Source: Haloarcula halophila
GTDB lineage: Archaea; Halobacteriota; Halobacteria; Halobacteriales; Haloarculaceae
Length of the DNA: 64,000 bases
NCBI RefSeq assembly: GCF_029278565.1
Contig: NZ_CP119560.1
Coordinates: 310,001 to 374,000, forward strand
Direction of reading: 5' to 3'
The translations under genes were made by a program, and so were the position numbers. Shown in pieces: positions 1-64,000 of this stretch. Numbering within the stretch: the stretch's first letter is position 1; every line of letters begins with the position of its first letter. The notes under the pieces are model-generated. The model worked only from the letters and a program-made list of their open reading frames with translations. It did no database searches and had not been told where the DNA came from.

Positions 1-337
1 GGATCTCGACTCCGTGCTCCGATGCGATCTCCCGTGCCATGCCGAGAGCGGGGTCGCCGGTGTCGTCCTCCTCCGTCTGGTCCGGTGACTTCCCGCCGGG
101 TCCCGGGAACGCGCCGAGGTCACCGGGCGCCGAAGCGGAACCGGAATCGGTGTCTCCCTCGTCCGCCTGCTCCTGGTCCCCCCCGGACGGTCTCGAGAAC
201 GCCCCGAGGTCACCAGTGTCCGAGGAGACGACGTGTAAGGCCGTAAACTCCGCGTCGGGGAAATTTTCGAGCGCGTACCGGAGCCCCTCTTTCGCGCGTT
301 CCGAGTCGTCCACGGGGACGAGAATACGTTGTCCCAT
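1..337 (-). CDS. Universal stress protein (UspA family), 3' end outside the window
   Basis: The N-terminal 112 codons of a UspA-fold protein are present and the C-terminus lies beyond base 1. The start ATG at 337 gives MGQRILVPVDDSERAKEGLR, the typical first strand and helix of UspA, followed by a second strand ending in ALHVVSSD. The linker after that strand is unusual. It is long, acidic and Gly/Pro-rich, and it contains a duplicated segment: GDLGAFSRPSGG is followed about 30 residues later by GDLGAFPGPGGK. Members of the family usually have a short linker there before 'a.ei...gv'; here AREIASEHGVE resumes the fold. Family assignment is strong. The stress signal and any nucleotide binding (the C-terminal G2xG9G motif) cannot be judged. 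Confidence 0.85.
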   Translation of the reverse strand, partial: MGQRILVPVDDSERAKEGLRYALENFPDAEFTALHVVSSDTGDLGAFSRPSGGDQEQADEGDTDSGSASAPGDLGAFPGPGGKSPDQTEEDDTGDPALGMAREIASEHGVEI

Positions 338-477
338 ACCGGATCTTGACGGGCGTTCATAATATAAGTTGGCCCGACAATTCCCTGTCTGTCGTTCGCG
401 AGAGTGGGACTGACCGCTAGAACAGGTTTGAGGTGCCCGTGAATAACCCCACCCATCAATAGTTTTATCACCCTGTT

Positions 478-488
478 AGTATATACCA
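478..488 (+). promoter_or_regulatory. TATA element of the nucleobase permease gene
   Basis: The AT-rich hexamer TATATA (within AGTATATACC) is the best archaeal TATA candidate upstream of the permease. A transcript starting about 25 nt downstream would begin near 504-508. That leaves a leader of roughly 40 nt before the ATG at 545, which is long for a haloarchaeal gene, and a short open frame (504-539) fits inside it. Confidence 0.4.
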
Positions 489-544
489 ATCCTATCGCAA
501 GCTATGGATTGCCATGACGAGCATTCCAGCAACCGGTGATACTA

Positions 545-2083
545 ATGACAGAACCAGACGACGCAACTGAAGCACGCACCGACGGCGGAAACATGGTAAC
601 GTACGGTATCGAAGACAAGCCACCGCTGGGGAAGTCGGTCCTGCTCGGGACACAGCACTGGCTGACGATGATCGGGTCGACGATCGCGATTCCACTTGTA
701 CTCGCGGGAGTCCTGGGGTTCAACGGGGGACAGACGGCCCAGCTGATCGCGACGTTCTTCCTGGTCTCGGGGATCGCGACCCTCGCACAGACGACCATCG
801 GGAACAAGTATCCGATCGTCCAGGGGGGGACGTTCTCGATGCTCGGGCCGGCTATCGCGATCGTCGCCGCCCTCGGAGGCGCTGACGGCGGCGCGAGCTC
901 GACGGTCATGATGCGGGAACTCCAGGGGGCGATCATCGTCGCCGGGGCTGTCGAGGTCCTCATCGGCTATCTCGGCATCTTCGGTCGCCTGAAGAGGTAT
1001 ATGGGGCCGATCGTCATCGCTGTGGTCATCACGCTCATCGGGTTGGCGCTCATCAGCGTCCCGCAGATCATCTCGGCTAACCAGAACTGGTACCTCGCGG
1101 GTCTGACGCTCGTGCTGATCACGCTGTTCTCGCAGTACCTCGACGATTACTCCCAGGTGTTCAAGTTATTCCCCGTCTTGCTCGGTTTGGGTGGGGCGTA
1201 CCTACTCGCGCTGGTGTTGTCGGTCGCGGGAGTCGTCAATATCGTCGATCTCAGTCCGATTGCAGAGGCGCCGTTGGTGCGTGTCATCACGCCGTTCCAG
1301 TGGGGGATGCCGCTGTTTACCACCTCCTTCATCGTCGGGATGTTCGCGGGAATGCTCGCGTCGGCCATCGAGAGCTTCGGCGATTACCACTCTGTCGCCC
1401 GTATGGCCGGTGAAGGTGCACCGAACAAGAAGCGCGTCAACCACGGGCTCGGCATGGAGGGGATCGGCAACGTCTTCGCCGGCATCATGGGTACCGGGAA
1501 CGGCTCCACGTCCTACACCGAGAACATCGGTGCCATCGGTATCACGGGCGTCGCCTCCCGGTACGTCGTCCAGGTCGGTGCGATCGTGATGATTCTCGTC
1601 GCCTTTATCGGCCCCTTCGGTGCGTTCGTGACCACGATCCCCAACGCCATCGTCGGTGGGCTGTTCCTCGCGATGTTCGCACAGATCGTGGGTGTCGGGC
1701 TCTCGCAGCTCCAGCACGTCGACATGAACCAGAACAGGAACGTGTTCGTGCTCGGCTTCGGGCTGTTCGCCGGCCTATCGATTCCACAGTACATCTCCGG
1801 ACTCGAAAGCGGCGCACTTGAGACCGGGCTCAGCAACGTCCCCGTATTCGGTGCGGTGCTGGGCATCCCGGAGGTCGCACAGACGATCAGTATCGTCATG
1901 GGGACGGAGATCGCCGTCGGCGGACTCGCCGCCTTCATCCTCGACAACACTATCCCGGGTACCGACGAGGAGCGTGGACTGACCCAGTGGGAGGAGATCA
2001 CCGAGGACGCCGACGAGTTCGAACCGTTCCACCAACAGTTGCTCTCGGGCGGTGACTCCGGACCGAAAGTCGCCGACGACTGA
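545..2083 (+). CDS. NCS2-family uracil/xanthine permease
   Basis: This is a 512-residue polytopic membrane protein of the nucleobase-cation symporter 2 (UraA/PbuX) family. It imports a purine or pyrimidine base, or a related cyclic compound, with protons or sodium. Visible marks are the N-terminal LGTQHWLTMIGSTIAIP segment, the QTTIGNKYPIVQGGTFSML loop, the conserved acidic/Gln region around ASAIESFGDYHSVARM, and the GTGNGSTSYTENIGAIGITG motif of TM10. About 12-14 hydrophobic helices are present and the length is normal to slightly long. A GTG at 536 is in frame, but ATG 545 is preferred. The downstream hydantoinase-like enzyme on the same strand suggests that the substrate is a base or cyclic ureide. 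Exact specificity cannot be read from the sequence. Confidence 0.93.
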   Translation: MTEPDDATEARTDGGNMVTYGIEDKPPLGKSVLLGTQHWLTMIGSTIAIPLVLAGVLGFNGGQTAQLIATFFLVSGIATLAQTTIGNKYPIVQGGTFSMLGPAIAIVAALGGADGGASSTVMMRELQGAIIVAGAVEVLIGYLGIFGRLKRYMGPIVIAVVITLIGLALISVPQIISANQNWYLAGLTLVLITLFSQYLDDYSQVFKLFPVLLGLGGAYLLALVLSVAGVVNIVDLSPIAEAPLVRVITPFQWGMPLFTTSFIVGMFAGMLASAIESFGDYHSVARMAGEGAPNKKRVNHGLGMEGIGNVFAGIMGTGNGSTSYTENIGAIGITGVASRYVVQVGAIVMILVAFIGPFGAFVTTIPNAIVGGLFLAMFAQIVGVGLSQLQHVDMNQNRNVFVLGFGLFAGLSIPQYISGLESGALETGLSNVPVFGAVLGIPEVAQTISIVMGTEIAVGGLAAFILDNTIPGTDEERGLTQWEEITEDADEFEPFHQQLLSGGDSGPKVADD

Positions 2084-2249
2084 ACCTCGGTCGCCCGTTT
2101 GAGCTGGACTCCACTCTTTTGACCGCTCGGAACGAACTTCCGCCACTGGCCACGTCTTCGACCGAGAGCACGTGGCGATGGCGGTGCCGGACGCTATCGA
2201 CTGCGCCCGCTGTCCAAACTGCAAAGTGGACCCCGTTGCTTTTCGAACT

Positions 2250-2660
2250 ATGACACAGACGAACGACGCCGTCGACGTGACGCGGATGTCGCTTCGCGAC
2301 AGCGGCTGGATCGGATACACCGACGATGCGGTGTACATCGAACGCGACGGAGAAAAGATACAGATCGCCAACGAACACGTGAGGAAGGTGACGCTCCAGT
2401 CCCTTCGGTGGGATCTCGCCGTCATGAGCGTCCTCCTGATCGGGGTCGGCGGCTACGTCGCGATAACCCGGAACCCACTGGTCGGAATCGCGTTCGCCGT
2501 CGTCGGCGTGCTGAGCATGTACCGGACGTACGGAAACCGGTACGCGCTCCGCATCCAGATCGAAAACGAATCCAAGCCCGTGACAGTGTATCCGACGTAT
2601 CCGGTCGAATGCCACGAGACGATCGTCGATAGCATCGAGGGTCGCTCTCGCGACGGGTAG
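2250..2660 (+). CDS. Small two-helix membrane protein, haloarchaeal, unknown function
   Basis: This 136-residue protein has an N-terminal soluble domain (about 55 residues, with a WIGYTDDAVYIERDGEKI strand pair), two hydrophobic helices around residues 54-90 (LAVMSVLLIGVGGYVAI and a second ending GVLSMYRTYGN), and a short soluble tail. The arrangement resembles archaeal PH-like or 'YcxB'-type membrane proteins, but I do not recognise a named family with certainty. ATG 2250 is chosen over an upstream in-frame start at 2172 because the added 26 residues are Cys-rich and lack haloarchaeal character, and an AT-rich stretch lies just before 2250. It sits between the permease and the amidohydrolase on the same strand and may simply be carried along. 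Confidence 0.75.
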   Translation: MTQTNDAVDVTRMSLRDSGWIGYTDDAVYIERDGEKIQIANEHVRKVTLQSLRWDLAVMSVLLIGVGGYVAITRNPLVGIAFAVVGVLSMYRTYGNRYALRIQIENESKPVTVYPTYPVECHETIVDSIEGRSRDG

Positions 2661-2698
2661 GAAAAGCTAAGTCGCGTGGGTGAGTGATGTGAAACAGC

Positions 2699-4120
2699 AT
2701 GTCGCAAGCAGACTTGCGGATACGCAATGCCCGAGTTGTGACGCCGAACGGAACGATTCTGGGCGGTGTCGCGGCGACGGATGGATCGATCGTCGCGGTC
2801 GGCACTGACCGGTCGCTCCCCGAGGCAGACCGCAGTATCAACGCCGACGGCAACTACCTGATCCCCGGGTTCATCGACCCGCACGTCCACTGGGGCCTCT
2901 CGCGCTACGAGTACGAATACCACGAGGGACTGGCCCACGACTTCGAGACGGAGACCCGCGGGGCCGTCCACGGCGGCGTGACGACCGTGGTGAACTTCCT
3001 CCTCCAGCCTGATCCGTACCTGCCCGACATGGACTACTTCATCGAGGCAGGCGAACAGAACTCCTACATCGACTTCGGGTACCACGCGATCGTCCACAAG
3101 GACCACCACGTCGACGAGATCGAGGGACTGGCGGATGCCGGCATCCGCTCGTTCAAGATCTTCTACAACTGGTACAAACACGCCTCACCCGAGTTGGGGA
3201 TCAACCACTCCGATTCCGGGCGTGTCTACAAGGTACTCGACAGGGTCGCCGACATCGAGAACGGCGTCGTCATGTTCCACGCCGAAAACGAGGATCTCGC
3301 GTACGAGCGGCGCCAGGAACTCCAGGAGGAGGGCCGCAACGACCTCCAGGCGTGGTCGGAGTCCGCACCGAACGTCGCCGAGGCGATGCAGATCGAGAAC
3401 ATCGCCAAACTCACCGACTACACCGACTCGACCGCCTACATCGTTCACATGAGCACGGGCGAGGGGGTCGACATCTGTCGGCGGTATCAGGAGCAGGGCG
3501 TCGACATCAACGCGGAGACCCTGCCGGCGTTTCTCGCCCACACCAAGGAGGAAGACCTCGGCGTCTGGGGGAAGATCTCCCCGCCGTTGCGGGGCGAACA
3601 GAGCAAGCGGAAACTCTGGCAGGGGTTGCGCGAAGGCGTCGTCGACTACGCCGGCACCGACCACTGTCCGCACAAGAAGCCGTTCAAGGAGAAAGAAGAG
3701 GGGAAATACGGCGATATCTGGGACGCGATCCCGGGGGACAACAACGGCATCGAGTACTTCCTGCCGGTGATGATGAGCGAAGGTGTCAACAAGAACCGCA
3801 TCAGCATGGAGCGTCTCGTCGAGGTCTGTGCCGAGAACAACGCCCGCCGCTGGGGACTGTATCCGCGTAAGGGTGCCCTCGTCGAGGGCGCCGATGCCGA
3901 TATGGTACTCGTCGATCTAGAGAAGTCCGCCGTCGTCGACGACGACTTCTATCACACCATGGAGCCGCGCTACTCGACGTTCCACGGGGACGAGCTTACC
4001 GGCCTGCCGACCCACACCATCGTCGGCGGCGAGGTCGTGGTCGAAGACGGCCAGTTGCAGGTCGAAAAGGGCGGCCGTGACTACCTCCCACGGGATGCCG
4101 ACGGCGTCCCGATGCCCTGA
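2699..4120 (+). CDS. Dihydropyrimidinase/hydantoinase-type amidohydrolase
   Basis: This is a 473-residue cyclic amidohydrolase of the dihydroorotase/allantoinase/hydantoinase group, which opens a cyclic amide or ureide ring using a binuclear metal site in a TIM barrel. Metal ligands are visible: FIDPHVH (His62, His64), SFKIFYNW (Lys153, the position of the carboxylated lysine), MFHAENED (His about 194), YIVHMSTGEG, and the catalytic Asp region GTDHCPHKKP. A short N-terminal beta-sandwich and the C-terminal strand (ADADMVLVDLEK) complete the usual architecture. It follows the NCS2 permease and precedes an IclR regulator, so it is probably catabolic rather than part of pyrimidine synthesis. Allantoin, hydantoin and dihydropyrimidine remain possible substrates. 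Confidence 0.88.
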   Translation: MSQADLRIRNARVVTPNGTILGGVAATDGSIVAVGTDRSLPEADRSINADGNYLIPGFIDPHVHWGLSRYEYEYHEGLAHDFETETRGAVHGGVTTVVNFLLQPDPYLPDMDYFIEAGEQNSYIDFGYHAIVHKDHHVDEIEGLADAGIRSFKIFYNWYKHASPELGINHSDSGRVYKVLDRVADIENGVVMFHAENEDLAYERRQELQEEGRNDLQAWSESAPNVAEAMQIENIAKLTDYTDSTAYIVHMSTGEGVDICRRYQEQGVDINAETLPAFLAHTKEEDLGVWGKISPPLRGEQSKRKLWQGLREGVVDYAGTDHCPHKKPFKEKEEGKYGDIWDAIPGDNNGIEYFLPVMMSEGVNKNRISMERLVEVCAENNARRWGLYPRKGALVEGADADMVLVDLEKSAVVDDDFYHTMEPRYSTFHGDELTGLPTHTIVGGEVVVEDGQLQVEKGGRDYLPRDADGVPMP

Positions 4121-4272
4121 CAGCCGATACCTGACAGCGTTCCACGAATTCGGTTCTCTCGTTGGTTCTGATCGACCACCATTGGGACCGTGTGATTGTC
4201 ACACACCCGCTATCCCGCCATACAGAATATTTATTCTATCTGGCCGGTGCGTCCCTGTGAATCGGATACTCA

Positions 4273-4287
4273 TTTCATTCTATGAAA
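4273..4287. promoter_or_regulatory. Palindrome overlapping the promoter of the IclR gene, candidate operator
   Basis: TTTCAT-TCT-ATGAAA is a perfect inverted repeat with 6-nt arms and a 3-nt spacer. It lies about 35 nt before the regulator's ATG and abuts the AT-rich TATA candidate GCTATTTACC (about 4289-4298). This is the usual place for an archaeal repressor site that blocks TBP/TFB. Autoregulation by the adjacent IclR protein is inferred. Confidence 0.45.
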
Positions 4288-4321
4288 AAGCTATTTACCC
4301 CGTCAAGATGTAGCTGGTTGT

Positions 4322-5080
4322 ATGGGCTCCAACGTTCCGGTCAACGCGGTCGAAACGACGCTTCGGATCGCAGAGGCGTTACAGGAACACGAATGTGTCG
4401 GCGTGACGAAACTCGCCGACGAGATCGACCTGCCCCAAAGTACGGTGTTCAACCATCTCAAGACGCTGGAACAAAACGAGTACGTCGTCAACGAGGGCGG
4501 GTCCTACCGTCTCGGGTGTCGCTTCCTCAAACTCGGTGCGAAAGCCCGTTCGTACCACGATGTCCACGAGGTAGCCCGACCGAAGATAAACCGACTGGCG
4601 AAAGACACCGGCGAGATCTCCGCACTGCTCGTCGAGGAGCACGGACTGGGCGTGTTCTTACACCGGGCCGAGGGCGAGCAAGCCGTCCATATTGATAGTT
4701 ACATCAGCCAGCGGATCTCTCTCCACGGTGCCGCACTCGGAAAGGCTATTCTCGCTTCCCTCCCCCGAGAACGTGCCGTCGATATCGTCGAACGCCGTGG
4801 TCTACCGGCGTTGACCGAGAACACGATCACGGACCGTGACGAACTGTTCGACGAACTCGACCGGGTCGCCGAGCGGGGTATCGCGTTCGACGACCAGGAG
4901 CGGCTCAACGGTCTCCGTAGCGTCGCTACACCGATAACTGACGGGAACGGGGCTGTCCTCGGTGCGGTCAGCATCGCCGGTCCGACCAACCGTATCCAGA
5001 ACGATCGGTTTCGTGAGACGTTCCCCTCGAAACTCTCCGACATCAAGAACGTCATCGAACTCGACTTGGCCTACTCGTGA
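4322..5080 (+). CDS. IclR-family transcriptional regulator
   Basis: This 252-residue regulator has an N-terminal winged helix (residues about 5-70, with GVTKLADEIDLPQSTVFNHL as recognition region) and a C-terminal effector domain with the family features LHRAEGEQAVHIDSY, LHGAALGKAILASLP and GLRSVATPI, ending near LGAVSIAGP. IclR proteins bind small aromatic, ureide or sugar-acid ligands. The gene lies between the hydantoinase-like enzyme and the convergent cyclase-family hydrolase, so it most likely controls one or both. A palindrome overlaps its own promoter. The start fits a leaderless message from the TATA element 25-30 nt upstream. Confidence 0.92.
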   Translation: MGSNVPVNAVETTLRIAEALQEHECVGVTKLADEIDLPQSTVFNHLKTLEQNEYVVNEGGSYRLGCRFLKLGAKARSYHDVHEVARPKINRLAKDTGEISALLVEEHGLGVFLHRAEGEQAVHIDSYISQRISLHGAALGKAILASLPRERAVDIVERRGLPALTENTITDRDELFDELDRVAERGIAFDDQERLNGLRSVATPITDGNGAVLGAVSIAGPTNRIQNDRFRETFPSKLSDIKNVIELDLAYS

Positions 5081-5623
5081 CCCTCGTATCCCATCATATG
5101 AAATACGTCGGTTTCGGGACGTACTTTGCCGGTTAACGGCTCGTGTCTCCCGTTAAGCTATCCTCTCAGTGTCGATTGAGCGGAAATGCTCAACAGAATA
5201 TCAGACGTACGTTTGTTACGCCAGCGAATCAGGTTAACGATTGACATGGATGGGGGCAACCAGTGACCGAACGTTCATTCAGTCAGGCTAAATAGATCCC
5301 ACCCTGTAACATAACCAACCGAATCGAAAACGTTCGTATCCCACTATACAGGATAGCTTTCGTTCTCGTACGCAGTGGTCCAGGCGGAGCGATCAACACT
5401 GGTGTGACACCGCTGCAACCGCCCCCGACAGAGGGTGACCAGCTGATGCGCACACGCCGAGAGATACGACCGCGTAGCCTGTCCATCCCACAACTGTGTC
5501 TCTCGTGGCGGAGATCCACAGTCAGTGACCCACGCACGTGCTCCGTGGCGCTACCGGGGGCCGTGGTGACAGAAAACAGTTATAATTCGGGGAGTGATCG
5601 GTCTGCCGGACCGCGATGCAGTC
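5081..5623. other. Intergenic stretch between convergent genes, no gene seen
   Basis: This is a 543-base gap between the ends of the IclR gene (+) and the cyclase-family gene (-). GC content is lower than in the flanking genes and reading frames on both strands lack coding character. Short AT-rich tracts occur, but no clear terminator hairpin or repeat was found. Confidence 0.5.
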
Positions 5624-6388
5624 CTACGTCTCTTTGAACGCGACGACACGGGAGACGCTCGACTCGCCGCCGCGGAACCGCCACGGGAACGTACCGATCT
5701 GGACACGCTCGTTGAGCAACTCCTCGGGCACCTGTGCGTTCTCGACGTGGATGATGCCTTCGGGGAACAGTTCGGTATGCATCAGCTGGTACCCCTCGGG
5801 TGGGAATACTTCGTCGAGATCGTCGACACCGAGGTGGTCGGCCGCTTCGTCCGCCAGTTCGGGACGGATATCACGGATAACGGTGTTCATCGGGTGATCC
5901 GCGCTCCCACAGTCGAGGATCAGGTAGTTTAGGTTCTTCTCCTGACACCACTCGGCGAATTCCTTGTTCGGGCCGGGGTGTTTACAGAAGAACCTGTGTG
6001 GGTCTGCCTCCTCACGGTGCCACGCGTGCTTCTGATAGCCGGTGTGGATAAAGAGGATATCGCCCTCTTGGACATCGACGACGTCCTCGATCATCTCGCT
6101 GGTGTAGATATCGTAATCCCCGACCTTGTCGGAGATATCCGCGACAACAGCGTCGCTGACGAGTTCGTCGAGTGGGACTTCCTCGATGTCACGCCCGCTC
6201 GCGACGAAGTGTTTCTCACCGTCCAGATGCGTCCCTGTGTGGTTCATGAACTCGATTTTCTGCCCGTTTACCTTCTCGGTGTCTAGGCTTTTTTCGTACC
6301 ACACTTTGGGGTTGTCGTAGGTCGGCCACGCTGGGGTATCTCCTGACCACGGCTGTGTCAGGTCGTACATCTCATAGCCATCAAGCAT
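5624..6388 (-). CDS. Cyclase-family metal-dependent hydrolase (arylformamidase/isatin-hydrolase-like fold)
   Basis: This 254-residue protein belongs to the 'cyclase' family, which includes kynurenine formamidase, isatin hydrolase and related amide-ring hydrolases. The signature metal-binding stretch MNHTGTHLDGEKHF (HxGTHxD...H) is clear, and YLILDCGSADHPMN and a C-terminal Glu-rich region match the family. The start at 6388 is supported by a TATA candidate (TTTAATTC, about 6412-6420 on the opposite strand) about 27 nt upstream, which gives an almost leaderless message. It converges on the IclR regulator. With the NCS2 permease and the hydantoinase-like enzyme it suggests stepwise hydrolysis of a cyclic amide; the substrate is not determined. 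Confidence 0.88.
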   Translation of the reverse strand: MLDGYEMYDLTQPWSGDTPAWPTYDNPKVWYEKSLDTEKVNGQKIEFMNHTGTHLDGEKHFVASGRDIEEVPLDELVSDAVVADISDKVGDYDIYTSEMIEDVVDVQEGDILFIHTGYQKHAWHREEADPHRFFCKHPGPNKEFAEWCQEKNLNYLILDCGSADHPMNTVIRDIRPELADEAADHLGVDDLDEVFPPEGYQLMHTELFPEGIIHVENAQVPEELLNERVQIGTFPWRFRGGESSVSRVVAFKET

Positions 6389-6930
6389 ACACTGATAGCT
6401 ACACCAGTAACTGAATTAAACCTTGGGTACTGGCCGTGGTATTGGGTGGTCGCCCGCTGTAGATCCGTATCGATAATCACGGGGAAGCGGGTTTTCTGAT
6501 CGGCTAGCGTGTTGGAGCGGGCTTTGACTGACTGCGTTCGGCGAACACTGGAGAGTCGTTGAACTGCAAAGGGTATTCTTAGATCTGCCTCCGCGTCCGA
6601 AACTCGTCTCACACCATTCTCCTCAGTCAATCGCTGAGATTCCCGTGGACAATACACCGATACGTTTTAGCTAAATAGTATAGCCATTTTGCATGTCCAA
6701 TGACACTGCTATTCCCGTTCTTGCCGGTGTACCTGGCCTGCCCATCCCAGCGAGGTCACTAAACAGAGTGGATAGTCAGATTGAGCGTACGAGTCAGCTG
6801 GGTAGAATAGTCAGAAAGTGTAGCTGATATAGTTAGAAAGTATAGCTATGTTATATAGGCACTCTAGTCAGTTGATCGGGCGAACTATTGACAGTAGTTC
6901 AGTGAGCCGAAAGAGCCAGTCGGCGTTCGG
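6389..6930. other. AT-rich intergenic region downstream of the ParA operon
   Basis: No gene is supported here. The region is distinctly AT-rich from about 6660 to 6870. It contains a pair of 22-base direct repeats (6808-6851) and a looser relative, TTTTAGCTAAATAGTATAGC, at about 6665-6684. The same core is found upstream of parA, so this looks like part of a partition locus rather than plain spacer. Confidence 0.5.
6808..6851. repeat. Two tandem 22-bp repeats, candidate partition-site iterons
   Basis: Unit 1 (6808-6829) begins TAGTCAGAAAGTGTAGCTG and unit 2 (6830-6851) begins TAGTTAGAAAGTATAGCTA. They are directly abutting and differ at only a few positions. A third related copy beginning TAGTCAGACGGTATAGCTA lies upstream of parA at 8160. 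Sharing of one motif on both sides of a parA operon is typical of partition sites or autoregulatory operators. Confidence 0.6.
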
Positions 6931-7284
6931 TCAATCCCAGTCGTAGCCCCATTCCCGCAGTTCTTCGACGACAAGCTCCGGATTGTCCATCGCGACAACG
7001 AGCGCCGCTTCAAGCGCATCGGTCTTGTAGACATCTTCGCCGAGTTCGTCTTCGAGAGTCCTGATAAACGAGGATTCCCGATCCTCGATGTGTGGTCTGA
7101 GGAAGATCGGACGCTGTTTCCTGTCGGCTTTTACCGACGACCGTCGGAACTTGTACGGAATTTCCGGTGAACTATCGACGGACTCGGGCTCCGTCCCTGT
7201 CGAGTCTGGTGACCGGTCAGGCTCGGACGACGTACTCTCCGTACTCGGTTCGGCAAACGGATCGTCACCGGAGCCCGATTTCAT
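6931..7284 (-). CDS. Small acidic protein coupled to ParA, possible partition partner
   Basis: This 117-residue protein has a Ser/Glu/Asp-rich disordered N-terminal half (residues 1-45). It is followed by a basic patch (KFRRSSVKADRKQRPIF) and a compact helical C-terminal domain (ESSFIRTLEDELGED to the end, EELREWGYDWD). Its ATG overlaps the parA stop codon (ATGA at 7281-7284), so the two are translationally coupled. Position and size suggest the DNA-binding or adaptor partner of ParA (a ParB functional analogue), but no ParB, ribbon-helix-helix or HTH signature is certain. A shared TAGCTATA repeat lies beyond each end of the pair. Confidence 0.75.
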   Translation of the reverse strand: MKSGSGDDPFAEPSTESTSSEPDRSPDSTGTEPESVDSSPEIPYKFRRSSVKADRKQRPIFLRPHIEDRESSFIRTLEDELGEDVYKTDALEAALVVAMDNPELVVEELREWGYDWD

Positions 7285-8126
7285 GCTGTTGCCTCCTGTT
7301 CTTGCGGCGAACGCAACCGAGCGGCTAACTCTTCGAACTGTTCGAGCGTCTCCAGTTCGTAGTCGCGCTTGCGGGACCTGTGTGTCTCGACGTACTCGAA
7401 GGCAGAGCACTGCTGACGCCAACACCCTTCGAGAAGGGACGTCCGCTCGCGGAAGACAACAGGGACATCGTAGTCTTGGTTTCGAAGCTCCTCAAGCATC
7501 TCCTGTTGGTCATTGGTTCCCTTGAACCGGTTCGGAACAGCAGCGAGGACGCCGACGTTGATGTCAAGCGTCTGCTCCAACCCATCGACGAGGTCTGCGA
7601 GGCCTGTTACCGACTGTTGCCCCTTCCCACTCGGTTCGAACGGGATCACGAGGTTCCGCGTCGCGTGGATAGCGTTGTATAGCTTTACGTCCGCTGTGGC
7701 CGGCGGGTCGACGACGACGGTATCGTATTTTTCGGGGACGCCGGCCTCCTTTAATACACGGAGTAACTGGACGTTCGGATTCCAGTTTTCGCCGAAATCG
7801 GCCGCTTCCTCCTCTCTTCGGCGGAGGTGTTTCGAGAGGACCTCCAGCGAGTTGTGAGCGGGAACGATATCGACACCTTCGGAACGCTCGATGAGCCCGC
7901 TAAACTCGCCGCGTGGCCGCTCGACGAGGTGTCTAACGAGACTGTCGGCGTCCGAATCTGTGCGGTTGTCTGCCACGTCGAAGAGATACGAGAGGCTCCC
8001 CTCCTGTGGGTCCATATCGATCGCGAGGACGTCGTTTCCGGCCCTCGCGTCAGCGACAGCGAGGTTGCCTGCCAACGTCGTCTTCCCGACGCCACCGGCC
8101 TCACTGTACACCGTGTAGGTGAGCAT
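7281..8126 (-). CDS. parA: ParA/MinD-type ATPase of a haloarchaeal partition system
   Basis: This is a 281-residue deviant Walker-A ATPase. The P-loop is SEAGGVGKTTLAGN (AGGVGKTT at residues 10-17, catalytic Lys15), followed by the switch I region and Walker A' (LAIDMDPQEGSLSYLF) and a Walker B/switch II segment (YDTVVVDPPATADVKLYN). The usual 'signature' lysine two residues before GG is replaced (E-A-GG instead of K-GG). It is expected to position plasmid or chromosomal DNA together with a centromere-binding protein. The start at 8126 is essentially leaderless: a TATA-like CTTTAAGT (about 8151-8158) precedes it, and a TATAGCTATA palindrome sits just upstream of that. The gene overlaps the small downstream gene by 4 nt. 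Confidence 0.9.
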   Translation of the reverse strand: MLTYTVYSEAGGVGKTTLAGNLAVADARAGNDVLAIDMDPQEGSLSYLFDVADNRTDSDADSLVRHLVERPRGEFSGLIERSEGVDIVPAHNSLEVLSKHLRRREEEAADFGENWNPNVQLLRVLKEAGVPEKYDTVVVDPPATADVKLYNAIHATRNLVIPFEPSGKGQQSVTGLADLVDGLEQTLDINVGVLAAVPNRFKGTNDQQEMLEELRNQDYDVPVVFRERTSLLEGCWRQQCSAFEYVETHRSRKRDYELETLEQFEELAARLRSPQEQEATA

Positions 8127-8159
8127 ACGTGACCGTTCGGCGGATGCCGACTTAAAGAT

Positions 8160-8196
8160 TAGTCAGACGGTATAGCTATACAGATTAGCTATACAG
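8160..8196. promoter_or_regulatory. parA upstream repeat: TATAGCTATA palindrome and partial copy, candidate operator/parS
   Basis: TAGTCAGACGGTATAGCTAT starts at 8160 and matches the downstream 22-bp repeats. It ends in the perfect 10-bp palindrome TATAGCTATA (8171-8180). A second TTAGCTATAC core follows at 8185-8194, 13 bp away. The site sits immediately upstream of the parA TATA region on the minus strand, suitable for autoregulation and/or for partition-complex assembly. Confidence 0.55.
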
Positions 8197-8561
8197 TCTC
8201 GCGGATTCGACTGTCGCCGAAGTACTGGACAGTCTGCGAAACTCGCACCCACGTCGTCGGGACGAACCGTGTGGAATCACGATCGGCAGCGTCCTCTCTA
8301 CTACTGGCTTCGGGTACTCGGCGTCCGTTACGCTCATCCCACCGGAAAGGTGTGAAAACCGCTCACGATGGGGCAGCCCCGTCGAAAACAAACGTAGCCC
8401 TCGGCCCGCATTACAATCGTAAACCACATCTCGATATACCCATCTCACTCGGTGTCACAGAAGTAGATGCGATCTCTGATGACAGTGTCTTCGCAAAAAC
8501 TGAACCACCATCTATCTTCGGTGGACGCAATAACCGTCGGATGCGGTTTCAGCGGTCATGA
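8197..8561. other. Intergenic stretch upstream of parA, no gene seen
   Basis: No frame on either strand shows haloarchaeal coding character and no promoter or repeat beyond the parA site was recognised. It leads directly into the decayed binding-protein fragment that starts at about 8562, so some of it may be further decayed sequence. Confidence 0.4.
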
Positions 8562-8861
8562 GACACCGACGACGGACGGACCGTCACGCTCGACTCCGGA
8601 CTGTTCCTCGAAGCGAACCCGGATGTCCTGATCGTTCTCGTTCCGAGGGCAGGGTCTTTCGACCGAGAGAAAATTCGACCAGGGCTTGCAAACGACGAGA
8701 TCGCCCATGAGATCACCGATGTACAGGAAGGCCAGATGTATGTACAGGGTGTGCGGCGACAGGGGCCGATATTGAATCGCTTCCAGTCGGAGATGGCCGC
8801 AAGGCAGCCCTCCCCCGATCAATTCGGAGAGGAGCCCGGCTCGGTCAACGGGGAGTTCTAA
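8562..8861 (+). pseudogene. C-terminal remnant of an iron-type ABC substrate-binding protein
   Basis: An open stretch of about 99 codons without a proper start encodes recognisable pieces of the TroA/FepB-type binding proteins found intact elsewhere in this window. TVTLDSGLFLEANPDVLIVL corresponds to ITVDFEGLLEYDPDVIIF of the intact protein at 11955-13184. QGPILNRFQSEMAARQPSPD corresponds to QGPIINMFQTEMAAKQLYPD. Intervening sequence (the DHPVGSEVTAV segment) is mostly lost and the usual C-terminal 'LFDRxRxADIV' tail is missing, with a stop at 8859. The N-terminal two thirds, signal peptide and iron box are absent. This is best explained as a decayed paralogue. Confidence 0.75.
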
Positions 8862-8941
8862 CGACGGACCCTTTACAGGGCTGTTCACAAACAACAATAT
8901 CGAGGCTGTTAAGTCAGATATCTTCCATATATCTAGCACCG

Positions 8942-10816
8942 ATGCCCTCCACTCCGGTTGCTCGTACTGAATACCGCCGCTATCTTCGCGGGAAGACACC
9001 GTGGATCGTCGGCGTCTGTTTCGTTCTTCTGTCCCGGTTGACGACCCCTCCGGGTTCTGAAGAAATCGAAATACTGACGGATGCAGTGGTATTGGCGAAC
9101 GCTCAAGTCGCTGTCGCAGTAATCGTTCCGTTCGCAGCTACTGCGCTCGGGTTCCGCGCGATAATCCAGGAACGTGAAGCCGGAACCGCACGGATCCTCC
9201 TCGGGACGAAACTTACACGGCGTCGGTTCGTGCTCGAAATGGTTCTCGGACGTGGACTGGCCCTTCTCGTACCGATTCTCGGTGGAACCATCCTGGTAGT
9301 CGGCTACGATGCCGTTCAGTACGGTCGCTTCTCGGTAACGTTACTGGCTGGATTCCTCGGCCTCTCGACGGTATACGTATTCGCGTGGACGGGGATACTA
9401 GTTGGCCTCTCCGCTGCGGGTTCGTCAACGACCCGTGCGGTCATTGCCGGATCTGTCGTGACGATTTCGTTCGCATTCTGGGACAACGTGACTCTCGCGT
9501 TTCTGTGGCAGATCGCAACCGGATCACCGCCCGGGAATCAGATGGCGTATCCAACCGTGTTCGCGATTGCCGAATGGGTCTCACCGATGAGCGCGTACAA
9601 CGTCCTCACGAACTGGCTGTTCGGTGTTCCGGTGGGACCTGACCGCGCTGTTACCCAGGTTTCCGATGCGATCAGTGAAACAGGACGGTTCACGCCGACA
9701 GCCGCTCCCATACCTGCATGGTGTGGGGTTGGCTTCCTCCTCGTGTGGCCCGTCGTGTCGCTGCTTGGGGGAACAGCGATGCTCCGACGGGCCGACATCA
9801 CTCCCAGTGGTGGGACGGGAGTGTTTGGAACGCTTGTAGACCACTGTCCATCGGTACCCTGGTTCAGTGGTCATCGGTTCCGAAGCACGACCGGACGTGA
9901 CGGGGTCGTCGATGCACTCCCGGGGTCGTGGCAGCCGCTTGCTCGCCGTGAGTTCTCCCGTCTCGTCCGGACATCCCTCGTCTGGGTCGTTGGTCTCCTC
10001 GTTCTCGTTGCTGGTGTCGCCAGTCTCTCACCGGATAGATACGTTCAGGCTGCACTCGGTCCGCGCGTTCCGCTTGCTGCGCTCCAGACTCCGCTGGGCT
10101 TTCTGGGCGGTTTCGGCGTCCTCTTTGGAACGTTCCGTGCAGTCATACGTGAACGTACCACAGGTTCCATCCGGCTGACCGCTGGAACCGGCGTATCACG
10201 GACAGCTACCCTCGTTGGGCTCGTTGTCGGACGAGCCAGCGCGTTCGCCGTGCCGATTGTCGCTGCTGTGTTTCTCACCTGTCTCGTCGCCGTCCCTCAA
10301 TACGGGGTTGTGCCACTCACCACGTTTGCTGGCTTTCTCGTGTTCACGCTCGTATTCGTGGTGGGGATGGCCGCCCTGGGGGTCACGGTATCCACCATCG
10401 TCCGGAGCCAGTCGGTCGCTGGCGTCACGGTCCTGCTCTTCGCTGTCGTCCACGTCGCGTGGTACTCCCTTTCGAACACGATCTACGGTACACTCACGGG
10501 CACCTCCGTAACTGGATTCGCTCCGCCGGAGAACCCGACATACCTCTTCGTACGCTGGTTGCCCCCGTTGCAGTTGTTCAACGTCGTGACCAACGCCATT
10601 ATCGGCGTTCCGAACTCAGCGGGATCTGCCACTGGTGTGATCAGCGAGCTTCAGCCGAATTACTTCTCGAATATCGTCGTCGTACGGATCGATTACGGTG
10701 TTGACGTTCCAGCGTGGTACCTTCACCCGGGGGTGTCGGGTATCCAGCTGGGACTCTGGTTTGTGCTCCCCTTCGGGCTCGCACTGCTGTTGTATCGATA
10801 CCGGAGTATCGACTAA
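8942..10816 (+). CDS. ABC-2 type export permease with duplicated membrane domain
   Basis: This 624-residue integral membrane protein consists of two homologous halves (about residues 1-300 and 325-624). Each half starts with a basic segment (RTEYRRYLRGKTPW; LARREFSRLVRTSLVW). Each then carries an amphipathic coupling region (FRAIIQEREAGTARILLGT; FRAVIRERTTGSIRLTAGT), a block of hydrophobic helices, and an extracytoplasmic loop ending in a Trp/Pro-rich sequence (SPMSAYNVLTNWLFGVP; PPLQLFNVVTNAIIGVP). This is the NosY/ABC-2 layout, doubled so that one chain could serve as the full pore. It is tail-to-tail with the ATPase gene at 10813-11721, overlapping by 4 nt, and presumably works with it. 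The transported substrate is unknown. Confidence 0.88.
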   Translation: MPSTPVARTEYRRYLRGKTPWIVGVCFVLLSRLTTPPGSEEIEILTDAVVLANAQVAVAVIVPFAATALGFRAIIQEREAGTARILLGTKLTRRRFVLEMVLGRGLALLVPILGGTILVVGYDAVQYGRFSVTLLAGFLGLSTVYVFAWTGILVGLSAAGSSTTRAVIAGSVVTISFAFWDNVTLAFLWQIATGSPPGNQMAYPTVFAIAEWVSPMSAYNVLTNWLFGVPVGPDRAVTQVSDAISETGRFTPTAAPIPAWCGVGFLLVWPVVSLLGGTAMLRRADITPSGGTGVFGTLVDHCPSVPWFSGHRFRSTTGRDGVVDALPGSWQPLARREFSRLVRTSLVWVVGLLVLVAGVASLSPDRYVQAALGPRVPLAALQTPLGFLGGFGVLFGTFRAVIRERTTGSIRLTAGTGVSRTATLVGLVVGRASAFAVPIVAAVFLTCLVAVPQYGVVPLTTFAGFLVFTLVFVVGMAALGVTVSTIVRSQSVAGVTVLLFAVVHVAWYSLSNTIYGTLTGTSVTGFAPPENPTYLFVRWLPPLQLFNVVTNAIIGVPNSAGSATGVISELQPNYFSNIVVVRIDYGVDVPAWYLHPGVSGIQLGLWFVLPFGLALLLYRYRSID

Positions 10817-11721
10817 TCCGTATTGGTGGTCGCCAGTTCGACGAACGCGTCCTCGATCGTCCCCGCTTCACTGTCAAACGACCGGATCGTCGCCCCTGTA
10901 CTGTCGAGTGCATCCAAGACACGATAGCGAACGTCACGAGGACAGGTTACGATAACGTGTCCATCCTCACGGGAGAGACGTTCGACCCCGTCTAACTCTC
11001 TGATCGCCTGTACCGCGGTATCGTCGGCGTCGGTCTCGATTCGCAGGTGCGTTTCGACGCCAGCCATCTCTCGGAGTTCCGTCGGTGTTCCCTCAGCGAT
11101 AAGCCGTCCCTGGGAAAGTAAGCCGACGCGGTCACAGACGCGCTCTACTTGATCGAGGACGTGGCTGGAGAAAAAGACGGTCGCTCCACGGTCGCGTTCA
11201 GCAGCGACGACCTCCCGGACGAGACGCACTCCGTACGGATCGAGTCCGGAGAACGGCTCATCGAGAATCAGCAGTTCCGGATCGCCTGCGATCGCCATCG
11301 CAAGACCGAGTCGTTGACGCATCCCTTTCGAATAGCCACCGGCGCGCTGGTCGATCGCATCGTCGAGACCAACGCGATCGAGCACCGTTTCGGGGTCACC
11401 AGTTGCATCGTTCGCATCGAGGATGTATTCGACGTGTTCACGCCCTGTAAGAGTAGTATACACGCCGAACTGATCGGGGAGGATACCAGTTTGCGCGTGA
11501 ATCGGACTGGCTTTTTGCCGAGCGTCCATCCCGAGAACGGTCGCAGTTCCCGCTGTCGGTCGGGTATAATCCATCAGCATGTCGATCGTCGTGGATTTTC
11601 CAGCGCCGTTGGGTCCCAAGAACCCATACACTTCACCCTCCCGGACAGTGAGATCGAGGTCAGCAACGGCGGAACTGCCGTTATAGCGCTTTGTGAGCCC
11701 TGTCGTCTCGATTGCAGTCAT
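10813..11721 (-). CDS. ABC transporter ATP-binding protein (ABC-2 exporter type)
   Basis: This is a 302-residue nucleotide-binding subunit. Walker A is GPNGAGKST (residues about 35-43), the Q-loop lies near TGILPDQFGVY, the signature is YSKGMRQR, Walker B is LLILDEPFSGLDP and the switch His is in FFSSHVLDQVERVCD. The C-terminal 80 residues (after the GLLSQGRLIAEGTPTEL segment) form the small regulatory domain common in CcmA/NatA/NosF-type ATPases. Its stop codon overlaps the stop region of the duplicated permease on the other strand. The pair is therefore convergent rather than co-transcribed, which is unusual for partners. Confidence 0.92.
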   Translation of the reverse strand: MTAIETTGLTKRYNGSSAVADLDLTVREGEVYGFLGPNGAGKSTTIDMLMDYTRPTAGTATVLGMDARQKASPIHAQTGILPDQFGVYTTLTGREHVEYILDANDATGDPETVLDRVGLDDAIDQRAGGYSKGMRQRLGLAMAIAGDPELLILDEPFSGLDPYGVRLVREVVAAERDRGATVFFSSHVLDQVERVCDRVGLLSQGRLIAEGTPTELREMAGVETHLRIETDADDTAVQAIRELDGVERLSREDGHVIVTCPRDVRYRVLDALDSTGATIRSFDSEAGTIEDAFVELATTNTD

Positions 11722-11935
11722 CGTGAGTTCACCCAGCCATGGAGGAGCGTTACTACAGGGACAGGTACGTCGAGGACCATATCCGAACGTCGCTGAATAC
11801 GTCTAAAAATATTGGGGAGTAGCCGCCTATTCTCTACTATTTCGTCGAAGACGCCCGACGGGAACGTGACTGTCCGGATTCGATCGCCGATTACTGTCTC
11901 TCTGCCAGCCTAGAAATCGGCAGGGTTATATTGTT

Positions 11936-11950
11936 TTAGGTTGGCCTTAA
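11936..11950 (+). promoter_or_regulatory. Iron box (DtxR/IdeR-like palindrome) of the first binding-protein gene
   Basis: TTAGGTTGGCCTTAA resembles the DtxR-family operator (TTAGG...CCTAA) with one extra base in the right arm. It ends 4 nt before the ATG at 11955 and directly follows a TATA candidate (GGTTATATTG). The same element at the same spacing precedes three other binding-protein genes in the window. Iron-dependent repression is inferred from known DtxR/Idr biology. Confidence 0.75.
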
Positions 11951-11954
11951 ACTC

Positions 11955-13184
11955 ATGCCGAGAGACGAGACGGAACGAGGTGCGCCGACGCGCAGGGAGT
12001 ACGTGAAGTACAGCGGGGCAATCGTCGGAGGAGGATTGCTCGCAGGATGTACGGACCAATCCGAGTCCGGATCGACAACGGAGTCTACGAGCACGTCCAC
12101 GGAGGAGCGGTCTTACACAGCTACGATGCCGCCGGTTGGTGAACTCACGCTCGATACCCCTCCCTCCTCGTGGGTCGGCGGTCTCGGGTTCACTGCGGAC
12201 GTGTTGACCGCACTCGGCCAGGCCGACGGTGCTGTCGGTATGGCCGACCCTCGGTTCTGGTATCAAGGGTTCTACGACTTCCTCGACGGCGTGACGGCAC
12301 CCGAGAAAGCGGACCTCACCCAATTTACGACGCCGGAACGTGATACCGATCTCGAGGTACTGTACGAATTAGACCCGGATCTGCTGGCTGTCGACCCGAA
12401 CCCCCTCATCTCGATCTACGGGCTCGAAAAGGGGGAAGCCGAGGAGATTCGAGAGAACGTCGCACCCTGGTTCGGGAACGAGAGTCGACGAAAGCGCTTC
12501 GACGGGTGGACCTACTGGCCGGTCGGTGAGCCGTATCCCTATCTCTCCCTTCCCGAATACATTCCGAAGTACGCCGAGTTGTTCGGTGAACCGCGACGCG
12601 GCGAAGCACTGCTCTCACTCTACGAACCGTTCATCGAGGACGTTCGCTCGCGCGTTCCGCCGGAAGAGGAGCGTCGATCCCTGGCGCTGGTGAACGGACG
12701 ATACAACCCCGAGAACCGCGATGGTTGGGTCGTCTATAACCCGAAATCGGAGATCGAACGGACGTGGGGGAAGAAACAATACCGTGATCTGAACGTCGTC
12801 GACGCGTTCGCGGGCGCGTACGACGGCCAATCCTCTATCACGGTTGACTTTGAGGGACTGTTGGAGTACGATCCGGACGTCATCATCTTCAATTTCGGAA
12901 TCACGTATCGGGACTTCCAAGGCGAAAACCTGATCCGGAAACAGCGAGCGCTCCTCCAGGACCATCCAGTCGGCAGCGAGGTGACTGCAGTCGAAAACGA
13001 CGACCTCTACGTCGGTGGCACCCCGTATCAGGGTCCGATTATCAACATGTTCCAGACGGAGATGGCCGCAAAGCAGCTCTACCCCGACGAATTTGGGGCG
13101 TATCCCGGCTACGGCGAACTCTCGGGGAGTGAGCAGTTGTTCGATCGGAAGCGGCTCGCAGACATCGTCACCGGAAACTTCTGA
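11955..13184 (+). CDS. Iron/siderophore-type ABC substrate-binding lipoprotein (solo copy 1)
   Basis: This 409-residue exported binding protein of the TroA/FepB (COG0614-like) fold is expected to sit outside the membrane and hand ferric-siderophore or another iron chelate to a FecCD-type permease. It has a twin-arginine signal TRREYVKYSG, a lipobox LLAGC (Cys about 33) and a Ser/Thr-rich linker. The mature domain contains VDFEGLLEYDPDVIIF, DHPVGSEVTAVENDDLYVGG and YQGPIINMFQTEMAAKQLYP. No permease or ATPase for iron is adjacent, so it probably shares the complete transporter at 30465-32473. An iron box overlaps its promoter. Ligand identity is not determinable. Confidence 0.9.
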   Translation: MPRDETERGAPTRREYVKYSGAIVGGGLLAGCTDQSESGSTTESTSTSTEERSYTATMPPVGELTLDTPPSSWVGGLGFTADVLTALGQADGAVGMADPRFWYQGFYDFLDGVTAPEKADLTQFTTPERDTDLEVLYELDPDLLAVDPNPLISIYGLEKGEAEEIRENVAPWFGNESRRKRFDGWTYWPVGEPYPYLSLPEYIPKYAELFGEPRRGEALLSLYEPFIEDVRSRVPPEEERRSLALVNGRYNPENRDGWVVYNPKSEIERTWGKKQYRDLNVVDAFAGAYDGQSSITVDFEGLLEYDPDVIIFNFGITYRDFQGENLIRKQRALLQDHPVGSEVTAVENDDLYVGGTPYQGPIINMFQTEMAAKQLYPDEFGAYPGYGELSGSEQLFDRKRLADIVTGNF

Positions 13185-13326
13185 CGGTGAGTCCCGTCTA
13201 GATAGGCAACAGAACGCGATACGAGAGCCGGAGGATGCTTTTCACCTCGGGCTCTCTCGCGGCTTTGTGTCACGACCCACGTCGGACCGACACTTCTTTT
13301 TTCACCGCGCCCACTCCAGGCTATCT

Positions 13327-13839
13327 ATGCCCTTGACTCCCTTTCATCTGGGTCCGGGACTGTTACTCGGGCTGCTCCTGTTCCGGTACGTCGATATGCC
13401 GACCGTCGTTCTCGGGAGCGTCCTCGTCGACTGGCGTGCAGCATTGGTCTTCGGTGGGGTGTGGCCCGGCCCGCGCCACGACTGGATGCATAGCTACCTG
13501 GGCAGTCTGGCCTTCGCCGTCGTCCTCGCCGGTGTGATTCTCCTCGTGCGTCCCTCGATAGCCGAGTACATGCGACGGGCGAAACTCCGCCAGCGGGTCT
13601 CGAAACGGACTGTCGTCCTCGGGGCGGTTTCGGCCGTCACCGTACACGTGACGATCGATGCCTTCCATCATCCGCTGATGGAGCCGTTCCTGCCGGCCGG
13701 TGGAAACCCACTGTACGGCCTCTTTACGACGAGCGAGATGCGACTGTTCACCGCGTTCTGTCTCTTTCTCGGGATGCAGCTATACGTGGCCCATCTCGTC
13801 GACGGCGTCGGCTTCTCGCTTTCCGGACCGACGGAGTAG
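13327..13839 (+). CDS. Membrane-bound metal-dependent hydrolase-like protein (DUF457/YdjM-type)
   Basis: This is a 170-residue polytopic protein. The N-terminal LTPFHLGPGLLLGLLL, the GSVLVDW segment, the HDWMHSYLGSL motif and the HVTIDAFHHPLMEPF motif place conserved His/Asp residues at helix ends, as in the YdjM/DUF457 membrane hydrolase group. Four to five helices are visible. ATG 13327 is preferred over longer in-frame starts because it begins the conserved region. A T-rich tract (CTTCTTTTTTC, about 13291-13301) lies upstream and may be the terminator of the preceding binding-protein gene or a promoter element. The biochemical activity of this family is not established. Confidence 0.78.
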   Translation: MPLTPFHLGPGLLLGLLLFRYVDMPTVVLGSVLVDWRAALVFGGVWPGPRHDWMHSYLGSLAFAVVLAGVILLVRPSIAEYMRRAKLRQRVSKRTVVLGAVSAVTVHVTIDAFHHPLMEPFLPAGGNPLYGLFTTSEMRLFTAFCLFLGMQLYVAHLVDGVGFSLSGPTE

Positions 13840-14040
13840 AGACACGCCAGCCGCTGGGTCCCGATGTGTACCACGGGATAACTGTCTGAACCTAGTGTTT
13901 AGCGCCGTCACAGTGACGGAACCGGCGCGTACGAGCAGTTCGAGCGTGGCGTGACTCTCCCCGATATCGTGACGAGGGCCGTGCCAACCGTGTCCGGACG
14001 ATCCCGTGAGGCATAAACGAGTGTCCCCCTTCGAGCCGGT

Positions 14041-14658
14041 ATGGACCCGGACGATGTCCGAGCGGATTGGGCCGATCGGTCGGGAAAGTACTCGCCGGAG
14101 TACTACGCCGACATCGGTCCCAACGAGGTGAGCGAGACGCTCACAGACGTGCTCGACCACTACGTCGGGACGGAGGCGACGATCTTAGAGATCGGGTGTG
14201 GCTCCGGCCGCCACCTCGCTGCCCTGTTGGAGCGGGGTTACGAGAACCTCTCCGGGATCGACATCAACGACGAGGCCTTCGAAGTGATGGCGGACCAGTA
14301 TCCGACACTCCACGACCGGGGCACCTTCCACGTCGGAGCCATCGAAGGGCTTGTTTCGGAGTTCGACACCGACGCGTTCGACGTCGTCTACACCGTCGAG
14401 ACCCTCCAGCACATCCATCCGGACGACGAGTGGGTGTTCGAGGAGATCGCCAGGATCGCGGGTGACATCCTCATCACCGCTGAAAACGAGGGCAACAGCC
14501 CACAGCGGGGCCGCGGAGAGACGGCCGTGAGTCAGGTCGACGACGAGTTCCCGCTCTATCACCGCAACTGGAAGACGATCTTCACGGAGCTCAGGTTCGC
14601 ACAGTTGATCCGGGAGCCGACGAAGAGAGACACGATACGAGTCTTTCGGACCGTTTGA
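14041..14658 (+). CDS. SAM-dependent class I methyltransferase
   Basis: This 205-residue protein has a Rossmann-fold methyltransferase core. Motif I is ILEIGCGSGRHLAALLERG (about residues 43-61), then motif II LSGIDINDEAFEVM, and motif IV/post-I around FDVVYTVETLQHIHP. It starts at ATG 14041 with a short acidic leader (MDPDDVRADWADRSG) containing a YSPEYYADIGP-like segment. It is the size of small-molecule methyltransferases (UbiE/Tam-like). Neighbours (a membrane protein upstream and a P450 downstream) do not form an obvious pathway, so the substrate is unknown. Confidence 0.88.
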   Translation: MDPDDVRADWADRSGKYSPEYYADIGPNEVSETLTDVLDHYVGTEATILEIGCGSGRHLAALLERGYENLSGIDINDEAFEVMADQYPTLHDRGTFHVGAIEGLVSEFDTDAFDVVYTVETLQHIHPDDEWVFEEIARIAGDILITAENEGNSPQRGRGETAVSQVDDEFPLYHRNWKTIFTELRFAQLIREPTKRDTIRVFRTV

Positions 14659-14768
14659 TCCATCGCACCGATCGAACGAGGGTAGAGCGATCTGTTTCGA
14701 CCCCCCGAGCTGCATCTGTGGGGCTCCAACAGCACGCTGATAAGCCCCGCGGCGGTGTGGACACGTAG

Positions 14769-16082
14769 ATGCCCCGAGAGACTGCACCGCCGCCGTCACC
14801 GGCGGGGCACCCAGTCGTCGGCCACGCGCCGGCGTTCGCGAGGGATCCGTTCGGCTTCGTCAGCGACGCGGTCGAGTCGGTCGGCGGGCGGTTCGTCATG
14901 AACCTCCTCGGTCGCGAGATCTACGTCCTCGCCGACCCCACGGACATCGAGACCGCGTTACTGGACCGGGAGTCGTTCGCGAAACTGGAGGACTTCCGGA
15001 TCGCGTTCGGCGACGCGTTGCTCTCCGTCGAGGGTGAGCAGTGGCGACGCCAGCGCCACGCGATGGAGGGGTTTTTCAGCCCACAGCGGATCCGCGACCA
15101 CGCCGACACCATCCGGGAGGTGACCGAACGCCACACCGACGCCTGGGAGCCCGGCCAGCGGATCGAACTCGACAGCGAGATGCGCCAGCTCGCCCTGGAG
15201 AACCTTTTCGAGGTAGTCCTGGGCCACTCGCTGTCCGACGAGGAGTTCGACGAACTGGCGACGGCCGCACACGCACTCAACCTGTGGTTCAAACCGAGGT
15301 CGTGGGTGCTCCCACACTGGGTCCCGACGCCCGCCCGCTACCGGTTCCGGCAGGGAGCCGCCGAGCTACGGTCGTGGGCGGAGTCGCTGCTCTCCCGGAC
15401 TGGCCCGGGACCGGCCGACGAGAGTCTGCTGTCGGCGCTGGTGGCCCTTCGCGACGATCCGTCGACGGCGTTCGACCAGGAAGAGATACTCGATCAGGTC
15501 GTCGGGATGCTGTTTGCCGGCCACGAGACGACCGCCCTGGCGATGACCTACGCGCTCCACCAACTCGGACGGAACGGTGACGTTGCCGAACGGGTGGCCC
15601 GGGAGATCGACGACGCGGTCGAGGGGACTCCCGCGCTCTCGACAGTCCGGGACCTGTCCGTTCTCGACGACGTGATCGACGAGACACTCCGGCTGTTCCC
15701 GCCGGTGCATGCAATCCCTCGGGTGACGACCACCGAAGTGTCCCTGGGCGAACACACGATTCCACGGGACACGGAGGTCCTGCTGGCGGTCTGGAACCTT
15801 CATCGGGACGGCCGGTTCTACGACGACCCGGAGACGTTCCGGCCCGAACGCTGGGTCGATACTACACCCAGGGAGAGGGGCTACGAGTACGTCCCGTTCG
15901 GTGCCGGACCGCGGATCTGTATCGGCCGTCACTTCGCCCGACTGGAGATGAAACTCGCACTGGTGACGGTCCTGCGCCGCTACCGGATCGAGGCACCCGA
16001 ATCAGTCTCGGTCACGCCACAGATGACTTCACAGCCCAGTGGGACGGTACCCCTGAAACTACGGCCCCGCGAAGACGCGTAG
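14769..16082 (+). CDS. Cytochrome P450
   Basis: This 437-residue soluble haem-thiolate monooxygenase has the haem-binding loop FGAGPRICIGRHFARLEM with axial Cys384. It also has the ExxR motif (ETLRLFPP), the I-helix oxygen-activation motif AGHETTAL, and the FRPERW meander. There is no N-terminal membrane anchor. Archaeal P450s of this length resemble CYP102/CYP174-like class members, but no subfamily is assigned. No ferredoxin or ferredoxin reductase is adjacent, so the electron donor is elsewhere. It is flanked by a methyltransferase (110 bp upstream) and a membrane-sensor regulator. Substrate unknown. Confidence 0.93.
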   Translation: MPRETAPPPSPAGHPVVGHAPAFARDPFGFVSDAVESVGGRFVMNLLGREIYVLADPTDIETALLDRESFAKLEDFRIAFGDALLSVEGEQWRRQRHAMEGFFSPQRIRDHADTIREVTERHTDAWEPGQRIELDSEMRQLALENLFEVVLGHSLSDEEFDELATAAHALNLWFKPRSWVLPHWVPTPARYRFRQGAAELRSWAESLLSRTGPGPADESLLSALVALRDDPSTAFDQEEILDQVVGMLFAGHETTALAMTYALHQLGRNGDVAERVAREIDDAVEGTPALSTVRDLSVLDDVIDETLRLFPPVHAIPRVTTTEVSLGEHTIPRDTEVLLAVWNLHRDGRFYDDPETFRPERWVDTTPRERGYEYVPFGAGPRICIGRHFARLEMKLALVTVLRRYRIEAPESVSVTPQMTSQPSGTVPLKLRPREDA

Positions 16083-16253
16083 GAGGGTTCTCGCGGCGGT
16101 CCCTCGAGATGTAGGTAGGGGGAGACAGCTATCGATCGGCACGTCACCGATCCAGGAACAGATATCCCGAATGATAGGAAGACTATTCATTCTCGCTAGT
16201 GTACCCCGACCCACGGTAGCACGTCTACCACAACAGTTGTCACGGATACCACG

Positions 16254-18452
16254 ATGATCTTCCGACTCCTCTTTACCGGCGTCCTGTTGCTCTCGGGCGT
16301 CTCGACGCTGGCGCTGGCCGTCTTCGCCTATCGGCACCGGGAGACCCCCGGTGCGGTTCCGTTCGCGGGGCTGTCGGCCGCGCTCGCCCACTGGGCGTTC
16401 GTCTACGCGATCGGGCTCCAGATACAGACGCCGACGCTCAGGGTCATGATCCTACAGATCCAGTGGATCGCCCACCCGACGATCCCGCTGTTCCTGCTTC
16501 TGTTCGGGCTCAGCTACACCGGCCACGACGAGTGGGTGACACGGAAGACCGTCGCGATCGTCTCGGCGATTCCGGTACTCGTCGTCGTCGCCGCGCTGAC
16601 GAACCCGTGGCACGAACTCCTCTGGACGGCGCAGTCGGTCCACATCGTCGAGGGGATGGCGGTGCTGGTCCCGACGTACGGGCCGTTGTTCTGGATCAAC
16701 ATCGTCTACGGCTACGGGATCGAGGTGGTCGCCATCGCGGTCCTCCTCCGGTTGGTCTATCAGTCGGATCACCTCTATGCGGATCAGTCGGCACTACTGC
16801 TGGTCGGGATCATGGTCCCGTTTCTCGCCAACGTCCACGAGATATTCATCGTGGGATCGACCCCGGCCGTCGACTACACGGCGATCTCGTTCGCGGTCAG
16901 CGGGCTCGCCTTCGGGTACGCGGTGTTCCGGCGACAGCTGTTCGATCTGATCCCCGCGACACGGAAGCTCGGGCGGAGCGACGCGATCACACAGCTCGAT
17001 ACGGGCGTCCTGATCGTCGACACCGAGGACCGGATCGTCTACGCGAACCCGGAAGCGGGCACGATCTTCGACCGCGATCCGAGTGCGATGGTGGGCCAGC
17101 CGGCCAAGTCGGTCGTCGACGAGCAGTGGCTCTCTTTCGATACGGAGGACGCGCTCGGCGAGGTCCAGCGTGGTACGCGGACCTACGAGATCCGAACGTC
17201 GTCGATCACGGATCGGAGCGGCCGTGAGTTGGGGACGACGCTCGTCTTCTACGACGTGACCGCCAGGACGCGACGCGAACAGGAGTTGGTCACGGTAAAC
17301 GAACTCAACGCCGTGATCAGAGGCGTCAACCAGACACTGCCGTCCGTGACCGGCCGTGAATCGATCGAAAGAGCGGTCTGTGACCGGCTCGCGGAATCCG
17401 ACCTCTACGCTGGCGTCTGTATCGGGGACGTCCAGACCTGGGCCGGCGACGCGGATCGCTGGCGAACCACCGGCGACGTGCGAACGGATTCGTCCGGCCA
17501 CCCGAGCGCCATGTCGAGGGCACCGCCGCGACTCGACAACGGACAGCTCAGGGCGATCGGAGACAGCGATGGGACGGAGCTGACACTCCCGGTGGAACCC
17601 GACGGGGCATCGAACACGTGGGTCGTCGTCCCGGTGGTCTACGGCCAGACGGTGTACGGTGCGATGGGACTGTTGGTTCACGAACGCGACGTCAGTGACC
17701 GCGAGCGGAGCGTGCTCCGGGAACTGGGCGAACTCGTCGGTCACGCGATCGACGCGTCGGAGGTCGAGGCGCTCACAGCGGCCGACGGCGGGGTACAGCT
17801 CACCGTCGCCGTCGCCGACGAGAGCGATCCGATCGCCGCCGTGACAGCGGACGGGGAGGTCCGTCTGGAGACCCTCGGGATCGTCTCGGCCGGAAGCAAC
17901 GACGGACACCACCTGCTGCTGGACGTGACGGCGGGCGGCGCCGAACAGGCCAGATCGCGGCTGGCCGCTGCGGGTGTCGAAGTCGATACGGTCCACGGCG
18001 ATAGCGGGGACGGGCTCCTGGATATCGCGATCGGCCAGGCAACGTCGCTAGCACCGATCTGTGAACGGAACGCGACGCTACTCAAGGGGACTGTCGCCGA
18101 CGGAACAGCGACCTACGAGGTGTTCGTCCCGTCGGCGGCAGAGGCACAGGCGTTGCTGGACCGACTCTCGTCCGCGTTCCCGGCGACGACCCTTCGGACG
18201 AAACGCAAGCGTGAAAACCCGTTTCGCGCTGCCGACGGGCTCCCGTCGGACGGGCTCGACGAACTGACCGCAAGACAGCGGGAAGCGCTGGGCGTGGCCT
18301 ACCGTGCCGGATATTTCGAGTGGCCTCGGGAGGCCAACGCAGAGGAAGTGGCCGAGTCGATGGGGATCAGTTCGCCGACGCTCCATAGCCACCTTCGGAA
18401 GGCGCAGGCGAGGCTGTTCGCGGACGTGTTCGAGGGCACCGACGACCCCTGA
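16254..18452 (+). CDS. Membrane sensor-regulator: 7TM, PAS, GAF, bacterioopsin-activator HTH
   Basis: The 732 residues appear in this order: an N-terminal seven-helix sensor region (residues about 1-225, histidine-kinase N-terminal 7TM type) and a PAS domain (about 235-345, with LDTGVLIVDTEDRIVYANPE). Next come a GAF domain (about 355-505), a bacterioopsin-activator-associated domain (about 515-655), and a C-terminal HTH_10 domain (about 665-725, LTARQREALGVAYRAGYFEW and MGISSPTLHSHLRKAQARL). No histidine-kinase catalytic domain is present, so a membrane sensor is fused directly to a DNA-binding output. In haloarchaea, Bat-like proteins respond to oxygen or light; the target genes here are unknown. 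Confidence 0.88.
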   Translation: MIFRLLFTGVLLLSGVSTLALAVFAYRHRETPGAVPFAGLSAALAHWAFVYAIGLQIQTPTLRVMILQIQWIAHPTIPLFLLLFGLSYTGHDEWVTRKTVAIVSAIPVLVVVAALTNPWHELLWTAQSVHIVEGMAVLVPTYGPLFWINIVYGYGIEVVAIAVLLRLVYQSDHLYADQSALLLVGIMVPFLANVHEIFIVGSTPAVDYTAISFAVSGLAFGYAVFRRQLFDLIPATRKLGRSDAITQLDTGVLIVDTEDRIVYANPEAGTIFDRDPSAMVGQPAKSVVDEQWLSFDTEDALGEVQRGTRTYEIRTSSITDRSGRELGTTLVFYDVTARTRREQELVTVNELNAVIRGVNQTLPSVTGRESIERAVCDRLAESDLYAGVCIGDVQTWAGDADRWRTTGDVRTDSSGHPSAMSRAPPRLDNGQLRAIGDSDGTELTLPVEPDGASNTWVVVPVVYGQTVYGAMGLLVHERDVSDRERSVLRELGELVGHAIDASEVEALTAADGGVQLTVAVADESDPIAAVTADGEVRLETLGIVSAGSNDGHHLLLDVTAGGAEQARSRLAAAGVEVDTVHGDSGDGLLDIAIGQATSLAPICERNATLLKGTVADGTATYEVFVPSAAEAQALLDRLSSAFPATTLRTKRKRENPFRAADGLPSDGLDELTARQREALGVAYRAGYFEWPREANAEEVAESMGISSPTLHSHLRKAQARLFADVFEGTDDP

Positions 18453-18491
18453 GCCGTCGGCGGCCGAATAGACAGTCGGACGGTCAGGGAG

Positions 18492-19001
18492 TCACTGCTC
18501 GTCGCTGTCGGGTCGACGGGCAGCGGACCGTCTTCGTAGGTCGGAGACGGCGATCCCGACGGCGACCGTCCAGATCAGGAGTTCGAGGAAAAACGACGGC
18601 GACCAGAGGTAATAGACGAAGAACTCGCCGGGAGGGATCGCCAGCGGCGTCGGCGGGGTCACGAGCGGCCAGCCGAGAAACAGCGCGTCCCCGGGACGAC
18701 CGTTGACGACGATGTGGAGAGCGTCGAGAAACAGGTGGGAACCCCAGCCGACCGCGAGAGCGATCCCGGTCCGTCCGGTGTACGCGGCCGCGACTGCCAG
18801 GGGAACCACCAGCGCGGAGTGACCGACCGTGTGATAGAGGTCGACGACGCCGGCCATCGCGAGTGGTTTATCGACGAGGTCGGGCAACGCTGCGCCGACG
18901 ATCAGCCACAGCGGTGCCAAGCGCGACCAGCGACCCACTGACGCGGCCGCGAGGAGATGAGTCAGGAACAGCACACGGTCGATACGAGGGTCTACGCGCA
19001 C
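18492..19001 (-). CDS. Membrane-bound metal-dependent hydrolase-like protein
   Basis: This is a polytopic protein of about 169 residues beginning VRVDPRIDRVLFLTHLLAAA. It has conserved polar helix-end motifs GAALPDLVDKPLA, YHTVGHSALVVPLA and WGSHLFLDALHIVVNG (His/Asp pattern of the YdjM/DUF457 type). GTG 19001 is chosen because it starts 22 nt after the upstream PAP2 gene stops. A longer frame from ATG 19097 would overlap PAP2 by 74 nt and add a residue run lacking membrane character. It is the second such protein in the window (see 13327-13839). Probably co-transcribed with the PAP2 phosphatase. Confidence 0.8.
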   Translation of the reverse strand: MRVDPRIDRVLFLTHLLAAASVGRWSRLAPLWLIVGAALPDLVDKPLAMAGVVDLYHTVGHSALVVPLAVAAAYTGRTGIALAVGWGSHLFLDALHIVVNGRPGDALFLGWPLVTPPTPLAIPPGEFFVYYLWSPSFFLELLIWTVAVGIAVSDLRRRSAARRPDSDEQ

Positions 19002-19023
19002 TTGACTCTGCGTGGTCCCCCGC

Positions 19024-19578
19024 TCAGCGACCGCGGTCGATCGACGGCCACCCGTACCGGTCGAGGGACCACGTCGCGACCACGACAGCGCCGACACCGA
19101 TCAGGACGCCGACGACGGTGTCGCTCAGGAAGTGAGTCCCGAGGTAGATCCGCGAGACCGCCACGAGGGTGGCGATCCCCGCGACGACACCGGTCGGAAG
19201 CCGCTGGGAGTCGCCGGCGACGAGTGCGAACACCGTCACCGCCGCGGCGTGGTCCGACGGGAACGAGTGGGGAGCCACGCTCGCTCCGTCCGTGAGACAG
19301 ACGGGCTGGGGCGGAAACGGCCGCTGGACGAGTGCCATCAACGAGACGACGACGATCCCCGAGAGGAGCAGCGCGATCGTCCCCACTCGCCGTTCCCGCT
19401 GCCAGCCTGCCACGTAACAGAGCCCGAGGAACACGGCGGCCGCAGACGCCGAGCCCAGTCCCGTCACCGAGGTCATGAGCTTCGTCAGCACGGGGTGGCG
19501 AACCGCGAGGATAACGTCGACCGTCGCCGCATCGAGTTCGAGGACCCACGCGAGCAGTTCGGAGAGCAACTCCCTCAT
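19024..19578 (-). CDS. PAP2-superfamily membrane phosphatase
   Basis: This 184-residue protein has the three PAP2 catalytic motifs in order: motif 1 within VQRPFPPQP, motif 2 SFPSDHAAAV, and motif 3 SRIYLGTHFLSDTVVG. Five to six hydrophobic helices place the active site at the membrane face. These enzymes dephosphorylate lipid phosphates or polyprenyl pyrophosphate. In archaea, recycling of dolichyl pyrophosphate is one plausible role. The downstream gene, 22 nt away, encodes another small membrane protein, suggesting a two-gene unit. Confidence 0.88.
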   Translation of the reverse strand: MRELLSELLAWVLELDAATVDVILAVRHPVLTKLMTSVTGLGSASAAAVFLGLCYVAGWQRERRVGTIALLLSGIVVVSLMALVQRPFPPQPVCLTDGASVAPHSFPSDHAAAVTVFALVAGDSQRLPTGVVAGIATLVAVSRIYLGTHFLSDTVVGVLIGVGAVVVATWSLDRYGWPSIDRGR

Positions 19579-19751
19579 CCGTCCTGCTGTCCGGGCTGAG
19601 AAGTGTTTCGCTGGAATCGTGATACGCGGACGGTCGTAGCGAACGGTCGGATCATCTGCGCCGGCATAGGGACCGCCGTCGGAAACCCGTTTGGCGTCCC
19701 GAGGGGCGCGCCGACCCGACGGTATTTGTCAGTCGAGCGCCAACTGTCGGT

Positions 19752-19925
19752 ATGGGACTGGCAACCGACTTCGTCAACGGGACGATCTCACTACTGATCA
19801 GCGTCGCGGTCACCGTCAAGCTAGCCGACGAGGACGACGGCCCGTACAGCCTCGGCGAGATGGCCCTCGCCGTCGCTATCACGGGCTTTCTCTCGGGGTT
19901 CTTCACGAGCTACTTCGCGAAGTGA
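19752..19925 (+). CDS. Small two-helix membrane protein (57 aa)
   Basis: ATG 19752 to TGA 19925 encodes MGLATDFVNGTISLLISVAV followed by a charged turn (KLADEDDGPYSLGEM) and a second helix ALAVAITGFLSGFFTSYFAK. The codon bias (third-position G/C), two clean hydrophobic segments and an acidic loop look genuinely coding despite the length. The function is unknown; tiny helical-hairpin proteins of this kind are common and poorly annotated in haloarchaea. Confidence 0.65.
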   Translation: MGLATDFVNGTISLLISVAVTVKLADEDDGPYSLGEMALAVAITGFLSGFFTSYFAK

Positions 19926-20022
19926 CACCGGGCCGTAGCGGTGCCCGCCGTTGGACTACCCGCAATGGTCGGCGTCGGCTTCCCGGCCGATGATTTATTC
20001 TTCCGTAGGCTAACCGTACAGC

Positions 20023-20409
20023 ATGAGCACGGCGACACAGTCCGGCCCGATCGATCTCGATAGCTTGGGTCCGCTCCACTACCTGGGAATCGTCCTCGCA
20101 CTCGTCAGCGGACTCATTCACGTCCGTCTCGGGCTCTCGTTCGCGCCGAGCCCGCTCGGGCTCTCCTTTCTCTTCGCTGGCGTCGTGTTCGTTCTCGCGT
20201 GCGTGGCAGTCGCCATGGACTACCGACGACGACTCGTCTACGGGTTGGGGGTCCCGTTTACCGCCGGTCAGATCGTCCTCTGGTACGTCGTGAACTTCGC
20301 CGGGGGTCCGAAGGCGTTCCCCGCCGACGTGGGGACGCTGGGAGCGATCGACAAGATCGCACAGCTCGTCCTGGTCGGCGTGTTGGTGGTGCTGCTCCGT
20401 CGGGAGTGA
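20023..20409 (+). CDS. Four-helix membrane protein, haloarchaeal, unknown function
   Basis: This 128-residue protein has an N-terminal polar leader (MSTATQSGPIDLDSLG) and four hydrophobic helices: HYLGIVLALVSGLIHV, LSFLFAGVVFVLACVAVAM, VPFTAGQIVLWYVVNF, and a C-terminal QLVLVGVLVVLLRRE. A conserved-looking His sits in the first helix (GLIHV), and a FAGGPKAFP loop precedes the last. It ends one base before the convergent methyltransferase stop. No named family is assigned with confidence. Confidence 0.78.
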   Translation: MSTATQSGPIDLDSLGPLHYLGIVLALVSGLIHVRLGLSFAPSPLGLSFLFAGVVFVLACVAVAMDYRRRLVYGLGVPFTAGQIVLWYVVNFAGGPKAFPADVGTLGAIDKIAQLVLVGVLVVLLRRE

Positions 20410-20410
20410 G

Positions 20411-21256
20411 TCACGGCGCGTACAGCAGGTCGTACTGGTGGGCGACGTAGGTCAACGCCTCGTCTGCGAGTTGTCGGCGTCGCGTCGCGAGCCAGTCTTG
20501 GGCACCGTCGACTGGACCGTCGGCGACTGCATCGGCGACGAACCCCAGGATACACTCCAGGAAGTACCGCTCGTCGGCCGGGTAGCCGTACGCGCGCGGG
20601 CGGACTATCCAGTCCGAGCTTCCGGCCGCCAGTAACTCCCCGTCGGCGGCCCGGAACCGCTCCATGAGGTGTCGTCCGGTCCGGGGGTCCCGTCCCGGCT
20701 GTCCCGCGATACTGTCGTGGTAGGCCCGTTCGATCCGGTCGTCGGCTGGATGATCGGGCTGGAACAGCGTCGTGCCGTCGAAGGTAATCGGGAGGTACGC
20801 GAGCCCCTCAGGCCCGAGGGCACGGTCGATGGCGTCGAGCAGGACGTCGTGGGCCACTAGGTCGGCGAAGGCCTGTGCGATCACGAGGTCGGCGTCCCGG
20901 TCCTCGACCGCCGTCGCGTCGCCGACGACGAACTCGACCTCGACGGAGCCGTCCGGTCCCACGGCGAACCCGTCGTCGGTTCGTGTGACCGTGTAGCCAC
21001 GCTCTTCGAGGTCCGTTCTGTGGGTCTCGCGGGCGGACTCGACGAGCTCCCGGTCCTGTTCGATCCCGACGTAGTGGGACGGTTCGAGTCCCCAGTCGAG
21101 GAGGCGAGGGACCGTCACGCCCGTCCCTGGAGCGAACTCGACGACGGAAGGCGCGTCCGGGAGTCGGGCCACCAGCGCGTCCCGGACCCGGCGGTTCAGC
21201 GCGCGCTCGTCGACGGTGCGTTTCGCTTCCAGATACCGGACCTGTGCGTGATCCAT
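20411..21256 (-). CDS. SAM-dependent methyltransferase, last gene of the pterin-type operon
   Basis: This 281-residue class I methyltransferase has motif I VVEFAPGTGVTVPRLLDWG, the acidic motif II YVGIEQDRELVESA, and motif IV DLVIAQAFADLVAHD. ATG 21256 (MDHAQVRYLEAKRTVDERAL) is chosen. It lies 2 nt beyond the stop of the preceding PTPS-like gene, whereas the longer frame to 21304 would overlap it. The region after the core (about residues 150-281) is long and contains REYLxE-like and YxxxC segments typical of this haloarchaeal subgroup. It belongs to a tightly packed six-gene minus-strand operon. The substrate is unknown but may be a product of that pathway. Confidence 0.83.
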   Translation of the reverse strand: MDHAQVRYLEAKRTVDERALNRRVRDALVARLPDAPSVVEFAPGTGVTVPRLLDWGLEPSHYVGIEQDRELVESARETHRTDLEERGYTVTRTDDGFAVGPDGSVEVEFVVGDATAVEDRDADLVIAQAFADLVAHDVLLDAIDRALGPEGLAYLPITFDGTTLFQPDHPADDRIERAYHDSIAGQPGRDPRTGRHLMERFRAADGELLAAGSSDWIVRPRAYGYPADERYFLECILGFVADAVADGPVDGAQDWLATRRRQLADEALTYVAHQYDLLYAP

Positions 21257-21258
21257 GG

Positions 21259-21633
21259 TCACAGCGTCCGCTCGTAACTCGCCCACGCAACGTCGTCTTC
21301 CCACAGCCGGACCGTGAGCCGCTCGGGTACCGTCGTGTCGAGTCGCCGGGCGATCTCGTCGGCGAATATCCGTGCGAACCGCTCGACGCTCGGGTTTCCT
21401 TCGAAGGCAGGGAGGTCGTTCAGCAGTTCGTCCCGATACCGGTCGGCGAGTGCGTCCAGGACCGCTTCGACGTCGTCGATGTCGACGAGGTAGCCGTAGT
21501 CGCCCAGTTCCGGCCCGGCGAACCGGACGTCCGCCTCGTAGTGATGACTGTGGATCTCACCCTCCGGTCCAGGGTTCGGGACCGTCAGGTAGTGTTGTGC
21601 CACGAAATCACGGGAGACGGACAGTTCGTACAT
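21259..21633 (-). CDS. 6-pyruvoyl-tetrahydropterin synthase/QueD-like protein
   Basis: This 124-residue T-fold protein of the PTPS family binds dihydroneopterin triphosphate-type substrates. Zinc-ligand histidines appear in FVAQHYL and IHSHHYEADV, and the rest of the family pattern follows: GYLVDIDDVEAVL, NPSVERFARIFADEI and VRLWEDDVAWASYERTL (the Glu of LWED anchors the pterin ring). The usual catalytic Cys-x3-His segment is not obvious, so it may be a variant class rather than a true QueD. It follows a medium-chain dehydrogenase and a GTP cyclohydrolase III gene on the same strand, in line with GTP-derived pterin or deazaflavin-type chemistry. Confidence 0.85.
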   Translation of the reverse strand: MYELSVSRDFVAQHYLTVPNPGPEGEIHSHHYEADVRFAGPELGDYGYLVDIDDVEAVLDALADRYRDELLNDLPAFEGNPSVERFARIFADEIARRLDTTVPERLTVRLWEDDVAWASYERTL

Positions 21634-21658
21634 GGCCGTTCGGTGGGCTGGGAGCGGC

Positions 21659-22681
21659 TTAATTCCCCTGTTCGTCGTACGTGAAGACCGTACTCAACAC
21701 GTCCCGCTCCGCGGTCAGCATCTCGTAGGCGATCGGCGCGTCGGCGAACGGAATTCGGTGCGTGATCAGTCGGTCGAGGTCGTGTCGCTCTACGACTTCG
21801 ATGGCCCGATCCATCCGGCGGGCTTTCGTCCACCGACCCCGCAGTTCAGGCGAGAGCGTGCTCACCTGGCTCGATAGCAGGTCGACACGGCCGCGGTGGA
21901 ACTGTCTACCGAGGTCCAGTTCCGCCGGTTTCGTTCCGTACCAGGAGCCGACTACCACACGCCCGTCGTAGCCGACCTGCTCGATCGCTGTGTCGAGCGC
22001 TGCGGGGTTGCCCGACGCTTCGACCGCGAGGTCGAACCCGTCCGGCCCGACAACATCGGTCACGCCGTCGAGTTCTTCGGGCGTCGCAGTCTCGGTCGCG
22101 CCGAACGCCGCCGCCAGTTCCCGCCGTGACACCACCGGGTCGACGACGACGAGCGCGGCCAGCGGGAACGACGACAGGACCGCCGTGGTCGCCAGTCCGA
22201 TCGGGCCGGCGCCGAAGACGACGGCGCGCTCGCCGAATCGGGGAGCGGCGTCGAGGACGAAGTTCACCGCCGTCTCGGCGGTCGGGAACAGCGTCGCGGT
22301 CGCGGGGTCCAGTCCGTCGGGGACCGGGCGAAGCGCCTCCGGGGTAGCACAGAAGTGGCTCTCGTGGGGGTTGAACGCGAAGACGGTTCGGCCCTCCCAC
22401 TCCGGGGAGATATCGGCTCCCGTCTCCGTGACGCGCCCGACCGCTGCGTAGCCGTAGGTGATCGGATACTCGAAGGTGCCGTCGAGGGTATCGATCGTCT
22501 CGTCGACCGGCAGTTCCTCGGGCACCTCGCCGTTGTACACGAGGAGTTCCGTCCCGGGGCTGACCCCGGAGACGAGTGTCTCGACGAGGGCCTCGTCGGC
22601 GTCGGGCTCGGGCCGGCGGTGCTCGCGGACGCTGACCGAACCCGGGCGGTCGAAGTAGAGGGTGCGAGCGGTGTCAGTCAT
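21659..22681 (-). CDS. Medium-chain (zinc-type alcohol) dehydrogenase-like oxidoreductase
   Basis: This 340-residue MDR-family oxidoreductase has a GroES-like N-terminal part with VSGVSPGTELLVYNG and ITYGYAAVGRV. Its Rossmann domain binds NAD(P) through VFGAGPIGLATTAVL and VVVDPVVSRRELAA. The Cys/His ligands of the catalytic zinc are poorly conserved (HESHFCATP is the nearest), so it could be a BchC/threonine-dehydrogenase-like variant. It overlaps the upstream GTP cyclohydrolase III gene by 8 nt and is followed by the PTPS-like gene, arguing for a role in the same pathway. Confidence 0.87.
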   Translation of the reverse strand: MTDTARTLYFDRPGSVSVREHRRPEPDADEALVETLVSGVSPGTELLVYNGEVPEELPVDETIDTLDGTFEYPITYGYAAVGRVTETGADISPEWEGRTVFAFNPHESHFCATPEALRPVPDGLDPATATLFPTAETAVNFVLDAAPRFGERAVVFGAGPIGLATTAVLSSFPLAALVVVDPVVSRRELAAAFGATETATPEELDGVTDVVGPDGFDLAVEASGNPAALDTAIEQVGYDGRVVVGSWYGTKPAELDLGRQFHRGRVDLLSSQVSTLSPELRGRWTKARRMDRAIEVVERHDLDRLITHRIPFADAPIAYEMLTAERDVLSTVFTYDEQGN

Positions 22682-23456
22682 CGGCCTCGGCGTCGGTCGC
22701 TGTCGTCACCCATTCGCCAGTCGCCCGGCCGCTCTCCAGTGCCTCCTTTGCGCCCTGTCCGGCCGCCTGTGCGGTCTCACCGGTCCCGACGCCGACGCGC
22801 ATCTCGACGCCGGTCGTGTCCCGGACGGCGGCCAGGACCTCGTCGTAGACACCTGTCGGGAGGTTCGGACAGACGGAGATCGCGTTGTCGCCGCCGACGA
22901 ACGACGTCACCGCGCCGTGGGGACCGAGTTCGTCGCCCAGTTCCAGCACCGCTCGCCGGATGCGCTGGTGGGCGTCGAAGGCGTGTTCCCGGTCGGTGTA
23001 CCGGCCGGTCGCGTCGACGACGTCGAAGTGTGCGACGGTGATCGGCCCGGTCGGATAGGCGGTCCGCGAGACGGCCAGTTGCTCGGTCCGGTCGGCGTCC
23101 TGTGCGCTCCCGGTGTTTTGCAACGCTTCGCTGGCGGCACCGAGCGCAGCACGCGGTGTCCCCCCTGTCCCGACGCCGACGCTCGCCGTCACGGGATACC
23201 GGTTGCGGACGAGCGACTGGAACCGGCGGTGTTGCTCGGGTGTGACCTGGTTCGTCACCGCGAGCAGGTTGTCGTACCGTCCCGGGAAGACGTAGCCGTC
23301 GCGGGTCCCGACGAAATCCGCGAGATCCGCGTAGAGGCGGGATTGGAGCGCCTGGAGCGCGGGTTCCGGTCGTGGATCGGGTGTCACAGTCCACGGACCG
23401 TAGTCGTCCAACTGCACGAGCGAGAACTGTACGACCGCGTCTGGGCTCTCTGGCAC
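22674..23456 (-). CDS. gch3: GTP cyclohydrolase III (archaeal-type, ArfA-like)
   Basis: This 260-residue protein matches archaeal GTP cyclohydrolase III (GCH III/IIa), which opens GTP to 2-amino-5-formylamino-6-ribosylamino-pyrimidinone phosphate for riboflavin and F420 synthesis. The family start FSLVQLDDYGPWTVTPDPRP and ALQSRLYADLADFV are clear. The two GGDEF-like halves end in GYVFPGRYDNLLAVTN and SFVGGDNAISVCPN, with glycine-rich VTASVGVGTGGTPRAAL and EMRVGVGTGETAQAAG repeats. It lies in an operon between a CDP-alcohol phosphotransferase (25 nt upstream) and an MDR dehydrogenase (overlapping), which is not the classic riboflavin setting. Confidence 0.92.
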   Translation of the reverse strand: MPESPDAVVQFSLVQLDDYGPWTVTPDPRPEPALQALQSRLYADLADFVGTRDGYVFPGRYDNLLAVTNQVTPEQHRRFQSLVRNRYPVTASVGVGTGGTPRAALGAASEALQNTGSAQDADRTEQLAVSRTAYPTGPITVAHFDVVDATGRYTDREHAFDAHQRIRRAVLELGDELGPHGAVTSFVGGDNAISVCPNLPTGVYDEVLAAVRDTTGVEMRVGVGTGETAQAAGQGAKEALESGRATGEWVTTATDAEADD

Positions 23457-23481
23457 AAGGTACTGTTGGCTCCCAGCGGTT

Positions 23482-24255
23482 TCACTCTTCGGTTGCCAGA
23501 ACGGTGACCGCGAGGAAGTCCCGGACGAACACCGCGAGTGACGGAAGTAGGACGAACGGAGCGGCCAGCGCCACCGGATCGGTCGGAACTATCGGGACGA
23601 GTGCGACCCAGAGAAACACCATCTGGAGGCCCGAGAGCGGGCGACGCAACAGACTCTTCGGGAGTGGCCCGACCGTCCCGCCGCGGACCCGGTAGAGCCA
23701 ACACCCCGCCCGGTAGCAGTAGCGAGCGGCCGACAGCGAGAGGTACCATACCGGGAGCCAGCCCCAGGCGACCGCGACCAGCGGAGCCACCAGAAACCCG
23801 ATGGTATCGACGGCCATGTCCAGTCGCGTGCCGAGGCGGGATTCGGTCCCCAGCGAGCGCGCGAGCGCCCCGTCGATGCTGTCGAGGACGACGGCGACAC
23901 CGTAGCCGACGGCGGGGACCCAGAGGTACCGCCCTTCCGGTTCGAGAAGGACGAACCCGGCCACGATGCCGATCAGGACGCCCCGGCCGAGCGTGACCGC
24001 GTTGGCGACCCCGAGCGACTCCATCGCCACCCCGTCCGTGGTCCGCATCGCCTCGCGGTGCCGCCAGGTGAACACGGCCACGAACCCGACGACGGCGGTC
24101 GTCGGGCCGAGCCACAGCCCTGCTGTCTCGGGCATCGTCGTCCCGAAGAGCCAGCGGTACCCCGAACCGACCGCGGCCAGCGCGAGCACGACGAAGGCCA
24201 CCCCCTCGACCACGCGCCGGCGCTCGGAGAGGGGGGGCAACCCGTCGTGGCTCAT
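23482..24255 (-). CDS. CDP-alcohol phosphatidyltransferase family membrane enzyme
   Basis: This 257-residue polytopic enzyme transfers a phospho-alcohol headgroup from a CDP-linked donor. The catalytic motif DxxDGxxAR...G...D...D is present as DSIDGALARSLGTESRLG followed by TRLDMAVD, with metal-binding aspartates at the expected spacing. About seven hydrophobic helices surround it. The start ATG overlaps the stop of the preceding Gfo/Idh fusion gene (ATGA). In archaea such enzymes make archaetidyl-inositol, -glycerol or -serine; the headgroup used here cannot be told. Confidence 0.9.
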   Translation of the reverse strand: MSHDGLPPLSERRRVVEGVAFVVLALAAVGSGYRWLFGTTMPETAGLWLGPTTAVVGFVAVFTWRHREAMRTTDGVAMESLGVANAVTLGRGVLIGIVAGFVLLEPEGRYLWVPAVGYGVAVVLDSIDGALARSLGTESRLGTRLDMAVDTIGFLVAPLVAVAWGWLPVWYLSLSAARYCYRAGCWLYRVRGGTVGPLPKSLLRRPLSGLQMVFLWVALVPIVPTDPVALAAPFVLLPSLAVFVRDFLAVTVLATEE

Positions 24256-25991
24256 CCGTCGCCCACCCCGATTCCGTGTCCCTCGGTGGGGATCGCCGTT
24301 CCCGCACCGGCCAGCACCGACGCGAAGTCCTCACCGACGACCGGGACTAGCCCGCGCCGGACCGCGAGCGCGACCGCCGTACGGACGGGTGAGACACCCT
24401 GTTGCTCTGCGATTGCCCTCGCCCGCTCGCCGACGAGGGCCGTCGGGTCGTCGAGGAGCGCGAGGACACGGGTCCCCCGTCGGTGGTGTGCCGAGAGCGT
24501 CGGCCCGTCCGGTGGCGCGGTCGCTCCGACGAGGGGCCACTCCGTGGCGGTCTCCGGGGGCGTCCCGATGGGGCCGACGGCCCGGACCCGACCGGCGTCT
24601 CGGAGTCCAGATGCCGTCCCAAGCCGGTCGCTCGTCGGGTTCGAGAGCAGCAGGGAGTCGACCGGATCGCCCAGTGTTCCGGCGATGCGATCGAGGCCGC
24701 GTTCGACCCCGGTCCCATCGGGGACGACGCCGGCGAGGTGCAGCGACCCACGGTCGGCCGTCCCCGGCCCGGCGAGGGCGTCCCCGACGACTCGCGCTCC
24801 AGACGGCTCGACGGCGAGCAGCTGGGAGCCGCTGTCGAGCACATCCTCGACACTCTCGGCCGCCCCGTCGCGGACGAACGCACCGACGGGAGGGAGCCGG
24901 AGACTGGCCTCTGCGGGCGGCGTATCGAGGAGCTGGTACGTCGGTGCCGGGGCGCGTTCGGGCGTGACACCCGCACCGTCCAGGGAGACCGGATCGTCGC
25001 GCTCCGCGACGCGTTCGATGGCCTGGCAGGCGGCGACGACGTGGGCACCACGTCGAGCAGTGGTCCGGGCCGGATCCCCCCGCCGGATCGACCGGGCGAG
25101 GGCCGCCGGGCCGTCGGCGTAGGTCCCGGGCCGTTCCGGTCTCGTCGGCGGGACCGGCGTGTAGTCTCTCCCGACTCGCCCGAACTGGACGCGGTCGTCG
25201 CTGTCGGTCTGTGCGCCGATGTCGTCGACGTAGAGGGAGCCGTCGTCGCCGTGCAGTTCCAGCCCGTAGAACTCACGGGCTCGGTGTGGCGCGTAGAGAC
25301 TGGCAGTCAACTGGACGCGTGGCCCGTCACGGTGTTCGAGGACGGCCTCGACGTGGGTCGGGGCATCGGGTCGCTGGCGCTCGCGGTCGGGCCAGGGGCG
25401 GGACGTGTCGGCGGTGACGACCCTCTCGAAGGGGCCGAACCAGGCGACGAGCAGGGTCAGCGGGTAGACGGCTCCGTCGTACAGCGGCCCGACCGAGAGG
25501 AACGACTCGGGGCGGTCGTGCCACTCCGTGACCCGTCCGACGTGGGCTGTCGCGTCAGCGACCCGGACACGTCCCGTTCGGCCGTCGGCGAGCAACCGCG
25601 CGGCGCGTCGCTGTCCTGGATTCGATGGGTTCGTCGGCGCACAGCCGAGCCCCAGGCCACGGTCGGCTGCGAGGTGGACCAACTCCCTCGCCGTCGTCGC
25701 GTCGAGTGCCAGCGGTTTTTCGGTGTAGACGTGTCGACCCGCCAGCAACGCCCGGCGTGTCACCGGGGCGTGGGCAGCGTGGCTGGTGAGGTTGAGCACC
25801 AGCGGTGCCGCCTCCGCCGACAGGGCGGTCTCGATGTCGGTGTAGGCTCGGCCCTGGACGGTCGCCGCACCGCTGTGCGCACGGTCTTCGTCGCGGTCAC
25901 AGACCGCAGCGACGGTGAGCCCGGCCCGGTCGGCCAGTTCCGGGAGGTACTGCCCGGCGACCGAACCCGCGCCGACGACGAGACACTCCAT
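24252..25991 (-). CDS. Gfo/Idh/MocA oxidoreductase fused to an aldo-keto-reductase-like domain
   Basis: This 579-residue two-part protein has residues 1-330 that are a Gfo/Idh/MocA dehydrogenase. The NAD-binding start is ECLVVGAGSVAGQYLPEL and the EKPLALDATTA motif carries the catalytic Lys region. A C-terminal sheet domain follows, with YGLELHGDDGSLYVDD. Residues about 355-579 look like a decayed TIM-barrel AKR: LLDTPPAEASLRLPPVGAFV, DSLLLSNPTSD (the D...L.HNP segment) and SPVRTAVALAVRRGLVPVVG. The usual AKR catalytic Tyr/Lys/His are not evident, so the second part may bind rather than catalyse. It is the first gene of a six-gene operon and is divergent from a glycosyltransferase; sugar or polyol chemistry is plausible. 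Confidence 0.85.
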   Translation of the reverse strand: MECLVVGAGSVAGQYLPELADRAGLTVAAVCDRDEDRAHSGAATVQGRAYTDIETALSAEAAPLVLNLTSHAAHAPVTRRALLAGRHVYTEKPLALDATTARELVHLAADRGLGLGCAPTNPSNPGQRRAARLLADGRTGRVRVADATAHVGRVTEWHDRPESFLSVGPLYDGAVYPLTLLVAWFGPFERVVTADTSRPWPDRERQRPDAPTHVEAVLEHRDGPRVQLTASLYAPHRAREFYGLELHGDDGSLYVDDIGAQTDSDDRVQFGRVGRDYTPVPPTRPERPGTYADGPAALARSIRRGDPARTTARRGAHVVAACQAIERVAERDDPVSLDGAGVTPERAPAPTYQLLDTPPAEASLRLPPVGAFVRDGAAESVEDVLDSGSQLLAVEPSGARVVGDALAGPGTADRGSLHLAGVVPDGTGVERGLDRIAGTLGDPVDSLLLSNPTSDRLGTASGLRDAGRVRAVGPIGTPPETATEWPLVGATAPPDGPTLSAHHRRGTRVLALLDDPTALVGERARAIAEQQGVSPVRTAVALAVRRGLVPVVGEDFASVLAGAGTAIPTEGHGIGVGDG

Positions 25992-26064
25992 ACCCCTCAG
26001 AGGGACCTCGCGGAAAAAAGTCCAGTCCCAACCGTTTTAGTCAGTCTCACTCCGACCCAGTGGT

Positions 26065-27198
26065 ATGGCACGGGTGGCGGTCCTGCACAACACGCTAGAT
26101 TTCAACGGCGGCGCCGACGCGGTCTGTCTCCACGTCTGTGAAGCGTTGCAGGCCGTCCACGACGTGACGCTGTTTACGATCTCGACGACCCCGCTCGCGG
26201 CGTTGAACCGGCTGTTCGGGACCAGCGCGGACGTGACCGTCGAGACGCTGCCCGGAACCGGCCCGCTCGCGGGGCTCCTCTCACGGATCGACGACTGGCG
26301 CGGGCCACAGTTGGCGTTCCGGAGCGTCGTCCTGGACCGGTGGTTCCGCCGGCAGGCCGACGCGTTCGACCTGGCGGTCAGTACGGCAAACGAGTTCGCC
26401 TTGCCACTCCCGTCGGTGCAGTACGTCCACTTCCCGCAGTTCAACGGCCACGTTCCAGGCCCCGACGGCGTCCACGACGACGGGGTAGCCGACAGAGTCT
26501 GGACGCGGCTGGCGGGGCTGGCCGACCGACAGCTCCCCGACGACGCGGCGCTGCTGGCGAACTCCTCGTACACCGCCGATCACCTCGCCGCGCGCTACGG
26601 CCGGGCGGCGACGGTCTTGCATCCGCCGGTCGATCCGATCCCCGGCCAGCCCTGGGCCGAGCGCGAGCGGGGCGTGGTGACGGTCGGCCGGATCGCCCCG
26701 GACAACCGAACGCTGGACGCGATAGAACTGGTCGATCGAGTCCGTGACCGGGGCCACGACCTCCACCTCCACCTGGTCGGGTCGGCCCCCGACGCCTACC
26801 GGTCCTACGTCGACCGCGTCGAGGCCGCCGTCGACCGCCGGGCCTACGTCACACTGGAGGTGGCCGTTCCGCGGGAGCGCCTGGAGACGCTGCTGGGCCG
26901 GCACCGCTACGGGGTGAACCCCAAACGCGGCGAACACTTCGGGATGGCGCTGGCGGAGTACGTCGCGGCCGGTATGGTCCCGTTTGCCCACGATTCCGGC
27001 GGCCAGCGCGACGTGGTCGAGGGCGCAGACGACCGCCTGTACGGGACCGTCGAGGAGGCGGCCGACCTGCTCGCCGCCGCGGTAGAGACCGACGCCCGAC
27101 CGCGACTCCCGCCGGATCGGTTCGCCGTGGATCGGTTCCACGACCGCGTCCGGGCGGTCGTCGCGAGACAGCTCGACGAGGCCGCCGCGACCGGGTGA
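26065..27198 (+). CDS. GT4-type glycosyltransferase
   Basis: This is a 377-residue GT-B fold transferase. It has an N-terminal acceptor domain starting ARVAVLHNTLDFNGGADAVC (Gly-rich loop) and a HFPQFN segment. The C-terminal donor-binding domain carries VVTVGRIAPDN and the EX7E region KRGEHFGMALAEYVAAG. The GGADAV opening and the HFPQ segment recall Alg11-like mannosyltransferases that build lipid-linked glycans. It is divergently transcribed from the Gfo/Idh-led operon across 73 bp and is followed by a HEAT-repeat protein. The acceptor is unknown. Confidence 0.88.
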   Translation: MARVAVLHNTLDFNGGADAVCLHVCEALQAVHDVTLFTISTTPLAALNRLFGTSADVTVETLPGTGPLAGLLSRIDDWRGPQLAFRSVVLDRWFRRQADAFDLAVSTANEFALPLPSVQYVHFPQFNGHVPGPDGVHDDGVADRVWTRLAGLADRQLPDDAALLANSSYTADHLAARYGRAATVLHPPVDPIPGQPWAERERGVVTVGRIAPDNRTLDAIELVDRVRDRGHDLHLHLVGSAPDAYRSYVDRVEAAVDRRAYVTLEVAVPRERLETLLGRHRYGVNPKRGEHFGMALAEYVAAGMVPFAHDSGGQRDVVEGADDRLYGTVEEAADLLAAAVETDARPRLPPDRFAVDRFHDRVRAVVARQLDEAAATG

Positions 27199-27283
27199 TC
27201 CGGTCCCGACCCGGGCGCTTGGGTCGCGTCGAACCACCGGATTGAAGCGCCTGGTGCGGGAACGGATCACGCACGACAGTCCG

Positions 27284-28297
27284 ATGACTGACTCCGACCA
27301 GCCGCCGGCTCCGGGCCGCCTGTCCGAGCGACTCGGCGAAGCGCCGCCCGAGGAGACCATCGCGTCGCTGGACCGGCTGACCGAAGCCGACCCCGATACC
27401 CGGAAGCGATCCCTTCGAGCCGTCCGGAACATCGCCGAGGACCGACCCTCCCTGTTCGACGGGCTGGCCGAAGCGTTCGCCCGGTTCCTGACCGACAGCG
27501 ACCGAGCGGTCAGGCTGACGACCGCGAAACTGTTCGTCGCGCTCGCGCGGTCCGACCCCGCCGTCGTCGTCCCGGCCGTCGGGACGCTCGCGTCGCGGGT
27601 AGCCGACGACGGGGAGTTCTACTACGTCAGGGCACGGTGCGTGGAGGCGCTGGGCTACGTCGCGCTCGATCACCCGGACGTTGTCGGAGACCCCGAGATA
27701 CTGGCGGACTTTCGCGTCGGGCTCTCCTTCGACGAGCCGGAGGTCAAAGAGAAGCTGGCCAAGGCGCTCGCGTACGTCACACTTGGCGATCCGGGTCGGC
27801 TCCGACACCACGTCGAGTCGCTGGCCGATCACTTAGCTGACGACAGCGAACTCGTCCGCTATCAGCTCGGGACAGCCGTCGTCACCATCGGGTGTGAACA
27901 TCCGGAAGCGGTGGCAGCCGCGACGGACGCGCTCCGGGATCGGCTGGACGACGACAACTCGTACGTTCGCGGGCGCGCGGCCGAAGCACTTGCTTTGCTC
28001 GCCGCCTCGGACCACGGATCGGAGTCGCTCGCGGATCTCGCCGGGATCGAACCGGCCCCCGACGACCCACCGGCGTTCTCGACCGAGCGGGTCGCGTTCT
28101 TGCGAAAGAGTCTAGAGGACGGTCAGGACGCCTCTCCACCGGACGGCGTCGGGACCGTGGATAGCGTTCGAACGGCGACAGACAACATCGCCGAGACGAT
28201 CGATTCGCCCGACAGCGAGACGGAATGTCCACACTGCGGACTCGAACTCCCCGACTGCGGGCCACCGATGTGTCCACAGTGTGGAGCCCCGCGATAG
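27284..28297 (+). CDS. HEAT-repeat protein with C-terminal zinc ribbon
   Basis: The 337 residues from ATG 27284 begin with a short leader. An alpha-helical repeat array follows over about residues 35-255, with repeated patterns such as DSDRAVRLTTAKLFVALA, RARCVEALGYVALDHP and DDNSYVRGRAAEALALLA. These are HEAT repeats of about 35-40 residues. The last 30 residues form a four-Cys zinc ribbon (CPHCGLELPDCGPPMCPQCG). HEAT arrays act as protein-binding scaffolds, for example in phycobilisome-lyase-like or cell-surface roles. No partner is evident beyond the upstream glycosyltransferase. Confidence 0.82.
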   Translation: MTDSDQPPAPGRLSERLGEAPPEETIASLDRLTEADPDTRKRSLRAVRNIAEDRPSLFDGLAEAFARFLTDSDRAVRLTTAKLFVALARSDPAVVVPAVGTLASRVADDGEFYYVRARCVEALGYVALDHPDVVGDPEILADFRVGLSFDEPEVKEKLAKALAYVTLGDPGRLRHHVESLADHLADDSELVRYQLGTAVVTIGCEHPEAVAAATDALRDRLDDDNSYVRGRAAEALALLAASDHGSESLADLAGIEPAPDDPPAFSTERVAFLRKSLEDGQDASPPDGVGTVDSVRTATDNIAETIDSPDSETECPHCGLELPDCGPPMCPQCGAPR

Positions 28298-28341
28298 CCG
28301 ACAGTTTGGTCGACCTAAATTTCGAGGAGTTTTTATACTTA

Positions 28342-28355
28342 TTAGGCTAGCCTAA
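28342..28355 (+). promoter_or_regulatory. Iron box (DtxR/IdeR-like palindrome) of the siderophore-uptake operon
   Basis: TTAGGCTAGCCTAA is a perfect 14-bp palindrome ending 4 nt before the ATG at 28360. A TATA element (TTTTTATACT, about 28330-28339) lies just upstream. A repressor bound here would cover the transcription start. It controls the only binding-protein gene that is followed by a complete transporter. Confidence 0.85.
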
Positions 28356-28359
28356 AGGC

Positions 28360-29526
28360 ATGGAACAGAATTCCGGCGGGACACCCCAACCGACACGGAG
28401 GGAGTTCGTGAGAGACGGTTGTGCAGTCCTCGGGAGTGGGGTACTTGCGGGCTGTTCGAGTAGCGGGAGGTCGAGTCAGGAGTCGGCCGTGACAGATAGG
28501 ACGCCGACCCCAACGGCGACCGTGTCCGAAGATGGCCAGCACACGGTGACGATGGAGCCGGTCGGATCTGTGGCGTTCGAGTCAGTCCCCGAAACGTGGG
28601 TCCCGTACACCGGCGACTACGCCGATATGGGGGTCGCACTCGGACAGGCCGACGGCCTCTCGGCGATCGGCGTCCGTCGCCGGTTCGGCGCATACCGCTA
28701 CGAGGAGATACCAGGCGTCTCGGTCGACAAGAGCGGACTGACGGAACTGTGGCAGGACGGGACCGACAAGGAACTCTTCTACGAACTCGACGCGGACGTC
28801 CACGTCGTCGATCCCAACTTCATGGTCAACCGCCTCCAGTGGGATCGGGGAGACGTCGAGGAGATCGACCAGAACGTCGCGCCGTGGTTCGGTAACACGA
28901 CCTTCACCCGGGTGTACGACTGGCACGACTACCGGTACTACTCGCTGTACGAGGCCTTCGAGAAGGTCGCAGACCTCTTCGGGGAACGGGCGCGGTACGA
29001 GGCGTTCAAACAGTACCACGACGAGGTAGTCTCCGACGTGGGAGAGCGTCTCCCGTCCGAGCGGCCCGACGTCGCGGTGTTGGTCCCCGCGGGCGACCCG
29101 CCGGAAGCCTTCTGGCCGTACCGGATCGGCGCCGGGACACAGTCCAAACACTGGCGGGATCTGGAGGCCACAGACGCGCTTGCCGACGCCGGCGTCACCG
29201 ACGCCCAGGCCGGCGGCGGCAAGATCGACTTCGAGACGCTACTGGAGATCGATCCCGACGTCATCGCGATCAGGCTCTCGGGCGAGATCACACAGGAGTG
29301 GGTCGACGAGAACGTCACCGCCCACATGCGGGACCACCCGATCGCGTCCGAACTGACCGCCGTCGACACCGGCCGGGTCGTCTACGGCGGGATGACCTAC
29401 CAGGGACCGATCATCAACCTCTTCCAGCTCGAAACGGCCGCGAGGGGACTCTACCCGGAACTGTTCGGTGGCGAGCGGTTGTTCGACCGTCAACGGATTG
29501 GAGATATCGTCACGGGGGCGATCTGA
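28360..29526 (+). CDS. Iron/siderophore-type ABC substrate-binding lipoprotein (transporter-linked)
   Basis: This is a 388-residue exported TroA/FepB-fold protein. It has a TAT signal TRREFVRDGCAVLGSGVL, a lipobox LAGC and a Ser/Thr-rich linker. The core contains FYELDADVHVVDPNFMVNRL, DWHDYRYYSLYEAFEKVADL, DFETLLEIDPDVIAIRL, DHPIASELTAVDTGRVVYGG and YQGPIINLFQLETAA. It is the first gene of a four-gene operon with an FAD protein (2 nt downstream), a FecCD-like permease and a FecE-like ATPase, which supports ferric-chelate uptake. A perfect iron box overlaps its promoter. Confidence 0.93.
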   Translation: MEQNSGGTPQPTRREFVRDGCAVLGSGVLAGCSSSGRSSQESAVTDRTPTPTATVSEDGQHTVTMEPVGSVAFESVPETWVPYTGDYADMGVALGQADGLSAIGVRRRFGAYRYEEIPGVSVDKSGLTELWQDGTDKELFYELDADVHVVDPNFMVNRLQWDRGDVEEIDQNVAPWFGNTTFTRVYDWHDYRYYSLYEAFEKVADLFGERARYEAFKQYHDEVVSDVGERLPSERPDVAVLVPAGDPPEAFWPYRIGAGTQSKHWRDLEATDALADAGVTDAQAGGGKIDFETLLEIDPDVIAIRLSGEITQEWVDENVTAHMRDHPIASELTAVDTGRVVYGGMTYQGPIINLFQLETAARGLYPELFGGERLFDRQRIGDIVTGAI

Positions 29527-29528
29527 TC

Positions 29529-30464
29529 GTGAGCACCGAGGACACAGCTTCGACGGACGAACCGGGCCGGGACCGCGACGTGGTCGTCGTCGGTGGTGGC
29601 CCGGCGGGCTGTTCGGCGGCCGTCTTCACCGCGAGAGACGGACTGGACACGGTGGTCTTCGACAGGGGACCGGCCGCGCTCCCGCGGTGTGCGTACCTGG
29701 AGAACTACCCCGGCTTCCCCGGCGGCATCGGCGTCGATACGTTCCGTTCGCTGCTGTCCGACCACGTCACTGCGGCAGGTGGGACTGTCGTCGAAGACAC
29801 GGTCGATCGTGTCAGACGAGCGCCCGACGGCGGGTTCGTCGTCGAGACACAAGACGATCGGACGGTACACACCTCCGCCGTCGTCGCTGCGGCCTGGTAC
29901 GACGGGTCGTACCTGCGTCCCCTGGCCGACGGCGAGATGTTCACCGAACGGGAACACCACGGCGAGACCGAACAGCGGTTCGATCCCGACTACCCCGATC
30001 GGGACGGTCGCACGCCGATCGAGGGGTTGTACGTCGCCGCTCCCGCCGGCGACCGCAACGACCAGGCAGTGATCAGCGCGGGCCAGGGCGCCCACGTCGC
30101 GCGGACGCTGCTGGCCGACCGCCGACGGGAGCAGGGGTACCCGGACAGCGTCGCCGAACGGTACGACTGGATGCGTCCCGAGGCGGAGTTCACTGGCGAG
30201 TGGAGCGACCGGGACCGCTGGCGCGAGTGGTTCCACGACGAGATCCCCGACGGCCCCGAACTCCCCGAGGAGCGTCTGACCGATCTCCGGGAACAGTATA
30301 TCGACGAAGCGTTCGAGACACGGCTCTCCGACGAGGAGATCGAGCGACGACGGAATCGCGGGATCGACCGCCTCGTCGACCACCTCGATACCGAGCGAGT
30401 GCTCCGCGCGATCGGGGACGAGCGACTGCGGGCGTATCTCGACGAGACGGGGGTGACCGGATAG
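29529..30464 (+). CDS. FAD-dependent oxidoreductase within the siderophore-uptake operon
   Basis: This 311-residue protein has the start GTG 29529, 2 nt after the binding-protein stop. The N-terminal FAD-binding fold has DVVVVGGGPAGCSAAVFTAR and the thioredoxin-reductase-like LENYPGFPGG segment; a later EGLYVAAPAGDRNDQAVISA strand binds the flavin. The central NAD(P)H-binding domain and the CxxC pair of thioredoxin reductase are absent. A charged helical extension of about 110 residues follows. Placement between the binding protein and the permease suggests a role in releasing iron from its chelator, for example as a siderophore reductase; this is inference. Confidence 0.82.
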   Translation: MSTEDTASTDEPGRDRDVVVVGGGPAGCSAAVFTARDGLDTVVFDRGPAALPRCAYLENYPGFPGGIGVDTFRSLLSDHVTAAGGTVVEDTVDRVRRAPDGGFVVETQDDRTVHTSAVVAAAWYDGSYLRPLADGEMFTEREHHGETEQRFDPDYPDRDGRTPIEGLYVAAPAGDRNDQAVISAGQGAHVARTLLADRRREQGYPDSVAERYDWMRPEAEFTGEWSDRDRWREWFHDEIPDGPELPEERLTDLREQYIDEAFETRLSDEEIERRRNRGIDRLVDHLDTERVLRAIGDERLRAYLDETGVTG

Positions 30465-31577
30465 ATGGCGACCGGAGCACCGACCGAGCAGGCGGATGGC
30501 TGGCGCGAACGGCTGTTCTGGTGGCTCGACGGGAGCTTGTTCAGTCTCTGTCTCGGCAGTCTCGCGGTGGTCGTCGTCGGCGGGCTGATCCAGGTGAGCT
30601 TTGGCGCGTTCTCGATGACGATCGTCGAGGCCTGGCAGGCCGTCTTCAACCCGAACGTGATCTTGAACGCCAACGCCTGGGAGGCGTTCATCCTCGGCGG
30701 GGAGGTACCGGAGATGAACAGACGGAGCCTCATCGTCTGGAACATCCGGTTGCCCCGCGTGTTCGTCGGCATGCTCGTCGGGATGAACCTCGCGGTCTCG
30801 GGAGCGATCTTCCAGGCAGTGACCCGGAACGAACTCGCCAGCCCGTTCATCCTCGGGGTCTCCTCCGGTGCGGGACTGATGATCCTCCTGACGCTCGTGG
30901 TCTTCTCGGGCCTGAGCGCGTTCCTGCCGTTGATCGCCTCCGTCGGCGGCGCGGTCGCGTTCCTGATCGTCTACGCGATCGCCTGGAAGAACGGCACGAG
31001 TCCGGTACGGTTGGTCCTCGCTGGCGTCATCGTCGGCACCGTCTTCGGCAGCCTCCAGACGGCCTTCTTCTTTTTCGCCGACGACATCGGCGTCGTCCAG
31101 TCGGCGATCGCCTGGACGACAGGCTCGCTGACGGGTACGGACTGGGAACAGGTCCGGATGGCCCTCCCCTGGACTGCCGTCGCGATGGTGCTGGCGCTGC
31201 TCAGCTCCAGACAGCTGAACGTCCTGTTGCTCGGGGAGAGCACGGCGGAGTCGCTGGGGATGGACGTCGAGAAGGTCCGGTTTGCCCTCTCCGGGGTCGC
31301 CGTCCTGGCGGCCGCGGCCAGCATCGCCGTCGCCGGCATCGTCGGCTTCGTCGGTCTGATCGTCCCGCACATGGTCCGCAACATCGTCGGCAGCGACTAC
31401 CGAAAACTCGTCGTCGGCTGTGTGTTCGCCGGCCCCGCGCTGATGGTCGGAGCCGACGTCGGTGCCCGGCTAGCGTTGAGCCCCGTCCAGATCCCCGTCG
31501 GGATCGTGACGGGACTGGTCGGCGGGCCGTACTTCCTCTACCTGATGCGCAAGCAACAACAGATGGGTGAGATCTGA
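30465..31577 (+). CDS. FecCD-family ABC permease (iron-chelate uptake)
   Basis: This is a 370-residue membrane subunit of a BtuC/FecCD-type importer. Conserved stretches include RLPRVFVGMLVGMNLAVSGA, NELASPFILGVSSGAGLM, ITxGSLTGTDWEQ-like TTGSLTGTDWEQV, and the C-terminal VAGIVGFVGLIVPHMVRNIV coupling-helix region with GxDYRxL. About nine to ten helices follow a charged leader. ATG 30465 abuts the stop of the FAD gene, and the ATPase gene overlaps its stop by one base. It is the only iron-type permease in the window and probably serves all four binding proteins. Confidence 0.94.
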   Translation: MATGAPTEQADGWRERLFWWLDGSLFSLCLGSLAVVVVGGLIQVSFGAFSMTIVEAWQAVFNPNVILNANAWEAFILGGEVPEMNRRSLIVWNIRLPRVFVGMLVGMNLAVSGAIFQAVTRNELASPFILGVSSGAGLMILLTLVVFSGLSAFLPLIASVGGAVAFLIVYAIAWKNGTSPVRLVLAGVIVGTVFGSLQTAFFFFADDIGVVQSAIAWTTGSLTGTDWEQVRMALPWTAVAMVLALLSSRQLNVLLLGESTAESLGMDVEKVRFALSGVAVLAAAASIAVAGIVGFVGLIVPHMVRNIVGSDYRKLVVGCVFAGPALMVGADVGARLALSPVQIPVGIVTGLVGGPYFLYLMRKQQQMGEI

Positions 31578-32473
31578 TGACACTGGAACATCCACGACCG
31601 AACGAAACGGAATCGGGTGGTTCGAAGACAGCACGAAACAACGAGAGCACCGCCGACAGCGGGATCGTCGAGGGAGAGGAGCTCGTCCTCTCGTACCCGA
31701 CCGGCGACGAGCCGGTGATCGACGGCGAATACATTTCGGCCACGGCCGGCAAGGTGACGGCGCTGGTGGGGCCGAACGGGTCGGGAAAGAGCACGCTCCT
31801 GAAGGGGTTGGCCGACCAGCTCTCGCCCGACTCCGGGACCGTCCGTGTCGACGGCCGGGCTGTCCAGTCGTTCGACAAGAAGGAGTTCGCACGGACGCTG
31901 GGGCTGCTCTCACAGGAGAGTACCTCACCAGACGGCATCACCGTCGAGGATCTCGTCTATCACGGCCGGTATCCCCACCGGGGGTTCTTCGAGGGTACCA
32001 CCGAGGACGACGAGCAGGCGGTCGACCGGGCGATCGAACTAGCCGGCTGTGGCCACTTGCGCGACCGCGAGGTCGGGCAGTTGAGCGGCGGCCAGAAACA
32101 GCTGGCGTGGATCGCGATGGTGCTGGCCCAGGACACCGACGTGCTCCTGCTCGACGAGCCGACGACGTTTCTCGATCTCCATCACCAGCTGGAGGTCATG
32201 GAGATCATCGAGACGCTTCGTGAGGAGAGCGACATCACCATCGTCGTCGTGTTACACGACATCGAGCAGGCAGCACGGCTCGCCGACGAGATGGTCGCCA
32301 TCGGCGACGGCGAGATCCAGGCCAGGGGAAGACCCGACGAGGTCGTGACCGAGGAACTGCTCGCGGACGTCTTCGAGATCGACGCCGAGGTCGAGCAGAC
32401 GCCCCGCGGACCACGGATCGAACCACTCCGTGCGCGCCACGAGGGCGACCAGGCAGACAGTCACGCGGACTGA
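31577..32473 (+). CDS. FecE/FepC-type ABC ATPase (iron-chelate uptake)
   Basis: This is a 298-residue nucleotide-binding subunit. Walker A is GPNGSGKST, the Q-loop lies near GLLSQESTSPDG, the signature is LSGGQKQLAWIAMVLAQ, Walker B is VLLLDEPTTFLDL (with the FLDLHHQ D-loop typical of FepC/FhuC) and the H-loop is VVVLHDIEQAARLAD. An unusual Ser/Asn-rich N-terminal leader of about 35 residues precedes the domain. Its ATG shares one base with the permease stop (TGATG), so it is tightly coupled in the operon. Confidence 0.94.
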   Translation: MTLEHPRPNETESGGSKTARNNESTADSGIVEGEELVLSYPTGDEPVIDGEYISATAGKVTALVGPNGSGKSTLLKGLADQLSPDSGTVRVDGRAVQSFDKKEFARTLGLLSQESTSPDGITVEDLVYHGRYPHRGFFEGTTEDDEQAVDRAIELAGCGHLRDREVGQLSGGQKQLAWIAMVLAQDTDVLLLDEPTTFLDLHHQLEVMEIIETLREESDITIVVVLHDIEQAARLADEMVAIGDGEIQARGRPDEVVTEELLADVFEIDAEVEQTPRGPRIEPLRARHEGDQADSHAD

Positions 32474-32587
32474 TACCAGTCTGGCGGCCGAGATCCCACC
32501 AGCAGCCTCGCAAAACGGGATTTTCGATCCTGGCGCACTCACAGCATCGGCCCGAACGCACCGCGAGACCGGAGGGTTTTACTATTT

Positions 32588-32601
32588 TTAGGTTGACCTA
32601 A
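32588..32601 (+). promoter_or_regulatory. Iron box (DtxR/IdeR-like palindrome) of solo binding-protein gene 3
   Basis: TTAGGTTGACCTAA (one central mismatch from a perfect palindrome) ends 4 nt before the ATG at 32606, with the AT-rich promoter GGTTTTACTATTTT immediately upstream. Confidence 0.85.
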
Positions 32602-32605
32602 AAAC

Positions 32606-36174
<3,569 letters not shown>

Positions 36175-36218
36175 GCTTCTCGGCCCGGGTCAGGGCCATC
36201 GTGTAGCCTGTTCGCCGG

Positions 36219-37238
36219 TCACCGCTCCGAGAGTTCCGCCATCACGTTCCAGGCCGGGTCCGAAGCCGGTGGCTCCACACGGGTACCGTCGAGGACGAGA
36301 CCGGAGTCATCCCCGGTGGTTTCGTGGACCGTTCCGACGACGGCTGCCGGTGTCCCGGTCGTTTCCAGCGCATCGACTGCTCGCCGGGCCTCCACCGGCG
36401 GTGCAGTCACCAGGAGTGTCCCCGCACTCGAGATGTACCAGGGGTCGAGATCGACAGCCCGACAGACTTCCTCGACACCCGGGCGAACGGGGGCAGCGGA
36501 TCGCTCGACGTCGAAGACGACGTTTGCGCCCGTCGCCATCTCTGTGAGGCCACCGACCACGCCGCCCTCCGTGGCGTCGTGCAGCGCCGTCGGGTCGCAA
36601 GCGTCGACGACGGTGAGCGCATCGCTGACGGCGAGGATGTCCTCGACGCGCTCCTGCGCCGTCGCGACCGTCTCGGCCGGGAGGCCAAGCGCTGACGGGA
36701 ACAGGGTCGCAAACAGGCCAGCGACTTCCGTGCCCGGCCCGGTCGTCATCACGATGTCGTCGCCAGGGTCGGCGCCGTCAGGCCGGACGAGGTCGTCGTG
36801 GCTGCCGACGCCCAGCGCCGTCCCGCCGCCGACCCAGGAGTAGTCGACGCCCTCGTATCTGGCCGTGTGGCCGCCGACGATACTGACTCCGAGATCGCGC
36901 GCGTGTTCGTGAATCCCGTCCCAGGTGGCTGCGAGTTGCGTGTCGGTCATCCCGGTCGGGAGCGTCAGCGTGATCGCGAAGTGTGTCGGCGCAAGCCCCG
37001 AGACGGCTACGTCGGTGAGGACGATATCGAGGGCGATCCGACCCGAGCGCTCGAACCCCAGCGCCGGCAGGATCGAGATCGGATCGGTCGCGAGCGCGAC
37101 GGCCTGGTCCCCGATCGAGAGGACGCCGAAGTCGACGCCGTGTCGCGGTCCCAGCGCCACGTCCTCTCTCTGTGCCCCTAACTTCGGGGCGATCACCTCC
37201 GCGAACACCCGGCTATCGATCTTTCCCCGGTCGGTCAT
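36219..37238 (-). CDS. AIR-synthase-related protein (HypE/ThiL-like fold)
   Basis: This is a 339-residue ATP-dependent PurM-like protein. The N-terminal domain contains DFGVLSIGDQAVALATDPIS (the metal/ATP Asp region) and LTDVAVSGLAPTHFAITLTL; the second domain has IVGGHTARY, DDIVMTTGPGTEVAG and HDATEGGVVGGLTEMA. The pattern is closest to the HypE-like subgroup, but the C-terminal Cys of true HypE is absent (it ends NVMAELSER) and no hydrogenase genes are nearby. It is divergent from a thiamine-binding pair (126-bp gap), so a ThiL-like or thiamine-salvage role is possible. The substrate is uncertain. Confidence 0.85.
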   Translation of the reverse strand: MTDRGKIDSRVFAEVIAPKLGAQREDVALGPRHGVDFGVLSIGDQAVALATDPISILPALGFERSGRIALDIVLTDVAVSGLAPTHFAITLTLPTGMTDTQLAATWDGIHEHARDLGVSIVGGHTARYEGVDYSWVGGGTALGVGSHDDLVRPDGADPGDDIVMTTGPGTEVAGLFATLFPSALGLPAETVATAQERVEDILAVSDALTVVDACDPTALHDATEGGVVGGLTEMATGANVVFDVERSAAPVRPGVEEVCRAVDLDPWYISSAGTLLVTAPPVEARRAVDALETTGTPAAVVGTVHETTGDDSGLVLDGTRVEPPASDPAWNVMAELSER

Positions 37239-37364
37239 CGGTTCGCTCTGGGTGTGACTGGGACAAGTTTCCTGCGTCTCGATGGCACGACGCGACTCCT
37301 GTCGCAGGGCTGTCCGTTCCCTGAACCACCGACTTATATCACTAAGTGTCCCTAGAATCCAGTG

Positions 37365-37682
37365 ATGACCGTCACTGCGATGTTATCTGTTGCGCCGCTG
37401 GACGACGCGGACGCGGAGTTCGACGCCGAGATCGCGAAGGCGATCGACGCGTTGGAGGCGTTCGACGTCGAGTACGAGACGAATCCGATGGAGACGACGA
37501 TCCAGGCGGACGAACTGAGCGAGGTGTTCGACGCGGCACAGGCCGCCACGGAGGCCGTCGACGCCTCGCGGACGATCACCGATCTCAAGATCGACCACTT
37601 CCGGGAGGAGCGTCTGGACGTCGAGGAGAAGGTCGATCGGGTCGAGACACACCTGGGCCGGCCGGCACGGAGTCAGCGATGA
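37365..37682 (+). CDS. MTH1187-family thiamine-binding protein
   Basis: This 105-residue ferredoxin-like-fold protein of the MTH1187/YkoF-type family has VTAMLSVAPLDDADAEFDAE, then the YETNPMETTIQADELSEVF strand-turn and a C-terminal KVDRVETHLGR helix. Members bind thiamine or its precursors and assemble as tetramers in the cytoplasm. ATG 37365 is preferred to the adjacent GTG. Its stop overlaps the start of the following TAT lipoprotein (ATGA), so the two are co-translated, and the thiamine-type binding protein supports the assignment. Confidence 0.88.
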   Translation: MTVTAMLSVAPLDDADAEFDAEIAKAIDALEAFDVEYETNPMETTIQADELSEVFDAAQAATEAVDASRTITDLKIDHFREERLDVEEKVDRVETHLGRPARSQR

Positions 37683-38740
37683 CACGGCGCCGTTCGTTCC
37701 TCAAGGCCGTCGGGGGCGCTGCTGCGCTCGGGACTGCCGGCTGTATGGGGGGGTCCTCGTCCCCGTCGTACGACACCGTGCGGATCGGGACGTACAACTC
37801 CTTCATCGACGCGCCGAGTACGAGCGCCGGCGACTGGGTGAAAGAGGAGTTCGAGTCCCGCCACGACCTCACGCTGGAGTGGGTCGTCCCCGACGGCGGC
37901 CTCCAGCATTTCTTCCAGCGCCAGCAACAGGGCGCTGATCTGGGTGCTGACGCCTTCATTGGCGTGACCCCACCGGACCTGGTCAACGCCGACCAGGAAC
38001 TCGACGACCCTCTGTTTACCTCCTACGACACCGGTGCCGTCGAGAACAGCGACAACGTCGTCGACGCTTACGAGTTCGATCCCCAGAACCGCGTCATCCC
38101 GACCGGGGCGTCCTACGTCAGCCTCGTCTACGACGAGGGCGTGGTCTCACCCCCGGAGACCCTCGAAGCGTTGACCACCGAGGAGTACGCCGACACGCTG
38201 TTGCTCGCGAACCCACAGAGCACGACGACCGGCCTCCTCTTCCTGCTGTGGACGATCAACACCATCGGCGCGGACAGCTATCTCGACTACTGGGCCGACC
38301 TCATGGACAACGGCGTCACCATCCTGGGTTCGTGGGGCGACGCCTACGCTGCTTACTCTGAGGAAGAGAAGCCGATGGTCGTCTCCTACTCGACGGACCA
38401 GGTGTATGCCTCGGCCGAGAACCAAGACATGAGCCGTCACCAAATCGCCTTCCCCAACGACCAAGGGTACGCGTACGTCGACGGGACGGCGAAGTTCGCG
38501 GCGACCGATCGGGGCGAACTCGTCGATACGTTCACCTCGTTCATGCTCGATCCGGCCGTCCAACAGGAAGTCGCCGTCAAGAACGTCGGTCTACCGACCG
38601 TCTCGAACGCTTCACTGCCCGAGGAGTTCGCACAGTACGCACACGAGCCAGAGCAACCCATCCAGTTCGGCTACGACGCACTCGCGGAAAACCTCGACAC
38701 CTGGCGGGAGGACTGGAGCAGGCAAGTCGCCGAGAAGTAA
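37679..38740 (+). CDS. Thiamine-type ABC substrate-binding lipoprotein (ThiB/TbpA-like)
   Basis: This 353-residue exported protein has a TAT motif TRRRSFLKAVGGAAALG and a lipobox TAGC. The mature part is a type-II periplasmic binding fold with TYNSFIDAPSTSAGDWVKEE, RVIPTGASYVSLVYDEGVV, LLANPQSTTTGLLFLLWTIN and PMVVSYSTDQVYA, which match ThiB. It overlaps the MTH1187-type gene by 4 nt. The next genes are unrelated, so the cognate permease and ATPase (ThiP/ThiQ) must be encoded elsewhere. Thiamine is the likely ligand; a precursor or another small cofactor is possible. Confidence 0.9.
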   Translation: MTRRRSFLKAVGGAAALGTAGCMGGSSSPSYDTVRIGTYNSFIDAPSTSAGDWVKEEFESRHDLTLEWVVPDGGLQHFFQRQQQGADLGADAFIGVTPPDLVNADQELDDPLFTSYDTGAVENSDNVVDAYEFDPQNRVIPTGASYVSLVYDEGVVSPPETLEALTTEEYADTLLLANPQSTTTGLLFLLWTINTIGADSYLDYWADLMDNGVTILGSWGDAYAAYSEEEKPMVVSYSTDQVYASAENQDMSRHQIAFPNDQGYAYVDGTAKFAATDRGELVDTFTSFMLDPAVQQEVAVKNVGLPTVSNASLPEEFAQYAHEPEQPIQFGYDALAENLDTWREDWSRQVAEK

Positions 38741-39083
38741 GGCCGACCTGAGACGGACCTGGACTGCCAGAGAACAGCCCTCGAACGACTCTCCGGGCGT
38801 TCTGTCATGCCGATCGGTTCGCTTTGTGTCCCTGAACTTCCGTCGCAGCCGAGACTCATTGCTGTTTGAATATCCGTAGGACGCCGTCAGGAGAGTATGG
38901 ACTCCGAACAACTGGAATACGGAACACCGACAGTGATCTTATCAAATAGCATCTCGAACGGATGAAATAGCGAGCGAGAGAGGCTACGTGACAGCGAGCT
39001 TACTTTCGGACGTGGAAGTTCAATTTTTAAACATTATCGGCGGTTTCAAGTATCATCTGTGATTCTCGAAGAGTGTCGCTTAA
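38741..39083. other. Intergenic stretch, no gene seen
   Basis: This 343-base gap lies between the ThiB-like gene and the transducer. An AT-rich block (about 39025-39045, CAATTTTTAAACATTATC) is a good TATA candidate for the transducer; nothing else is recognised. Confidence 0.5.
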
Positions 39084-39108
39084 TACCCTCTCACCGACAG
39101 TGAGGGTA
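39084..39108 (+). promoter_or_regulatory. Inverted repeat immediately before the transducer start codon
   Basis: The arms TACCCTC (39084-39090) and GAGGGTA (39102-39108) are perfectly complementary around an 11-nt spacer, and the ATG follows directly at 39109. It could be an operator or a translation-modulating hairpin in the leader. The same geometry (7-nt arms, 11-nt spacer) occurs before the SDR gene at 52510-52534. Confidence 0.4.
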
Positions 39109-40581
39109 ATGACAGAACCGAGTGACGAGAGCAACGGGGAAGGCGACTCGACTGAGCCACGTCCGGACGGAGGTGCCAGTGTGAAAGACGCACAGAGTGG
39201 GTCCGAGTACGCGTCCGCCGGGAACATCCAGCCCGAACCGGAGACGACAGACGAACTGGAACGTCTCCGATACGAGAGGGACTACTGGCGGGGACTGTTC
39301 GAACAGGTGATCGAAGAGTTTCCCCAGACCGGGTTCGTCGTCGACGATACCGATACGGTGGCGTATTTCAACTCGGAAGCCGAATCCGGATTGGGATTCG
39401 ACAAGGAGACCGTTCTCGGAAAGAAGACCCACGAGGCCTTCCCGATATCGGCCGACGACGAAACCTTCGCACAGACCGTCGCCCGTGAAGGGAAAAGCCG
39501 ACGCGAAGCGAACTACCGACAGATCCCCACGATGGACGGTCAGCGATGGGTCCGTTCGAGCGGTGTTCCGCTCAGAAACCCAGAGGGTGAAGTTATCGGC
39601 GGGTTCGAGACGACATCGGACGTTACTGGGCTCGTTACGCAACAACAGACGATCACCGACGCGCAGTCGCAGGTGTCCAACGAAGTTGCGACACTCGCGA
39701 ACGAGGCTGTGGAGACGACCGATCGCGTCCAGGATGCCATTGACACTGCTGACTCGCTCGCCGGCGAGCAGGTCGACAACATGGAGGAGGTGTCGAGCGA
39801 GGTCGGTTCACTCTCGGCGACGGTCGAGGAGATAGCAGCCTCGGCAAAGGAGATCAACGAACGGGCACAGAAAGCCGAACAGCTCGCTATCGAGAGCACT
39901 GAATCCGGGACGGACGTCATCGGCCGGATGGAAGACGTCGCCGAGAGCAGCGACGACGTGGCCGAGCGGACGCATACGCTCGCCGAACAGGTGGCCGAGA
40001 TCGACGACATCGTCGAGGTCATCAACGACATCGCCGATCAGACGAACATTCTCGCGCTGAACGCGAATATCGAAGCGGCACGCGCCGGCGAGTCCGGGAG
40101 CGGATTCACCGTCGTTGCCAACGAAGTGAAGTCGCTCGCCGAGGAGGTCCAGTCCGAATCAGAACGCATCGAAGAAATCATCCGCCAAACGCGCCAGGAG
40201 GCCGACGAAACCATCGAAAGCATTGAATCGGTGACGACAGAGATCCACGATAGCACTAGCGCGATCCGTACGCTGGTCGACAACCAGGAACAGATCGTCG
40301 AGGTCGTGAACGACACGTCGACCGGGATGGAAGACATCGTCGAGGCCACGGACGACCAAGCGGTTCGGACCGAAGAAGTGGCGAGTATCATCGATTCGGC
40401 CACCGACCGAGCCAAGCGGGTCTCCGAAGAGATCGAGACGGTTGACGAAGCGAACGAAACACAGTCCCGACTCGTTTCGGATATCGAGGCCGCTATCGAA
40501 GAGCTCGCAGAGACCGTCGAACAAATAGACACGAACAGTGCGGAGGATTCCGTGGTTATCGAGCGAGACGAGACCCGCTGA
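39109..40581 (+). CDS. Soluble chemotaxis/aerotaxis-type transducer (PAS plus MCP signalling domain)
   Basis: This 490-residue cytoplasmic Htr protein has no transmembrane segment. After an acidic disordered leader (about 1-55) comes a PAS domain (about 65-180, with GFVVDDTDTVAYFNSEAESG). A long coiled-coil methyl-accepting signalling domain follows, with the conserved hairpin tip DIADQTNILALNANIEAARAGESGSGF. Methylation-helix heptads rich in Glu/Ala/Gln flank the tip. It would signal to CheA/CheW in response to a cytosolic cue (redox, energy or a ligand bound by PAS). It sits between two binding-protein loci, but no direct contact can be inferred from sequence. Confidence 0.92.
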   Translation: MTEPSDESNGEGDSTEPRPDGGASVKDAQSGSEYASAGNIQPEPETTDELERLRYERDYWRGLFEQVIEEFPQTGFVVDDTDTVAYFNSEAESGLGFDKETVLGKKTHEAFPISADDETFAQTVAREGKSRREANYRQIPTMDGQRWVRSSGVPLRNPEGEVIGGFETTSDVTGLVTQQQTITDAQSQVSNEVATLANEAVETTDRVQDAIDTADSLAGEQVDNMEEVSSEVGSLSATVEEIAASAKEINERAQKAEQLAIESTESGTDVIGRMEDVAESSDDVAERTHTLAEQVAEIDDIVEVINDIADQTNILALNANIEAARAGESGSGFTVVANEVKSLAEEVQSESERIEEIIRQTRQEADETIESIESVTTEIHDSTSAIRTLVDNQEQIVEVVNDTSTGMEDIVEATDDQAVRTEEVASIIDSATDRAKRVSEEIETVDEANETQSRLVSDIEAAIEELAETVEQIDTNSAEDSVVIERDETR

Positions 40582-40699
40582 GTCACCCCGGTACTGTCAC
40601 GCACCGTCGGCGGTTCCTGTCGCACCGGTACGCTCTGTGAAGGCACGAACGTGGCTAAAACCATCAGATGTGGTTTTCAGCAGAGAACTATTTTTAATC

Positions 40700-40717
40700 G
40701 AACCAACTAGCTGGTTC
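40700..40717 (+). promoter_or_regulatory. Palindrome next to a TATA box, candidate operator
   Basis: GAACCA-ACTAGC-TGGTTC has perfect 6-nt arms and a near-palindromic centre (16 of 18 positions symmetric). It follows a TATA candidate (ACTATTTTTAA, about 40688-40698) and ends 2 nt before the GTG that opens the frameshifted small gene at 40720. Confidence 0.45.
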
Positions 40718-40719
40718 AA

Positions 40720-41000
40720 GTGAGGCAGAATTTGTCGCGGGAACGACGTGACTCTGTGGATGGGAACGGAAACATCATTGTAACCGACGGCGTGGTTCGG
40801 GAAGAGACTAACAGCGATGCGAATAGAGCCGACCCGCCGTCGGCAGACGAAGCAGTACTGGAACCCAACTCGACAGCCCTCGCCAACGAGACGTGCCGCC
40901 ACACCGAACAGATCACGACCGACTACAGGCGCAAACTGAGTCCACTATCGAGGCAGCCGAGCAGTTCCATCAACAGATAGCCACCGGTGGCGGCCAGTAG
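40720..41000 (+). pseudogene. Small helical protein gene interrupted by one frameshift
   Basis: From GTG 40720 the frame encodes an acidic leader and a helix ending EQITTDYRRKL. Near 40940 the coding pattern continues in another frame as STIEAAEQFHQQIATGGGQ, ending at TAG 40998-41000. One missing base near CTGAGTCC would rejoin them as KL-E-STIEAAEQ, a continuous amphipathic helix of about 94 residues in total. A clear TATA box and palindrome precede the start. The family is not recognised. Either a recent inactivating deletion or a sequencing error is possible. Confidence 0.5.
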
Positions 41001-41098
41001 CGTCCGGTGACCACAGCTTCGAGCCGAGGATCGCCACGCCGACCGCGACGTCCTAACAGGGTTCCTGCCGGTCGACTCGCCACAGACGGTGTTACGGC

Positions 41099-42286
41099 TC
41101 AGATGTCGCCGTTGATGATGTCCGCGACGCGCTGGCGGTCAAACAGCGTGAGCGAGCCTTCACGAAGCGTCTCTACTCCGTTCCACTCGCCGAATGCCTC
41201 GGGGTAGAACTGCCGTGCCGCCGCCTCCGTCTGGAAGAGGTTGACGACCGGTCCCTGATAAGCGCTGCCACCGCGATACAGGCGGTCGTTCTGGACCGCT
41301 GCTAGCTGACTGCCGACCGGATCCGTACGCATCGTCTCCTTTCGGGACTCGAACTCCTCGGTCGGGACGTGCGAGAAGCCGTACTGGAACACGATCGCGT
41401 CGGGATCGACTTCCAGCAGTTGCTCATAATCCCAGTCCCCGTTTCCTTCGATGTGGTCATCAAACGCCCCGCGCATCCCCAAATCCTGGTACTGCTTGTG
41501 ATTGTTCCAGTTTTGCACCGTATAGACGGAGAACGATCCTGCTTCGAAGTCGGAGTTAACCGACACTAATCCGACAGTCGGTCGATCCTCCGACGGCGGC
41601 AGCCTCTCCTCGATGGTCGTCTGCATCTCGTCGTGGACCGTGGCGAACGCTTCGTACCGCTCTCGCTCGTCGAAGGCGTCCGCGACGATCTCGAAGGCCT
41701 CGTACAGCGAGTAGTACCGGTAGTCGTGCCAGGCGTCCCCACGTCGCCGGATGTAGTTCCCGAGAAACGGGCCGACCTGGGTGGCGATCTCATCGGCGTC
41801 GTCCTCGTTCCAATCGTCGGAGAGGAGACGGAGCCAGTTGGGATCGGTCAGATGAACGTCGCAGTCCAACTCGTAGAAGACCTCCTTGTCGAACTCGCCG
41901 TTCACTGCGATCGGTGTGATGTCCGCAAACGGGACATCCACGCCCGGCAGAGCGTCGTAGAACGTCGCCGGCATCGTTTCTGGATTCCACAATCCACGGA
42001 GACCATCGGCTTTCCCCAGGGCGATACCCATATCACCGTACGTGCTGAGAAACGCGAGCCACGTCTCCGGCGGCTCTTCGAACTCGACGGTTCCCATCGG
42101 CTCCATCGTCACCGAGTAGCCGGTATCAGCGTCTGTCGCCGTCCCGGCGTCCGTCGGCCCGCTGTCACCGTCAGACCCGCTATCGCCCGTACAGCCCGCG
42201 AGCAGGCCGCCGCCGATGACTGCGCCGCCGTACTTCATGTAGTCTCGCCGCGTCGGGGCCTCCTGACCGCCGTAATCGTCTGCCAT
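41099..42286 (-). CDS. Iron/siderophore-type ABC substrate-binding lipoprotein (solo copy 4)
   Basis: This 395-residue TroA/FepB-fold paralogue has a TAT signal TRRDYMKYGGAVIGGG, a lipobox LLAGC and an Asp/Gly/Thr-rich linker. The core contains FYELDCDVHLTDPNWLRLL, DYRYYSLYEAFEIVADAF, DYEQLLEVDPDAIVFQYGF, DPVGSQLAAVQNDRLYRGG and YQGPVVNLFQTEAAARQFYP. There is no adjacent permease. Two iron-box-like palindromes lie upstream, one 4 nt before the ATG. It is the most distant of the solo copies from the transporter operon and is transcribed in the opposite direction. Confidence 0.92.
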   Translation of the reverse strand: MADDYGGQEAPTRRDYMKYGGAVIGGGLLAGCTGDSGSDGDSGPTDAGTATDADTGYSVTMEPMGTVEFEEPPETWLAFLSTYGDMGIALGKADGLRGLWNPETMPATFYDALPGVDVPFADITPIAVNGEFDKEVFYELDCDVHLTDPNWLRLLSDDWNEDDADEIATQVGPFLGNYIRRRGDAWHDYRYYSLYEAFEIVADAFDERERYEAFATVHDEMQTTIEERLPPSEDRPTVGLVSVNSDFEAGSFSVYTVQNWNNHKQYQDLGMRGAFDDHIEGNGDWDYEQLLEVDPDAIVFQYGFSHVPTEEFESRKETMRTDPVGSQLAAVQNDRLYRGGSAYQGPVVNLFQTEAAARQFYPEAFGEWNGVETLREGSLTLFDRQRVADIINGDI

Positions 42287-42290
42287 ATTA

Positions 42291-42304
42291 TTAGGCCAGC
42301 CTAA
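42291..42304 (-). promoter_or_regulatory. Iron box proximal to solo binding-protein gene 4
   Basis: TTAGGCCAGCCTAA (read on the plus strand) is palindromic except for the central bases and ends 4 nt before the minus-strand ATG at 42286. The TATA candidate TATTGTATATTTA (minus strand, about 42301-42313) overlaps its upstream edge. Confidence 0.85.
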
Positions 42305-42326
42305 ATATACAATACAGTTCCGAATT

Positions 42327-42340
42327 TTAGGCCAGCCGAA
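42327..42340 (-). promoter_or_regulatory. Second, weaker iron box upstream of solo binding-protein gene 4
   Basis: TTAGGCCAGCCGAA on the plus strand differs from the proximal box at one position. It lies 36 bp further upstream, beyond the TATA element. Paired sites could allow cooperative binding; alternatively it may serve the upstream gene's terminator region by chance. Confidence 0.5.
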
Positions 42341-42388
42341 ATACTTCGGCGGGAGATCACAGAGCCTGTCGATACAGAGCGCCCACGC

Positions 42389-43204
42389 TCAGATCAGGAC
42401 CTCGGTATCGGTCAGGAACTCCTGCTTGGCTCGCTTGGCCGCTGGTCCCTCCGGAACGAGGCCAGGTGTCGATGGTGTCTCGTCGAACCGGTCCGGATCC
42501 GGCGAGAGGGACTCCAGAATCTCGTGAAACATCGACCCGTTTCTCCCCGTAATATGTACGAACCCACCGTATCGACGCTGTTCGAACGGGGTCGTATCCG
42601 GGTCCGGGACAGCGTCTCGAATGCAATCGACGTTCTCCCGAAGGTATTGCGCAGCCCGGTGCTGTGTGTACTGGCAGTCGCCGTGGAGCTGTTCCCGCTC
42701 TTGCTCGTCGAGATCGGCATCGACGTGCTTGGAGGACTCGTATCTCACTGCGTCGGAGCTGAAAGTACCGGTGAGGAAACTGAGGTTCACAGTGAAACAC
42801 TCCGGGTATCGGAGGATCACCAAGAAGAAGATCTGCTCGTCGACCGTATATCGTTCCTGTAACCGATAGTAACACTCCAGGTAATACGCTGCGAGTGCCC
42901 CGATCCAGTCGTCACGTTCCCCGTCGAGATACGCGGTCGCGATATCGTAGTAATCCTCACCAGCGACTTGCTGCAGGCGATGCTCGAAACTCTGTCGCAT
43001 TTCATCCAGTTCGGCCTCGTAGACTTCCGTCAACGGAACGTCCGGGTCGTCGAGCAACTCGCTCTTTCGGTCGCCGGCGGCCGCAATCCGCATCATGTTT
43101 CGATGGAAGTCCCGTTCTGCCTCCACATCTGGGAGTGGAATTCGAACTGCCTGCCGGCGCAGAATCTCTGAGCCGGATTCTAACCGATCGCTCCAGTCAT
43201 TCAC
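42389..43204 (-). CDS. Haloarchaeal protein of unknown function
   Basis: This 271-residue soluble, acidic protein is predominantly helical. Noticeable segments are AERDFHRNMMRIAAAGDRKS, the Tyr-rich ALAAYYLECYYRLQERY, DEQIFFLVILRYPECFTVNL, and FVHITGRNGSMFHEILESL near the C-terminus. Three Cys residues are scattered and no metal or nucleotide motif is evident. Codon use is haloarchaeal and the frame is clean over its full length, so it is a real gene. It is oriented like the neighbouring solo binding-protein gene but separated by that gene's own promoter, so a functional link is not implied. Confidence 0.75.
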   Translation of the reverse strand: MNDWSDRLESGSEILRRQAVRIPLPDVEAERDFHRNMMRIAAAGDRKSELLDDPDVPLTEVYEAELDEMRQSFEHRLQQVAGEDYYDIATAYLDGERDDWIGALAAYYLECYYRLQERYTVDEQIFFLVILRYPECFTVNLSFLTGTFSSDAVRYESSKHVDADLDEQEREQLHGDCQYTQHRAAQYLRENVDCIRDAVPDPDTTPFEQRRYGGFVHITGRNGSMFHEILESLSPDPDRFDETPSTPGLVPEGPAAKRAKQEFLTDTEVLI

Positions 43205-43380
43205 GATAGTGTGACAAGAGATTTATACTATTAACTGTTGTGGGTCGTGAAGTACGACGATAAGGTCGGTTACTAGCGGTTCCTCGGCGGTTGGTGCTGC
43301 GAGAGCTGGTGGCGAATCCACACTCCTGAGAACGAATTTCCCGACTACAGATCCGTGTGCTGCCACGCCAAGGCAGTCGA

Positions 43381-44250
43381 CTACGACTGTTCGTGGACGG
43401 TGATGACCGGAACTGGCGCTGTTCGGACCGTCTTTTCGGCGACACTCCCAAGCAAGATTCGATCGACGCCACGGCGGCCGCTGGACCCCATCACGACGGC
43501 GTGAATGTCGTTCGTTTCGATATGCTCTCTGAGTACCTCCGCAGGCGACCCGTGTTCAACGTGCGTGTGGACGTTCGAAAGATCGTACTCAGTAGCGTCT
43601 GCGTCCACGTTTTCGACAGCCTCAGTCGCCAGACGTTCGCGGTCATCTGTCGGGATCGCAGAGCGAACGTCAGGACCCAGCGACGTATCATCCACGACAG
43701 AGAGGGTATGTACTGTCGCATCGAGCGTCGCCGCGAGAGCGAGACCATGCTTGGCGGCAGCGGTCGACGCAGGACTTCCGTCGGTCGGGATGAGAATCGT
43801 CTCGTATGGGAACTGCAATTGCTCATCGGAGTGCATTCGAGCAGTCAGGACGGGGATATCGGACAAACGGACGACTTTCTCCGTGACACTCCCGAGCAGA
43901 TAGCGTGAGATGCCGGTCCGGCCGTGGGTCGGCAGGACGATCAGGTCGTAGTCGTATCGCTCGGCGTAGTCGACGATTGTCGGGGCTGGACTGCCCTGAA
44001 CGACATCGGTTCCGTGCTCGACACCGAGCGTTTCGAGGGTCGTCGCGATATCCGCGACGATGGTCTCTCCCTCCCGTTCCAGTGCGTCAACGACGTTGCC
44101 GTCGACAACGGTAACGCTGTCCCGAGTCGTATCGGCGACGGACACCACCTGTATCGTTGCCTCCGTCCACTGCGCGAGTTCGGCCGCGTGATGGACGACC
44201 TTGGCCCCGTGTTCGCTGCCGTCGACCGGGAGCAGGATCGAATCGTACAT
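43381..44250 (-). CDS. Tandem-domain universal stress protein (two UspA domains)
   Basis: This 289-residue protein has two UspA domains. Domain 1 (residues 1-140) starts YDSILLPVDGSEHGAKVV and carries an ATP-binding-type loop THGRTGISRYLLGSVTEKVV. Domain 2 (about 148-289) starts YETILIPTDGSPASTAAAKH and has SSGRRGVDRILLGSVAEKTV. Both fit the G2xG9G(S/T) nucleotide-binding pattern, so it probably forms an intramolecular dimer that binds ATP. Cytoplasmic. It lies at the edge of the gene-poor 44.3-46.4 kb region without operon partners. Confidence 0.93.
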   Translation of the reverse strand: MYDSILLPVDGSEHGAKVVHHAAELAQWTEATIQVVSVADTTRDSVTVVDGNVVDALEREGETIVADIATTLETLGVEHGTDVVQGSPAPTIVDYAERYDYDLIVLPTHGRTGISRYLLGSVTEKVVRLSDIPVLTARMHSDEQLQFPYETILIPTDGSPASTAAAKHGLALAATLDATVHTLSVVDDTSLGPDVRSAIPTDDRERLATEAVENVDADATEYDLSNVHTHVEHGSPAEVLREHIETNDIHAVVMGSSGRRGVDRILLGSVAEKTVRTAPVPVITVHEQS

Positions 44251-44894
44251 GTCACTAGCGGCGGCTACGACGAACAGTCACAAAACAGTTCTCACGTCAT
44301 GTATCATCCGTCGCCGACGGACTGGGCAGCGGTCCCCGGGCGTGGTCGGGAGGGGGTACCACCCTGACGGGACCCGCCCGTTTGTCAGCAGTCGCTCATC
44401 CCTCACGACGATCGGAATGTCGGTGTTTGATCCCACTGACATCGGTGTAACTGCCCTTCTTATGATCGTCCGAGCGGTAGTAAGGATGCAGCATTGCTGT
44501 GCTCTGTCAGAGGCACTCCGGCTTGCCGGGTTTCGACAACCTGGCTTTCTCCCGTGGCTCGTACTGGTCGTATCGTCGCACCGCTCGAAGTAGCCGCGTC
44601 CGCGGAGGATTCCACGGTGGATCGTCGATCGAAGGTCGCTGACGGTCGTTGGAATCCACTGGCTCGGGCTGAACGAGAAGCGACGGTTTCTGTCACTCAA
44701 CTGTATCCGCTCCTTGGGAACGTGTTGAAGTATCGGGGTTCTCTTCGACCTGCTGGGATGGTTTGTCTGGACTTTTGGCCAGTTCCGAATCCCATTCAGA
44801 ATTCGTGGAAGAGGGCTACTCCAGGCGCTTTCGTGGAACGCAGAAGGTCGCGATCAGCGGACTGCTATCCGAAGGAAAGCACCGTACCGTCGGA
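44251..44894. other. Gene-poor stretch, no convincing gene
   Basis: All frames lack haloarchaeal acidic composition. One frame at about 44730-44900 gives a short hydrophobic run (VLFDLLGWFVWTFGQFRI) but has no start or continuation. The stretch could be decayed sequence. Confidence 0.4.
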
Positions 44895-45080
44895 TCAGGT
44901 GGCAGGTTGATCGACGACGACGGCGCTACAGCGGGGACAGAGACGCCGCTCACGATGGACCGAGTCGTCCGCGATCCAGTCGCCATCGATGGGACTCGCG
45001 TGTTCGCACGACCGGCAGAACAACGTGCTCTTCGAGTGGTGTGGCTGGATGTCCGGAACGGAGGGCTTGTGGATGCTCAT
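44895..45080 (-). CDS. Small zinc-ribbon protein (61 aa)
   Basis: The 61-residue protein has two Cys pairs: LFCRSCEHASPIDGDW and RLCPRCSAVVV. Together they form a CxxC...CxxC zinc ribbon typical of many small haloarchaeal proteins with the 'C..C.HASP..GDW' pattern. Its ATG overlaps the stop of the upstream membrane-protein gene (45077-45080), so the two are coupled. The function of this family is unknown; nucleic-acid binding is a reasonable guess. Confidence 0.72.
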   Translation of the reverse strand: MSIHKPSVPDIQPHHSKSTLFCRSCEHASPIDGDWIADDSVHRERRLCPRCSAVVVDQPAT

Positions 45081-45334
45081 ACGCTCGGGGAGTGGCTGTG
45101 ACCGAGAGCGGCACAGACGACGTTCAGGACGACCAGGCTACCGACCAGAAGCGGCCGAGTCGCGACGACGTTTGTCGCGAGCGTCCCCGCAATGACCAGA
45201 GGGAGCGGGATGGTCGCCCAGAACGCGAGACCCCGGAAGACGGATAGTAGCGTCTCGACGACCGTCGCTAGGAGTGCTTGCAGGTTCGATGCCCCGGCGG
45301 GCAGTCGTGGGATGGAGGGATCGGCGGTGGACAT
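45077..45334 (-). CDS. Small membrane protein coupled to the zinc-ribbon gene (85 aa)
   Basis: ATG 45334 encodes MSTADPSIPRLPAGASNLQ, then two hydrophobic helices (RGLAFWATIPLPLVIAGTLA and LLVGSLVVLNVVCAALGH). The start is chosen because a TATA element (TTTTATATGG on the minus strand, about 45372-45381) predicts a transcript beginning near 45350, inside a longer in-frame candidate. It overlaps the zinc-ribbon gene by 4 nt. The function is unknown. Confidence 0.7.
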   Translation of the reverse strand: MSTADPSIPRLPAGASNLQALLATVVETLLSVFRGLAFWATIPLPLVIAGTLATNVVATRPLLVGSLVVLNVVCAALGHSHSPSV

Positions 45335-45421
45335 GACTGGATCGCGTACTTCAGCCATGCACTGGCAACCCCATATAAAACACAGACCGTCAGTGTGGAT
45401 TCGGATCGCTTTACTATTCAC

Positions 45422-46414
45422 CCGGTGGTTTTACCACTTTTTACGGATGGGTGAGACCAATCCGAAACCGACACAAAACACTCGAAAGGTTTTACACTGC
45501 ATTTTGAGGGTGTTACTGGGATATGAATCCATCCGTTGACGAGGTCCACGGCTCACTCCCGAAGTCGTTCGAACAGCGACAGCCGATGTGTGTCGATCAG
45601 ACGAACGAGATACTGCGGGGTCGTCGTGGCACCTCGTGCTCCTCCTGAGCAGTACCCTATCAATTTCCTTGGGTCTCCTCTGCACTGGGGAGGACTCCGG
45701 ATCGGTATAGTCCCCTCATAGCAGCGGTTTTGTCGGTTAGTCTGAAACCATCCCAGTGGGCGCCGTCTTCCAGCAGTCCCGCCGTACTAACTCCCATCGC
45801 TCAACCGCTCGACCCTCTTCGTCTGATATGACGGCGCCCAGGGTAGCTCCGTGGGGGGTGTCGTTTCGCGATGACTATCCCACACTCACCTCCCCAGATT
45901 TCAGCTCTCACTCGCACTACGCTAGATAGTTCCATATAGTCATGAAATATCCTTCGATTCGTTTGCAATGTATGGAAGTTTTCGCCAACGCACGCCTATA
46001 TCGGAACTTTCGCTAGCAAATATCCATCAAGACCTGACTAAATCCATCCTCGACTACCTATTGAGGGTCGAACTCCTGGTTTTCGGTTCGATGTAGTGGT
46101 CGGTAGCGACAACGAGATGAGTGGTTTCTCGGTCTGAACGTACAAAATCGGTCTTCCCGGCTCGAATACTCTTCTCCCCCCCCATCTCGAAATATGTCCT
46201 TTAACCACCCATATCGAGTACGAAATATTGTCTATCGAACTCCACTAACGTATTTTTCTATCCGAGGTTTGGCATCCGGATTTCGATAGGAAACGCTGTG
46301 TTCGCTATCCGAGGTACCCGGACCCGGACGATAGTTCGTCCCCGTCCCAATTGGGGCGATTTCGACACCGATCGCAAACGGTGTGTTCGGGTGCGCACCG
46401 ATCCCCGATGGCTA
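45422..46414. other. Gene-poor, relatively AT-rich kilobase with an inverted repeat
   Basis: No gene of normal length is supported. A possible leaderless 41-codon frame (45523-45648, MNPSVDEVHGSLPKSFEQRQ...) follows an AT-rich element but has no recognised family. An 11-bp perfect inverted repeat lies at 45757-45840 and a C8 run near 46180. Short repeated phrases (TATCCGAGGT at 46259 and 46304) occur near the end. It may be a decayed mobile segment or may hold an unrecognised RNA. Confidence 0.4.
45757..45840. repeat. Perfect 11-bp inverted repeat with 62-nt loop in non-coding DNA
   Basis: TGGGCGCCGTC (45757-45767) pairs exactly with GACGGCGCCCA (45830-45840). The loop contains further short complementary pieces. 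No gene spans it. It might be the closing stem of a structured RNA or a mobile-element remnant; no known RNA family was recognised. Confidence 0.45.
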
Positions 46415-47260
46415 CTAGTGGTTGTTCCCTGGGTGATCGTACGCTTCACCGTTATCCATCGGCTGGTATCCGAGCCGTCGACGCGCGTGACGGATCGAGA
46501 ACCATCGCCGGTCGTTGTCGCTCACTCCGTTGAAGATGCCATAGGAGACATCGTCGTCCTGCAGACAGCAGTCGACGAGGTGTGCGAAATCACGCCGGGA
46601 GTGCCACATCGCCTTCGTCCGTGTGACCAACCGCCGGTATTCCTGACTGTCTCGGGTCAGATCACCATCTGCGACCCGTTGTTCTGCCTGACCGTACGGG
46701 GTATCGTGCGTGTATGGCAGTACCGTACAGATTCTGAGCGCGTAGAACCGCGCTGGCGTGCCGACCGACTCACTGTAATAGCGACCGAGATCCTCGCCGA
46801 ACGACTTCGTCGCCGCATAGAACGAATCCGGCCGAACAGGATCGTTCTGGTCGATCTTCAACGGAAAATCCGGACGGTATAGCTCCGGTGCGAGCGTCTC
46901 CTCGTACATCCCTTGGACGTGATTGGTCGACCCGAACACGAACGACTCTACACCCGCATCGCGGGCTGCTTCGAGTACGTTGTACATCCCGACGACGTTC
47001 GGTTCGAAAACATCGGCCCAGTCCCCGTCGATATATGGGTAAGCAGCAAGGTGGACGACGGCATCCTGTCCGTCGAACGCAGGACGAATCGCCTCGTACT
47101 CCGTGATATCGGCAACGTGGGTGTCGAACTGCCCGTACCGGTGGTCCGACGCCCGATCGGACCGGTTCAAGTAGGTAAACTCGTAATCGGACCGCCCATC
47201 GAGATGATCGATGATCGCGGTGCCACAGCGTCCGTAGGCACCAGTAACAAGAACGTTCAT
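46415..47260 (-). CDS. NAD-dependent epimerase/dehydratase family protein, uronate-dehydrogenase-like
   Basis: This 281-residue extended SDR has an NAD-binding start MNVLVTGAYGRCGTAIIDHL, a VVHLAAYPYIDGDW strand, a FGSTNHVQGMY segment and the catalytic YAATK (Tyr148, Lys152). The STNHV and HxAAYP features resemble uronate dehydrogenase, which oxidises glucuronate or galacturonate to the aldaro-lactone. The neighbours (mannonate dehydratase, KDG-type enzyme) support a sugar-acid role. Alternatives are a nucleotide-sugar epimerase. A TATA candidate (CGATAAACACT on the minus strand, about 47290) fits a near-leaderless start at 47260. Confidence 0.85.
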   Translation of the reverse strand: MNVLVTGAYGRCGTAIIDHLDGRSDYEFTYLNRSDRASDHRYGQFDTHVADITEYEAIRPAFDGQDAVVHLAAYPYIDGDWADVFEPNVVGMYNVLEAARDAGVESFVFGSTNHVQGMYEETLAPELYRPDFPLKIDQNDPVRPDSFYAATKSFGEDLGRYYSESVGTPARFYALRICTVLPYTHDTPYGQAEQRVADGDLTRDSQEYRRLVTRTKAMWHSRRDFAHLVDCCLQDDDVSYGIFNGVSDNDRRWFSIRHARRRLGYQPMDNGEAYDHPGNNH

Positions 47261-47348
47261 GACGGGGTGGACGTTTGTCGTGTCATATCCAGTTAGTGTT
47301 TATCGCCGTCCGTTTACGGTGCCGCTTTCCACGAGGGGAACATCGGTC

Positions 47349-48422
47349 TCAGGGAGAGCGCCGGGAGCATTCGAGCAGTCCGTTGAGGTAGGCTACAGCG
47401 TGCGCACGAGATCGGTGTCCCCACTCCGTATCTCCGGTGATCGTCGGGACGTGGTCGGGGACCATGACGCCGTCGAACCCGACGTCTTGCAGCGCCCCGA
47501 TGGCGGTCAGCGCATCGAAGTTGCTCCGGTCGTCGTCGACAAACGTCTCCGTGAAACTCGGCCAGGTACCGATGACATCGCGGAAGTGTACGAAGACGAT
47601 GTCATCCTCTTCGCCGAACCGTTCGATGACCTCGGTGACATCCGTCCCCGGCATTTCCGAGAAGCAACCCAGACAGAGCTTGAGACCGTGGTTATCGCTC
47701 GGAACTGCGGTCATCGCTCGCTCGAACGCTTCGACGTTCCGGAACAACCGCGGAATCCCACCCAACTGTTCAACCGTGGGCGGATCCGCCGGATGGAGTG
47801 CCAGCGTGACACCGGCTTCTTCGGCAACGGGAAGAACCGCTTCGAGGAACCGCTCGTAATTGTCCCAGAGTTCTGCCTCCTCGTATTCGCGTTCGACTTC
47901 CGGAGCCCGTTCGTACGGCTCGTCGATATCGTCGATATCGAATCCACGGCCACGTGCTCCACCCCGGAGCTGCACTGTTTGGGACGTCCGCATCGGGACG
48001 ACCCCACGTGGATTCCACTGATAGCCGAGGATCGGGATATCTGCCTCTCCAACGTTGCGAACGAGTTGCTTGATCGTCTCTAACTGCCGGTCCTGCCCAT
48101 CCACCCCCAGCATGATCTTCCCGTAGACGTTGTAGCTGAGCGACTGGATGCCCATCAGCCGCAGTCCGGCGTCTTCGGCTCGGTTCCGGGCCGCGACGAG
48201 ATCCGAGACTGACGGGACAACGCCCTCGTCGATGGTGATCGTCTCCTCGTCGTGACTTCCCTCGTCGGCGAAGACATCCCCGCGGGGGTCCCGGTGATCG
48301 AGGAAGATATCTTCGACACCGATCTGACGGCAGAACTCCAGCCGTTCGTCCGAAAGCGTTCTGGTCCGGAGTCCGGTCCGTAACGCCGGCGTTCCCGAAC
48401 CGTCCGCCGTGAGTTCTTTCAT
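47349..48422 (-). CDS. uxuA: Mannonate dehydratase (UxuA-type), copy 1
   Basis: This 357-residue TIM-barrel enzyme of the UxuA family converts D-mannonate to 2-keto-3-deoxygluconate. Conserved metal/substrate segments are VTLALHPADPPTVEQLGGIP (His-x-Asp), LKLCLGCFSEMPGTDV, IVFVHFRDVIGTWPSFTETF and GVMVPDHVPTITGDTEWGHR, ending with the AYLNGLLE helix. The start is supported by a strong TATA (GAATATATAAC on the minus strand, about 48447-48457) about 27 nt upstream, giving a leaderless transcript. It lies 50 nt downstream of the DHDPS-like gene on the same strand but has its own promoter. A second, divergent UxuA lies at 62027-62986. Confidence 0.92.
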   Translation of the reverse strand: MKELTADGSGTPALRTGLRTRTLSDERLEFCRQIGVEDIFLDHRDPRGDVFADEGSHDEETITIDEGVVPSVSDLVAARNRAEDAGLRLMGIQSLSYNVYGKIMLGVDGQDRQLETIKQLVRNVGEADIPILGYQWNPRGVVPMRTSQTVQLRGGARGRGFDIDDIDEPYERAPEVEREYEEAELWDNYERFLEAVLPVAEEAGVTLALHPADPPTVEQLGGIPRLFRNVEAFERAMTAVPSDNHGLKLCLGCFSEMPGTDVTEVIERFGEEDDIVFVHFRDVIGTWPSFTETFVDDDRSNFDALTAIGALQDVGFDGVMVPDHVPTITGDTEWGHRSRAHAVAYLNGLLECSRRSP

Positions 48423-48472
48423 ATATTACTGTGGTTCGGTGGGAGTGTTATATATTCTTGTGCTCCGACCCC

Positions 48473-49411
48473 TCACTCGATCAGTTGGCTGATGTCGTCG
48501 TCGAGTCGGTTGTAGAGGGTTTCTGCCTGCTCTAGCTCTGACTCGGTGAGGGGACAGATCGGCTCACGGACTGTGCCACCGTACATCCCCGCGAGTTCGA
48601 GTCCCTGCTTTACCGCCGGGACGCTGACCGCACCCGGGATTGCATTGTCCTGCCCCGGCTCGTCCCTGAACTGCTGGTATGGGAGACAGATATCTCTGAG
48701 TTCCCGGGCTCGGCTCCAGTTCTCGTCGGAAAGTGCGTCGAACAGGGCTAATCCCACCTCGGGACGGAAGTTGCTCACTCCCGCGGAGAACCCTTCGACG
48801 CCTTCCGCCCAGTAGGAGACAGCGTACGGCTCAGCCAGCCCATCAACCCAGACCACGTCGTCCGGACCCCTGGTCGTCGCAGCGCCGAGTTTGACTGGGT
48901 CATCGAGTGCGTATTTGATGCCTGCGACGCTCTCCATCCGCGATAGGTCGAGTAAGAACTCGACCGTGGGATCGAACCCCCGGACGTACGGGACCAGCGG
49001 CGTCTCCGTCACGGCCGCCAGTTTGCGATAATATTCGAGCACACCCTGTTCGTGCAGATAGGTGTGGTCCGGCGGCATGACCATCATCGCGTCGACGCCG
49101 ATCCGATCGTACTGTCGGATCAGATCTTGCGCACATTCCGTGCTTCCGCCGACACCCGCGAGAACACAGGCATCGGACGGTAATGCGTTGACGCTGGTCT
49201 CGGTTACGCCGACCCGCTCCTGCTGGGACAGTGAGTGGAACTCGCTGATGTTCGCCGCAGTCAGATACGTCCTGATTCCCTTCCTGTAATGTTCCTGTGC
49301 GTTTTCCTCGATTTTCCAGTGCGTTATCTCCCCATCCCCGTCGAATGGGGTTAGAAGACCGACGGAGACACCTCGGAGGCGTTGTTTGACCGTGTCGAAT
49401 TGTAATGGCAT
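48473..49411 (-). CDS. DHDPS-family enzyme, KDG/5-keto-4-deoxyglucarate-type dehydratase or aldolase
   Basis: This 312-residue class I aldolase-fold protein has the Schiff-base lysine in VAGIKYALDDP (Lys166) and the partner tyrosine in LVPYVRGFDPT (Tyr142). The N-terminal motif GVSVGLLTPFDGDGEI and the TAANISEFHSLSQQER segment replace the usual GTTGE loop. The Y-x-R arrangement resembles 5-dehydro-4-deoxyglucarate dehydratases more than dihydrodipicolinate synthases. With a uronate-dehydrogenase-like gene nearby it could finish an oxidative uronate route; a KDG aldolase for the isomerase route is the alternative. ATG 49411 is chosen because a TATA element (GTTTAAATACC, about 49435-49445) would start transcription near 49415. 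Confidence 0.85.
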   Translation of the reverse strand: MPLQFDTVKQRLRGVSVGLLTPFDGDGEITHWKIEENAQEHYRKGIRTYLTAANISEFHSLSQQERVGVTETSVNALPSDACVLAGVGGSTECAQDLIRQYDRIGVDAMMVMPPDHTYLHEQGVLEYYRKLAAVTETPLVPYVRGFDPTVEFLLDLSRMESVAGIKYALDDPVKLGAATTRGPDDVVWVDGLAEPYAVSYWAEGVEGFSAGVSNFRPEVGLALFDALSDENWSRARELRDICLPYQQFRDEPGQDNAIPGAVSVPAVKQGLELAGMYGGTVREPICPLTESELEQAETLYNRLDDDISQLIE

Positions 49412-49602
49412 TGTCCATAACATGTCATTGCCGGTATTTAAACCTACCTCCAAGATCGAGCGGATAGCGGCCGACTCATACTGGTAGTTGGAGACCGATT
49501 CTGACCCACGCTGTCCTGATGGTCGTCACGAACCGCTCCGACGTACCGAGAGTTTCTGTCCGGACGAACCATCGCACGTGATCACTGGGGGCCTGCGACA
49601 CC

Positions 49603-50367
49603 CTACGAGTACATCGAATTCACTTCGATGACGTTGGCTGCCTGTGCCACCATCTCCGAGAGTTTGTTTTCGATCCGGTCGTCGGTCATCCGCTGTGAGG
49701 GGCCTGACACACTGAGCGCACCGAACACTCCGGCATCGGGGTCGGTCACTGCCATCCCGATACAGCGGACACCTGGGAGGTTCTCCTCGTCATCGATCGA
49801 GTAGCCACGTTCCCGGGTGGTTTCGAGTTCGTCGAACAACGCATCCGGCTCGGTGATCGTCGCTTCCGTCCGCTCGGTCATCTCGTGTCGCTCGAGGATA
49901 TTCTCTACCGTCTCCTGGGGCAGTTCCGCGAGGATCGCCTTCCCGAGTGATGTCGAGTGCATCGGCATCCGCTTTCCAACCTGCGAAGCGGTTTCGACGG
50001 CGGCGTCCCCTTTCGACTTGGAGAGATAGACGACGCGGCCGTTCTCTTCGGAACCGAAGTGGACGACCTCCCCGGTCTGTTCCGCGAGCATGCGGACCTG
50101 TTCACGGACGATCTCACGCTTCGCCACCCGTCCCTTCACCGATTCGGCAATATCGAGAAACCGGAGACTGAGATGATACTGGTGTCCGTCCTTGACGACG
50201 AATCCCTCGTCTTCTAGCGTGGCGAGGTGGCCGTGGACTGCACTCTTCGAGAAGTCCATCGCCTCAGCTATCTCGGTGATACCCGCCTCGTCCCGCTCCT
50301 GAAGGATTTCGAGTATCCTACAGGTCTTGTGGACCGCCCCGATTTTTCGTGGTGTGTTTGTCGGCAT
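49603..50367 (-). CDS. IclR-family transcriptional regulator (hexuronate island)
   Basis: This 254-residue regulator has an N-terminal winged helix (residues about 8-72, GITEIAEAMDFSKSAVHGHL) and a C-terminal ligand domain with VHFGSEENGRVVYLSKSKG, MPMHSTSLGKAILAELP and PGVRCIGMAVTDPDAGVFGA. It resembles haloarchaeal sugar-acid regulators such as XacR-type IclR proteins. It lies between the uronate catabolic genes and the uronate isomerase, so it is the natural candidate to control the island. No common operator could be picked out by eye. Confidence 0.92.
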   Translation of the reverse strand: MPTNTPRKIGAVHKTCRILEILQERDEAGITEIAEAMDFSKSAVHGHLATLEDEGFVVKDGHQYHLSLRFLDIAESVKGRVAKREIVREQVRMLAEQTGEVVHFGSEENGRVVYLSKSKGDAAVETASQVGKRMPMHSTSLGKAILAELPQETVENILERHEMTERTEATITEPDALFDELETTRERGYSIDDEENLPGVRCIGMAVTDPDAGVFGALSVSGPSQRMTDDRIENKLSEMVAQAANVIEVNSMYS

Positions 50368-51067
50368 AGATCAAAATAGATGGCACAGACACTTAGTTCT
50401 TGTTCACTATTGTCGAATCCCTGGATATAGGCCCGAGAACTGCTGAATTCGTCGTACTCAACTGAGAAGTAGATGTGAATATTCTTCATTGTTATCTGAA
50501 AACCGTTCGTAGAGCGGATAAAATAATAGGTGTACATATGTTAGACAAATGTCCGGAACCTGGGATTGCTCCCGGACACCTGCCGGTCGTCGGTAGCAGC
50601 GCTATTGTTCGCTCCATCACTGTGACCAGGCGTTTGGGAAGATGGTTCGTTAGGCTCGAATCTCCACTCTACCCGGAGCTACCGTACTCTTACCCCGGTT
50701 TGTGAGGGGAGATCGCGAACTGAGCCACCACGAAAAAGAGCCACCGACCTTCGGATCATAAACGTACACCTGTTATAATATGGGACACATCCTGTTCTTT
50801 GCCCCCTTTCCACGCTTGGTATGTAGCCGTAAGCAGGGATATTCTCTCATAGAGAATACCCGTCTACGATGCACTAATTTACGGAGCCCGAAGTGGATAA
50901 ATATCTTCCACACCCTGCGAATGTTAATTGGTACCACATACCTCCACACGATATACCCGCCGTAATCAGCCGCATAAATGCCTCTATTCATTGATTCGAT
51001 AGCCGAGAACCGGACTCACGAGCCAGCTCTCGATACATTTTTACGTGAGTGATTGCCACGCCGATAC
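50368..51067. other. AT-rich intergenic region between the IclR gene and uronate isomerase
   Basis: This 700-base stretch is one of the most AT-rich in the window (especially 50380-50560 and 50770-51000). No reading frame shows haloarchaeal coding bias. It carries the divergent promoters of iclR and uxaC, including ACATTTTTACG (about 51036-51046) for uxaC. It is a likely place for operators or upstream activating sites. Confidence 0.5.
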
Positions 51068-52432
51068 ATGGGATTCATCGATGACCACTACCTCCTCGAT
51101 TCAGACGTTGCGGTGGAAATATACGACAGTATTCGTGATCTCCCGATCGTTGATCCTCACAGCCACGCTGACCTGGAGGAAATCGTAGTCGACGAGGGAT
51201 GGACGGACATCTGGGAAGTCGAAGGTAGTACAGATCACTACGTCTGGTCGATGATGCGAAAGCGTGGCGTCCCGGAACGAAAGATCACCGGAGACGCCTC
51301 CAACAAGGAAAAGTGGCTCGCCCTGGCGGAGATCTTCCCTGAACTCGCCGGAAACCCCACCTACGAGTGGATTCACCTCGACCTGCGCCGACAGTTCGGT
51401 ATCGAGAAACCGATCTCGGCGGACACCGCTGAGGAGATCTGGACGGAAACGAAACAACAGCTCGACGACCCGTCGATGCGACCACAGCGACTCCTCGAGG
51501 AGATGGATGTCGAAGTGCTGTGTACGACGGACGATCCCACCTCGGATCTCGAAGCACACGAACGAGCGGCGACGGAGGTGGACGGGATCGATGTGTGTCC
51601 GACCTGGCGCATCGATAGAGCTGTTCACGTCGAGGACGCCGCCTGGGGCGAGTTTGTCGAGGAACTGGCCGCATCGACGGGAACAGATACGTCGACGCTC
51701 TCGGGATTCCTCGACGCCCTGGCCGAAACGCACGATTACTTCCACGATCACGGATGCCGGGCGAGCGATCTCAGTCTGACCGAACCGGTGTCCCGTCCAG
51801 TTAGCAGACAACGGGCACGGACTGTCTACCGGCGGGCACACGACGGGCACAACCTCACCGAGACGGAACTGCGGGACCTGCAGGCGTTTCTCATCGAAGC
51901 GGTCGGGAAACTCAACGCCGAGAAAGACTGGGTCACGCAACTACACATCGGACCGGTCCGCGATTACCGAGACTCGCTCGCGGAGACCGTCGGTGCCGAC
52001 GCCGGCGGAGACGTCTCAACACAGACGATCGAACTGACCGAGAACCTCCGGTACTTCCTGAACCGGTTCGACGACGAGATGGAGATCGTCCTCTATACGG
52101 TCGATCCGACACACTATCCCTCGATCACGACGCTCACGCGGGCCTTTCCCAACGTCAGCGTCGGTCCCGCGTGGTGGTTCAACGACAGCCCACACGGGAT
52201 CGAGGAACAGTTACGCCAGGTCGGGAGCGTCGACCTGCTGGCAAACCACGCCGGAATGGTCAGTGACTCACGAAAACTCATGTCGTTTAGCTCCCGGTTC
52301 GAGATGTTTCGACGGGTGCTGGCCAACACGCTCGGCGAGATGGTCGAACGGGGGCAGATACCGACAGAACACGCGACACAGTTGGGGCATCACCTGTCGT
52401 ACGACCGCCCGAAATCACTCTATAGCTTCTAA
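51068..52432 (+). CDS. uxaC: Glucuronate/galacturonate (uronate) isomerase
   Basis: This 454-residue amidohydrolase-fold enzyme converts D-glucuronate to D-fructuronate and D-galacturonate to D-tagaturonate. The metal site is in LPIVDPHSHADLEE (His31, His33). Family segments are EIWTETKQQLDDPSMRPQRL, VLCTTDDPTSDLEAH, WVTQLHIGPVRDYRDS, VGPAWWFNDSPHGIEEQLR and HAGMVSDSRKLMSFSSRFEM. ATG 51068 follows a TATA element by about 27 nt and starts the conserved FIDDHYLLDSDVAVEIYD. It opens the plus-strand half of the hexuronate island, next to the SDR and GH4 genes. Confidence 0.95.
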   Translation: MGFIDDHYLLDSDVAVEIYDSIRDLPIVDPHSHADLEEIVVDEGWTDIWEVEGSTDHYVWSMMRKRGVPERKITGDASNKEKWLALAEIFPELAGNPTYEWIHLDLRRQFGIEKPISADTAEEIWTETKQQLDDPSMRPQRLLEEMDVEVLCTTDDPTSDLEAHERAATEVDGIDVCPTWRIDRAVHVEDAAWGEFVEELAASTGTDTSTLSGFLDALAETHDYFHDHGCRASDLSLTEPVSRPVSRQRARTVYRRAHDGHNLTETELRDLQAFLIEAVGKLNAEKDWVTQLHIGPVRDYRDSLAETVGADAGGDVSTQTIELTENLRYFLNRFDDEMEIVLYTVDPTHYPSITTLTRAFPNVSVGPAWWFNDSPHGIEEQLRQVGSVDLLANHAGMVSDSRKLMSFSSRFEMFRRVLANTLGEMVERGQIPTEHATQLGHHLSYDRPKSLYSF

Positions 52433-52509
52433 CTGGCCCACTCGTCTCCCGGTACCCGTTTCGAGACGCACGATGAGTCGACCGTTGGGGCACACAGGGA
52501 AAAATAAAA

Positions 52510-52534
52510 ATAGGAGTTCGGACAACGCTCCTAT
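52510..52534 (+). promoter_or_regulatory. Inverted repeat just before the SDR start codon
   Basis: The arms ATAGGAG and CTCCTAT are perfectly complementary with an 11-nt spacer and end 2 nt before the ATG at 52537. An A-rich promoter-like run (GGGAAAAATAAAAATAGGAG) overlaps the left arm. It is a candidate operator or a leader hairpin. Confidence 0.4.
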
Positions 52535-52536
52535 GT

Positions 52537-53322
52537 ATGAGTCAGTCTTTCCAAGGCGAAACTGCGATTGTCACCGGTGCATCCCGCGGAATCGGGCGGG
52601 GAATCGCACAGAAGTTTGCCGACGAAGGTGCGTCTGTCGTCGTCAACTACCGCTCGGCGGCGGATCTAGCGGAAGAAGTCGTGTCCGAGATCGAAGCCGA
52701 CGGCGGGGAGGCCGTCGCTGTGCAGGCGGACGTCTCGAACTACGACGAGGTGGCCGCGATGGTCGAAGCCACTGTCGAAGAGTTCGGCTCGCTCGACGTT
52801 CTGGTAAACAACGCCGGGATCGTCGAGACCGATCCAGCGGAGGAGTTCGACATAGAGACGTGGCGTCGGGTCGTTGACGTGGACCTCACGGGAACGTTCA
52901 TCTGTTCGCAACTCGCCGCCAAAGAAATGATCGACAGCGATGGCGGCGCAATCGTCAACGTGGCCTCGATGATGGGCGGCATGGGATTCGCACTGCGCTC
53001 ACCGTACTGTTCGGCCAAAGGCGGTGCCATCAACCTCACACGGACACTCGCCGTCGAGTGGGCCGAACACGACATCTCGGTGAACGCGCTCGCACCGGGG
53101 TTCATCTATACGGACATTACGGACGAGACGCAGGAATCCGCGGGATATACCGACACGGATATCAAACGACGGACCCCGATGGCCCGCTACGGGTCGATCG
53201 AGGAGATGGCCAACTGCGTGTCATTCCTCGCCCGGGACGACACGTTCGTCACTGGAGAGGTGCTCCACGCCGATGGCGGGTGGACCTCGGACGCCTGGCG
53301 GTACCACGAAGGCCGAGCGTAA
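52537..53322 (+). CDS. Short-chain dehydrogenase/reductase, probable hexuronate-pathway reductase
   Basis: This 261-residue classical SDR has a cofactor loop TGASRGIG (residues 13-20), NNAG at 91-94, catalytic Ser144, Tyr157 and Lys161 (YCSAKGG), and a C-terminal DGGWTSD. The arginine-containing loop and NYRS at the second strand favour NADP(H). Directly after uronate isomerase, it may reduce fructuronate or tagaturonate to the hexonate needed by the mannonate dehydratases, replacing the unrelated UxuB/UxaB. KduD-like or gluconate-dehydrogenase roles are alternatives. It is preceded by a 7-bp-arm inverted repeat. Confidence 0.88.
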   Translation: MSQSFQGETAIVTGASRGIGRGIAQKFADEGASVVVNYRSAADLAEEVVSEIEADGGEAVAVQADVSNYDEVAAMVEATVEEFGSLDVLVNNAGIVETDPAEEFDIETWRRVVDVDLTGTFICSQLAAKEMIDSDGGAIVNVASMMGGMGFALRSPYCSAKGGAINLTRTLAVEWAEHDISVNALAPGFIYTDITDETQESAGYTDTDIKRRTPMARYGSIEEMANCVSFLARDDTFVTGEVLHADGGWTSDAWRYHEGRA

Positions 53323-53528
53323 CTCCAGTCCAGCCAGACACCGATCAGTGGTGCGTATCGGTAGCTATGGGTGTTGATTCCCTCGGACGACCCCCGTGGG
53401 CTGCCTACCGGCCACGATCACGGCCGATATCGAGTGCCCCCAGTACACGTTCCGAACCGCAAATCCGCTGCCGTCGGGCCATACAAAAACTATTTATTTC
53501 TGCCACCGCGACTAAGTGCTGAACCAAC

Positions 53529-55019
53529 ATGAGCGGAACTACAGACCAGCAGGAACTACCGGTATCAAGCGAGGCACCCGTCGATCCGGACGACGTGAAG
53601 ATCGGATACATCGGCGGAGGGAGCCGACTGTGGGCGAGAAACCTAACCAAGGAACTCGCCCTCGACGAGACCATGTCCGGGGAAGTCGTACTGTACGACA
53701 CGGACCACGAGAGCGCACAACGAAACGAGGAGTTCGGAAACTGGGTACAGGAGCGTGAGGACGCGGTCGGTGATTGGACGTATCGTGCCGTCGAATCACG
53801 GGAAGAAGCCCTCACTGACGCCGATTTCGTCATCCTTTCGACGCAGTACCCGCCGACAGAGTCGATGAAATACGACCTGGAGATCCCCCAGGAGTACGGA
53901 ATCCATCAGGCCGTCGCGATCACGAGCGGACCCGGTGGGATCATGCGTGCGATGCGGACGATTCCCGTCTACCGTGATATCGCAGCAGCGGTTCGGGAAC
54001 ACTGTCCCGATGCGTGGGTGCTGAACTACACGAACCCGGTGACCTACGTCACCCGGACGCTGTACGAGGAGTATCCGGACATCAACGCGCTCGGGCTCTG
54101 TCACGAGGTGTTCCACGCACAAGAGCTTCTTGCAGAGATCGTCGAGGACCAGTTCGACGTCCCCAAGCCCTCCCGGGACGAGATCGAGGTCAACGTCCAG
54201 GGTGTCAATCACTTCACGTGGGTGGACGAGGCCTCCTGGAACGGCCACGAACTGCTCCCCGTCGTCGAACAGTACATGGAGAAGGACGGGGTCGTTCGAG
54301 AGTACACGCAATCGGAACTGGAAGACACCTCCCACTCGATGCACCCCGGATTCCAGGACAACAACCAAGTCACCTACGAGCTGTTCAAGCGCTTCGGGGT
54401 GTTGCCCGCGGCGGGCGACCGCCACCTCGTCGAGTTCGCGACGTGGTTCCTCCAGGAGGACATGCCGGAGGACCTGAACCGGTGGGGCGTCCTCCGGACG
54501 CCGAGTTCGTATCGGTTGGCCCGGTGGGACGACGAGGCTGACACGGTGCAACAGTTCATGGACGGCGAGAAGGAGTTCGACCTCTCCGAGACGGGGGAAG
54601 TGATTACGGAACTCATGGAAGCACTCGCCGGTCTCTCCGATATGCGGACTCACGTGAACCTCCCCAACAACGGCCAGATGCTGGACGCTCCGGAAGACGC
54701 CGTTGTCGAGACAAACGCGGTCGTGACCCAGAACAACGTTCGGCCGATCGTCAGCGGTTCACTGCCACGGCCGGTCCAGACCCAGGTTACGCAGCAGATC
54801 AACAACCAGGAGACGATCATCGAGGCCGCGTTCGACGGCTACGACGTCGATTACGCGTTCCAGGGCTTCCTGAACGATCCACAGGTCAAGACGCTCCAGA
54901 CGGAGACTGCCAGGGACCTCTTCGCCGAGATGTGTAACGCGCTCCAGCCGCTCCTGGACGACTGGAACCTCGGCGAGTCCGAGACACTGAACGAATCCCC
55001 GAAGTTCGACCTCGAATAG
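53529..55019 (+). CDS. GH4 family glycosidase with CHEV signature, probable alpha-galacturonidase
   Basis: This 496-residue NAD- and metal-dependent glycosidase has an N-terminal Rossmann motif KIGYIGGGSRLWARNL, the ITSGPGGIMRAMRTIP segment, NYTNP (166-170) and the active-site tetrad CHEV (191-194), which defines the alpha-galacturonidase subgroup of GH4. The second metal-site His is in NVQGVNHFTWV. The fold and length are normal for LplD-like enzymes. It would release galacturonate (or another uronate) from imported alpha-uronides in the cytoplasm. A TATA element (ACTATTTATTT, about 53489-53499) precedes it. The neighbours, a sugar ABC importer downstream and uronate isomerase upstream, agree. 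Confidence 0.9.
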   Translation: MSGTTDQQELPVSSEAPVDPDDVKIGYIGGGSRLWARNLTKELALDETMSGEVVLYDTDHESAQRNEEFGNWVQEREDAVGDWTYRAVESREEALTDADFVILSTQYPPTESMKYDLEIPQEYGIHQAVAITSGPGGIMRAMRTIPVYRDIAAAVREHCPDAWVLNYTNPVTYVTRTLYEEYPDINALGLCHEVFHAQELLAEIVEDQFDVPKPSRDEIEVNVQGVNHFTWVDEASWNGHELLPVVEQYMEKDGVVREYTQSELEDTSHSMHPGFQDNNQVTYELFKRFGVLPAAGDRHLVEFATWFLQEDMPEDLNRWGVLRTPSSYRLARWDDEADTVQQFMDGEKEFDLSETGEVITELMEALAGLSDMRTHVNLPNNGQMLDAPEDAVVETNAVVTQNNVRPIVSGSLPRPVQTQVTQQINNQETIIEAAFDGYDVDYAFQGFLNDPQVKTLQTETARDLFAEMCNALQPLLDDWNLGESETLNESPKFDLE

Positions 55020-55243
55020 TCGATCACTCACTCTCCACGTGAGAGTCTGTCGGGAACCCGGATTCCAGCGCCGAACGATTTTCTGTCTCGTTCGACGCAT
55101 AACTGACGGGCCCCCGTGGGAGCCGTGGGCGGCAGACGCCCTCGATGGGCGCTTCGAGTCGGGTTGTTTCCTACGAGGGATCGATGAACGTACATATTCT
55201 TCCGGTAGGTTTTTATATGATAGGTGGGAACAGTGAGTTTGTG

Positions 55244-56785
55244 ATGTCGGAACGAAACTCATCAACCGAACGTAGTGGCTCGAACGGAATCTCCCGCCGT
55301 CGATTCGTCGCGGCGACCGGCGTAGCAGGTGTTACAGGCCTCGCCGGGTGCGGTGGCGGCGGCGACGGCGGCGACGGTGGCAGTGGCGGCGACGGCGGCA
55401 GCGACGGAGGGTCCGGCGGTGACGGCACTGCGACCGATACACAGAGCAGTAACACCGGGGCCACGACCGTCAACTGGGCGCTGTCGGTCGCCGGGGAAGT
55501 CTCGGACGACATTCTCAACGCGTACAAGGAGGCGATGCACAGCAACGGGCTCTCGGACGATATCGAGGTGCAGTTCACCGAAGTCCCGTTCGATCGCACT
55601 CGCAGCCAGTACCAGAAGTGGTTCAGCGCGGAACGTGCCAGTCCGGACATCATCGACATGGACACCGGTTGGGCCGCTCCGTTCATCTCACGGGACTACC
55701 TGCTGAACCTCTCCGATGAGATGCCCGACCTCGTCGATCAGGTGAAAAACGAGTTCTTCGGCCCCGTCGTCGACGCGCTACAGGACTTCGAAACCGGCGA
55801 TCAGTACGCAGTTCCCCGATACATCGACATCGCGGGGATGATGTATCGGAAGGACTGGGCCGAAGAGGCCGGCTACTCGCCGGACGAGAACAACTGGCAG
55901 ACTGAGGGGCTCACCTGGAAGGAACTCTCGCAGGTGACCGCGGATCTTCAGGAGCAAAACGACACGTCGTACGGATTCACCACGCAAGGGAACGTCTCTC
56001 AGACGCTCGCTTGCTGTCCGTTCAACGAGCAGATGACGAGCTGGGGCGGGGCGTACTTCGGCGGGCGCGACAACCTCTACGGGCCTGTCGGGGACCGCCC
56101 GATCACCGTCACCGAAGAGCCGGTCATCGACTCGCTGAAGATGATGCGTCGGTTCATCTACGGGAGCGACGACGAGCACGCGATCCAGGACGACGGCTTT
56201 GCGGGCGGTATCACCCCGTCCGAGATCTCCGGATGGCAGTACCAGGGTTCGCTCAACCCGTTCCTCCAGGGCGATGCGGTCATGCATCGTAACTGGGGCG
56301 GGTTCATGTGGGATGCAGTCGACGAACTCGGTGCCGACAAACTCGGCTACATGGTGCTTCCGTACGCCGAGAACGCCTCGAGCAAGTACGAGAACACCGG
56401 TGTCGCAGGGAACTCCGCACTGGGTGGCTGGTCGTACGCGATCAACAGCTTCTCGAACAAGACCGAGGCGGCGAAAGAAGTGATCAGAGCCGCTGTCTCC
56501 GACGACTTCTACATCACCGGATTCGATCAGGAGGGGAACGTCCCGCCGAAACCGTCGGTCCTCGAATCCAGCGTCGTCGAGGAAACCGCGCTCGGTTCCT
56601 ACGTGCCCACCTTCGTCGAGTCGGCGAAGTACGTCATTCCGCGCCCCGCTTCGAGAGTCTGGCTCCAGGAGTGGTCGCCGATTTCGGAGAACGTCAACGC
56701 GGTCTACCGGCAGGAGAAGGCACCCGTACAGGCCATGGAGGACTGTGCGAGTGACCTGGAGGCCATCGAAGGGCAGTACTCCTAG
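55244..56785 (+). CDS. Sugar ABC transporter substrate-binding lipoprotein (family 1)
   Basis: This is a 513-residue extracellular solute-binding protein. It has a TAT signal SRRRFVAATGVAGVTGLAG with lipobox LAGC and a striking Gly/Asp-rich linker of about 30 residues that probably tethers the domain through the surface layer. The mature part is the family 1 (MalE-like) fold with QYQKWFSAERASPDIIDMD, AVPRYIDIAGMMYRKDWAEE, QGDAVMHRNWGGFMWDAVDE and GNSALGGWSYAINSFSN. ATG 55244 is chosen: a TATA (GTTTTTATATGAT, 55208-55220) lies about 29 nt upstream. It heads a four-gene importer operon within the hexuronate island, so a uronide oligosaccharide is the likely ligand. Confidence 0.93.
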   Translation: MSERNSSTERSGSNGISRRRFVAATGVAGVTGLAGCGGGGDGGDGGSGGDGGSDGGSGGDGTATDTQSSNTGATTVNWALSVAGEVSDDILNAYKEAMHSNGLSDDIEVQFTEVPFDRTRSQYQKWFSAERASPDIIDMDTGWAAPFISRDYLLNLSDEMPDLVDQVKNEFFGPVVDALQDFETGDQYAVPRYIDIAGMMYRKDWAEEAGYSPDENNWQTEGLTWKELSQVTADLQEQNDTSYGFTTQGNVSQTLACCPFNEQMTSWGGAYFGGRDNLYGPVGDRPITVTEEPVIDSLKMMRRFIYGSDDEHAIQDDGFAGGITPSEISGWQYQGSLNPFLQGDAVMHRNWGGFMWDAVDELGADKLGYMVLPYAENASSKYENTGVAGNSALGGWSYAINSFSNKTEAAKEVIRAAVSDDFYITGFDQEGNVPPKPSVLESSVVEETALGSYVPTFVESAKYVIPRPASRVWLQEWSPISENVNAVYRQEKAPVQAMEDCASDLEAIEGQYS

Positions 56786-56815
56786 ACCACCAGGCGGCTT
56801 ATATTTCAAGAGACT

Positions 56816-57772
56816 ATGTCGTCCTCTAATCAAAGCCAAAATCCAATAAAGGCGGTCCACCAGATCGCGACCAAGTGGATCGCGAACATGAGCGATACGC
56901 GGTTCGCGTATCTGCTGTTGCTTCCGACCCTGCTGACGGTCACGGCGCTCGCGATCTGGCCGCTGATATACACCTTCGAGATCTCGCTGCACGCCAATTC
57001 GCTGTCGGGGCTTTACGGCGATTTCGTCGGCCTGGAGAACTACGTGCAGATCCTCTCCGGTCAGCGCGACGCGATCCTCCCGAGCCCGTTCCTCTCGTTC
57101 CAGGACCCGATAAATAGCGGTCTCATCGTGACGTTCATCTTCGCGTTCGTCAGCGTCATACTGGAGGCGTTTCTTGGATTCGGGATGGCGCTCGTCCTCG
57201 ATCAACAGTTCCGTGGTCGGCGGTTCGTCAGGGCGGCGATCATCATCCCGTGGGCCTTCCCGATCGTCATCCAGGGGATGATCTTCTACATCATGTTCAC
57301 GCCCGGACTCGGGTTCGCGACCGAACTGACAGCCTGGCTCCCGTATCTCTCACGGAACGCGCTGTCTCACGGGCTCACGGCACTCGTCGTCGTCATCATC
57401 GCGGACGTCTGGAAGCAGTCCGCGTTCATCGCACTCATCGTGCTGGCCGGGTTGCAGAGCATCGACCGGTCACTGTACAACGTCGCGAAAGTCTCGGGTG
57501 CGTCGCCGTGGCAGCGGTTCAAGCTCGTGACGTTCCCGCTCGTGATGCCGTCGCTGCTGATCGCCCTGCTGTTCCGGACGATCGGTGCGATGCGTATCTA
57601 CGGCCAGATCGAGGCGATCACGAGTTGTTCCGTCGTCCCGTCGCTGAGTTGTATGGTCGTGCAGTCGTTCGACACTGGGAACTACGCGAACGCCGCTACT
57701 GTCGCGTTCATCACTGCATCGATCATCGGCACTGTCGTGTCGATATACCTACTCAAATACAGGGAGGTCTAA
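56816..57772 (+). CDS. Sugar ABC transporter permease (MalF/UgpA-type)
   Basis: This is a 318-residue CUT1 permease with six main helices: MSDTRFAYLLLLPTLLTVTA, FAFVSVILEAFLGFGMALVL, IIPWAFPIVIQGMIFYIMF, the coupling EAA loop LQSIDRSLYNVAKVSGASPW followed by QRFKLVTFPLVMPSLLIALL, and a C-terminal VAFITASIIGTVVSIYLLKY. It starts 30 nt after the binding-protein stop and is followed after 3 nt by the partner permease, so it belongs to one operon. Confidence 0.94.
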   Translation: MSSSNQSQNPIKAVHQIATKWIANMSDTRFAYLLLLPTLLTVTALAIWPLIYTFEISLHANSLSGLYGDFVGLENYVQILSGQRDAILPSPFLSFQDPINSGLIVTFIFAFVSVILEAFLGFGMALVLDQQFRGRRFVRAAIIIPWAFPIVIQGMIFYIMFTPGLGFATELTAWLPYLSRNALSHGLTALVVVIIADVWKQSAFIALIVLAGLQSIDRSLYNVAKVSGASPWQRFKLVTFPLVMPSLLIALLFRTIGAMRIYGQIEAITSCSVVPSLSCMVVQSFDTGNYANAATVAFITASIIGTVVSIYLLKYREV

Positions 57773-57775
57773 CTC

Positions 57776-58690
57776 ATGGCTGACAACAACGCAGGCGGCG
57801 GGCTCGTTTCGAGATGGGCTGACTACAGTATGCGCAACCCGGAAACGGTCTACCGATATCTGTTGTATATCGGAATCGGGGCGTTCCTGCTCATCTCGCT
57901 GTTCCCCATCTATTGGCTGTTCGTCATCGCACTGACATCCCCCGGTAACATGTCCAACATCTGGCTGTTGCCCAAGGGGTTCAACATCGGCGTCTTCATC
58001 GAGATCTTCCGGACGACACCGTTCCACTGGTACGTCCTCAACAGTCTCATCATCTCGACAGTGACGACCGCGTTAGTGTTGCTGTTCGCCAGCCTCGCGG
58101 GGTACGTCTTCGGTCGTATGGAGTTCCGCTTCCGTCGACCGCTGATGCTGGTCATCCTGGCGATCAGTTACTTCCCGGCTGCGTCGTACCTGATTCCGCT
58201 GTTCCGGTTGCTGACCGGAAACGTCGGTGTGGCCGGCGTCTACCCGCCGGACCTGTTCAACACGCATTTCGGGATTATCATCCCGCTACTGGGGATCATG
58301 ATGCCGCTGTCGATCTTCATCCTGACGACGTTCTACGCCCAGATTCCCGATGGGCTGGAGGACGCCGCACGCGTCGAAGGGACGACTCGCCTCGGCGCGC
58401 TCTTCCGGGTCATCATGCCGCTGTCGGCACCCGGAGTGGCGACTGCGGGCGTTCTCACGTTCATCATGGTGTACAACGAGTTCTTCTTCTCGTTCCTGAT
58501 GAACGACGGTGAGGTTAGTAACGGCGCACCGCTGGTCTGGGGCATGATCCGGTTCCAGGAGCGGTTCCAGGTCAACTACGGGGAGATGGCCGCCGCAAGC
58601 CTCGTCGCGACGATTCCGATAGTCATCCTCGTCTTGATCGCCCAAGAACGTATCGTCAGCGGACTGACCTCAGGAGCACTCAAGGAGTAA
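57776..58690 (+). CDS. Sugar ABC transporter permease (MalG/UgpE-type)
   Basis: This 304-residue CUT1 permease contains YLLYIGIGAFLLISLFPIYW, WYVLNSLIISTVTTALVLLF and LILAISYFPAASYLIPLFRL-like helices. Its EAA coupling loop is IPDGLEDAARVEGTTRLGAL with FRVIMPLSAPGVATAGVLTF, and the C-terminal QERIVSGLTSGALKE is the classic MalG tail. It sits 3 nt downstream of the MalF-type gene and 2 nt upstream of the ATPase gene. Confidence 0.95.
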   Translation: MADNNAGGGLVSRWADYSMRNPETVYRYLLYIGIGAFLLISLFPIYWLFVIALTSPGNMSNIWLLPKGFNIGVFIEIFRTTPFHWYVLNSLIISTVTTALVLLFASLAGYVFGRMEFRFRRPLMLVILAISYFPAASYLIPLFRLLTGNVGVAGVYPPDLFNTHFGIIIPLLGIMMPLSIFILTTFYAQIPDGLEDAARVEGTTRLGALFRVIMPLSAPGVATAGVLTFIMVYNEFFFSFLMNDGEVSNGAPLVWGMIRFQERFQVNYGEMAAASLVATIPIVILVLIAQERIVSGLTSGALKE

Positions 58691-58692
58691 CA

Positions 58693-59877
58693 ATGGCAGA
58701 TCTCAAACTCGAACACGTCACGAAACGCTACGAAGACGTCACTGCGGTAAAGGACATGAACCTCGACATCTCCGATGGCGAGTTCATCTGTTTCGTCGGT
58801 CCATCCGGCTGTGGGAAGTCGACGACCATGGAGACGATCGCCGGTCTCACGATCCCGACCGAGGGGTCGATCTACATCGACGACCGGGAGGTGACGAACC
58901 TCCCGCCGAAAGACCGGGGCATCGCGATGGTGTTCCAGAACATCGCGTTGTTCCCCCACATGGACGTCTACGACAACATCTCGTTCGGCCTCCGACTCCG
59001 AGACTACCCACAGGACGAGATCGACCGCCGCGTCGATCGGGCGGCCGACATCGTCCAGTTGGAGGATATGCTCAATCGGATGCCGGACGAAATGTCCGGC
59101 GGGCAGCGCCAGCGTGTCGCGATCGCCCGGGCGATCGTCCGCGAACCGGACGTGTTCCTGATGGACGAACCGCTGGCGAATCTGGACGCGAAACTCAAAG
59201 TCCACATGCGGACGGAACTCCAGCGCCTCCACAAGGAACTGGACACCACGATCATCTACGTCACTCACGACCAGGAGGAGGCGATGACGATGTCCGACCG
59301 CATCGCTGTGCTGAACGACGGGCAACTCCAACAGATCGCCGCGCCACTGACCTGTTACAACGAGCCCGACAACCTCTTCGTGGCCGGGTTCATCGGCTCC
59401 CCATCGATGAACCTCGTCGAGGGCACCGTCTCGAACAACGCGGTCGAGACAGAGAACTTCTCGGTCGAATTCGATCCGGCGACCATCGAGGGGATCGGTC
59501 CCGGTGACGACGTGACCCTCGGTGTCCGTCCCGAAGACGTCTACCCGGCAGAAGAGGCAACGGAACTCGCCCATCCCAGTGGCACGATCGGGGCACGATC
59601 GGACGTGCTAGAACCGATGGGTGACGAGATCTTCGTCTACCTGCTGTTAGGTGATGGCGAGACCTCGATGTCCCAGGAGACCGCGACCGACGACCAGTTG
59701 CTGATGAGCATCGACCCGGACTCGGACATGGCCGAAGGCGACGACATCGAAGTCGTACTGGATAGACAGAATATCCACCTGTTCGACAACGAGACAGGCG
59801 ACGCGCTCACTCACCGTATCGCGGAGATGGCCGGTGAGAGTGAGGCGAGTACGACACAGGCCGAAACGGGCGACTGA
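58693..59877 (+). CDS. Sugar ABC transporter ATP-binding protein (MsmX/UgpC-type)
   Basis: This is a 394-residue CUT1 ATPase. Walker A is GPSGCGKST, the Q-loop IAMVFQNIALFPHM, the signature MSGGQRQRVAIARAI, Walker B VFLMDEPLANLDA and the H-loop YVTHDQEEAMTM. The C-terminal TOBE/MOP regulatory domain (about residues 240-394) includes FIGSPSMNLVEGTV and LGVRPEDVYP. An Asp/Glu/Ser/Thr-rich tail ends the protein. It is the last gene of the importer operon; its stop is followed by a 290-bp gap before the GH2 gene. Confidence 0.95.
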   Translation: MADLKLEHVTKRYEDVTAVKDMNLDISDGEFICFVGPSGCGKSTTMETIAGLTIPTEGSIYIDDREVTNLPPKDRGIAMVFQNIALFPHMDVYDNISFGLRLRDYPQDEIDRRVDRAADIVQLEDMLNRMPDEMSGGQRQRVAIARAIVREPDVFLMDEPLANLDAKLKVHMRTELQRLHKELDTTIIYVTHDQEEAMTMSDRIAVLNDGQLQQIAAPLTCYNEPDNLFVAGFIGSPSMNLVEGTVSNNAVETENFSVEFDPATIEGIGPGDDVTLGVRPEDVYPAEEATELAHPSGTIGARSDVLEPMGDEIFVYLLLGDGETSMSQETATDDQLLMSIDPDSDMAEGDDIEVVLDRQNIHLFDNETGDALTHRIAEMAGESEASTTQAETGD

Positions 59878-60169
59878 GGAGCTCAGCAACGCGACCGTCC
59901 GTCTCACAGACGGACCCGGCCGACAGCGGTCTCGGAAACCGGAGACAATCGTCTTCTCTGCGGATACGCTTCAGATCACGGCTCTAGTAGCCATCGAACG
60001 TCACCGTATGCCCGATCGCACGACTACAGTGGTATCGGTGTGTAGATCGGTTCAATTGGGACTAGAGAGCCGAGTGTGGCTCGGTTGCGATCGCACCGAT
60101 GCGTCCGAGTCGAACCGTCCGTCGACTTCGGCACCTATTTATCTGTCTGCGGGGTGAGTCCGATTGACA

Positions 60170-61918
60170 ATGCAACTGCTAGCGTATCCTCGGGAGACGG
60201 CGGGACTCGACGGTATCTGGCAAGCGATCCCGGACCAGTACGAGATATACAAGAACTACTTCGAGGACTTCGCGGGCGAAGACGTCACGGTCCCGAAGAT
60301 CTACGAGCCCGACTCGTCCCGGGGATCGGATCGGCCGACCGATTTCAACATCACCGACGGACGGTCGGTCCGGATCCCTGCAAGTTGGGGCGAAGAACTC
60401 CCGGAGTTCCGCCACTTCGAGGGATGGGTCTGGTACGCAACACAGTTCGACCGCTCGCTCGGTGCCGACGACGGTCGGACGTTCCTCCGGTTCGGTGCCG
60501 TCAACTACAGGGCAGAAGTGTGGCTGAACGGCGAGCGGGTCGGTACCCACGAGGGGGGGTTCACACCGTTTAGCTTCGAGGTCACCGATCTCCTGGAGGC
60601 GGGGAGGAACGACCTCGTGGTGCTCGCAGACAACAACCGCTACGAGGACGGGATCCCGAACGAAGCGACCGATTGGTTCAATTTCGGCGGGATCAACCGG
60701 TCGGTCGAACTCGTCAACGTTCCGGACACCTTCGTTCGGAACTTCAAGGTCGAGACGACACTGTCGGACGGGCACGTCGATATCGACGTGACAGCCTGGA
60801 TCGACGGCGATCCCGACGGGACCGTCACCGTCGAAATTCCAGCGTTGTCCGTCGCCACCGACCTCGCCGCGGACGGTGGCTCCCGGTTTCACGACCAGGT
60901 GTCGCTCGCCGACTCCGACGTCGATCTCTGGCACCCTGCCGAGCCGACACTGTACACAGTCCGTGTGCGACACGGTGACGACACTATCTCGGACCAGGTC
61001 GGCTTCCGCGAGGTCACCATCGACGGCAGCGACGTGGTTGTCAACGGGGAGCGAGTGTGGCTCCGGGGTGTGTCGTTACACGAGGAAGCCGACGGGAAAG
61101 GGCGGGCACTCGATAGCGAGGCCGTCCGCGAACGGTTCGACTGGCTCAACGAACTCGGCTGTAACTACGCGCGGCTCGCGCACTACCCCCACACCGAAGA
61201 GATGGCCCGCTTGGCCGACGAGGAAGGGATTCTCCTCTGGGAGGAGGTTCCCGCCTACTGGGACATCGACTTCGGCGACGAGGGCGTCCGGGAACTGTAC
61301 CGACAGCAACTCCGGGAGTTGGTCCAGCGTGACTGGAACCGCGCCTCCGTCGTCCTCTGGTCGATCGCCAACGAGACAGACCACACTGACGCCACACGCA
61401 ACGAGGTGCTTCCCGAGATGGCCGAGTACGTCCGTGACCTCGACAGCACTCGCCTGGTGACGGCAGCGTGTTTCGTCGACGAGCGTGCTGACGGCCTCGT
61501 CCTCGACGACCCGCTTTCGGCCCATCTCGATGTCGCCGGTATCAACGAGTACTACGGCTGGTACTACGGCGACGCAACCGATATGGAACAGTTCCAGGAG
61601 CAGTCGGACGGCACGCCCATCGTCGTCTCCGAGATGGGTGCCGGTGCGAAGTGGGGGAATCACGGTAGTGAGGACGACCGGTGGACGGAGGAATACCAGG
61701 CGAGGATCTATCGCGAGCAGATCGACGCGATCGCCGACAACGACCAGATCGCGGGGCTGTCACCGTGGATTCTGTTCGACTTCCGAGCCCCGTTTCGCCA
61801 GAACGAGTACCAGCGTGGATACAACCGAAAGGGCATCATCGACCAGCACGGGCGCAAGAAACAGGCGTTCGACCTGTTGCGACGGTTCTACCGTTCTGGG
61901 GAGGTCCCGCAGTCCTGA
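60170..61918 (+). CDS. GH2 family beta-glucuronidase
   Basis: This 582-residue intracellular glycosidase has no signal peptide. It contains a sugar-binding jelly-roll domain (about 1-185, with NFGGINRSVELVNVP), an Ig-like domain (about 186-285) and a TIM barrel (about 286-582). Catalytic residues: acid/base Glu402 in LWSIANE and nucleophile Glu488 in VVSEMGAG. The NxK motif that holds the uronate carboxylate in beta-glucuronidases is present as NRK (552-554) within GYNRKGIIDQHGRKKQAF, and GINEYYGWYYGD matches the glucuronidase subgroup. ATG 60170 is preferred over an in-frame TTG 6 nt upstream; a TATA (CTATTTATC, about 60134-60142) precedes it. It would yield free glucuronate for uronate isomerase. 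Confidence 0.93.
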   Translation: MQLLAYPRETAGLDGIWQAIPDQYEIYKNYFEDFAGEDVTVPKIYEPDSSRGSDRPTDFNITDGRSVRIPASWGEELPEFRHFEGWVWYATQFDRSLGADDGRTFLRFGAVNYRAEVWLNGERVGTHEGGFTPFSFEVTDLLEAGRNDLVVLADNNRYEDGIPNEATDWFNFGGINRSVELVNVPDTFVRNFKVETTLSDGHVDIDVTAWIDGDPDGTVTVEIPALSVATDLAADGGSRFHDQVSLADSDVDLWHPAEPTLYTVRVRHGDDTISDQVGFREVTIDGSDVVVNGERVWLRGVSLHEEADGKGRALDSEAVRERFDWLNELGCNYARLAHYPHTEEMARLADEEGILLWEEVPAYWDIDFGDEGVRELYRQQLRELVQRDWNRASVVLWSIANETDHTDATRNEVLPEMAEYVRDLDSTRLVTAACFVDERADGLVLDDPLSAHLDVAGINEYYGWYYGDATDMEQFQEQSDGTPIVVSEMGAGAKWGNHGSEDDRWTEEYQARIYREQIDAIADNDQIAGLSPWILFDFRAPFRQNEYQRGYNRKGIIDQHGRKKQAFDLLRRFYRSGEVPQS

Positions 61919-62026
61919 CTCCACTGACGAGGCGACCTCGTCGCCGAGCTTCGCGTCCCGCGGACCGGTTTGCTCCCTGTACGCGAGCGAACGAGAGTGC
62001 CCCGGAAGCTCACGTGGACCGCGGTG

Positions 62027-62986
62027 TCACTCGACCGAGTCGAGGAGGCCACGCATGTATCCGATGGCGAACAGCCTGCCCTTCGTGTGGTAGCCGGGGT
62101 TGGAGTTGTCCTCCCCGGCCATCGTCGGGACGTGGTCCGGGCGCATGGGGACCTCGTCGGCCACGGCCTCCTCGTACGCGGCCATCGCGGCGTGCATATC
62201 CGTCGGACCGTCATCGTGCCACGTCTCGACGAAGGCGTCTTCGTCGCCCTCGATATCTCTGAAGTGGACGAAGTTGATCCGGTCACCGAAATGCCGGATC
62301 GCCGACGGGATGTCCGTGCCCATCGCGGCGAAGTTGCCCTGACAGAACGTCACACCGTTGTGTTCGCTATCGACCACGTCGAGAATCCGATCGTAGTTCT
62401 CGACGCTGTTTGCGATCCGTGGCACATCACGGACCGTCTCGCGGGGCGGATCATCCGGATGGAGTCCCAGTTTCACCCCGGCTTCCTCAGCGACCGGAAC
62501 GACCTCCTCCAGGAAGTACGCCAGGGCGTCGAAAATCTCTTCGTGGCTCTTCTCCGCGGCTGGGACCGGCGGACCGCCCTGCATGTCCGCGTTGTCGAAC
62601 TCAGTGACGAGTGAGCCGCCTCGGGACTCGACGTGTGCACCCGTCCGAGCCCAACGGACCCCGGCCATCCAGTCGTAACAGACCACCGGGATACCCAACT
62701 CACCACAGTCTCGGAGGAACTGCTTGAACTCCTCGATATCCTCGTCGCGCCCAGCAAGTCCGAGGCGAATCCGGTCTGTCAGCGGGACGCTCCCTTCGAG
62801 CACGGAGAACTCGATACCGTCCCCCTCCAACCAGTTCTGTAACTGCCGGAGCTCGTCGAAGGTCCAGTTCGTCTTGTCGTCGCCGATCTCCAGCGGGTGG
62901 ATAACCGCATCCGTGACACCCATCTGCTTTGCGAGCTCCCACCGCTCGTCGGGCTCCGGCGGAAGCACTAGGCTTGGTCGGACCAT
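62027..62986 (-). CDS. Mannonate dehydratase (UxuA-type), copy 2
   Basis: This 319-residue UxuA-family TIM barrel contains VKLGLHPDDPPRETVRDVPR, GVTFCQGNFAAMGTDIP, INFVHFRDIEGDEDAFVETW, MRPDHVPTMAGEDN and the C-terminal AIGYMRGLLDS helix. The start is taken as ATG 62986 because a TATA (AAAAATTATATGC on the minus strand, about 63010-63022) would overlap the longer in-frame ATG at 63013 and place transcription near 62990. It is convergent with the GH2 gene and differs clearly from copy 1 (47349-48422), suggesting separate acquisition or a related substrate such as another hexonate. Confidence 0.9.
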   Translation of the reverse strand: MVRPSLVLPPEPDERWELAKQMGVTDAVIHPLEIGDDKTNWTFDELRQLQNWLEGDGIEFSVLEGSVPLTDRIRLGLAGRDEDIEEFKQFLRDCGELGIPVVCYDWMAGVRWARTGAHVESRGGSLVTEFDNADMQGGPPVPAAEKSHEEIFDALAYFLEEVVPVAEEAGVKLGLHPDDPPRETVRDVPRIANSVENYDRILDVVDSEHNGVTFCQGNFAAMGTDIPSAIRHFGDRINFVHFRDIEGDEDAFVETWHDDGPTDMHAAMAAYEEAVADEVPMRPDHVPTMAGEDNSNPGYHTKGRLFAIGYMRGLLDSVE

Positions 62987-63407
62987 ACGGTCAGGAACGA
63001 CCCTCACTGGCATATAATTTTTCGTCTTCGATGGAAAGGCGGCTGTCTACCGTCGTGAGCGCTATATTATCCGCCGAAGTTGTCCGGGATCGCCCGCCAT
63101 AGATAGAGAGAGACAGGTCCGGCTATTCAAACAAGTGGGAGATCGCCCCCTAGATCACTGGAAAAGAAGTACAAAACCGGCGAACTCGATGGTACATACA
63201 GCGATAAAACGGATGTCGTAGAACGCTCCACTCACCGCAATCTCGGTACTCCGTGAAGCAATTCGGTGCTCGATCGAAGATGATATTCGTGAAGAGAGGG
63301 TTCCAGCCATCTGCGGAGCAACCTAAAATATCGCTTCCAGTCATCTGTGGCCACACGCTAGGTGTTTAGCGCCCCCTTCTGTATGGCCGGCCACGAATCG
63401 TCGGATG
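62987..63407. other. Intergenic region with the UxuA copy 2 promoter, otherwise no gene seen
   Basis: Apart from the AAAAATTATATGC promoter element near 63010-63022, no gene, repeat or hairpin was recognised in about 400 bases. AT-rich phrases such as CGCTATATTATCCG (about 63059-63072) could serve an unidentified plus-strand transcript. Confidence 0.45.
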
Positions 63408-64000
63408 ATGAGTGGAAAACGACCGTCATCCGAGGCACCGACACGACGACAGTTGCTCGCCCTATGTGGAACGATCACCACTGCGACCCTCGCAGGATGC
63501 GGTGGCAGCGGTAGTGAGGAGACGCCGGGCGGCGAGGACGACACGACTGATACCGAGGCTAGCGGGTCGAACGGTGACGTGACGGACACTCCGACGGAAT
63601 CAGCGGCAACCACGTCGAGCGAAGAATCGGCCGACCTCCCGTGGGAGCAGGACGACGGCGACAGCGGTGGCAGCGGCTGTCCGTCGGTGCCCATGTCGTA
63701 CACGAGCCGGGAGTGGCCCGACGAGGACCCGTACGTGAGCTTCGATATCCCGCAGGTAGACCTCGTGGGGACGGAGGTGGGCATCGCGAGACGGTTGCGG
63801 ATACAGTTCGACGAGGGTGCAACGGTGATCGCGGTACACGACACCGAGAATCTGGGATACTTTGATAGTAGCGTCGACGAGGTAGTGGAGAACGAAGACA
63901 ACCCCGAGTTGACCGACGAGTACGACGTCGGATCGGACGTGCATGTGTTCGCCTGGCCTGAGAAGCAGGAACTGCCGTACAACAGAACCTTGGTGGTACT
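63408..64000 (+). CDS. TAT lipoprotein, 3' end outside the window
   Basis: About 197 codons of an exported protein are present. The N-terminus MSGKRPSSEAPTRRQLLALC and the lipobox TLAGC form a twin-arginine lipoprotein signal, followed by a Gly/Thr/Asp/Ser/Glu-rich linker of about 65 residues. The folded part begins CPSVPMSYTSREWPDEDPYV and continues with short beta-like strands. Two adjacent ATGs (63405 and 63408) are possible starts. No domain is recognised in the visible part and the C-terminus is missing; it may belong to the surface-associated proteins of the island or be unrelated. Confidence 0.75.
   Translation, partial: MSGKRPSSEAPTRRQLLALCGTITTATLAGCGGSGSEETPGGEDDTTDTEASGSNGDVTDTPTESAATTSSEESADLPWEQDDGDSGGSGCPSVPMSYTSREWPDEDPYVSFDIPQVDLVGTEVGIARRLRIQFDEGATVIAVHDTENLGYFDSSVDEVVENEDNPELTDEYDVGSDVHVFAWPEKQELPYNRTLVV

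Follow-up and report, generated by a model that had tools for sequence, protein, structure and literature searches.

The GH4 enzyme encoded in the window, the 64,000-nucleotide stretch of Haloarcula halophila DNA analyzed here and part of a 525 kb contig, is on balance probably an NAD+- and metal-dependent α-uronidase that mainly releases D-glucuronate from imported α-glucuronides. This proposal is drawn from sequence comparisons, and the cofactor and metal dependence would follow from GH4 membership. The enzyme carries the tetrad CHEV, a motif proposed to be unique to α-galacturonidases, and an earlier note on this DNA had proposed from this tetrad, a uronate isomerase, and a dedicated importer that the organism takes up and cleaves oligogalacturonides. 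One CHEV-type GH4 α-galacturonidase, LplD of Bacillus subtilis, was reportedly described by Thompson et al. in FEBS Lett in 2013. CHEV and the nearest characterized enzyme do point to galacturonides. However, the entire bacterial and haloarchaeal branch shares CHEV or CHEI, and the motif does not suffice to identify an α-galacturonidase; on its own it was rejected as proof of substrate, since it does not vary across the clade split described below.

In the proposed mechanism, imported α-linked uronides would be cleaved inside the cell by the GH4 enzyme to yield free uronate. D-Glucuronate would then be converted by UxaC to fructuronate, by an SDR reductase to mannonate, and by UxuA to 2-keto-3-deoxygluconate. 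The cleavage would proceed through the C3 oxidation, leaving-group elimination, water addition, and reduction of GH4 chemistry, which has been summarized for 6-phospho substrates as oxidation of C3 by bound NAD+, elimination of the glycosidic oxygen, addition of water, and re-reduction (PMC10628242).

The gene product, an intact GH4 enzyme with CHEV

The gene and the two sites that bear on its substrate are as follows.

53529..55019, + strand: GH4 enzyme, CHEV branch, haloarchaeal clade A; proposed α-glucuronide-cleaving uronidase (from domains, tree, and model)
54099..54110, + strand: CHEV motif, Cys191-Val194; aligns with the CHEV of LplD; Cys191 expected metal ligand
53919..53921, + strand: Ile131 codon; Asp in LplD and all sampled bacterial CHEV enzymes, Glu in GlvA

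The open reading frame is intact (ATG at 53529, stop ending at 55019, + strand, 496 aa), and both Pfam GH4 domains score far above their cut-offs (PF02056, E 3e-52, 177 bits against 23.2; PF11975, E 2e-41, 142 bits against 24.1); a chance or fragmentary reading frame was rejected. The identification of a GH4 enzyme with CHEV at Cys191 in the earlier note is thus confirmed, with the tetrad at residues 191-194 in register with that of LplD; given the amino acid composition of the protein, CHEV would arise in it by chance with a probability of about 0.0006. A phmmer search of the PDB returned 3fef as the best match (E 1.7e-107, the next GH4 entry at 4e-26); this structure is B. subtilis LplD, labeled α-galacturonidase. 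The AlphaFold2 model (pLDDT 91.9) likewise has 3fef as its top fold match (TM 0.83/0.94, 41% identity), and each of the 49 best-matching PDB chains is a GH4 enzyme. By sequence, then, the window enzyme and LplD are members of the same branch of GH4. Residues near-invariant across 141 CHEV sequences, namely G29-G31 of the NAD loop, C191, and N227-H228, are present, such that the enzyme retains the GH4 NAD-loop residues, CHEV, and the Asn-His of NHF. The redox chemistry of GH4 would be expected because the near-invariant residues of the branch are kept, the only departures being D42E and an acid before the GPGG loop. An equal-length ortholog, 98.8% identical and annotated 'glycoside hydrolase family 4', is carried by a plasmid of Haloarcula sp. 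GH36, where the neighbors and gene order match those of the window.

Two haloarchaeal groups and a lost acid

GH4 genes are present in 89 of 391 haloarchaeal genomes. Sequences of the branch, both bacterial and haloarchaeal and at least 38% identical to the window enzyme, all carry CHEV except for two with CHEI; the bacterial rows (n=73) comprise LplD and 72 others found by scanning named genomes. In a quick tree, the haloarchaeal CHEV proteins formed one group (94) beside a bacterial group (79). A more careful tree was built from 48 rows. Of these, 17, among them the window enzyme, formed clade A (support 99/100), with the window lineage as its earliest branch, the remaining haloarchaeal rows formed two starred groups, and the bacterial group with LplD was recovered at 95/33 with a weak base. 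These sequences define at least two well-supported haloarchaeal groups within the CHEV branch, termed here A and B. The phylogeny suggested in the earlier note has two outcomes: the window enzyme shares a GH4 branch with LplD, but LplD groups with the bacteria while the window enzyme sits in the separate haloarchaeal subclade (99/100). Placement in a non-galacturonidase clade, which that note had named as evidence against its own proposal, is approached by this result and not reached outright, because we know of no clade A enzyme that has been assayed.

Clade A is further distinguished by the loss of one acid. An Asp three residues before GPGG (xxDTxGPGG) is found in 103/103 CHEV rows outside the clade (73 bacterial including LplD, and 30 haloarchaeal), and is lost in 38/38 clade A rows, where it is replaced by Ala or, in the window lineage, by Ile (Ile131). 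The equivalent residue is Glu in GlvA and in 1s6y/5c3m and Asp in haloarchaeal GH4s with CHSV; an acid before GPGG is constant among the aligned GPGG-type GH4 members outside clade A, and the window enzyme is without one. On the tree, a single change suffices to account for the loss, and the window enzyme also has all of the residues constant in clade A (T105, D277, R323, W333, Q452). Residue 131 may contact the substrate, as suggested by its position beside the conserved GPGG loop and by a possible role of Glu111 in GlvA; the lost acid may thereby bear on substrate choice.

Two further sets of haloarchaeal genes merit mention. Loci L032, L033, and L034 (G228, Haloarcula marina; G264, Natronococcus sp. 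CG52; G271) each hold a divergent pair of CHEV GH4 genes, one with the conserved Asp and one without, and thus offer a natural side-by-side comparison. A second, distant haloarchaeal GH4 group (about 30%) with CHSV adjoins ABC importers at L046:9432-10739, L047, and L048.

The uronate gene cluster

The genes flanking the GH4 gene in the window are listed below.

46415..47260, − strand: uronate dehydrogenase-like NAD(P) enzyme; best solved relatives 3rft, 3ay3
47349..48422, − strand: divergent UxuA-like protein; 131 bits, below the mannonate dehydratase cut-off of 191
48473..49453, − strand: KdgD/DHDPS-family enzyme
49603..50367, − strand: IclR-family regulator, between two divergent gene sets
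51053..52432, + strand: UxaC glucuronate/galacturonate isomerase; 502 bits, cut-off 387
52537..53322, + strand: SDR oxidoreductase, candidate fructuronate (or tagaturonate) reductase; role proposed from cluster position
55145..56785, + strand: ABC substrate-binding lipoprotein; twin-Arg signal, lipobox-like LAGC; start codon uncertain
56816..57772, + strand: ABC sugar permease 1; annotated thus in ortholog
57776..58690, + strand: ABC sugar permease 2; annotated thus in ortholog
58693..59877, + strand: ABC transporter ATPase; annotated thus in ortholog
60164..61918, + strand: GH2 β-uronidase candidate; NxK motif (N554-R-K-G)
62027..63013, − strand: UxuA-type mannonate dehydratase; 230 bits, NF003027 cut-off 191

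On the + strand, UxaC, SDR, GH4, ABC importer, and GH2 genes follow one another with gaps of 2-286 bp and are followed by UxuA on the − strand; the − strand set upstream consists of the IclR regulator and the KdgD-like, UxuA-like, and uronate-dehydrogenase-like genes. Both the isomerase (51053-52432) and the importer (55145-59877; binding protein, two permeases, and ATPase) are therefore present as the earlier note had described. Family membership, CHEV, an LplD-type ancestor, the isomerase, and the importer together argue for an imported α-uronide as the substrate class, and to this extent the earlier picture of uptake and cleavage stands; its galacturonide part fares less well in view of clade A membership, the lost acid, and the glucuronate and xylan neighbors. 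Elsewhere in the window, four similar, paralogue-like lipoproteins resembling substrate-binding proteins are encoded at 11955-13184, 28360-29526, 32606-33796, and 41099-42286.

UxaC accepts both glucuronate and galacturonate. UxuA converts mannonate to 2-keto-3-deoxygluconate and belongs to the glucuronate branch; galacturonate via UxaC requires either altronate dehydratase or the epimerase UxaE. Given the genes found, the isomerase route beside the window GH4 can, by prediction, be completed for glucuronate only, because UxuA is present, the window genome has no UxaE match and no convincing altronate dehydratase, and no GD_AH (altronate/galactarate dehydratase family) match was found in G384, the genome of an 89% ortholog that has the same UxaC-SDR-GH4-ABC set. 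The sole GD_AH protein of the window genome is encoded about 30 kb downstream beside an L-sulfolactate-dehydrogenase-like gene and matched only the galactarate dehydratase model, at 135 of 731 bits, and no altronate model. With a score so far below cut-off and a sulfolactate-type neighbor, it was not accepted as altronate dehydratase; its sequence and setting make sulfolactate lyase the likelier role. This gene pair, at G000:C2:393940-394323 (L057) and L051:18168-19172, makes sulfolactate degradation possible.

An oxidative uronate pathway is also possible from the uronate dehydrogenase-like, UxuA-like, and KdgD-like genes at window positions 46415-49453 (−) and at L031:1979-6518, the locus of the 89% ortholog, which additionally has a 2,5-dioxovalerate dehydrogenase gene (803 bits, cut-off 750). 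Together, these enzymes could oxidize either uronate. No enolase-type aldarate dehydratase was seen in either of these two intervals, and its place is occupied by the divergent UxuA-like protein (HPADPP rather than HPDDPP), which may be a new aldarate dehydratase.

Neighbors and genome content of the two clades

Neighbors were counted by tblastn with fixed seeds within roughly 10 kb of the GH4 loci. With bacterial counts to be read as lower bounds since the seeds were haloarchaeal, UxuA was found near 23/34 clade A, 0/27 clade B, and 0/61 bacterial CHEV loci, GH10 near 17/34, 0/27, and 0/61, GH28 near 0/34, 11/27, and 5/61, and GD_AH near 0/34, 0/27, and 14/61, respectively. Against bacterial UxuA structures, the UxuA seed gave E values of 3e-39 to 3e-48. 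At the genome level, where all co-occurrence p-values are inflated by shared ancestry and the contrast between clades matters rather than the exact number, polygalacturonase GH28 occurs in 31/35 clade B genomes (p 9e-31; clade membership assigned in part by identity to the window enzyme), and shows no excess where clade A occurs in the absence of clade B (4/22, p 0.3). Genomes with clade A instead mostly carry xylanase GH10 (27/34, p 1e-22; the nearest at most 20 kb away in 23) and α-glucuronidase GH67 (28/34). Of the genomes that encode GH10, 34 also have GH67 and 13 do not; clade A is present in 27 of the former and in none of the latter (p 5.5e-7).

These sequence-based associations favor glucuronides over galacturonides for clade A, and make clade B the likely haloarchaeal α-galacturonidase and a better candidate for that activity than the clade to which the window enzyme belongs. 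A role for clade A on the galacturonate of the xylan reducing-end sequence is less likely, because the clade tracks GH67 and not GH10 alone. As a substitute for GH67, clade A was rejected, both being present in 28/34 genomes. GH67 by itself could explain the presence of UxaC and UxuA in xylan loci. We tentatively suggest, with somewhat less confidence than for the window enzyme itself, that clade A kept CHEV, lost the pocket acid once, and switched to α-glucuronides, acting together with GH67 in the glucuronoxylan loci of haloarchaea and by itself in the Haloarcula lineage. For the window enzyme the substrate is an extrapolation from the clade, because its lineage branches earliest in clade A and no GH10 or GH67 match was detectable in its genome. 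Separately, the clade B CHEV GH4 genes at L060, L061, L062, and L159-L178 lie near GH28 and GH78.

Alternative substrates and activities

The principal competitor is that the enzyme is an α-galacturonidase after all, with imported α-galacturonides yielding D-galacturonate for the uronate dehydrogenase and KdgD or, in part, for UxaC. CHEV, LplD as best match, the acceptance of both uronates by UxaC, and the adjacent uronate dehydrogenase-like and KdgD-like genes, with 2,5-dioxovalerate dehydrogenase in the ortholog locus, all agree with this possibility, but we consider it rather unlikely: the acid of LplD is missing from clade A, clade A genomes lacking clade B are not enriched for GH28, and UxuA of the glucuronate branch lies in the cluster. 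Nor was a pectin- or galacturonate-specific context found, as the window genome has no detectable match to the pectin enzyme families sought (GH28, PL1, or GH88/105) or to UxaE, and no convincing altronate dehydratase.

An enzyme of broader scope, accepting both C4 epimers or a mixed uronic-acid oligosaccharide (e.g. a microbial surface glycan) together with a GH2 β-uronidase, is improbable. Isomerase-type and oxidative-type uronate gene sets both flank the GH4 gene, and the genome is without any of the plant-polymer depolymerase families sought. The adjacent GH2 (60164-61918) is close to 6d1n, 7vqm, and 6ncy, of which 7vqm is the β-galacturonidase AqGalA and 6ncy a β-glucuronidase, and it has the N-x-K motif typical of GH2 enzymes recognizing uronates; the cluster may thus handle both α- and β-uronides. 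However, GH2 is absent at L031, and the paper of Thompson et al. in its title reportedly calls CHEV enzymes strictly specific.

That the loss of an acid which other CHEV enzymes and the aligned GPGG-type GH4s retain left the enzyme inactive as a glycosidase, or redirected it to another NAD-dependent uronide reaction, is highly improbable for a subfamily that is intact, conserved, located beside uronate genes in several haloarchaeal families, and in possession of almost all other near-invariant residues.

Implications

The two haloarchaeal CHEV groups separate cleanly, one with pectin genes and the other, including the window enzyme, with glucuronate and xylan genes. If clade A releases glucuronate as proposed, CHEV is an unsafe marker of galacturonidase activity and motif-based annotation mislabels dozens of archaeal enzymes. 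In that case, the change of Asp to Ala or Ile at one position would also offer a simple test of how GH4 enzymes discriminate between the two uronic acids. Finally, growth on pectin has so far not been obtained for haloarchaea that carry pectin genes (PMC9726719; PMC12343721), and the split between clades A and B bears on why this is so.

Comparison with known systems

LplD of B. subtilis (3fef) shares with the window enzyme the GH4 fold, CHEV, and about 42% identity over nearly the whole chain, but falls on the bacterial side of the tree and has Asp where the window enzyme has Ile131. The bacterial CHEV loci on the LplD side differ in that GD_AH is frequent and UxuA never occurs in the sample. 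The GH67 xylan α-glucuronidases are found together with clade A, and their product would enter the same UxaC/UxuA route, yet they belong to another hydrolase family and have no match in the window genome. Thermotoga maritima α-glucuronidase TM0752 (1vjt, 7br4, 6kcx) is itself a GH4 enzyme of the same fold, and would release the same kind of product if our proposal holds; it is nonetheless distant (17-18% identity in the fold match), with another motif after Cys-His and without GPGG. Clade B enzymes, exemplified by those of Natrialba asiatica (L060) and Halogeometricum pallidum (L062), resemble the window enzyme in CHEV and in 47-52% identity, and differ from it in keeping the equivalent of Asp131 and in their strong link to GH28, and also to GH78.
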